This document shows positions 1 to 30,031 of a DNA stretch of 30,031 nt, piece after piece; positions within the stretch are counted from its first letter, which is position 1, and every line of letters begins with the position of its first letter. Source of the stretch: a virus; the IMG/VR virus record IMGVR_UViG_3300030102_000720, positions 1-30,031 of that record. The stretch is one strand, 5' to 3'. The position numbers and the translations under genes were made by a program. The notes beneath the pieces are model-generated. The model saw nothing but the letters and a program-made list of their open reading frames with translations. It was not told the DNA's origin and did no database searches.

Positions 1-1
1 A

Positions 2-121
2 GGTAAACTTAAAAAAGAGTTGCTTGAGATGACAGATATAACTGAAGATGACTTCAAAAAATATCTTGACCCTACTGCACAAACGCAGTACACAAGACCT
101 TACAATGACGGAGATAATTAA
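2..121 (+). CDS. 3' end of an unidentified gene (partial)
   Basis: An open frame runs in from the left edge and ends at TAA 119-121, giving the last 39 residues of a protein whose start lies outside the window. The visible part is charged and polar (contains EDDFKKYL and QTQYTRPYNDGDN) and I do not recognise a family. Its stop overlaps the exonuclease start by one base (TAATG), so the two are probably translationally coupled and in one rightward operon. Position next to recombination genes suggests a role in DNA metabolism, but this is context only. Confidence 0.6.
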   Translation, partial: GKLKKELLEMTDITEDDFKKYLDPTAQTQYTRPYNDGDN

Positions 122-891
122 TGGAACGTAAGGGTTTTATAGGCGGTTCTGACTGTGTAAAAATTATGCAGGGTAACTGGCTAGAACTATGGCAAGTAAA
201 GACTGGTCGTGTTGAGCCAGAGGATCTGTCTGATAATATTGCTGTTCAACTTGGCATACATACTGAGCAGTTCAACTTGGATTGGTTTGCTAATCAGCAT
301 GGGTGTGTGCTTGGTGGCTTTCAATCTGCTTATGAACAAGAGATTGGTAAAGTTAAAGTCAAGGGTACTGTTGATGCAATGAATGGGCACAATCCAGTAG
401 AGGCAAAGCATACCAATGCCTACAACAACATGGATGATGTAATCAAATATTACATGCCGCAACTACAGCTATACTGCTATCTATCTAACTCTGAGGGTAT
501 ATGGATGTCGGTAATTTTTGGGAACAATAAATGGGAGTCAGCCTTTGTCTCATACGAAGATGAGTATTTCAATTCAATGTGGACAGTGGTGTCGGACTTC
601 TGGGGTTACGTGCTACGCGATGAAGAGCCGATTGGTATTGACACACCGACACTCAGCACAAACCACATCCCGATTGACAACATGGTTGTGCGAGACGCAA
701 GCAGAGACAACCAGTTCTGCTATGCCGCAATCACATATGTCAACTACTACGAAAAGAATAGGGTCTTTGAGAACGCAAAGAAAGACCTTAAACAAATGGT
801 CGGTGATAACGAACGAGAAGTATACAACGACCAGATCTCGGTCAAACGAGACAAACGTGGATCACTTAGAATAACAAGGAGAAATCAATGA
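121..891 (+). CDS. YqaJ/lambda-type recombinase exonuclease
   Basis: A 256-residue protein with the PD-(D/E)XK nuclease signature of the YqaJ viral recombinase family: GGSD near residues 8-11, LGIHTE with Glu49, a catalytic Asp at 85 in KGTVDAM, the E-A-K pair at 94-96 and the trailing QLQLY helix at 114-118. Enzymes of this family resect double-stranded DNA ends 5'-3' to leave 3' single strands for an annealing protein. The next gene, overlapping by ATGA, encodes just such a protein (ERF), which strongly supports the assignment. GGAG at 109-112 serves as ribosome binding site. The last 60 or so residues are charged and outside the core fold. Not tested by search; the motif set and partner gene make this a confident call. 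Confidence 0.87.
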   Translation: MERKGFIGGSDCVKIMQGNWLELWQVKTGRVEPEDLSDNIAVQLGIHTEQFNLDWFANQHGCVLGGFQSAYEQEIGKVKVKGTVDAMNGHNPVEAKHTNAYNNMDDVIKYYMPQLQLYCYLSNSEGIWMSVIFGNNKWESAFVSYEDEYFNSMWTVVSDFWGYVLRDEEPIGIDTPTLSTNHIPIDNMVVRDASRDNQFCYAAITYVNYYEKNRVFENAKKDLKQMVGDNEREVYNDQISVKRDKRGSLRITRRNQ

Positions 892-1319
892 AAGATCACG
901 TCAAGTTACTAATCAAAGTACGCAATGAAATACAGCCTATCAAAAAGAAAGGCAGCAATCCTCACTTCAAAAGTCACTACGCTACGCTTGAGGATGTTAT
1001 CGAAGCAGTAACAGAACCATTGCAAAACAATGGGTTCTTCCTGAGTCACATCTGCGGCAAGGATGAGTTCGGTGCGTATGTATCTACTGAACTATTCCAT
1101 GAGAGTGGGTTTACTTTGCAGACTAAAGTTCCTGTTGTCTTGAGCAAGCAGGATATGCAGGGTTTGGGCAGTGCCATTACATACGCTAGACGTTATGGTA
1201 TTCTATCTATTCTCAACCTTCCTACTGAAGATGATGATGGTAACGATGCTTCCCGAAAGGTGAGCGGCTCCCCAAGTAAGCCGCGAACAGGAGGGAATGT
1301 TCAAGAGATTAATTTCTAA
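888..1319 (+). CDS. erf: ERF-family single-strand DNA annealing protein
   Basis: A 143-residue ERF superfamily protein. It shows the N-terminal motif NPHFKSHYATLEDV (about residues 24-37) and the hallmark GLGSAITYARRYG (about 92-104), followed by the acidic LPTEDDDGNDA. ERF proteins form rings that anneal complementary single strands during phage recombination and genome circularisation. It overlaps the exonuclease by four bases (ATGA), so exonuclease and annealing protein are co-translated. After the conserved core there is only a short Ser/Pro/Lys-rich tail, making it a minimal member compared with P22 Erf (about 204 residues). The DNA-repair context is completed by the SSB-like gene that follows. 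Confidence 0.93.
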   Translation: MKDHVKLLIKVRNEIQPIKKKGSNPHFKSHYATLEDVIEAVTEPLQNNGFFLSHICGKDEFGAYVSTELFHESGFTLQTKVPVVLSKQDMQGLGSAITYARRYGILSILNLPTEDDDGNDASRKVSGSPSKPRTGGNVQEINF

Positions 1320-1386
1320 TTCTTGGGGACACATCCTTAACGACAATTTGGCCTGATGGGTGGCAGGTTTCCCCAAGAACCACCCA
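1320..1386 (+). promoter_or_regulatory. Alternative RNA hairpins in the leader of the SSB-like gene
   Basis: The gap between erf and the next start holds two inverted repeats that cannot easily form together as a simple nest. Arm TTCTTGGGGA (1320-1329) is complementary to TCCCCAAGAA (1370-1379), and TGGGTGG (1357-1363) is complementary to CCACCCA (1380-1386). The second hairpin encloses the right arm of the first, so the two either alternate or make a pseudoknot. The ribosome binding site AAGGAG (1400-1405) lies just downstream. A translational control element is a reasonable inference; there is no U-tract, so it is not an intrinsic terminator. Confidence 0.4.
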
Positions 1387-1413
1387 CTTAACTTTGAGAA
1401 AGGAGCCAGAAGC

Positions 1414-1782
1414 ATGGCAGATTACGACAACACAAATACAGGCGCAGCCTTCACACCATTCCCAACACAGAGACTTATCTTGCAGGGTAAGATCAACAGT
1501 GATGGTACTGACATGAAGGTTACTTGTGTTATGGATGAAACAAAAGATGGTAAACAAGTGGTTGAAATATATCAGAAAGTTGGCGTCTTGTTTCAGAATG
1601 AAGGTATGAAAGAGGGTTCACCAGATTACACTGGGCCACTTTTTGACAACAAAAGACTTGCAGCTTGGAAGAAAATGAAGGACGATAAACCGTATATGTC
1701 TTTCTCTGTGTCCGACAAGTTGGATAAGGGTCAATACTCAGAGGGTAAATCATCAGTAGGACATGATGAGATCCCATTCTAA
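1414..1782 (+). CDS. Probable single-stranded DNA-binding protein with SSB-type C-terminal tip
   Basis: A 122-residue protein ending in HDEIPF, which matches the acidic, Phe-terminated tip (consensus DDDIPF) by which bacterial SSB recruits partner enzymes. The body is rich in beta-forming residues (LILQGKI, MKVTCVMDE, QVVEIYQKVGVLF), consistent with an OB fold, though I see no canonical SSB signature. It follows exonuclease and ERF, so exonuclease, annealing protein and SSB would form one recombination set. The start at 1414 is chosen because AAGGAG lies 8 bases upstream; an in-frame ATG at 1360 has no ribosome site and lies inside the leader hairpins. An intrinsic terminator follows. Function inferred from tip and context. 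Confidence 0.6.
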   Translation: MADYDNTNTGAAFTPFPTQRLILQGKINSDGTDMKVTCVMDETKDGKQVVEIYQKVGVLFQNEGMKEGSPDYTGPLFDNKRLAAWKKMKDDKPYMSFSVSDKLDKGQYSEGKSSVGHDEIPF

Positions 1783-1795
1783 TAGCGGTCACGCT

Positions 1796-1824
1796 TAGTA
1801 GGTTTTCTTCTCCGTTCCCTACTA
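1796..1824 (+). other. Inverted repeat upstream of the early terminator
   Basis: TAGTAGG (1796-1802) is complementary to CCTACTA (1818-1824) around a 15-base pyrimidine-rich loop. It sits between the SSB-like gene and the intrinsic terminator. It has no U-tract of its own and could be an mRNA 3'-end stabiliser or processing site. Confidence 0.35.
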
Positions 1825-1836
1825 GTTGACACAACT

Positions 1837-1861
1837 GGCCTCCCTTCGGGGAGGTCTTTTT
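1837..1861 (+). terminator. Intrinsic terminator after the recombination genes
   Basis: Stem CCTCCC (1839-1844) with GGGAGG (1849-1854) is closed by a UUCG tetraloop, extended by a G-U and a G-C pair at the base, and followed by five T (1857-1861). This is a textbook rho-independent terminator reading rightward. The start codon of the next gene is only 13 bases beyond the T run, so that gene has no room for a promoter of its own downstream of this signal. Confidence 0.88.
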
Positions 1862-1874
1862 ATCAGGAGGTATT

Positions 1875-2252
1875 ATGAGATTATACACAAATAACAAAGG
1901 CTCTTGGGTTGGAACTCAAGCTGATGCACGAAAAGAGTTTAATAAAAATTGGAATGAAGTTGATGTACCAACAGACAAACCCAACCTATTAAAATTTCTA
2001 AATGATGAAAGCGTTGGTGGTAGACCTGCAAACATTCCAGAATTAATAGAAAAAAATAATTTGGATGAACGGATAAAAGAGATAGCCTCTGCTCATCCAC
2101 AAAGCTGTTCGGGAAATACAGAAGTTCGTGAGGCCGCAGTACTCAATCAATATGATGTAAAAGATGTAGTGCTAAACTGCCCGAAAGAACATTTGGGACA
2201 AGCTCTTGCTGCAATAATTACACGTCTACACGATATGCAAGGAGAAATGTAA
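1875..2252 (+). CDS. Hypothetical protein, early region
   Basis: A 125-residue protein of unknown function. CAGGAGG at 1864-1870 is a strong ribosome binding site and fixes the start. The N-terminus (MRLYTNNKGSWVGTQADARK) looks like a compact beta-hairpin plus helix, and the remainder is mostly predicted helical and charged, with a mid-protein PANIPELI segment. No catalytic motif, membrane segment or signal peptide is visible. The stop abuts the ATG of the following HTH-like gene, so the two are co-translated. Because the terminator ends 13 bases upstream, its expression must depend on read-through or antitermination. Confidence 0.7.
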   Translation: MRLYTNNKGSWVGTQADARKEFNKNWNEVDVPTDKPNLLKFLNDESVGGRPANIPELIEKNNLDERIKEIASAHPQSCSGNTEVREAAVLNQYDVKDVVLNCPKEHLGQALAAIITRLHDMQGEM

Positions 2253-2504
2253 ATGGAAACATATGCACAAATGAAAGTACGCCATGAGCGTGAAGTAAAA
2301 GAACTAATACTAAAGTTCAGCAGCAAGCACACTGTTGCAGAGACAGCAAGAAAGATTGGTATGGACAAGGATAAGCTAAGACGCTTTGCACACTATCACG
2401 GAATATCGTTCAAGAAAAAGTATGGAGAAGAAATGACAAAGTGTGATACAGTGTACAGAAAGAAAACAGTTACACTATCAACAGCACCTTGGGAAATGCA
2501 ATGA
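2253..2504 (+). CDS. Small helix-turn-helix-like protein
   Basis: An 83-residue basic protein. The stretch at residues 27-52 (TVAETARKIGMDKDKLRRF followed by an AHYHGISFK segment) has the spacing of a helix-turn-helix of the kind found in resolvase-type and small phage DNA-binding proteins: a helix with Ala in the middle, a Gly turn, and a basic recognition helix. It directly follows its neighbour's stop codon and has AAGGAGA about 8 bases upstream. A DNA-binding or regulatory role is plausible; the operator is unknown. It could equally be an accessory domain to the neighbouring endonuclease genes. Confidence 0.6.
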   Translation: METYAQMKVRHEREVKELILKFSSKHTVAETARKIGMDKDKLRRFAHYHGISFKKKYGEEMTKCDTVYRKKTVTLSTAPWEMQ

Positions 2505-2746
2505 TAAATTTATTCTGGACCTTTCTTGTTATTAGTTATTGGGTTGAGGGAGAGAGGATGTCAACAAGCGTCCTCTTCCCAAGCGAACAACATTGTTATG
2601 CAGCAATGAACAAGGGAGTCCTTGATGATTTATACTTTGAATTGATTGACACTTACGGCAAAAAAATAATGATGACTTGTCAACGCACACCACTTATGTC
2701 AAAACAGTTGGTCAAACCAATGCGTAGACCAACGGATGCCGATTAA
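2501..2746 (+). CDS. Small protein with hydrophobic N-terminus
   Basis: An 81-residue protein starting at ATG 2501, which overlaps the previous stop as ATGA; an in-frame TTG at 2489 is less likely. The first 15 residues (INLFWTFLVISYW) are hydrophobic and could act as a signal or anchor, followed by a small soluble part with two cysteines (in QHCYAA and MMTCQR) that might pair outside the cytoplasm. It resembles in plan the tiny protein at 4363-4524 in the lysis region. Function unknown. A copy of the late motif core lies antisense within it (2681-2688). Confidence 0.6.
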   Translation: MINLFWTFLVISYWVEGERMSTSVLFPSEQHCYAAMNKGVLDDLYFELIDTYGKKIMMTCQRTPLMSKQLVKPMRRPTDAD

Positions 2747-3086
2747 AGATTTAGAAAAAAGAAAAGAATACCAACGTGAATACGGACGTAAATGGTATCG
2801 ACGCAATAGAGAAAAAGTTATTGCGGCAAATAAAAAAAATAAAAGAAAAAGACATAATGCTTGGCTAGCATTTAAAGCTTCACTTAGCTGTCAGCATTGT
2901 GGTATACAGCATCCTGCTTTGATTGACTTCCACCATAGAGGTGACTCAAAAAAAGAAGCTGAAGTAAGCACGTTTGTAAATCAGGGACAGTACTCTCGAG
3001 CTTACAAAGAAGCAGCAAAGTGTATACCACTCTGTCCCAATTGTCATAGAATATTACATTGGAATGAGAGACATGGAACTACCTGA
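2736..3086 (+). CDS. HNH endonuclease
   Basis: A 116-residue HNH nuclease with a very basic N-terminal half (about residues 1-45, many Arg and Lys, probable DNA binding). The zinc-supported HNH core has CQHC at 52-55, the catalytic DFHH at 64-67 and CPNCH at 100-104. Free-standing HNH proteins in phages act as homing endonucleases or as packaging nickases. Here it lies with early genes far from the terminase, which favours a homing or genome-exchange role. It overlaps both neighbours (by 11 bases upstream and 14 downstream), so it is integrated in the operon rather than inserted as a separate cassette. Confidence 0.88.
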   Translation: MPIKDLEKRKEYQREYGRKWYRRNREKVIAANKKNKRKRHNAWLAFKASLSCQHCGIQHPALIDFHHRGDSKKEAEVSTFVNQGQYSRAYKEAAKCIPLCPNCHRILHWNERHGTT

Positions 3087-3282
3087 GTACTTCAAGACTG
3101 CAAATAAAATTATTGAAAGAGCACACAGAGGTTTGCCACATGATCGATGGATGATTGGCAACAAAGAGATGGAGCACTTTCTCAAAGCTTACATGCAACT
3201 ATTAGATGTATGCCACGCCATGAACAAAGACATGATACAACGTGGCATAGACTCAATGAGTACAGATCCAGATAATACTTAG
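3073..3282 (+). CDS. Hypothetical protein at the end of the early operon
   Basis: A 69-residue, mostly helical protein (contains LPEYFKTANKIIERAH and FLKAYMQLLDVCHAMNKD). Start 3073 is preferred because GGA lies 9 bases upstream and the sequence from MELPEYF looks like the natural N-terminus; an in-frame ATG at 3064 would add three residues. It overlaps the HNH gene. Its TAG stop shares bases with the stop of the convergent endolysin gene. A long inverted repeat lies inside its coding sequence (3209-3249). No function recognised. Confidence 0.65.
   Translation: MELPEYFKTANKIIERAHRGLPHDRWMIGNKEMEHFLKAYMQLLDVCHAMNKDMIQRGIDSMSTDPDNT
3209..3249. repeat. Nine-base inverted repeat at the early/late convergence point
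   Basis: TATGCCACG (3209-3217) is perfectly complementary to CGTGGCATA (3241-3249) with a 23-base loop containing a CATG/CATG pair. It lies 30 bases before the overlapping stops of the two convergent operons and has no U-tract on either strand. It could be a processing or pausing structure where opposing transcription meets. It is inside the coding region of the last early gene. Confidence 0.5.
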
Positions 3283-3752
3283 ATTATTAATTCGAAATGT
3301 GGCCCATCAATAAATGGTCTGCGTCCTTGCGATCTTCTCAAATCAACGTATGCGTTCATTGCATCTTCCATTGATCCATCCCATTTGGATATATCCATTG
3401 GGTATGGATCAGATGGTGTTGCCCATGCAGCGCCCCAACATACACCGATGTCAAACTTACGTGCAGCTTCAGCCATTGCGTCAGCAATATCATCATATAG
3501 ATTGAGTTCCCAACTGGCTCTTGATCCTACATAAGCCATAAGATCAACCGCTATTCCGTCAAGGTGTTTGCTTTTCATTGTTTGACTTGCACCAGACTCA
3601 ACTAGTTTGCGTTGCTCTGCTTCGGTTCGCTTGCCGCATATCACTCCGAAGTCAACCTTAGTTAGCTTGATTGCTTCTCGAACAACATACTGCATACGAG
3701 GATCAACAGTGTTTAATCTGTTGTTACTTCTTTTTGATAATTCAAATCCCAT
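3279..3752 (-). CDS. Endolysin, peptidase M15 (VanY/L-Ala-D-Glu peptidase-like)
   Basis: A 157-residue peptidoglycan peptidase. The zinc-binding signature SKHLDGIAVD gives His63 and Asp70, and GPHFEL gives His152 with Glu154, matching the M15 SxHxxGxAxD and HxE pattern. Such enzymes cut peptide cross-links of the cell wall during lysis. There is no signal peptide, so release depends on a holin, and a holin-type gene lies directly upstream in the same operon. The start at 3752 is set by AAGGAAG 5 to 11 bases upstream; a longer frame to 3794 would run into the holin gene. It is the last gene of the leftward late block and its stop overlaps that of the convergent early gene. Confidence 0.88.
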   Translation of the reverse strand: MGFELSKRSNNRLNTVDPRMQYVVREAIKLTKVDFGVICGKRTEAEQRKLVESGASQTMKSKHLDGIAVDLMAYVGSRASWELNLYDDIADAMAEAARKFDIGVCWGAAWATPSDPYPMDISKWDGSMEDAMNAYVDLRRSQGRRPFIDGPHFELII

Positions 3753-3753
3753 T

Positions 3754-4140
3754 TTACTTCCTTTTAAAAAACTTGGTAGCAGAGCGCACTGCAAAGCTAC
3801 TGGCTACAATAACACCTAATGTATACTGATACCACTCTGGCATCTGTTCCAACGCTGTGAAGCCCTCTGCAACGACTGTACGCCCCCATTCACCAGTGAA
3901 CACTAGAATCAATGGTATGCTAAAGAGGATTACTAGGTACTCATCCTTCCATGAGTTCATAGTTCCTTGCGCCATGAGCTTCTCCCACTCAGCCTCACTC
4001 GTAGCAGCAGACTTCATGATGGTTGCTTTGGCCTCGGCCTCTACTAACTTTAGATTAGCAGCAGCCGCCTGTGCATCTGCTTTACCTTTGAGCCAACCAC
4101 CTGCTAGCTCAGTGATTGGACCTATCAGTGCTTGTAACAT
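3754..4140 (-). CDS. Holin, three-transmembrane type
   Basis: A 128-residue protein of the 'holin of 3TMs' type. It has an N-terminal helix (LIGPITELAGGWLKG), a long amphipathic Ala/Glu/Lys-rich helix (about residues 18-55), then two clear membrane segments, YLVILFSIPLILVF and YTLGVIVASSFAV, and a basic C-terminal end (KFFKRK). These proteins gather in the inner membrane and open it on schedule to release the endolysin. GGGAGG in front of ATG 4140 fixes the start. It ends 2 bases before the endolysin ATG, so holin and endolysin form a classical pair. Confidence 0.8.
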   Translation of the reverse strand: MLQALIGPITELAGGWLKGKADAQAAAANLKLVEAEAKATIMKSAATSEAEWEKLMAQGTMNSWKDEYLVILFSIPLILVFTGEWGRTVVAEGFTALEQMPEWYQYTLGVIVASSFAVRSATKFFKRK

Positions 4141-4354
4141 TGTTACCTCCCTTTGTTGTTGCAGATTCTTTTGACATCCAAATTCCAAAGCATCCTGTTA
4201 ATGCACCCATGCAAACCGACACTAATCCAGATTGCTCTAAGCTTGGGGAAGGCAATGCCATATACCAATGGACAGCTTGATATGTAAGAACTGTTACAGC
4301 CAACATCATCAGCCTCGGTATTATTTTCCAATCATCTACTACAGTATGCGCCAT
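4109..4354 (-). CDS. Two-transmembrane small protein, candidate second holin or antiholin
   Basis: An 81-residue protein with two membrane segments (LMMLAVTVLTYQAVHWYMAL, about residues 15-34, and LVSVCMGALTGCFGIWM, about 43-59) and a polar C-terminal tail. This is the layout of class II holins and pinholins. ATG 4354 is preferred over an upstream GTG at 4366 because GTGAGG sits at the right distance. It overlaps the start of the 3TM holin by 32 bases, which suggests the two are co-translated and perhaps functionally linked. Holin or antiholin assignment is an inference from topology and position. Confidence 0.65.
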   Translation of the reverse strand: MAHTVVDDWKIIPRLMMLAVTVLTYQAVHWYMALPSPSLEQSGLVSVCMGALTGCFGIWMSKESATTKGGNNVTSTDRSNH

Positions 4355-4362
4355 GTAAAACC

Positions 4363-4524
4363 TCACTTGTTAGTATATAAACAATGAACAGCAGAATTAT
4401 TATTGGTAACTATAACGGAAGCTTTTGCTTTTTCTAGCTCACATATTTCTTCCGAACCATAAGTTCCAATCTGATAGTAAGTGAAAGTTCCATTCAGGAA
4501 TTGCATCCAAACTAAAAACCACAT
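4363..4524 (-). CDS. Very small protein with hydrophobic N-terminus (53 aa)
   Basis: This short frame fills the gap between the two neighbouring membrane genes. It starts at ATG 4524, which overlaps the TGA stop of the preceding gene (TGATG), with AGGG 9 bases upstream, and it stops 8 bases before the next ATG. The protein begins MWFLVWMQFL, a likely signal or anchor, followed by a soluble segment (TYYQIGTYGSEEICELEKAK) and a second Cys near the end (AVHCLY), so two Cys could pair in the periplasm. An alternative ATG at 4530 adds two residues. I have an impression of similar tiny proteins in marine phages. Function unknown. A competing frame at 4439-4627 is discussed under findings. Confidence 0.6.
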   Translation of the reverse strand: MWFLVWMQFLNGTFTYYQIGTYGSEEICELEKAKASVIVTNNNSAVHCLYTNK

Positions 4525-5000
4525 CACCATCTACCCTGATATTTTCCAAGAAAATAAAATAAACAAAACAAAATGCCGCCACTAATAGCAAAGAGAAAAG
4601 AACCAATAGCAAAGTTAATAGCCGCATCTATTCGCTCCTGTTTTTTATACAGTTCTTCTTTACGCCTTCTACGCATACTAGCCTCAATAGATAGAACCTC
4701 ATCCCAAGCAGACTTACCATAGTGCCAAGTAATATGTTCTTTTATTTCCCTCCGCATTTCTTCCATCTTTTTTTTATGAGCAAAGATTTCAATTGCAGTC
4801 TCTTCATCAGAACCCTTAAATGTCTTCTTCCAAAACGGAGGATTCTTCTCTCTTTCTTCAAGGTTAGTAAAATCAGAGAAAGCTTTACCCCAAGTAGAAA
4901 GCTGAGTTGTCATATCTTGGAGATCTTTACCTGCGCCAATAGCACCCTTCAATGCTTTGAAAGCCCCAGTTGCCATCATTACGCAAGAAACTGGGTCCAT
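4524..5000 (-). CDS. C-terminally membrane-anchored protein of the lysis region
   Basis: A 158-residue protein. After a short hydrophobic N-terminus (MDPVSCVMMATGAFKALKGA) comes a long charged helical region (about residues 25-125, containing KNPPFWKKTF and RRRRKEELYKKQERID). A single strong membrane segment near the C-terminus (FAIGSFLFAISGGILFCLFY) ends in a short polar tail. This looks like a tail-anchored inner-membrane protein. I recall similar hypothetical proteins next to lysis or tail genes in marine phages but know no function for them; spanin-like or lysis-regulating roles are possible. It follows the XhlA-like gene after 4 bases. Confidence 0.7.
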   Translation of the reverse strand: MDPVSCVMMATGAFKALKGAIGAGKDLQDMTTQLSTWGKAFSDFTNLEEREKNPPFWKKTFKGSDEETAIEIFAHKKKMEEMRREIKEHITWHYGKSAWDEVLSIEASMRRRRKEELYKKQERIDAAINFAIGSFLFAISGGILFCLFYFLGKYQGRW

Positions 5001-5004
5001 TTGC

Positions 5005-5196
5005 CTAGCCCAGAAATGTCATTCGTAATAGCAACAGTAAACTCGCGCCACTTATACCAATCATAATTGCTTCTAATCTTTTGATACGATTGTATAAATC
5101 TTTAAACTGAATTTTCATTTCAGTTTTAATCTCTGCAACTTGTATTTGCAGTTCGTCTATACGCTCATGCGCTGATGTTACTGTACGTTTTTGCAT
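5005..5196 (-). CDS. XhlA-like small coiled-coil/TM protein
   Basis: A 63-residue protein with an N-terminal coiled coil (heptads across ERIDELQIQVAEIKTEMK and LYNRIKRLEAI) followed by one C-terminal membrane segment (IMIGISGASLLLLL). This is the plan of hemolysin XhlA-type proteins, which cooperate with holins in some prophages. The start ATG directly abuts the stop of the preceding gene (TAAATG). Its place at the head of the membrane-protein series supports a lysis accessory role. Topology is clear; the function is inferred. Confidence 0.65.
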   Translation of the reverse strand: MQKRTVTSAHERIDELQIQVAEIKTEMKIQFKDLYNRIKRLEAIMIGISGASLLLLLRMTFLG

Positions 5197-5628
5197 TTAT
5201 ATTACTCTGCTATCGCTTAAATTAAGCATGTTTGCATGAAGTAAACTACGAGTTCTACTCTTGCGAATACCTCTTTGATCTTTTGTTGTTTTTTGAATAC
5301 CTGCAGGATTTGTTTTAATTTCGTTATATTCTTCTGAAGGAGTTATCATACCACCAGTTTCAAGAACATCTCTTACAAAAGATCTTGGTTTTAATTCAGC
5401 TCTAGTAGTACCATAGTTCTGCCTAACAGTTATTGGTTCATCCCTTATAGTAGCTCTAATTTCTCCTTGCGCTCTAGCAATTTCATCTCTAGCTTTTTGC
5501 CTACTATTGTGAAAAGAAGTTCTATAAGTAACATCTTTCCCATCAACATTACGCATCATTAGAGTTTGGTATTCCTTTTGTTTAGTAAAAGGATTTATTC
5601 TAGTATAGTATTTAAGCTTAAGAGACAT
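5197..5628 (-). CDS. Hypothetical basic protein
   Basis: A 143-residue, strongly basic protein with no membrane segment or known motif. The N-terminal part (LKLKYYTRINPFTKQKEYQT) looks beta-rich, the middle is an Arg/Lys-rich helix (SRQKARDEIARAQGEIRATI), and the C-terminus is rich in Lys, Arg and Ser. It sits between the lipoprotein and the XhlA-like gene, 4 bases after the lipoprotein stop. The ribosome site is weak (GAG), so coupling is likely. It might be a virion or tail-associated protein; I do not recognise it. Confidence 0.65.
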   Translation of the reverse strand: MSLKLKYYTRINPFTKQKEYQTLMMRNVDGKDVTYRTSFHNSRQKARDEIARAQGEIRATIRDEPITVRQNYGTTRAELKPRSFVRDVLETGGMITPSEEYNEIKTNPAGIQKTTKDQRGIRKSRTRSLLHANMLNLSDSRVI

Positions 5629-5632
5629 GAAT

Positions 5633-6115
5633 TTACTCGCATGAATAAGTTGTATCAGTCACGCAAACAACATTATTTGTTGTGCTTGTGTTTGTAACAA
5701 TCGTGGCTTCAGCTATAGAAGCCATAGTACTGTTCGTATCAATTGCAACGTCTTTGTTATTATTGCTGTTTGTTGTAGCTATCGTAGTATTATTGTTTGA
5801 CTGAGTACGAGCTACATCTGCATTGACTGCAATACCAGTTGCTTGCACAATAGATGGAACAAGTATGTTAGCCCAAGCCAGTGCGCTGTCTTTGCCTGAG
5901 TTCGGTGCAGCATGGTTTGTGTTTGTGTTCTGCATCATCATAGCAGCAGCTACCGCACCTGCTTCCCCCTGCGCTGCAATCTCTTTAATGGCATCCATCC
6001 TTGCTTCTTCTTTAGCAATGATAGCAGCCTGATAATGTTCATTCATAGCTACGTCATTCTTTGACGAGCAAGCTAGTGGTAAAGATAATACTGTAAATAA
6101 AAGTATAGATTTCAT
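5633..6115 (-). CDS. Phage lipoprotein
   Basis: A 160-residue protein starting at ATG 6115 (GAGG upstream); a longer frame to 6148 overlaps the previous gene and has no ribosome site. The N-terminus (MKSILLFTVLSLPLAC) is a lipoprotein signal with Cys16 as the likely modified residue, although Pro at -3 is unusual for a lipobox. The mature part has an Ala/Glu-rich helix, then Asn/Thr-rich low-complexity sequence (TQSNNNTTIATTNSNNN) and two Cys near the end (VVCV and YSCE). It should be anchored in the outer or inner membrane. Candidate roles are outer-membrane spanin or superinfection exclusion; neither is proven. No separate Rz partner was found. Confidence 0.7.
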   Translation of the reverse strand: MKSILLFTVLSLPLACSSKNDVAMNEHYQAAIIAKEEARMDAIKEIAAQGEAGAVAAAMMMQNTNTNHAAPNSGKDSALAWANILVPSIVQATGIAVNADVARTQSNNNTTIATTNSNNNKDVAIDTNSTMASIAEATIVTNTSTTNNVVCVTDTTYSCE

Positions 6116-6116
6116 T

Positions 6117-6593
6117 TTAAACCTCTGGTTTTGTAGGCCAATCATCATCGGCTAATCTAGGCCAATTTTCGTGATCGGGTAAATTGCGTAATGCAGTTCT
6201 ATATGTTCTCCATGCGGTTTGCGCTTCTGAAGATAAGGCTGAGTCAGAAACTTGTGTCCAATCTGATTCTAATAATTTAGCATTTCTGAAATGACGCATT
6301 TGCTCATTTAAAGTTTCAGTTTCCATGTCTATTGCTTCTTGAGTAACTTCAAATGTTTCCCAACCTAACGTCCAGACACCATCAATAAGTTCTGGCTCTT
6401 CTTTAGACTGTGCGCTAAGATAAAGATTTTCTACGTTAGGTGGAGGAGGAACAACAACTCTGTAAACACCAAACTGTTCTAAAAATTCATCATCCATATC
6501 GTATGGAAAACTTGTATTAGGATTCTCAGTTCGTAACATTCCTACTGAATAAGGAAAAGTATCTACTGCACCATCAACTATTTTTACATACAT
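6117..6593 (-). CDS. Tail assembly chaperone-like protein
   Basis: A 158-residue protein. The C-terminal third (about residues 100-150) reads R-x2-RN-x-LL-x-SDWTQ, then TAWRTYRTALRNLP, then WP at the end. This is the pattern of the phage tail assembly chaperone domain found at the end of many tail fiber assembly proteins. The N-terminal half (VDTFPYSVGMLRTENPNTSFP) also fits that family. Such proteins help fold or attach distal tail proteins, here probably the two large fiber proteins immediately upstream in the operon. It ends 2 bases before the lipoprotein start. Confidence 0.7.
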   Translation of the reverse strand: MYVKIVDGAVDTFPYSVGMLRTENPNTSFPYDMDDEFLEQFGVYRVVVPPPPNVENLYLSAQSKEEPELIDGVWTLGWETFEVTQEAIDMETETLNEQMRHFRNAKLLESDWTQVSDSALSSEAQTAWRTYRTALRNLPDHENWPRLADDDWPTKPEV

Positions 6594-6604
6594 CTTATTT
6601 ACCT

Positions 6605-8329
6605 TTACATATTAAAACTATTACTTGTGTCAGATCTATCATTTACAGTACCTGCATTTTGAAACGTTACAGCAGAATTATATCTTTTATCTCTATAAAA
6701 ATTACCGCTTGATGGAGTACCGTAATTCATACTAATATTACCATCCGCATCAACATTAGATGTCTGATCTAAAATTGTTGGTATTGTTAAATCACTAATT
6801 GTTATTTGATGAATACTACTACCATCAGTTAATGTAATTGGCGTAGAAAAATCGTGATAGTTTGGGTCTGGTATTTTAACATGTTTCATGTGGTAAGAAC
6901 CAAGATCATCTTGCCTAAAAGAAACAATAACATTGCCATACATATCTTCACGACATGATAATGATTGAATGTCACCATAATTTGTTGGTACTTCAATTTT
7001 AATTGCTTTTTCTACATCACCACTATTATTAAAAAGTAACAAACCAACAGTAGTTAAATCAATAACATAAGGACAAACAATTCCAAACATGTCTTGTCGT
7101 GGATATGTATAGTATAGAGATTGATTTCCACCAGTAAAAGCTATTGATCTAGTTGCACTTGCATAATCGGGAAAAGCAGTATCACTGTCATTTCTTAAAC
7201 TAGATATACTGTTACGACATGCCCAAGACTTTGCCCATAATACTCCACTAGTTGTAACTTTTAATAAAACACAAGTATCATATTTTGACAAACCGCTACT
7301 TGTTCTAGTTTGCAAACCAAGATATACATAACCTCTTTCATACGTTATACTATTAATAATTTCAGCGCCTATTCTAAAAGAATTTATAAACATAGTGCCA
7401 TTGGTGTTTCCATTTCTTAATTTATAACTAGAAGAAGTAGCAGATTGCAAATTTCGCAAATCAAATAATTCATTAACCGAAGTCCTGCCATATGAATAAT
7501 GTTTAGTAAATAATAATTGATGAAGATAAGAAGGTGAATTACCATATTGCGAAATGGTGTGAAAAAAACCATTAGAATCAGAAGCTTGATAGTTTAATTT
7601 TCTTGGTTCAGCTCCTAAAGTGTCACATACAAAAGCAGTATTAGTTTGATTATTTCCAAACCCATAAACATCGCTTGTACCAGCCATTGTACCATTATGA
7701 TTATCTAAATAATTATCAGAAGCACCAACTCCATATCTTATTACTATTCCATTTTTCCAAGGACTCCCACCCCACCCCCACCAAGATTGAGTTCCCACAA
7801 CAAATAATGCTAAATTATCTACATTACCTTCCGCAGTATCTTTGCTATCAAACCAAAAACAACTAGTACCAGCTATTCCATAAGAACTACTACTTGTTCT
7901 CCAAATATCAAATATCTCAATATTACCGTTAGTATCTAATACGCAAATAAACATATCCTTGAGATTTGTTTCTTCGCCAACAATAGCAATTTTACCATCA
8001 TCACTTATTGCTACATCTTTAACAGCATACTTCCAAGTACTATTTGTTGCACCATAATAATATGCTTTAGACCAAGCTCGATTTGCTAAATTACCATTTG
8101 TAAATTTTTCAACAACAAAACCAAAAGTATTATTCCCCACTCTTGCAGGGTTTACAGAATAATAATTGTTATTTCTATCATGTCTTATGCCAACAAAATC
8201 ATAACTAAATGTACTAAAAGTGCTAGCCGTACTTATGTAATTACCAAATCTTCTATACCTATACCCAGTAAAAGCACTGTCATGATATTCACTACCTGAT
8301 GATTGAATACTTTTTGCTAATTGAAACAT
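6605..8329 (-). CDS. Large tail protein, probable receptor-binding protein (propeller-like repeats)
   Basis: A 574-residue protein made mainly of short beta-strands, rich in Tyr, Ser and Asn. Several segments resemble blades of a beta-propeller, for example VAISDDGKIAIVGEE, a stretch ending in GIVIRYGV, ERGYVYLGLQT and CVLLKVTTSGVLWAKSWA. The N-terminus and the last 80 residues lack these repeats. It begins where the T7-like fiber gene ends (TAATG overlap) and precedes the tail chaperone-like gene, so a distal receptor-binding or adhesin role is likely. No enzymatic motif for polysaccharide cleavage is obvious. The propeller fold is my reading and needs structure prediction. Confidence 0.65.
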   Translation of the reverse strand: MFQLAKSIQSSGSEYHDSAFTGYRYRRFGNYISTASTFSTFSYDFVGIRHDRNNNYYSVNPARVGNNTFGFVVEKFTNGNLANRAWSKAYYYGATNSTWKYAVKDVAISDDGKIAIVGEETNLKDMFICVLDTNGNIEIFDIWRTSSSSYGIAGTSCFWFDSKDTAEGNVDNLALFVVGTQSWWGWGGSPWKNGIVIRYGVGASDNYLDNHNGTMAGTSDVYGFGNNQTNTAFVCDTLGAEPRKLNYQASDSNGFFHTISQYGNSPSYLHQLLFTKHYSYGRTSVNELFDLRNLQSATSSSYKLRNGNTNGTMFINSFRIGAEIINSITYERGYVYLGLQTRTSSGLSKYDTCVLLKVTTSGVLWAKSWACRNSISSLRNDSDTAFPDYASATRSIAFTGGNQSLYYTYPRQDMFGIVCPYVIDLTTVGLLLFNNSGDVEKAIKIEVPTNYGDIQSLSCREDMYGNVIVSFRQDDLGSYHMKHVKIPDPNYHDFSTPITLTDGSSIHQITISDLTIPTILDQTSNVDADGNISMNYGTPSSGNFYRDKRYNSAVTFQNAGTVNDRSDTSNSFNM

Positions 8330-10605
8330 TAAGCAGCCCCCACTACTGCACCATAATACGAACTACCTACTCGCCATATTGTTACTACTGTATAACCAAT
8401 GGTTTTTAATGTTGGCGCACTACCGCCATTATTTACCCAAGTCATTGAAGGCCAACTTACCGTATAACTAGAACCATCATCTATCATTACTGTTACCGAA
8501 TTGCCTTCATTAAAACTGCTAACAGTAAAAGTTGTATTTGCTGTAAGCGTTTTATATTGTATGCCTCCATTTGAAGGGTCAATAGCTGTGCCAGTTAAGT
8601 TGTAAACAGTTTCAGTAACTTCATTTGCAGCAAGGTTATCAGCATAAATATTTCTCCATCTCAGAGAGGTGCTGCCCATGTCGTGAGTGCTATCAGCAGC
8701 AGGGTCTAAATCTTTTGCTGTTGTTGTTGTCCCAACTAAATTGCCAGTAAGATCACCAGTTACACCCCCAGTAACATTCCCAGTAACATTCCCAGTAACA
8801 TTGCCTGTCAAAGCACCAGTGACATCACCAGTTACATTACCTGTTAAGTTACCAGTTACATTCCCAGTTACATTCCCAGTAAGGTTACCAGTTACATTAC
8901 CCTCAACATTTGCAGCAAGCGTTCCTGTTGTTATTGTAAGATCGCCAGTTGAAGCACCAGTAAATGAACCTGTGCCTAATGTAAATTTATCAGCACTTTC
9001 ATCCCAACCAATAAAAGCATTGTCACTGCTACCTCGTTCTATAACAATTCCTGCATCATTTGCAGGTGTGCCAGATGTGCCATTGCCAAGCTCTATAAGA
9101 GCATCACTGACAACAGTGTTTGTTGTAGAAACTGTGGTAGTCGTGCCATTTACAGTTAAGTTACCTGTTATTGTAGCGTTACCTGATACACTGAGATTAC
9201 CACCAGTATTTACATTTTCCGCAATACCAACACCACCATCAATAATAACTGCACCAGTTGTTGTGCTTGTTGATGTAGTTGTGTCGTTAAAATTAGTTGC
9301 ACCAGTTACATCTAATGTACCTGCTAATGTTGCGTTTGCTCCAGAAAAAGTAACGGCTGTTGTAGTGCCACTATCTAAACGTAAATCACCAGATGTATTA
9401 ACAAGTCTGCCATACGTTGTGGCCTCATCTTTAATTAAAACTGTACCGCTTGCAGTATTTAATTCAATGCCGCCATTTCCTGCATCTAAAATTATTCCAC
9501 CACCAGAACTTGTTTCTATAGTAGTGTTACCAACAGGGTTACCTAATGTTGCAGATGTAACTCTTACTGCTTTAACATCAGCCCATTTATAAGTACCACC
9601 TAAATCATATGTATTATCAGCTGAAGGAAGAATATCAGAATCAACAACACCTAATACGCTTACAGTATCTAAACCGTTACTTCCTAAATCAACATTACCT
9701 TTAACGTTTATTGAGCCTTCAAATACGCTCGTCATAGAACTATCTAATGCTTCAACGCGATTAAGGTAAGCCGCTCCCCATCTAAGTGATGTACTGCCTA
9801 AAAAATAATTACCTGATGAAGAAGGTACTAAACTACTATCAAACCTACCTGTTGCAGTAATAGTATCGCTAGTTGCATTTCCTAAATCAGTATTGCCATT
9901 TATAGTAAAATTACCTGTGGCTGTAACACTACCTGCAATCATATCATCAACGTTAAAGATAACATCATACTTTGCAGAATTAAGGTTAGTGTCTAAAGGT
10001 GTTGAGCCAGTAGAGGTGTGTGCAGAATTAACAATATAAATAGAACCATCACTGCTGTCTCTAACAATGTCTCTTTCTTGATATGCAGTAGATGTAGCCC
10101 AGTTGCCTTTATTTGTGCCAAGCTCTTGAGAGATAAGAGTATCTCCTGCGGAGTTAAAAGCTAAAACTTTATTAACCCTGTCGGCTGCAAGAGGTAATGT
10201 AAGTGATGCACCAGTATCAAAGTCAGAAAGCTTAAGACCCCTACCTGCTAAATCATCCAGATCCGCAGCAACAGCAACAAGTCGATCAAGCTCTGTATTC
10301 AAAGCAACAATATTAAATGCACCAGAAACAGGAAAATCAGTTGTTCTTTCTAAGGCAATATCACGGGTAATAACAACAGTAGACCCACCAGTGCCACCTG
10401 TGACAGACATAGAAACAGTACCAGTAGAACCATCGCCACCTGTAACAGTGTAGTGTGTCGTGATTGTCTTAAGCGTTCCGTCAACGTAGACATTCAAATC
10501 TCCATTATCAAAGAACTCGAATGGTACTGCAAAACTTGTTTGTGTTACGCCTTGCCCTACTGTGTAAGAAATACGTGGTGAATTGTCTGCTAAGTTAATT
10601 GTCAT
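8329..10605 (-). CDS. Tail fiber protein (T7 gp17-like N-terminus)
   Basis: A 758-residue fiber. Residues 1-160 resemble the T7 gp17 N-terminal tail-binding domain (ISYTVGQGVTQTSFAVPFEF, VITRDIALERTTDF, LNTELDRL). The shaft is repetitive: three copies of a (D/F)(L/M)G(S/G)-x2-(L/Y)(R/K)W unit near residues 268-276, 334-341 and 640-650, many Thr/Gly stretches, and about 14 tandem tetrapeptides of type N-V-T-G at residues 568-623. The C-terminal 90 residues look like a small globular tip. It links the tail to the host surface, probably carrying or cooperating with the next protein. A terminator and a repeat of the late motif lie directly upstream, so it has its own transcription start point by inference. 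Confidence 0.85.
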   Translation of the reverse strand: MTINLADNSPRISYTVGQGVTQTSFAVPFEFFDNGDLNVYVDGTLKTITTHYTVTGGDGSTGTVSMSVTGGTGGSTVVITRDIALERTTDFPVSGAFNIVALNTELDRLVAVAADLDDLAGRGLKLSDFDTGASLTLPLAADRVNKVLAFNSAGDTLISQELGTNKGNWATSTAYQERDIVRDSSDGSIYIVNSAHTSTGSTPLDTNLNSAKYDVIFNVDDMIAGSVTATGNFTINGNTDLGNATSDTITATGRFDSSLVPSSSGNYFLGSTSLRWGAAYLNRVEALDSSMTSVFEGSINVKGNVDLGSNGLDTVSVLGVVDSDILPSADNTYDLGGTYKWADVKAVRVTSATLGNPVGNTTIETSSGGGIILDAGNGGIELNTASGTVLIKDEATTYGRLVNTSGDLRLDSGTTTAVTFSGANATLAGTLDVTGATNFNDTTTSTSTTTGAVIIDGGVGIAENVNTGGNLSVSGNATITGNLTVNGTTTTVSTTNTVVSDALIELGNGTSGTPANDAGIVIERGSSDNAFIGWDESADKFTLGTGSFTGASTGDLTITTGTLAANVEGNVTGNLTGNVTGNVTGNLTGNVTGDVTGALTGNVTGNVTGNVTGGVTGDLTGNLVGTTTTAKDLDPAADSTHDMGSTSLRWRNIYADNLAANEVTETVYNLTGTAIDPSNGGIQYKTLTANTTFTVSSFNEGNSVTVMIDDGSSYTVSWPSMTWVNNGGSAPTLKTIGYTVVTIWRVGSSYYGAVVGAA
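8734..8902 (-). repeat. Tandem 12-base repeats encoding N-V-T-G tetrapeptides
   Basis: About 14 imperfect copies of a 12-base unit run through the fiber gene, each encoding (N/D/G/A)-(V/L)-T-G. The frame is kept throughout. Such tracts can expand or shrink by recombination and so change shaft length. The opposite strand carries an artefactual open frame because of the repeats. Confidence 0.85.
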
Positions 10606-10652
10606 AATAGAACCTCATTTGAGTGCAGAATATAAATCAATTAAGAAAGCTG

Positions 10653-10662
10653 CAACGCACAA
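10653..10662 (-). promoter_or_regulatory. Late promoter-like motif copy 1 (before tail fiber)
   Basis: Minus strand TTGTGCGTTG followed by CA, identical over ten bases to copies at 21703-21712 and 25403-25412. It lies 47 bases before the fiber ATG and starts inside the T run of the terminator at 10661-10692. The arrangement suggests termination followed by re-initiation. Candidate phage-specific promoter; inferred from recurrence, strand and position. Confidence 0.5.
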
Positions 10663-10692
10663 AAAACGATTCTATCCGCACAATTAGAATCG
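10661..10692 (-). terminator. Intrinsic terminator after the internal virion protein genes
   Basis: On the minus strand, CGATTCTA (10692-10685) pairs perfectly with TAGAATCG (10674-10667) across a 10-base loop and is followed by six T (10666-10661). The stem includes the last codons and most of the stop codon of the gp16-like gene. The T run leads straight into the TTGTGCGTTG motif. Confidence 0.82.
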
Positions 10693-13600
10693 ACCTATTC
10701 CTATAGATCCCACGTTATCATCAACCGCTCTAGTTAAATTGTTAGTAAAACCCTTTAACCAAAATAGTTGAGCAAAAGGCAGAACTCTGCCTAAATCTTT
10801 TGTGCCTTCTCCTATATTGCCAGTAAGAAGATTTTCAAAAGCTCTATAATAATCTAACCCAACAGAAGGACCTGCACCTGCAACAGCAGTAACAGCGTCA
10901 GCAATATTTGGTTCTTGTGGATATTTAGGGGCAAGAATACCATTTGTTATGTTAGGACCGCCAAGAGCAAGAGAAGTAGCCATAGAAGTATAAAACAAAT
11001 CGCTGTAAAGTGGTGCTAACCCAGAGTAATCAAATGCTCTAGCAAATTGGTCTTGATAGCTAAGCTCTACATAATCAGGTGTTCTTACCTGCAATACCAT
11101 ATAGCCTAATCCAAGAGCCGCAGCAGTTCCAATAAACTGGCTCTTTATTTGACCATGAGCAAAAGCACCCATTGTTTTATTAACGGCAGCAAGACTATAA
11201 CTATAGAATTGAAATGGTAGTCCAAGTAATCCGCTTTCTATTCTAGCATACCCTCTATACTTAGGGTCTTCTTTCATACCAAATTTTCTAGCAACATGCA
11301 TAGGAATGTATGCAATACCATCTGTAATGATTGGTTTGTCAGCAGGAGTTCCCATTAAAATAGTATTTGCAACACCAGAGCCTAATGCGTTTCTAAATCT
11401 ATTTTGAGCAAGCTCATCTGTCCATGTATCTGAGTTTGCTAAATATAAACCAGAGTCACCCTTTTGCCAGTTGCCTTGTTGCTTTGCAATTCTATTAGCA
11501 ATAGGAGCATCAATCAGATATCTAGCTAAATACTCTTGCTCCATTTTAGTTGCTTTGCCTTCAGACAGTCGAACAGAATAATCTATCAAAGTATGACTAC
11601 GCATCATAGCGTCAAAGTCTTTGAATATTCTTGTTAATGGAGCTAAGCCATTTAATAAATAAAATGCATTTTTAGATTTATCAAAGATATTAGAACGTAA
11701 GGGATTATTACCTAAATCATCTACTAATCTTAAATGAACACTACCAAACAATATTTCTAACGCTTCACCTGCTATTCTAGCCTCTTTACCACCAAGTTTA
11801 ATTTGGTTGTTTTGCATAACACCAAATAAACCTCTCATGGTTTTACCAAGCCCATGCTCCATAATAATCTTTGCAGGTTCAGTAAGTGTCGCAATACCTG
11901 CAGAACCTAAGTACCCAAGCTGCGCTGCGGTTCTTAATACTTCGGCTGCTTTATAATCCCAAGAACTAGGGTCTCTGTGTATAACGCTTCCTGCAATTCT
12001 TTCATAAAGATGTCTTTGATCTCTAAGAACAGCATTTCTTTTTTTCTCTTTTACACCTGCATCTATTAAATCTAACTCTTGATCGTCTAATAACTCATCA
12101 ATAGATCTGCCGCCAAATTGTTTAGAAAACTCATATCTAGACCCAGTTCTTGTGGTGTAAGCTCTCATTACTTGAATAGGATTAGTGTGTATAAACTCTA
12201 AAACTTCTGAGTTTGGTATATCAATCATTCTATGTTTTAAATGTTTTGATTTGCCCATACCAAAAAATGCTTGGTCAAAATCTAACGGATCACCATTATT
12301 AATAATCTTATCTGTAATATCTTTAACTCTAGCATTTACATCACTTGTTCTTGTAGAAAGCCTAAAAGTTTCAACACCATCTTTTGTCATTCTTTCTATT
12401 TCAGCAGGATTGTCTTTAAACCATCTGGCTAAAACAGTTTCAAATCTTTCTCTATTTTTCTTAATATAATCTCTGTCCCAATATCTTGGTCTAAATACAG
12501 TTTCGTTTCTTGGTTTTACTTTTGGCTCTTCACCTGCCTCATCAAGAATAGACTGATGCATTTCCATTGTTTGCTTTTGCCTAGCAATAGATCTATTTAT
12601 TGCAGCTTTTGCATCTTTGGTTTTTGCAGTCTTAAGTTTTTTTTCTAAAAAATCTATTCTGTTCTGTCGTTTCTTAATATCAGTTTTATAAAAAGCATTG
12701 CTGCCAATCATGCCTTCTTCACGTAGTCTAACTTCCCAATCATCATAAAATTTATTAAGAGAGGACATTGCTCTTGACTCAAAAGCATCAGAAGCCTTTT
12801 CCCCTCTAATTATTTTAGCATCAACTCTTTCTATCCAAGACTCGAAGTCAGATCTTTTATGCAAATAATCTAAAGGCTTTATTGTTCCCTTTCCTGTTGA
12901 CTCACCCCAAATCTGCACAAGATCATCATAAACTTGAACCATTTCACCATCTAGTAATTTAGAGTTCTGATGCACAGAAGGTCTTAATGATTTACCTGCC
13001 TTATTCGCAGCAAGTAATATTCCAGAATCGTTTGCTATCTCTAGAGTTGTTAGCTTTACGCTGTCAGGAATACTTTTGTCTTGCAGTATTCTTTTCATTG
13101 GCGTTGTTACAGCATTGTAAAGCCATGAATTAGTAAAGATACTATCAGCAATGCTTAAGTCTGTAGTTGCTGTAGAAGGGTCTCCAACAGTATCAAAGTC
13201 AGATAGCTTTTGGCTTTTGTCAAAACCCTCATCTACAACCGTAGGTTTGTATGTAGGGTCTATAGATTGTCTAAGATTATTTATTTCTACTTCTGCATCT
13301 CTAGTTGCTCTAGCCCTTCTAGTTACAGGTATAGAAATCAAACTTTGTAAAGCAGCACCAAATACAAAAGCACTACCAACATTTACAGCAACTTCTTCTT
13401 TAGTTGCTAAAGGATCAAAGGGATAACGAATTGCTTCTTGTCCTGCTACAATTGCACTAGTAGCAGTACCAGTTTTTAAGGCTTTGTATGCTACGCTTCC
13501 ACCTTTAATAAAAGGTAATGGTAAATAATTAATAACATCAAAAAACTCTGCTCCAATTTGCATACCCATTGAAGCATTGCCATAAATATCTCTTCTAGCA

Positions 13601-13896
13601 ATATTATCTCTTAAATCTTTTTCTAAATGTCTTAAATGCTCCATGCTAGTTGCTCTAGCAAGTTCTACAGAATACATTTTTAAATCATCAGAAACATTGT
13701 CAACTGCGCTAAAACCCTCTTCTACTTCAGGACGCCAACCAAATTTATTATATTCCCTAATTCTGTCTATAAGTGGGTCATACCTCATGCCAAGCATAGC
13801 GCCTACAGTTTTTAAAAACTCAGGGCTTTCTTGTTCTTCTACTGGTCTGTCAGGTAAATACTCTATAACAGGTTTTGTTGTTAAAGCATTTTTCAT
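10684..13896 (-). CDS. Internal virion protein, T7 gp16 position (ejection protein)
   Basis: A 1070-residue protein in the place of T7 gp16, the largest ejectosome component. It has hydrophobic or amphipathic stretches that could insert in the membrane (VAVNVGSAFVFGAALQSLIS; FIGTAAALGLGYMVLQV; AVTAVAGAGPSVGL), a charged coiled-coil zone around residues 395-450 (IDFLEKKLKTAKTKDAK), and a Gly/Ala-rich region near 660-720. I do not see a transglycosylase domain at the N-terminus, unlike T7 gp16, so wall opening may be done by another virion protein. It overlaps the gp15-like gene by 4 bases (ATGA) and is followed by a terminator. Assignment rests on size, order and composition. Confidence 0.72.
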   Translation of the reverse strand: MKNALTTKPVIEYLPDRPVEEQESPEFLKTVGAMLGMRYDPLIDRIREYNKFGWRPEVEEGFSAVDNVSDDLKMYSVELARATSMEHLRHLEKDLRDNIARRDIYGNASMGMQIGAEFFDVINYLPLPFIKGGSVAYKALKTGTATSAIVAGQEAIRYPFDPLATKEEVAVNVGSAFVFGAALQSLISIPVTRRARATRDAEVEINNLRQSIDPTYKPTVVDEGFDKSQKLSDFDTVGDPSTATTDLSIADSIFTNSWLYNAVTTPMKRILQDKSIPDSVKLTTLEIANDSGILLAANKAGKSLRPSVHQNSKLLDGEMVQVYDDLVQIWGESTGKGTIKPLDYLHKRSDFESWIERVDAKIIRGEKASDAFESRAMSSLNKFYDDWEVRLREEGMIGSNAFYKTDIKKRQNRIDFLEKKLKTAKTKDAKAAINRSIARQKQTMEMHQSILDEAGEEPKVKPRNETVFRPRYWDRDYIKKNRERFETVLARWFKDNPAEIERMTKDGVETFRLSTRTSDVNARVKDITDKIINNGDPLDFDQAFFGMGKSKHLKHRMIDIPNSEVLEFIHTNPIQVMRAYTTRTGSRYEFSKQFGGRSIDELLDDQELDLIDAGVKEKKRNAVLRDQRHLYERIAGSVIHRDPSSWDYKAAEVLRTAAQLGYLGSAGIATLTEPAKIIMEHGLGKTMRGLFGVMQNNQIKLGGKEARIAGEALEILFGSVHLRLVDDLGNNPLRSNIFDKSKNAFYLLNGLAPLTRIFKDFDAMMRSHTLIDYSVRLSEGKATKMEQEYLARYLIDAPIANRIAKQQGNWQKGDSGLYLANSDTWTDELAQNRFRNALGSGVANTILMGTPADKPIITDGIAYIPMHVARKFGMKEDPKYRGYARIESGLLGLPFQFYSYSLAAVNKTMGAFAHGQIKSQFIGTAAALGLGYMVLQVRTPDYVELSYQDQFARAFDYSGLAPLYSDLFYTSMATSLALGGPNITNGILAPKYPQEPNIADAVTAVAGAGPSVGLDYYRAFENLLTGNIGEGTKDLGRVLPFAQLFWLKGFTNNLTRAVDDNVGSIGIGRF

Positions 13897-16800
13897 TTTG
13901 ATAACTTATCCCAACCATAAAACTTAACAATAGGAAGTCGCCTTAACATACTATCTTCTGATATAAATGGTTTACCACCATCTTCTCTTGCTTGTCTTTC
14001 TGCTTCTCTTGCTTCAGCTTCTATAGATCTTAGTAATTGATTGTATTTATTTTTTGCAAATGTTTCAGTCATACTTGTGTCAAACAAAGGCCATGTTAAT
14101 TCAGAAGAACCAAATTCATCAATTGGCCTATCATAAATTAATGGTCTTATTTCATTGTTTTCATCTCTAAAGTAAGCATAAAACTGAGGAACATCACCAC
14201 CTTCAAACGGCACAAGAAATACTTCTTTTGTTTGTCCAGTAACTACTTTAGATTTTTTAGTAATTGTTTCACCACTTCTTGATTGGCGCTCAACATTTTC
14301 AAAATAGAATATATCTTGCGGCTCTCCTAATCTAAACTCTCTAGGCAACTGTTGATTTATTAACTTAATAAATTCAGCTTTTTCTTCTGGGTCTGGGAAA
14401 ACAATATCTAATGCCATTTTAGATAAACTTTCACCACGTTTAAAAGGAGCATTAGGATCTATTACATGTTCAGATGGTTTATAATTACGTTCAACATAAT
14501 CTTTTAATTCTTTAGTTATTTCTTCTGAATCTTTACCCATTCTTGCATACATTTCTGCAATAGGGGCTAACTCAGCAACTACATTTATATCACTAGTTAT
14601 TTTATCTCTAACAAATTCATTTGGCTTACCTTCTGCAAAAACTCTTTTAAAATTTTCAGTCGCAGCAGGAGAATCTTCTTGTTGTTTTATTTCTGCAAGT
14701 ATTTCATTTGCTGTTTTACTATCACCAAAAAACTTTTTTCGCACAACAACTTCTCTAAGAAGAGCTTCGTTTTTACCAAAAATATCTCCAAATCTATTGA
14801 CAGGACCAACAGGGCTTTCGTCATTTAATAATTGAAATGCATGTTCAAGTAATACATCATGATCGACTTCTGGTGCAGTACCACTTAAAAAATTATTAAG
14901 ACCAGATATTAAACTTTCTGGCATTGTAATTCTTGCTAGTGGATAAAATGCAGGTGTCAAAGATTTAGGATCAGCAGCAGAGGAAATGCCAAGATTATCT
15001 TGCATTACTTTATCCATATCTTCTCTATGTTCTTTTGTTTTGTTTGTATTTCCTGCTTTAAGAACTTCTTTTCTTAACTGTATTGCTTCATCTCTTTTTT
15101 TCTTTTCATCTTTGCGTTCTTGCTCAGCAGTGCGTATGTCAGTTTCTCTTTTTTCAAGAACCCTTATTATTTCTTTTTTACCTTCTGGGAAGTTACGAAT
15201 AAGATCTGTAAGCTCTTCTGCTATTTCTTTATTGCTTTTACTTAAATTTGCTATTGCAGGATCATCATTTTTACCATCACTTTGAATAAGTAAACTCATT
15301 GCGTTAAGATCTTGAGAGCTTGCATTTTGAGTATTATTTATTAATCCCTCTGCACCTGCTAATTTAACCCCATTTATAATATTATCTTTTTCAGAATCGC
15401 TTAAAATATTGCTAGGTGTACGAATAATTTTAGCCCCAAACTTTTCTAATTCTTCTCTTGTTAATGAACTAGATCTTGCGGCTTGAGCAATATTATTGCC
15501 CTCATCTTGTAAAACTTTTTTTGCAATATAGTTATTTACATTTTCTCTAGCTGTATTTTTTACTTCGCTCAAAAAGTTTGTAACAGTATTTGTTTGATTA
15601 GAGTCATACAATCCAGATGCTTTAATTTTTCTTACTACTTCTTTTTGGAAAGATGTTAGGTTTTGAATACCATCATTATCAGGAGATATAATTGCTAGTC
15701 TTAAAGAATCAACTTCACCATCTCTTGCTGCTATAGCTAAATAGTTTCTAAGCTCTTCTGCTTTAATATCTGAAATAATACTTGGGTCAGGTTTAACCCC
15801 AGCTTTTAAATAAACATCAAAATCGTTAGTTAAGTTTTCTATTTTATTTATTGAGTTAGTTATTGATGAATTTAATGTTATTAAAGCATCAGCATTTAAT
15901 TCTGGTTTGTCAAAATCATTGTAGGCAGAATTAAGACTATTATATGTACCTGCACTAAAAGCACCAATATTTGTCTCTACTCTTAATTTAAATTGATCGT
16001 AGTCAAGAGTCGCTTCATCTTTTAACTCTTCTAAATCATCTTTCTGTGCATCAATTATTCGTTGACGTTCAGCAAGTTCAGCAAGTTCAGCATCTCGATA
16101 ATCAGCAGAAAGTCTTTCTGCATATGTCATTACATTTTCTAAATCTTCTCGGGGTAAGTCTTTTGTAAATTTTAAAACATCTTCTAAATCATCAAGGTAT
16201 TCATTATTAAGATTTGTTGTTACTTTACCATCAGTTCTTATTGCCAACTCAAATTGAGTTCTCTGATAGTCATTCATCATAAACTTAGGATAAAGCCCTT
16301 CTATTTTACCAAATACATAGGCAACTCGTAGTTCAACACCATGCCTTTCACCAGTACCTTCTTTTAATAAAAATGCTGCTTCGCCATCTTTATTCTTAGC
16401 GACTCTTGCTTCTATAAATGCCTCTAGTTTTTTAGAGTCTTGATTTGTTTTACCAAATTCATAAGCTGTTTCTTTATCATCTTTATTAGATAAAAGTATA
16501 TGCTCACCAAGTTTTGTTCTATGCCTACTAGCGTTTAGTTTCCCTAAAGATAACTCTGCTTTGGCAAGTTCTAGTGCGCCTTGCTGTTCTACATAGTTTG
16601 TGTAAATAGTTGGCTTGCCATTTTGCTCTGTGCTAAATGCCATATTCTTAAGGTATTCATTTAAAGCACCAGTAACCTTACCAACATTATCAGGATCGTC
16701 TTGATATTTTAATATTAACTCATTTGTTTTTCTTTGAATATCAATAGATACTTCATTCTGGTATCTATCAAGTATTACCCTTTGATATGCTTCACCTGCG

Positions 16801-17075
16801 GCCCTGCCTAAAAAGCCTTCACCATTTAATTGATTCAATGCTTCTGGCTTACCAGTAAGGGGATTAATATTAATAATAGATTTTGAATCAGTTTGAAATG
16901 CTAACTGCTCACCCTCTTTGACAGCTTGAACACCCATCTCTTTTACAGATGCTTGAACAATCTGATTAGCAGCCCTGCCAATACTGCTATACTTTTCTAC
17001 GCCACCAGTATTTACAGATCTAACCCCAACAGGACCAACTGAGCCACTTGTCAATCTTTGTTTTATTACTGGCAT
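13893..17075 (-). CDS. Internal virion protein, T7 gp15 position (ejection protein)
   Basis: A 1060-residue, highly charged, largely alpha-helical protein with long coiled-coil-like runs (for example residues 320-350, ELAELAERQRIIDAQKDDLE, and 650-680, rich in Glu, Lys and Arg). It has no membrane segment and no recognised catalytic motif. T7 gp15 (747 residues) is also a large helical core protein that forms the ejection tube with gp14 and gp16; this one lies between gp14-like and gp16-like genes. The start overlaps the preceding stop by one base (TAATG). It is considerably longer than T7 gp15, so it may carry extra domains. Confidence 0.72.
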   Translation of the reverse strand: MPVIKQRLTSGSVGPVGVRSVNTGGVEKYSSIGRAANQIVQASVKEMGVQAVKEGEQLAFQTDSKSIININPLTGKPEALNQLNGEGFLGRAAGEAYQRVILDRYQNEVSIDIQRKTNELILKYQDDPDNVGKVTGALNEYLKNMAFSTEQNGKPTIYTNYVEQQGALELAKAELSLGKLNASRHRTKLGEHILLSNKDDKETAYEFGKTNQDSKKLEAFIEARVAKNKDGEAAFLLKEGTGERHGVELRVAYVFGKIEGLYPKFMMNDYQRTQFELAIRTDGKVTTNLNNEYLDDLEDVLKFTKDLPREDLENVMTYAERLSADYRDAELAELAERQRIIDAQKDDLEELKDEATLDYDQFKLRVETNIGAFSAGTYNSLNSAYNDFDKPELNADALITLNSSITNSINKIENLTNDFDVYLKAGVKPDPSIISDIKAEELRNYLAIAARDGEVDSLRLAIISPDNDGIQNLTSFQKEVVRKIKASGLYDSNQTNTVTNFLSEVKNTARENVNNYIAKKVLQDEGNNIAQAARSSSLTREELEKFGAKIIRTPSNILSDSEKDNIINGVKLAGAEGLINNTQNASSQDLNAMSLLIQSDGKNDDPAIANLSKSNKEIAEELTDLIRNFPEGKKEIIRVLEKRETDIRTAEQERKDEKKKRDEAIQLRKEVLKAGNTNKTKEHREDMDKVMQDNLGISSAADPKSLTPAFYPLARITMPESLISGLNNFLSGTAPEVDHDVLLEHAFQLLNDESPVGPVNRFGDIFGKNEALLREVVVRKKFFGDSKTANEILAEIKQQEDSPAATENFKRVFAEGKPNEFVRDKITSDINVVAELAPIAEMYARMGKDSEEITKELKDYVERNYKPSEHVIDPNAPFKRGESLSKMALDIVFPDPEEKAEFIKLINQQLPREFRLGEPQDIFYFENVERQSRSGETITKKSKVVTGQTKEVFLVPFEGGDVPQFYAYFRDENNEIRPLIYDRPIDEFGSSELTWPLFDTSMTETFAKNKYNQLLRSIEAEAREAERQAREDGGKPFISEDSMLRRLPIVKFYGWDKLSK

Positions 17076-17581
17076 TAGGCTACATCCTTATTACTTTTAA
17101 ATAAATTGCTAACAGAAGGTGGCATATTAAGAGCTATGTCAGCTATATTACTTAAGAAGTTTGCATTAGATGTTGACCTCATACCTGCTGCTGCATTTTG
17201 GCCATATGTGTAAGATGTTGCCGCTTGTGCTGCATACTTAGCTTCTAAAAGCCTTGCTTGCCTGTCTATGTTCTCTATATCTTCTTGTGCAATTTTTCTA
17301 TTTTTTCTTAAATACGCCTCTACAGATCTATCTGAAGATGCAATTTTTGCGCTAAAAAAAGCAGTGTTCTGTTTTTCAGCTTCTAGTGCTTCATTCATTC
17401 TTCTATTACTTGCGTCTATAGCCTGAGCTTTTGCTAAGAATAGCTCAGAAACATACTGACGAGCCTCAAGCTGACCAATTTTTTTTCTTTCTTCCGCAGC
17501 TTTTTTTTCTGCCGACCTTTGGTCAAAAGTACTCTTAACACCTAAAAATGTTGCAAATGCAGTAAGAGGATTAATACCCAT
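17075..17581 (-). CDS. Internal virion protein, T7 gp14 position
   Basis: A 168-residue protein, close in size to T7 gp14 (196 residues). It starts with a short hydrophobic segment (INPLTAFATFLGV), continues as a long Ala/Glu/Arg-rich helix (about residues 20-125), and ends in a Gly/Ser/Asn-rich part. T7 gp14 inserts in the host outer membrane during DNA ejection. Position after the tail tubular B-like gene and before two very large virion proteins matches the T7 order 12-14-15-16. One-base overlaps on both sides indicate strong translational coupling. Confidence 0.72.
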   Translation of the reverse strand: MGINPLTAFATFLGVKSTFDQRSAEKKAAEERKKIGQLEARQYVSELFLAKAQAIDASNRRMNEALEAEKQNTAFFSAKIASSDRSVEAYLRKNRKIAQEDIENIDRQARLLEAKYAAQAATSYTYGQNAAAGMRSTSNANFLSNIADIALNMPPSVSNLFKSNKDVA

Positions 17582-19851
17582 TAGAAAGACACCTCCGCGA
17601 CTAAACCATTAACTTGAATAAACATAGGCGCAGTTTGCGTTACCGTAACTTGCGGATCTTTATTATATCCTAGTAAGTAGAACTCCCTTTTGCCTGTAAC
17701 TGCTTGTCTTGGTTGGCTAAAGTCATTGTTTACTTTTCTGATTATTAACTTTTTGTTATTTACCGAAACAGAGAGAGTTTCTGATAAATCAAGTATTACT
17801 CTAGATAAACTTCTAGGCTGTCCTGTTTCTGGGCCAATAGCAGTATTAACATCTATAGGATTAGTTTTTAACTCTACATCAAAACCAAAACCTACCTGAC
17901 AGCTTGTAAGAGAAGCGTCTACAGAGGAAACATCAACTTGACCACCAGACACCGTAAACTTTCCTAAGTAGTCTGTAGCACTTATTACATCGACTTCTGC
18001 ACCATTCTCAAAAAAGTTTGATACAGTAAATACTCCTGCTGTTCCTGAGTATGTGTTGCCAAGATCTAAGCTTACGTTTTGATTTAATTCAGTGAATACA
18101 AAACTATTTGTACCAGATCCAAGATCTGTTTTAATGACAGCAAAAACCCTGTTATCAATAGCAGTAACAGAGTGAAATGATCCGTTAGTTTCAAATCTTG
18201 TCCACCCTGCAACTCCTTCAATCCTGTTTAAATTATAAACAGCAATCTCACCAGTATAGTTCTGAGCAAAAACAAATGACTCAGCAGTATTTACCGCACC
18301 ACTAATCACACACATTTGAACAGGATCGCTTATTAAATGAGAAGAAAGCAATGAAATAGGATCGGCTTTATAAGCATTTTCACTATCATCATAAACAAAT
18401 TGACGTATCATCTTACCGCCAACCTGACCAAAAATAGTAGCGCCATAAAAAGGTTGAGGTCTTACGAATGTAGAGCCAAAAGATGTTTGCCTTTTTACTC
18501 TAGCATTTGTTGGGGTAATAGGTTCGTTCTCAAATGTAGGAATATAAAATTCAGAACCTGCGGTAAAAATATGTATATCCCTATTAGAAACAAAATGACG
18601 TATGGTTGCTACTTCACCAATACTCATAATTAATTCAAGACTATCATCGTCCGAAGCATCGCCTATATCAAAGTTATAATATAAACCAGACTTGCTTGCC
18701 CAGACAGTATCAGGCTGAGAAAGAGTTCCACCAAACCAAAGTCTATTTTCATGAAACCCAACAGCAGCAGGATATCCACGCAATGAAGAATATGATTGTT
18801 CGAAAAAATCTTCAGTTGGTGCATTAGTAACAATTTGCAAAACACCACCACCATCTTCTGAAGTATTTGCAGAAGAACCTGCGGTTATAGTATATCTATT
18901 TTCATCAAGAACTTTAACTATAGTTTTATTGCCATTTATTTGATTGGCGCTAATACCACCAACATCACTTGCATTTCTTACTACAATAGCATCATTTACT
19001 AACATATTATGGTTAATATGGGTTATTTCTAATGTAGAAGAACCACTAGTTGTTCTAATTGCACTAGGATCAAGCTCAACAAACAATTCATCTACAATAG
19101 TACCATGAGCCTGAGTAGATGAATTAACAGAAGTAATATATATTTCTGCCTCATGGTATAATAAACTTACACCAACATGTTTAGAATCGGGATAACTACT
19201 ACCAACTAGCGATCCTGTTGTGTCAAAATATGGGGCGCTTGTTGTAAGTGTAACACCAGTTCCAGTTGTAGTTAATGGATCTAAAGTAACGCCAGATGGT
19301 GCAAATTTATAATATGGTTGGTGAATCTTTCCACCACCTGCCCTAACCTGAAATGTAAAAGGCTCTACCTGAAAACTATTTAATCCTGTTCTTACTATTT
19401 GTTGACACATAAAAGTATTGTGGCAAAGAAATAAAATATCGCCACCTTGAGCATATGTCATTTCGTGTAAGTAAGCCTGATCCCATTGCAAAGATGCACC
19501 ATCTACATCTTGAGTAAGCGTAGTAGCTAAACTTAATGCACCAGTTGTAGGGTTAATAAAAAATATTTCACATTTTTGATGTGAAAATGCTATAACGTAT
19601 CTTTCATCATCTGAAAAAATAAACGGTATTAACCTTATCTGCTGCCTTATAGTTGTATCTTCTGTTACACCAGTAAAATCATGCAGTGCTTGAAACCCAC
19701 CTCTTTTAGCCACACCGCCTTCTGTTCTTATAAAAAAGTTTTTTACACTTTGAGCAGAAGAATTATAAATAGGAGAATCCGTCCTTGAAACCAAAGACGG
19801 ACTAATTTCACCATACTGAAAATTTGTAATTGGTATTCTTGCTTTTTGCAT
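17581..19851 (-). CDS. Tail tubular protein B-like (T7 gp12) tail nozzle protein
   Basis: A 756-residue protein, about the length of T7 gp12 (794). The N-terminus has the familiar NFQYGEISPSLVSRTD pattern followed by NFFIRTEGGVAKRGGF, seen in podoviral tail tube and nozzle proteins. The rest is beta-rich, as expected for the nozzle that joins the tail hub to the fibers. It abuts the tail tubular A-like gene (TAA then ATG) and overlaps the gp14-like gene by one base. It should form a hexameric nozzle through which DNA and ejection proteins pass. Confidence 0.82.
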   Translation of the reverse strand: MQKARIPITNFQYGEISPSLVSRTDSPIYNSSAQSVKNFFIRTEGGVAKRGGFQALHDFTGVTEDTTIRQQIRLIPFIFSDDERYVIAFSHQKCEIFFINPTTGALSLATTLTQDVDGASLQWDQAYLHEMTYAQGGDILFLCHNTFMCQQIVRTGLNSFQVEPFTFQVRAGGGKIHQPYYKFAPSGVTLDPLTTTGTGVTLTTSAPYFDTTGSLVGSSYPDSKHVGVSLLYHEAEIYITSVNSSTQAHGTIVDELFVELDPSAIRTTSGSSTLEITHINHNMLVNDAIVVRNASDVGGISANQINGNKTIVKVLDENRYTITAGSSANTSEDGGGVLQIVTNAPTEDFFEQSYSSLRGYPAAVGFHENRLWFGGTLSQPDTVWASKSGLYYNFDIGDASDDDSLELIMSIGEVATIRHFVSNRDIHIFTAGSEFYIPTFENEPITPTNARVKRQTSFGSTFVRPQPFYGATIFGQVGGKMIRQFVYDDSENAYKADPISLLSSHLISDPVQMCVISGAVNTAESFVFAQNYTGEIAVYNLNRIEGVAGWTRFETNGSFHSVTAIDNRVFAVIKTDLGSGTNSFVFTELNQNVSLDLGNTYSGTAGVFTVSNFFENGAEVDVISATDYLGKFTVSGGQVDVSSVDASLTSCQVGFGFDVELKTNPIDVNTAIGPETGQPRSLSRVILDLSETLSVSVNNKKLIIRKVNNDFSQPRQAVTGKREFYLLGYNKDPQVTVTQTAPMFIQVNGLVAEVSF

Positions 19852-20436
19852 TTAGCTTCGCCTATTCGTAATAAACCTCGATGTTGTTATTTTTCTTGTT
19901 GTTTGTTGTTGTGAGTCAATAGATCTAGCTTTGGCAAGAAGTCTTACATACTGCTGATCCATTAATAAAGCTAAGCTTTGATCTCTAATTAACGCAGTAG
20001 CAAATACAGTTGCCATTGCATATTCTACGCAAACAGAAAAATATGAAGGCCAGTAAACTTCTTCAACCCTATATGTATAATCAGCTATCAGTTCATCTGA
20101 AACATCAGCATCACAAAAAACTTTACTCCCATAAACATTATATTCAATTTGATAGTCTCTTACAGTAACCGCATGTAAGAATATATGTTCTGGCAATTGA
20201 TAGGCAGCATTAAAACGACCAGTAGGAGCGTCACTTAATCTGTTAAGTATTGCTTGATTAGTAGCAAATCTCCACCGTGTAGATGTAAGATTAGTTCTTG
20301 CAATATCTTCATACATATTACCTGCAATTAAAGCTTCTGTTGTATCATCATTAAAAGAAGTAATAGGCTCTGCACCAACTAAAATAAGTGCTCGGCTACA
20401 TATATCAATTGCGCTATTTGCAGGTGTGCTAGTCAT
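19852..20436 (-). CDS. Tail tubular protein A-like (T7 gp11) adaptor
   Basis: A 194-residue protein, matching T7 gp11 (196) in length and place. Its helical N-terminus (SAIDICSRALILVGAEPITS) and the following region (ARTNLTSTRWRFATNQAIL, PEHIFLHAV) are typical of gp11/gp4-type head-tail adaptors, which form the ring below the portal and hold the fibers in T7. The ribosome site AGAGG lies just after the terminator at 20452-20474 and can pair with CCTCT upstream of it. It abuts the gp12-like gene, as in T7. Confidence 0.8.
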   Translation of the reverse strand: MTSTPANSAIDICSRALILVGAEPITSFNDDTTEALIAGNMYEDIARTNLTSTRWRFATNQAILNRLSDAPTGRFNAAYQLPEHIFLHAVTVRDYQIEYNVYGSKVFCDADVSDELIADYTYRVEEVYWPSYFSVCVEYAMATVFATALIRDQSLALLMDQQYVRLLAKARSIDSQQQTTRKITTSRFITNRRS

Positions 20437-20451
20437 TGTAAACCTCTATGT

Positions 20452-20474
20452 AAAGAGAGGGGGCTTTCGCCCCC
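20452..20474 (-). terminator. Intrinsic terminator after capsid and decoration genes
   Basis: On the minus strand GGGGGC (20474-20469) pairs with GCCCCC (20464-20459) closed by a GAAA tetraloop, followed by TCTCTTT. The stem is very strong, the U-tract is interrupted. The place matches T7, whose main late terminator follows the capsid gene. Probably partial, since tail genes follow with no visible promoter motif. CCTCT (20460-20456) can alternatively pair with AGAGG (20447-20443), the ribosome site of the next gene. Confidence 0.72.
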
Positions 20475-20480
20475 ACCCTA

Positions 20481-20744
20481 TTAGTCAGTGTCAGTTACAC
20501 TAATTGCTGTACCATCCGATATATCGACTACAGAACCAGTGTTTGACAATACTACTGCCACACTCATAGTAGGCGCGTCACTGTCTAGTACAAAAATAGC
20601 ATCGCCAACATTTAACATGCTAGCAGCGTCATTAAAGTAACCAGAAACGCGAACTACTGTCATGGCATCAGTTGAGTCATAAAACCAAAGGCTATGACCA
20701 CCACCACCTGCCATACGAGAAAGACCTGATGCAGAATAAGCCAT
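20481..20744 (-). CDS. Small structural protein, probable capsid decoration protein
   Basis: An 87-residue beta-rich protein (contains WFYDSTDAMTVVRVSGYFND, VGDAIFVLDSD and VVDISDGTAISVTDTD) with no charged coiled coil or membrane segment. Small beta-rich proteins of this type directly after the capsid gene are common in marine phages, and I suspect a head decoration or minor capsid role, comparable in position to cement proteins. A strong ribosome site (AGAGGAGG) suggests high expression similar to the capsid. It is separated from the tail genes by a terminator. Function inferred from place and fold type. Confidence 0.6.
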   Translation of the reverse strand: MAYSASGLSRMAGGGGHSLWFYDSTDAMTVVRVSGYFNDAASMLNVGDAIFVLDSDAPTMSVAVVLSNTGSVVDISDGTAISVTDTD

Positions 20745-20758
20745 TTTAAATCCTCCTC

Positions 20759-21568
20759 TTAGTTATTGTCTAGGACTTCGTAGATACCGTTATCATCGAT
20801 AGCTACTGCGCCCATTGACATCATTGATGTTGCTAAGTGAGATACTTTTTCAGCAACATAGTTTACTTCAGTTTGAACATCAGAGTTCACACCAATACCT
20901 ACAGCAGTTGTATGGTAAGCAAAGTTTTTACCACCTGCTACAGCAGACGTTGAAAAGATCTTGAAGCCCAAGAACTCTTTCATTGTCATACCACCTGCGA
21001 ATGGTAGGTTTTGCGGGCCAACAAAGTCTGATGATGCAAACTCATTAATTGCAAACAAATCAGCGTATCCTGCAGGAGACATCGCAAGATAGCGTTGCCC
21101 ATCTTCTGGAACATCTGCCGTACCCATTGTTTCAAACAATGATAAAAGATCTGCTTTTTCAACAGCAGAGCTAGTGTCATGTATTTGAGTAGAGTTAGCA
21201 CCTGCATCCATAGCAGCGATGATAAGCTCATCTGTTTTTCTACCAAGAGCAGCAGCAGCAGATTGCGCTACAGCTTGACGCTCGTTGATATTTGTTTTCA
21301 ACTCATCAAGCTTATCGATGTATTCAGCAGCATAGAAGTCGCTCATTGATACTTCGACGTTGGTGTGTACTAGCTCCATAGGAGTTACATTACCATTGCG
21401 TGATTTTGTTGAGGCTGATCCAGTGCCTATTTTCTGGAATCGTGCAGTTGACCCTGACACATTTGTAGAGCGAATAGTATTCCGTAGCTTGGAACCCATA
21501 CGCTGATACGCCATGTGAACTTCAGTTTCAAACTGCTTTATAAAGGCTTGGTCTATAGTATTAGCCAT
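20759..21568 (-). CDS. Major capsid protein
   Basis: A 269-residue protein, at the short end for HK97-fold capsid proteins but typical of one podoviral 'phage capsid' family. The N-terminus (IDQAFIKQFETEVHMAYQ) is followed by a Ser/Thr-rich glycine-containing region (VSGSTARFQKIG), as expected for the N-arm and E-loop. AAALGRKTDELIIAAMDAG matches the long spine helix, and the P-domain and A-domain region ends with VSHLATSMMSMGAVAIDDNGIYEV. It lies after scaffold and before decoration and tail genes, as in T7 (gp9-gp10-gp11). AAGGA precedes the ATG by 9 bases. A repeat of the late motif lies 134 bases upstream. Confidence 0.87.
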   Translation of the reverse strand: MANTIDQAFIKQFETEVHMAYQRMGSKLRNTIRSTNVSGSTARFQKIGTGSASTKSRNGNVTPMELVHTNVEVSMSDFYAAEYIDKLDELKTNINERQAVAQSAAAALGRKTDELIIAAMDAGANSTQIHDTSSAVEKADLLSLFETMGTADVPEDGQRYLAMSPAGYADLFAINEFASSDFVGPQNLPFAGGMTMKEFLGFKIFSTSAVAGGKNFAYHTTAVGIGVNSDVQTEVNYVAEKVSHLATSMMSMGAVAIDDNGIYEVLDNN

Positions 21569-21647
21569 TTTTACAGTCCTTAATTGAGTTTCCGATTGCT
21601 ACGAGTGTCCACGTTTACACGTCAATTCGGGTATCCATAAGGGCCGA

Positions 21648-22205
21648 TCAATGCACTATGGGTCGTAATATTTCATTATTAACATCAAAATTTTCAGAAT
21701 TGCAACGCACAAATTCAACAAATCTATTATCATTGCTCATTTCGACAGGCTCAAAGCCAAGCCAACATGCCCAATTTAGCATATGTTCATTCTTAGAAAG
21801 AATAGTCATAGTGATTATTGGATGCAATTTATCAAACATATTTAACAAAGACTTAGACATCTTTGCTGTTAATACAATGTTATGCTCTAAACTATTTGCA
21901 AATATAGTAAACATTTGTGGAGTATCTTCAAAAAAAGAAAGACCACCTACAAAAACTATATTACCATATTTATTCCTACAAATGTAAGATTCTGTTGAAT
22001 TGAATATCTCAAATAGCGCCTGTTCTACAGAATCATAACCAAAGTCTTTTACCTCTACTTTGTTAGCAGGGTGCATAATACTTTCAAATTCTTTAACATG
22101 ATAATGTTTCATTGGGGTAAGATATGCCTTACCCCTTTGAATTATCTTCTTTTCATCTGTTATAGAGTTTTTGGAAACCATCATTGACTTCCTGTATAAA
22201 GTCAT
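21648..22205 (-). CDS. GNAT acetyltransferase-like protein (T7 gp13-like)
   Basis: A 185-residue protein resembling T7 gp13 and the DUF2833 family: a central VEQALFEIFNSTESYIC, a beta-hairpin with IVFVGGLSFFEDTPQMFTIF, and NEHMLNWACWLGFEP, which matches the C-terminal W-x2-x-LGF motif of GNAT folds. In T7, gp13 is needed for correct assembly of the internal core, though it lies later in the genome; here it sits between scaffold and capsid. The start at 22205 has AAGGAG 9 bases upstream and lies 53 bases inside the scaffold gene. A perfect hairpin occurs in its early coding sequence. An acetyl-CoA binding site is not clearly visible, so activity is doubtful. Confidence 0.65.
   Translation of the reverse strand: MTLYRKSMMVSKNSITDEKKIIQRGKAYLTPMKHYHVKEFESIMHPANKVEVKDFGYDSVEQALFEIFNSTESYICRNKYGNIVFVGGLSFFEDTPQMFTIFANSLEHNIVLTAKMSKSLLNMFDKLHPIITMTILSKNEHMLNWACWLGFEPVEMSNDNRFVEFVRCNSENFDVNNEILRPIVH
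21703..21712 (-). promoter_or_regulatory. Late promoter-like motif copy 2 (before major capsid)
   Basis: Minus strand TTGTGCGTTG followed by CA, inside the 3' end of the GNAT-like gene, in the codons for FVRCN. It lies upstream of the capsid gene start at 21568 with a 79-base gap between genes that would be a long 5' leader. In T7 the strongest late promoter has the same relation to the capsid gene. Inferred from recurrence. Confidence 0.5.
22114..22135 (-). other. Perfect hairpin within the GNAT-like gene
   Basis: Minus strand GGGGTAAG (22135-22128), loop GCATAT, CTTACCCC (22121-22114), eight perfect pairs with no U-tract on either side. It covers codons for QRGKAYLTP, about 18 bases beyond the scaffold stop, and is immediately followed by an in-frame ATG at 22112. 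It could be an RNA processing site or could damp expression of the GNAT-like gene relative to scaffold. Confidence 0.45.
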
Positions 22206-22896
22206 TGTTTCTCCTTGCAGGATGCCAGTACCTCTCGTCTTGCATCATCTCTCTCAAACCTGCTTCTGTAATTTTACCAGATGGTGTTCCGTCACTACCT
22301 AATGATGGAGACTGTAGTTTTTCCATAATAAACTCAAGAGTCTCTAAACCTTCGGCTGTTTCGGTAAGCCTTTCTATAGAGTCCATATAATCTTCTGGAA
22401 AAAATTGTTTAGAAAATAAAGCCGCAGCCTCTATCCTAGCATTAGCATTATCACCAAGTTTTTCTATCTCAGCATCAGTATCTATCATTTCTGCCTGAGT
22501 TGCTTGCATTACTTTTTCAATGCCTTCTTCAAACTCAGATTGACTAAAGCCATAAGTATATGCGTGATCTGCCCACCACTTTAACACATCACTATCTATA
22601 GCACTTTCCTCATCTATATAGTCAGGAAGTTGATAGTCACCTGCGCTATCTGGCCTATCTTTAAAACTCTCAGCTTCAATCTCTTTTAGGACTTCAGCAC
22701 GAATATCTTCGTCCTTAGTGCCTAGCTTAGACTCAAGCTCTTTATATGCTTTAGCTAAGTCCTCACCAGACTTGTATTTCTCAGGCAACCATTCTGGTCG
22801 ATCTTCTGTCTTAGCCTCTAAATCTTCTGCTACTACAAAGTCTCTTTCCTCTTGTGGAGGTATTGTTGCTTCTGCTTCTTGAACTTCTTCATTCAT
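22153..22896 (-). CDS. Capsid scaffolding protein
   Basis: A 247-residue very acidic, helical protein with the T7 gp9-type motif RPEWLPEKYKSGEDLAKAY (about residues 33-51) followed by KELESKLG. The C-terminal part contains a basic patch (ERYWHPARRNNDF) that would contact the capsid protein, as in other scaffolds. It directs procapsid assembly and leaves before packaging. It lies between the Bbp19-like gene (8-base overlap) and capsid, as expected. The ending overlaps the GNAT-like gene by 53 bases. Confidence 0.82.
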   Translation of the reverse strand: MNEEVQEAEATIPPQEERDFVVAEDLEAKTEDRPEWLPEKYKSGEDLAKAYKELESKLGTKDEDIRAEVLKEIEAESFKDRPDSAGDYQLPDYIDEESAIDSDVLKWWADHAYTYGFSQSEFEEGIEKVMQATQAEMIDTDAEIEKLGDNANARIEAAALFSKQFFPEDYMDSIERLTETAEGLETLEFIMEKLQSPSLGSDGTPSGKITEAGLREMMQDERYWHPARRNNDFIQEVNDGFQKLYNR

Positions 22897-23152
22897 TATT
22901 CTTTACCTTATGTGATCTCTGAATATGACGCTCTATTAAGCCAACAAGATACCGTTGACCTTCTAAATGACGCAACTCATCAGTAGAAATATTAGGACCA
23001 CTAACCATTTCTATAGTTATACTACGCAAGTATTTAAGAATTTCTTGACCAGTAGGCTGAGAAAATACAGAGCCAAAGTTAAGGCTTATCTTATCTTCTT
23101 CTGCTTTCTTTCTTGCTATTCCGTCTAAACCAATATGACTATTCTGCGGCAA
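22889..23152 (-). CDS. Bbp19-like small phage protein
   Basis: An 87-residue protein with the pattern FGSVFSQPTGQEILKYLRS, then ELRHLEGQRYLVGLIERHI, matching the Bbp19-like phage domain I know from podoviral gene clusters between portal and scaffold. The start is TTG at 23152: there is no ATG before residue 50, AGGA lies 7 bases upstream, and the gene overlaps the portal by 14 bases. Its function is unknown; the constant place suggests a role in head assembly. Confidence 0.72.
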   Translation of the reverse strand: MPQNSHIGLDGIARKKAEEDKISLNFGSVFSQPTGQEILKYLRSITIEMVSGPNISTDELRHLEGQRYLVGLIERHIQRSHKVKNNE

Positions 23153-24683
23153 TAGGTGGTCCTGCTATTTGTTCCTGTTGTTGCATTTGTTGCATTTGCT
23201 GCATCATTGCAACTATCTCTCTACGCTCTTCTCTATCACGAATCAACCCATCAGGTACACCAAACTTCTTAGCTAAATGAATAGCAGTCTCTTCAGAGTT
23301 AATAAGTACATTAGTTGTATCAGGGCCAAAGTAAGCATTAACAAGCTCTAAGAATCTAGATACAGCAGTAATATCTTGGTTTGATTGTGCCTGTGCTAAT
23401 GGTGAAGAAGATCTTATCTTTACTTCTCTTCCATTAACTGTAGGTAATTCAATACGTCCTTGTTTCTTAAGAATGTAGATTACTCTCTGTAATACTGGCT
23501 GCACTAACTCAGCTTGCAGTCTACCAAAGGCCGATCCTATCCTGCGTGACAAATCTGCCATACGCTCTGCAACTTCTGTAGCAGATGCAGGAGTTCTATC
23601 TGGATTTCCTAGCATATCATTGTATAATGCGCGTTTTATATTCAAGCGCATATCGCTAAGAACTATATCAGCAACATCAAATCTTCCTGCTGCTTGTATT
23701 GGCTGTAGACCGCCAGATTGCGGTGACTTAGGTATTATCGTGCCAGGGACTAAATTGATAGTATCTGGGTTAATGATTCCATCATCATCCATTTGGTAAA
23801 TGCCAGAGATAGCCATTTGTGCATTTTCCAAAATTAGCTGAATAGTTAAGTTAGTAGTCTTGATAGCAGATAAGGCATTAATTAATGGGCCTCTGCCGTA
23901 TACCTCACCTGCACATTTAGACCATCTAAAACAAACATATGGGTTAGAGCCTACACCCTTAAACTGCTGTTCTTTAATATAAGTCTTTGTTGACATATCT
24001 ATTACATAAAGAAAATATGCTTCTTCATTTTTTTTGCTATAATCCTTACAAAGTATTTCTAGTAAAGTACATTTACCTTCTGGGTCTCGCTGCGCTCTTT
24101 GCTGTACCTTTGGGTCAAGCTTTGCATCAGGGTAAAGTATTGTTATCTCAGAGTTTCGTATACCTTTACGCTCTCTGAACACATGGTCTATCTTATCATC
24201 AGGCCCAGTATCTAAAACTACATGTGGTAATGGTATTGCAGAGAAGGTAACAGGATTAATTGCATCACCTTCATCTACGCATAGAACACCAGTACCAACA
24301 GCTAAATCCATAAATGCTTCATGAACTTCCTGAGAAAAATTAGAGTTTTGTAATACCTCAAATACATACTCAGTTATTTCATCAAGGTCATTATCTACAA
24401 AGTCTCTTTCGCTTTTGGGTATTTCTGATCCTGCAATCAGATCTGCCCAACGTGCAAAGTTAGGAACTAATCCCGATTGGAGCCTCGAAGCAAACTCTTG
24501 AACGCCAACCACTGCTGTCTCATCAAAGATCTTATCATCTCTGCGCTGACCTGCAGTTTCGTAATAGAAAGACTCACGCTGCGGTAAAGCGTACTCATAA
24601 CATTCCTCAAAGAGGTCAACAAAGTTTTGCCTATGTGCTTTAGCTTTTTCATATCGTTCTAACTTCTGTTTTGGATCATGCAT
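23139..24683 (-). CDS. Portal (head-tail connector) protein
   Basis: A 514-residue protein, close to T7 gp8 (536). Typical features are the N-terminal helical region with YEYALPQRESFYYE, the central VFRERKG and CFRWSKCAGEVYGRGPL, and the conserved TPASATEVAERMADLSRRIG helix followed by LQAELVQPVLQRVIYILKKQG. The C-terminus is Gln/Met-rich (QQMQQMQQQEQ). It forms the dodecameric ring for DNA packaging and tail attachment. It overlaps the upstream gp7.3-like gene by one base (TAATG). Confidence 0.88.
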   Translation of the reverse strand: MHDPKQKLERYEKAKAHRQNFVDLFEECYEYALPQRESFYYETAGQRRDDKIFDETAVVGVQEFASRLQSGLVPNFARWADLIAGSEIPKSERDFVDNDLDEITEYVFEVLQNSNFSQEVHEAFMDLAVGTGVLCVDEGDAINPVTFSAIPLPHVVLDTGPDDKIDHVFRERKGIRNSEITILYPDAKLDPKVQQRAQRDPEGKCTLLEILCKDYSKKNEEAYFLYVIDMSTKTYIKEQQFKGVGSNPYVCFRWSKCAGEVYGRGPLINALSAIKTTNLTIQLILENAQMAISGIYQMDDDGIINPDTINLVPGTIIPKSPQSGGLQPIQAAGRFDVADIVLSDMRLNIKRALYNDMLGNPDRTPASATEVAERMADLSRRIGSAFGRLQAELVQPVLQRVIYILKKQGRIELPTVNGREVKIRSSSPLAQAQSNQDITAVSRFLELVNAYFGPDTTNVLINSEETAIHLAKKFGVPDGLIRDREERREIVAMMQQMQQMQQQEQIAGPPIAAE

Positions 24684-25354
24684 TATAAAAACCTACTATA
24701 GTATCCGATTCCACCAGTAGAACCAGTAATTAAAGATCTACGACCTGCACCGCTTCTGCGACCACTACCTGCCTGTCTTGTTTGCACATTTAGCTCACGC
24801 TCAGTACCAGATAAAACTCTTCTTCCTGCACCAAGATCTTGTGACCTTTCAAGCCTACGCCTTAATAAAGATTGTTTCTTTCTAGCCCTTTTTATTCTTT
24901 GCCTTCTTAGCTCTTCTTGAGCTAATCGCTCTTGTTCGGACATAGCTTCTTCTGGGTCTTTTTCATAAATAGATGCAGGAGTTACAGAAGTTTCTCCTAT
25001 AGGGCTTCCCTCTGCAGTTGTTACATCAGCCTCAGATTCTATTAAAGGTTTTGCCTCTTCTTCTGCTTCTGCTGCCGCATCTGCTGCTGCATCTGCTTCA
25101 GCCTGTTCTCTAGCTCTTCTTTCCCTTTCTTCTCGTTCTCTTCTTTGCCTTTCCTTTTTTTTCCTTTTTTTCTTTCTTTCTACAGAAGCTTTACGAGCAG
25201 GGTTGTCATCAAACTTTTCTTTACCTGTTCTTTTATCTGACTCTGGGCCTGCTGAAGTTGTAAGTTCTGGAAAATAACCAGAGGATTTAGCAGTAGTTGT
25301 GCCAGTGCTTTTTTTCTTAACTGTTTTTGTTGTATTTTTCTTAGGCGAACACAT
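24683..25354 (-). CDS. Low-complexity virion protein, T7 gp7.3 position
   Basis: A 223-residue, highly charged protein. It has a Lys/Thr-rich N-terminus (CSPKKNTTKTVKKK), a long Arg/Lys/Glu helix (about residues 55-85), an Ala/Glu tract, a second basic helix (about 140-170), and a Gly-rich C-terminus (GAGRRSLITGSTGGIGYY). The end recalls T7 gp7.3, which also has a Lys-rich start and ends in GGKKSL followed by a Gly-rich tip, and which lies just before the portal gene as here. T7 gp7.3 is a small tail/host-range protein; this one is about twice as long. AAGGAG precedes ATG 25354, and the late motif lies 48 bases before that ATG. Confidence 0.6.
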   Translation of the reverse strand: MCSPKKNTTKTVKKKSTGTTTAKSSGYFPELTTSAGPESDKRTGKEKFDDNPARKASVERKKKRKKKERQRREREERERRAREQAEADAAADAAAEAEEEAKPLIESEADVTTAEGSPIGETSVTPASIYEKDPEEAMSEQERLAQEELRRQRIKRARKKQSLLRRRLERSQDLGAGRRVLSGTERELNVQTRQAGSGRRSGAGRRSLITGSTGGIGYYSRFL

Positions 25355-25401
25355 TGTAAAACTCCTTGTTACCTATTGGTAAACACAAATCAAAACAAAT
25401 T

Positions 25402-26931
25402 TCAACGCACAAGTGACCAAACGCTAGGTTTGTGTGCCGCACTTTTAGGCTTTCTTTTAAAAACATCATAGTCTTTTTTAGCTTGTACTACCTGTGCAGG
25501 TTTCTGATTTGACATCAAAGCACGTCCTTCCCCTGCACCTAATAGCAAATATTGTAGAGCATCGTGTATGTGAGAGTACATATTTTTATCAGGTTTATCT
25601 GCATATCTCTCGCCACTTACCTCCATACGTTTATAGGAATAACCACCCTCAAAGCCTTTGATAAGTTGTTGGCATCTTCTATCTATTAAAAACGCAGGTT
25701 TACCCTCAACCATCTTATTAAGTTGCTGCGCCACTGACTCCAAGCGAAGATCCACAGAATTGCTTGGGGCGGGAAATGCACGTAGGCCAGCACCTCTAAG
25801 TATGTGAAAAGGGGTAGATTCGTCCGTTTGCGCCCGAAAATCCCCTGCAGGATCACCATATATATAGACATCGGAAGTCTCAGAAAAACGAGTAGCGATT
25901 TCATTTCTTAACACCTCTGCGAATCTAACAATGCCCATATCAAAAGCAACGACCTCTGATTGGATTAACCACCTGTTCCTAACCTTCTGACCTATAACAG
26001 CCGCAGGTGTCAAACCAAAATCAATACCAATGTACAAAGGCAACCCTGCCGCTACTGGTATTTCTTCTCTAGCAATATGTGTTTCGCTTGCAAACATAGG
26101 ATATACTGGCTTTCCGTCTTGTATCGTGCCCAGTTTATTCATAACATAGACATCAATCCAAGACTTTGTTTTACCTTGAATAAGATTAGGATAATACCCT
26201 CTCATCATATTCTTTTTGTTTTCTGCCTGATCGCTAGGCAAATAATCTTCTACCTCACCATCTTCGTTGTATATTTCTTTCATACCAGATGGTTGAGTAA
26301 AGAACTGCCAATTGTCAGGTTTTACCAACATCTTAGCCTGTTCTCTTGGTATATGATCTGGCACTGGTACTTCACCAGACATAATAGGCCACCAATGATC
26401 TTCTTCTGGTGCGTTTGTATCTGCAATAACACCTGTCCAACTTGGGCCACCATCACGCATAGAGGGGTATCTGCCTACCCTCATAGTACACGCATCAATA
26501 ATACTTTTAGGAATCTCCCTTGCCTCGTTAATCCAGATGCCTGTCAATTCGAGGGACAATAGTTTTTTAACATCTTCTGGACGGTCAAGAGCAAGGAAGA
26601 TTACCTCAAGGTCTATGTCACCCTTTCTAATATGATGTGTATAAGGCACAGACCAAGTAAACTTACCCCATTCATTCTCAGGAAACCAATCAAGCCAAGT
26701 CTTAATAGTAGTCGTTCTAAGTTGTGGGTTTGTATTTCTTATAATCGCCCACCTGCTTTTCCTTACACCATCAGGAGCTTTTTCCTGAGACAAGGCTCTT
26801 CTAAATACTTCAACACAACATCCAACAGACTTACCAGATCCTACTGGACCTCTTATGCCACGAAAGAAAGTGTTGTCTTTCATAAACTGCTTTAAGACTT
26901 CACCATCAGGTTTGTACTTAAAATCTATCAA
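25402..26931 (-). CDS. terL: Terminase large subunit
   Basis: A 509-residue packaging ATPase/nuclease. The Walker A motif is GPVGSGKS (28-35) and the Walker B region GIWINEARE (131-139). The RNase H-like nuclease carries GIDFG (Asp304), YGDPAGD (Asp360) and MYSHIHDALQYLLL (Asp457). It pumps DNA into the procapsid through the portal and cuts concatemers. The start is TTG 26931, chosen because it overlaps the preceding stop (TTGA) and AAGGG lies at good distance, while the next Met is at residue 17, close to the Walker A motif. Small terminase lies about 2.4 kb upstream, separated by small genes. Confidence 0.92.
   Translation of the reverse strand: MIDFKYKPDGEVLKQFMKDNTFFRGIRGPVGSGKSVGCCVEVFRRALSQEKAPDGVRKSRWAIIRNTNPQLRTTTIKTWLDWFPENEWGKFTWSVPYTHHIRKGDIDLEVIFLALDRPEDVKKLLSLELTGIWINEAREIPKSIIDACTMRVGRYPSMRDGGPSWTGVIADTNAPEEDHWWPIMSGEVPVPDHIPREQAKMLVKPDNWQFFTQPSGMKEIYNEDGEVEDYLPSDQAENKKNMMRGYYPNLIQGKTKSWIDVYVMNKLGTIQDGKPVYPMFASETHIAREEIPVAAGLPLYIGIDFGLTPAAVIGQKVRNRWLIQSEVVAFDMGIVRFAEVLRNEIATRFSETSDVYIYGDPAGDFRAQTDESTPFHILRGAGLRAFPAPSNSVDLRLESVAQQLNKMVEGKPAFLIDRRCQQLIKGFEGGYSYKRMEVSGERYADKPDKNMYSHIHDALQYLLLGAGEGRALMSNQKPAQVVQAKKDYDVFKRKPKSAAHKPSVWSLVR
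25403..25412 (-). promoter_or_regulatory. Late promoter-like motif copy 3 (before gp7.3-like and portal genes)
   Basis: Minus strand TTGTGCGTTG followed by AA, overlapping the last codons and stop of the large terminase gene. It lies 48 bases before the ATG of the gp7.3-like gene, almost the same spacing as the copy before the tail fiber (47). Together with copies at 10653 and 21703 it marks the start of a structural gene unit. Inferred promoter. Confidence 0.5.
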
Positions 26932-27119
26932 CGCAATCCCTTATCTACGCCAAACTTAATCATTCTCTCTACAACTTCTGGGCCAATACTTTCTATCAAC
27001 TTATCGCATTGCTCATCGGTTGCTAATCCTTTTGCATCGACATGTGCCAGATGCACTTTACGAACTATGCCTCTAAGCAAAGCCAGATCTTGTTGAGATA
27101 TAGTAGTTATAAAACTCAT
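26928..27119 (-). CDS. Small conserved protein upstream of terL
   Basis: A 63-residue, helical soluble protein (ISQQDLALLRGIVRKVHLAH followed by DAKGLATDEQCDKLIESIGPE) with no membrane segment. It starts at ATG overlapping the previous stop (ATGA), lacks its own ribosome site and ends overlapping the TTG of terL, so it is translated as part of a coupled chain. I recall similar small proteins before terL in marine podoviruses; function unknown, possibly packaging related. Confidence 0.65.
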   Translation of the reverse strand: MSFITTISQQDLALLRGIVRKVHLAHVDAKGLATDEQCDKLIESIGPEVVERMIKFGVDKGLR

Positions 27120-27535
27120 TTAAATATCGTAAAACTTTCTATTGGTATTTCTGCTACAGCTTCAATATCCGCAGGATCTCCCCTATCTGTTCTGCCGCCT
27201 ATTGTTATTTTATACATCTCAGTCAGGGATGCCCACCCAATGCAGTCTTTCCAACCAACTAAGAATATACACGGTAAGCCAGTGGCAAGACGCATAGAAA
27301 AGGCAGCTTGCACTTTGTTAGCTGATACAAAGCATGTAGGGTAAGTACCTCTTGTATGTGTTCTAGTTCTGATTTCTACAAAAGCTTTTACGTCCTTTCC
27401 CTTTATTATCAGGTAATCAAACTGATTGTACTTATCTTGCTTACGCATTGCACAGTTCCATTTACGTGCTGCGTATCTAGCAATGTTCTCTTCTCTACTT
27501 AGGTCAGCCTCAGTCTCATATGTAGGTCTAACCAT
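27116..27535 (-). CDS. PD-(D/E)XK nuclease-like protein with altered catalytic Lys
   Basis: A 139-residue protein with the outline of a small PD-(D/E)XK nuclease. FDYLIIKG gives Asp40, AFVEIRTRTH gives Glu54 and, at the normal Lys place, Arg56. A helix with a conserved-looking Lys follows (SANKVQAA, Lys74), then a strand with TGLPCIFLVGWKD. Members of this fold with E-x-K occur near packaging genes in other phages. The K to R change could weaken or alter activity. It is translationally coupled to both neighbours. It could process DNA ends or resolve branches before packaging; this remains an inference. Confidence 0.6.
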   Translation of the reverse strand: MVRPTYETEADLSREENIARYAARKWNCAMRKQDKYNQFDYLIIKGKDVKAFVEIRTRTHTRGTYPTCFVSANKVQAAFSMRLATGLPCIFLVGWKDCIGWASLTEMYKITIGGRTDRGDPADIEAVAEIPIESFTIFK

Positions 27536-27768
27536 TATTTTTTCTTAGGCTTCCTTTTGGGCTTGGGTTTCTCATACGCTTCGTTTATATCACTCGTGGA
27601 GGGGTCGTCGCCTTTGAGTCTGCCATTGGAGCTTCTGGCTCTCACTGGGTCAGGCCCTTCCACGAGTCTGCGTGACTCAGGAGTTCTCGTCTTACCAGTA
27701 TAAAATGTTCCTGCTAGAACGTGAGTCTCGCCTTCATACAATTCACCACTTGTCAAATATAAAGCCAT
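27535..27768 (-). CDS. Small protein with Lys/Pro-rich tail
   Basis: A 77-residue protein. The N-terminal half is beta-like (ALYLTSGELYEGETHVLAGTFYTGKT), and the C-terminal half is polar and ends in a run of Lys, Pro and Arg (KPKPKRKPKKK). Such a tail could bind DNA or the acidic surface of a packaging partner. It overlaps both neighbours by one base (TAATG), and the upstream AGGAAG is at a workable distance. It is one of a series of small genes, mostly basic, between the terminase subunits. Confidence 0.6.
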   Translation of the reverse strand: MALYLTSGELYEGETHVLAGTFYTGKTRTPESRRLVEGPDPVRARSSNGRLKGDDPSTSDINEAYEKPKPKRKPKKK

Positions 27769-27896
27769 TACTTGTAACTTCCTGACATTAAGCTTTTCTT
27801 TTTCTTCATTGGCTTCTTAGTTTCTTCCTGCGCTTTCTTAGCCGCAGCTATTCCCTTCTTTGTATATGGGAACTTCTTTCCATTAACATTAGGCAT
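27768..27896 (-). CDS. Tiny Lys-rich protein (42 aa)
   Basis: A short frame starting at ATG 27896 with AAGGAG 8 bases upstream, ending TAA overlapping the next ATG. The peptide begins MPNVNGKKFPYTKKGIAAAK and ends with KKKK and GSYK; about a third of its residues are Lys. The start lies 8 bases inside the preceding gene. I recall similar VNGKKFPYTxxG peptides near phage packaging genes. Function unknown; DNA or nucleoprotein binding is possible. Confidence 0.65.
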   Translation of the reverse strand: MPNVNGKKFPYTKKGIAAAKKAQEETKKPMKKKKSLMSGSYK

Positions 27897-28128
27897 TTCT
27901 ATATCTCCTTACCTTGTTAGCAATCTTCTTCGGTTGAGCCACAAACTGTTTACCCTTTGCCTTACCCTCTCGTTTGGCTCTGGTTGTAGAGCGATACTCA
28001 GAATCACTAAGAGCAGCGATAGCTTTAGAAGGAAGGTAACGTTCACCAGTTTCACTAGACTTCTTGCCAGATTTGGTTCTCCATTTCTGCTTACCCCAGT
28101 TTAATAATGAACGTTGTGGCGCTCTCAT
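27889..28128 (-). CDS. Small basic conserved protein
   Basis: A 79-residue very basic protein: LLNWGKQKWRTKSGKKSSET, GERYLPSKAIAALSDSEYR, then KGKQFVAQPKKIANKVRRYR. I recall this WGKQKWRTKSG...GERYLP...GKQFVAQPKKI pattern from hypothetical proteins of other phages, so it appears to be a conserved family with unknown role. It is coupled by TAATG to the preceding gene and lacks its own clear ribosome site. With neighbours of similar charge it may form part of a nucleoprotein or packaging set. Confidence 0.68.
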   Translation of the reverse strand: MRAPQRSLLNWGKQKWRTKSGKKSSETGERYLPSKAIAALSDSEYRSTTRAKREGKAKGKQFVAQPKKIANKVRRYRNA

Positions 28129-28505
28129 TACAAGTCTTTCATCTTTTCTATAAGACTCTTGCCCTTTTTAAAGGTAGTCATCATGCCGCCACCACCACTT
28201 ATTCTTCTACCACGTGCTGACAAATCTTTAAGTTTAGTTTTTTTACCTTCAGTAGGCTTTGTTTTGTCTTTTAAATCTTCTGTTATTTTGTTTATGGTCT
28301 TATCAAGATTTTTTAAACGAATCCCTAAAGACTTTAATTTTTTACCTCTAGATTTTGCTTCTGCTCTTGTTTGTTTAGACTCCCCTGCTGCAAGTACATC
28401 TTGAGCAGCATCGAAACCTTGCTCTTCTAAGTTATCTATTTGTTTCTTAATATCATTCCTTAATTCTTTTTTATCTTTTAAAATACTAAACAATGAACGT
28501 TTCAT
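28128..28505 (-). CDS. Basic coiled-coil protein
   Basis: A 125-residue helical and strongly basic protein (KDKKELRNDIKKQIDNLEEQ at the start, then LKSLGIRLKNLDKTINKITE as a second coiled coil, and a Gly-rich ISGGGGMM before the C-terminus). There is no membrane segment. It overlaps the preceding stop (ATGA) and has GGGGGA upstream. Unknown function; charge and neighbourhood suggest DNA association. Confidence 0.62.
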   Translation of the reverse strand: MKRSLFSILKDKKELRNDIKKQIDNLEEQGFDAAQDVLAAGESKQTRAEAKSRGKKLKSLGIRLKNLDKTINKITEDLKDKTKPTEGKKTKLKDLSARGRRISGGGGMMTTFKKGKSLIEKMKDL

Positions 28506-28675
28506 GTTTTATATCCCCCACCTCTGGCCTTATATGTCTTAGCAAGTAACTGTGCCTTTCGAGCAGACCATTGTCCTGCCGCAGTGCCATGAGTAGCTCT
28601 TGCCTTGATAGACTGAAACAAACTCTTTCTTAACTTAGGCTTGGTATAGTTTCCTGCCTTGTTTACTGTACTCAT
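28502..28675 (-). CDS. Small basic conserved protein (57 aa)
   Basis: A short frame starting at ATG 28675 (AAGGAA 8 bases upstream, ATGA overlap with the preceding stop) and ending TGA overlapping the next ATG. The protein reads NYTKPKLRKSLFQSIKAR, then AAGQWSARKAQLLAKTYKA, ending RGGGYKT. The KPKLRKxLFxxIKA...GQWSARKAQ.LAK.YKA.GGGY pattern is one I recall from many phage and some algal virus genomes as a small protein of unknown function. Basic, probably nucleic-acid binding. Confidence 0.75.
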   Translation of the reverse strand: MSTVNKAGNYTKPKLRKSLFQSIKARATHGTAAGQWSARKAQLLAKTYKARGGGYKT

Positions 28676-28947
28676 GGAAACATTCCTTCATCTGGGTCAG
28701 GCATATCATTTACCCTATTACTCAAGAAATGCCACCGTTTCAAGAGTTTCTCTTTCTGAGGTGTCATCGTACTCGGACCCTTAACCTCAGTATTCCCAGT
28801 AGCAAAGTCGTACATCTTCCTAAAAAATCCCTTGGGCTGTGGCTCAGGATCTAACTTCTTCTCAATCTCTTCTATCTCTTTGATGTACTTATCTCTAAGC
28901 TTTAACTGCACACCACGATTAACTAAACTCTGTCGCTTCTTCTTCAT
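28672..28947 (-). CDS. Small basic helical protein
   Basis: A 91-residue protein with a Lys/Glu-rich helix (LKLRDKYIKEIEEIEKKLD), a mid segment KGFFRKMYDFATGN and a C-terminal helix LKRWHFLSNRVNDMPDPDEG. No membrane segment or known motif. It overlaps both neighbours by four bases (ATGA), with no clear ribosome site, so it depends on coupling. Unknown. Confidence 0.6.
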   Translation of the reverse strand: MKKKRQSLVNRGVQLKLRDKYIKEIEEIEKKLDPEPQPKGFFRKMYDFATGNTEVKGPSTMTPQKEKLLKRWHFLSNRVNDMPDPDEGMFP

Positions 28948-29213
28948 GACTTCTTATGCCTCGCTGCAAATGATCTAGCTGCCTCAACACTTCCAAAGCC
29001 CCACTTTTTCAGCGCCAATGCCTTTCTTGTGGGCCTACCCTTTTCATCTTTCATCGGACCCTTCATACCTGCAAATCTAGCAGCAAAAGAAACACGTCTT
29101 GGATTCGTACCTTTGGGAACAGGCTTCTTGAGGTTAGCGCCCTCCTTCCGCTTGAAATACTTTCGACCTGCTTCAGTCAAACCTCCCGATGGACTCTTGT
29201 GTATCTTTCTCAT
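28944..29213 (-). CDS. Small basic protein, DUF6321-like
   Basis: An 89-residue basic protein with the sequence pattern GGLTEAGRKYFKRKEGANLK, then RRVSFAARFAGMKGPMKDEK followed by GRPTRKALALKKWGFG. This corresponds to the DUF6321 type that I recall from marine phages and cyanophages. It has no known function. AAAGG lies upstream of ATG 29213. It is the first gene after a 119-base gap from the small terminase and leads the coupled chain that runs to the large terminase. Confidence 0.72.
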   Translation of the reverse strand: MRKIHKSPSGGLTEAGRKYFKRKEGANLKKPVPKGTNPRRVSFAARFAGMKGPMKDEKGRPTRKALALKKWGFGSVEAARSFAARHKKS

Positions 29214-29268
29214 TTACATCGGACCTTTCTAGATAAAAATATTTTTCAGAGTTGTTATAAACCTTTTT

Positions 29269-29298
29269 GAAGAAAAATGCTAGTGAGGGACTACTAGC
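29269..29298 (-). terminator. Weak terminator-like hairpin after terS
   Basis: On the minus strand GCTAGT (29298-29293), loop of eight bases, ACTAGC (29284-29279) followed by ATTTTTCTTC. Six pairs only, three of them G-C, then a short U-rich run. It lies in the 119-base gap between terS and the next gene. It may act as a partial terminator or processing site; the rest of the gap is AT-rich with nothing else recognised. Confidence 0.35.
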
Positions 29299-29332
29299 CA
29301 CTATAACTTAGCAACTTTTGACCCACCCCCTA

Positions 29333-29710
29333 CTATGACAAGTCAATGCTTACCTTAATATCTCCTGCAACTTGTACCTGAGAACGATCTATCGGTTTAT
29401 ATCCTGCACGATCAAGTAAATCCTTCGCAGCCTCAAGCTGTACATATTCGCTCTTAGCTCCTGTCACTAGCCTTCGTAACTGTCCTGCGGCTACCGTAGC
29501 ACTAAGTCCAAATTCCTCTCCCATCCTCTGCATCATATACTGCTGCACATGTGGGAGCTTTAACGCCTTGGACGCAGTGACTCTTCCGCTCTCACCACTT
29601 GCGTACCCAGCTTGCGTGGCTGCTTCCGTGATACTACACCCATTTGCTACGATGGTGTCTACCAAAGCAGTCTGTTTCTCAGTCAGTTTCCTATCAGTAA
29701 CTTGACTCAT
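29333..29710 (-). CDS. terS: Terminase small subunit
   Basis: A 125-residue protein with the terminase small subunit (Terminase_2-type) N-terminal DNA-binding helix-turn-helix: LTEKQTALVDTIVANGCSIT, then EAATQAGYA, then ASKALKLPHVQQYM. The rest is a helical oligomerisation part (VAAGQLRRLVTGA, LEAAKDLLDRAGYKP) and a short beta tail (VQVAGDIKVSIDLS). It recognises the packaging start site and recruits the large subunit. AAAGGA precedes ATG 29710. The 320 bases upstream carry paired direct repeats that may be its binding sites. Confidence 0.85.
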   Translation of the reverse strand: MSQVTDRKLTEKQTALVDTIVANGCSITEAATQAGYASGESGRVTASKALKLPHVQQYMMQRMGEEFGLSATVAAGQLRRLVTGAKSEYVQLEAAKDLLDRAGYKPIDRSQVQVAGDIKVSIDLS

Positions 29711-29754
29711 TCAACATCCTTTCTACGTCCATACGCTTAAATCAATTTAGCCGT

Positions 29755-29792
29755 ATCGCTTCAAGCTGAACAGCTAACTGATCGCTTCAAGC
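29755..29792. repeat. Direct repeat pair A upstream of terS
   Basis: ATCGCTTCAAGC occurs at 29755-29766 and 29781-29792, 26 bases apart start to start. Between the copies is AGCTG-AA-CAGCT, a short inverted repeat (29764-29775). They lie 45 to 82 bases upstream of the terS start. Possible operator or terminase-binding site. Confidence 0.6.
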
Positions 29793-29837
29793 ACTCAACA
29801 ATCATATAAGGGAACTATCCATTGCTACCACTGCTAG

Positions 29838-29860
29838 CCCCCCTCTCCCTCTCTCCCCCC
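29838..29860. repeat. 23-base homopyrimidine near-mirror tract
   Basis: A run of C and T only, with C6 at each end, C3 in the middle and TCT or TCTCT between; read backward it is almost the same. The minus strand is G-rich. Near-mirror purine/pyrimidine tracts can form triplex or G-rich structures. It is unique in this AT-rich window. Confidence 0.65.
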
Positions 29861-29894
29861 ATTGATGCCAGTTTTGTTGAGAGCTTGTCAATAT

Positions 29895-29928
29895 GTGACG
29901 TAGCGTAATTATGAAAGTGACGTAGCGT
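29895..29928. repeat. Direct repeat pair B upstream of terS
   Basis: GTGACGTAGCGT occurs at 29895-29906 and 29917-29928, 22 bases apart start to start, i.e. close to two helical turns. That spacing suits two protein molecules bound on the same face of the DNA. Candidate operator or packaging recognition element. Confidence 0.65.
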
Positions 29929-29949
29929 CCAATGGGTTGACATGTTTGG

Positions 29950-30015
29950 GCGTCCGAGCGGGCTGTCGTAAATCGAGCCTGTAGTCTCGACCCTTCGGGC
30001 TTCCATCCCTGACGC
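29950..30015. other. GC-richer segment with possible closed RNA/DNA fold
   Basis: GCGTC (29950-29954) is complementary to GACGC (30011-30015). Inside, TCGAG (29973-29977) pairs with CTCGA (29986-29990) and CCC (29991-29993) with GGG (29997-29999) around TTC. Together they would make a small closed multi-helix fold. Base composition is unlike the rest of the window. No known RNA class recognised; the helices are short. Confidence 0.3.
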
Positions 30016-30031
30016 AAAAGAGCAGATAAGA

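Follow-up and report, generated by a model that had tools for sequence, protein, structure and literature searches.

A two-part element before the late genes of T7-like marine phages points to a small XRE protein as candidate activator

What reads a ten-base element that recurs before the late genes of a T7-like marine phage? The window, a whole IMG/VR record of 30,031 bases, is classed as linear and probably cut at both ends. It carries terminase, portal, scaffold, capsid, tail tube, internal virion protein and tail fibre genes on the minus strand, while the plus strand holds recombination genes, namely an exonuclease, Erf and what is probably a single-strand binding protein. An earlier note on this DNA had singled out TTGTGCGTTG as the core of late promoters and assigned it to a phage-encoded RNA polymerase lying outside the window. 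Position, strand and conservation in relatives support the first part of that proposal well; the comparative evidence speaks against the second.

The core box is confined to late positions of the window. It occurs exactly three times, always on the minus (late) strand, against 0.07 copies expected by chance, and none of 100 shuffles of the window reached three copies. The bases that follow are CA, CA and AA, as the earlier note had reported, and its distances of 47 and 48 bases to the ATG are right for the tail fibre and gp7.3-like genes. Its placement of the sites before the tail fibre, capsid and gp7.3-like/portal genes also stands, with two corrections of detail: the second site is not intergenic but inside an ORF, and the core of the third shares bases with the stop codon of the terminase ORF. 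The genes and core sites are as follows.

8329-10605, minus strand: tail fibre gene (PHROG tail matches), downstream of the first core site
10653-10662, minus strand: core box TTGTGCGTTG of the tail-fibre site, intergenic, 47 nt before the ATG at 10605, in a slot kept in most motif-bearing relatives
20759-21568, minus strand: major capsid gene (phrog_3437, 2.7e-57), downstream of the second core site
21648-22205, minus strand: ORF lying between the scaffold and capsid genes, weakly matched to phrog_308 (internal virion protein); its 3' end contains the capsid-site element
21703-21712, minus strand: core box TTGTGCGTTG of the capsid site, in the F-V-R-C codons (...EFVRCN...) of that ORF, 134 bases ahead of the capsid ATG at 21568
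23139-24683, minus strand: portal gene (phrog_332, 1e-88), following the gp7.3-like gene
24683-25354, minus strand: gene for a gp7.3-like basic protein, so called from position and composition only, with no family match; downstream of the third core site
25402-26931, minus strand: terminase (terL) ORF, its stop codon overlapped by the third core site
25403-25412, minus strand: core box TTGTGCGTTG of the terL-end/gp7.3-like site, 48 nt before the ATG at 25354
29886-29891, minus strand: TTGACA in the pre-terS slot, where several relatives carry TTGTGCGTTGACA and the window has no core

A near-match, GTGTGCGTTG at 2681-2690 (minus strand), runs antisense to early genes and is conserved in two relatives, G026 and G027; it was not counted as a site. 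The minus-strand tail fibre gene also holds a run of GNVTG-type repeats at about 8.6-8.9 kb. Paired G-runs, GGGGGGAGAGAGGGAGAGGGGGG, precede terS at 29838-29860 (minus strand), are shared by several relatives and are possibly linked to packaging or genome ends.

Relatives carry the element at the same late positions. Searching IMG/VR with four kinds of protein (portal, internal virion, Erf and capsid) turned up about 300 loci. The earlier note had named enrichment at late positions of relatives as a check, and this enrichment is strong: in 80 portal-neighbour loci the late strand has 112 exact cores and the opposite strand none. Four places recur: ahead of terS (or the next gene), at the terL end, where the gp7.3-like gene follows, and ahead of the capsid and tail fibre genes. 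The terS site is present only sometimes in relatives and is the sole one of the four without a core in the window, with TTGACA kept there. The capsid slot holds an exact core in 167 of 208 loci, and in most motif-bearing relatives the tail-fibre core starts 53-60 nt from the ATG. The motif is absent at late places in the isolates Hodr and MEP301.

At the capsid site, the element evidently dictates the synonymous codon choice of the ORF that it overlaps. GTG-CGT encodes the Val-Arg pair in 113 of 117 distinct contexts specifying F-V-R-C, against a late-gene background in which GTG makes up 13% of Val codons and CGT 28% of Arg codons. In a subclade without the terL-end site, the Val codon has switched synonymously to GTT. 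Some relatives retain the motif even where the reading frame over it has ended, which together with the codon constraint indicates selection on the element as DNA. Strand bias, codon constraint and retention past the ended frame rule out chance or coding conservation as the source of the exact motif.

The core has a downstream counterpart, and the full element reads core, a gap of 17 or 18 bases, TGN-T-(T/A)-A. An expectation-maximisation (EM) model run on 63 non-redundant core sites placed a second box, TG-N-T-(T/A)-A, 17 or 18 bases downstream of the core. Its two-box log-likelihood was 159, against a mean of 32 and a maximum of 38.6 in 20 shuffled sets. In this model the spacing is 17 in all 26 terL-end sites, 18 in 18 of 19 capsid sites, and 14-18, mostly 17-18, in tail-fibre sites. 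The window has one second box at each site.

10628-10635, minus strand: second box TTATATTC, containing the -10-like TATATT, 17 nt after the tail-fibre core (EM model)
21677-21684, minus strand: second box TGTTAATA, 18 nt after the capsid-site core (EM model)
25378-25385, minus strand: second box TGTTTACC, 17 nt after the terL-end core (EM model)

The second box resembles an extended -10 element. The T and G of TGN are conserved at 96% and 93%, and offsets are mainly 27-28, which puts TGN at the distance from the -35 TTG that is usual in extended -10 promoters (17 +/- 1 bases between hexamers). The -10 hexamer itself has a weak A/T-rich consensus, and among the window sites TATATT appears only at the tail fibre. 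Reading TGN as an extended -10 would place the core's final TTG at -35 to -33, for a spacing of 17 bases, and the other core bases at -42 to -36. In this register, leaders at the tail-fibre and terL-end sites would be only about 15-20 bases long, leaving just room for a ribosome-binding site. A generic sigma70 scan of the window was uninformative (43 matches against 56.7 in shuffles). With nothing but the pattern to go on, a scan of the collection with TTGTGCGTTG-N17/18-TGNTTA returned 94 matches in group contigs, 93 of them in late sense; 28 further matches, on contigs without a homologue of any window gene, look like chance. On these sequence comparisons, the element is very probably a real late promoter.

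The sites are kept or lost as a set. Among 130 loci with both slots, 83 carry the capsid and terL-end sites, 35 carry neither, 12 have the capsid site only and none the terL-end site only; in 8 of the 12 capsid-only loci a one-letter variant such as TTGTGAGTTG stands at the terL end. The capsid site is broken in the G003/G004 and G006/G020 subclades, the terL-end site has gone along with its spacer in G003, G004 and G006, and G003 and G004 have also lost the tail-fibre site. Natural broken forms of the core include TTGTTCGTTG and TTGAGCGTTG. Joint retention and loss of sites thousands of bases apart indicates a single trans-acting factor.

One early gene follows the sites exactly. It encodes a protein of about 80 residues of the Cro/CI type (XRE, HTH_3) and belongs to the early operon of relatives, where the exonuclease gene follows about 1-1.9 kb downstream. 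All 26 records with a mapped site have the gene; all 11 without a site lack it. When 449 protein queries from seven genomes were compared, only XRE queries separated the records 26 to 0; setting aside an ORF antisense to XRE, the next distinct gene reached 20/26 against 2/11. Presence was called by direct tblastn and HMM, since single-linkage clustering of the larger set had merged XRE and an unrelated family. Across the XRE-bearing records and the window, the exact core splits 75 to 2 in favour of the late strand. On a TerL-portal-capsid tree, motif and XRE changed jointly three times, in agreement each time, although three independent losses set a floor of p = 0.25 on a sign test. The window and three fragments (G052, G053 and G055) have sites and no XRE gene, and the relevant region is missing from all four.

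1-120, plus strand: left record end, 120 nt ahead of the exonuclease gene; in relatives the XRE gene sits about 1 kb upstream of this point, in a region that the record does not reach

The window lacks the gene only because its record stops 120 bases before the exonuclease gene, and its own XRE gene would lie just beyond the left contig end.

The features of the XRE protein are compatible with a role as activator. An AlphaFold model built from 14 sequences gives a four-helix HTH domain (mean pLDDT 83). Among solved structures its fold comes closest to HipB, restriction controller (C) proteins, SinR and P22 c2; profile matches include 2ef8 (C.EcoT38IS) and P22 c2. In the 14-sequence alignment S33 and Q34 are invariant, E35 occurs in at least 90%, and both the LSQ(E) stretch and the recognition-helix region are nearly invariant. 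Through the LSQ(E) patch, lambda CI and C proteins touch region 4 of sigma70 and activate transcription (PMC4824078). By analogy this patch makes activation by XRE possible, not proven, as LSQE is common across the XRE family generally. One feature runs against expectation: the core is asymmetric, whereas dimeric XRE proteins usually have palindromic sites. Among named phage records, searches with XRE gave remote HTH matches only; the Hodr isolate, which lacks the motif, has a distant relative that may have another specificity or another role. Overall, the XRE protein is the best candidate for the late activator, and likely the late-gene switch.

The surroundings of the XRE gene hold further HTH genes. 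In L215 and other relatives it shares about 119 bases, read in another frame, with the 3' end of a second conserved HTH gene, so that two regulators overlap; in G026 the pair lies at late-oriented positions 28399-28635 and 28517-28837. In G038 (L377/L378), which has neither XRE nor motif, the position of XRE, about 1.4-1.7 kb upstream of exo, is taken by another HTH gene that may be a replacement regulator.

We propose that each of the three sites serves as a late promoter for the host RNA polymerase and its housekeeping sigma factor. The last TTG of TTGTGCGTTG would take the place of the TTG in the sigma70 -35 hexamer, with the extended -10 (TGN, then a weak A/T-rich -10) following 17-18 bases on. 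XRE protein from the early operon would bind the box in its upstream portion (about -42 to -33) and contact sigma region 4 in the manner of lambda CI and the restriction-controller C proteins. Since XRE would be made from the early operon, late genes would come on only after early expression. Taken whole, a host sigma70-type promoter activated by XRE at a box overlapping the -35 region is the probable explanation.

Other readings of the element fit the data less well. A promoter for a phage-encoded single-subunit RNA polymerase, as the earlier note had it, would suit the T7-like structural gene order and the strictly conserved asymmetric box before late units. However, PF00940 (RNA_pol) matched in no related record searched, with T7 as control at 9.9e-110. 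The earlier note had proposed looking for such a gene elsewhere in the genome; none turned up in related records, including G023, G024 and G030, which have terminal direct repeats of 121-127 bases. Pfam scans of nearly all G024 ORFs and of the early and small late G023 ORFs likewise found no polymerase and no sigma factor. The variable box spacing (17 at the terL end, 18 at the capsid, 14-18 at the tail fibre) also sits badly with T7-type promoters, which are one contiguous block. The phage-polymerase reading is thus largely refuted and very improbable, although the models might miss a very diverged polymerase. An equally slim chance attaches to an RNA-level or DNA-processing signal (a leader element, processing site, or packaging or replication signal) in place of a promoter. 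Such a signal would be strand-specific and could stand upstream of several late genes, as the element does, but the core lies anywhere from about 43 to 150 bases from the ATG while its spacing to the TGN box is fixed, and the capsid leader has no more RNA structure than shuffled sequences (z = +1.4).

The identity of the factor leaves more room. The box could be the site of a host transcription factor or an alternative host sigma, with host switches costing the phage its sites and XRE being lost at those times for other reasons. Site losses do coincide with the exchange of other early genes, but no other gene queried follows the sites as closely as XRE, and four MAG bins (about 12.8 Mb), which may not be the hosts, contain just three copies of the complete two-box pattern. 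For two of these three matches a phage portal or XRE gene lies on the same contig, and the contig of the third seems, by number, to be the portal contig; the pattern therefore does not resemble a common bacterial promoter. We consider a host factor unlikely. Host names from the MAG bins conflict (Euryarchaeota, Opitutae, Rhodobacterales, Pseudomonadota) and were unusable. Alternatively, the second HTH protein, HTH2, might recognise the box by itself or in complex with XRE, leaving XRE as partner or repressor. Its gene adjoins and overlaps XRE, but it occurs in motif-bearing and motif-less genomes alike, which makes this version doubtful in the extreme, if a shade less so than a phage polymerase.

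Activation of host polymerase by XRE would bear on how T7-like phages without their own RNA polymerase time their late genes. For HTVC010P-type pelagiphages, the Skadi study (PMC10504331) could name generic host promoters only. We lean slightly towards a general version, in which one XRE early activator and three or four asymmetric 10-bp boxes over the -35 region do the job of T7 polymerase in widespread uncultured polymerase-less T7-like marine phages, several lineages having dropped the system as a unit. Box, spacing and 80-residue protein are each named, and natural loss variants serve as controls; the switch is thus testable in a laboratory strain without phage culture. The element is also a simple marker for annotating late transcription units across many uncultured marine phage genomes.

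Known phage promoters share parts of this design. T7 late promoters stand before the corresponding late genes as the sites do here; unlike them, T7 promoters are contiguous and need a single-subunit RNA polymerase, none of which was detected in the records searched. Lambda CII is an early phage activator whose site, TTGC-N6-TTGC, places repeated TTG elements over the -35 region. The candidate system has the same arrangement of early activator, -35 position and repeated TTG, but in the form TTG-N4-TTG and with a conserved extended -10. Lambda CI and C proteins (PMC4824078) are likewise small Cro/CI-type HTH proteins with an SQ(E) patch contacting sigma70 region 4 and a site beside or over the -35. 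Their C boxes and operators are palindromic, whereas the box here is an asymmetric 10-mer, which from three or four places would regulate the entire cluster of late structural genes. The C-protein family proper does not apply: the core is not palindromic, and the Pfam scans (G024 and part of G023) found no restriction-modification genes. T4 middle promoters rely on an early phage factor that redirects host polymerase through a MotA box upstream of the -10 (PMC6755090, PMC2988021). The layout of box, -10 element and early factor (here a candidate) is shared, with a different box and position; no MotA-like match appeared in the same scans of G024 and part of G023. The HTVC010P-type pelagiphage Skadi has no RNA polymerase gene, and only sigma70-like promoters near replication genes are reported for it (PMC10504331). 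A family search found no RNA polymerase gene in Hodr either; both resemble the present group in this respect, and Hodr differs in lacking the motif and in its distant XRE. The earlier note had expected an undescribed promoter class, and the literature searched indeed holds no description of it, nor of late promoters of such kind for HTVC010P-type phages (PMC10504331). Early-activator-dependent late promoters are a kind already known; what is new is the variant seen here.
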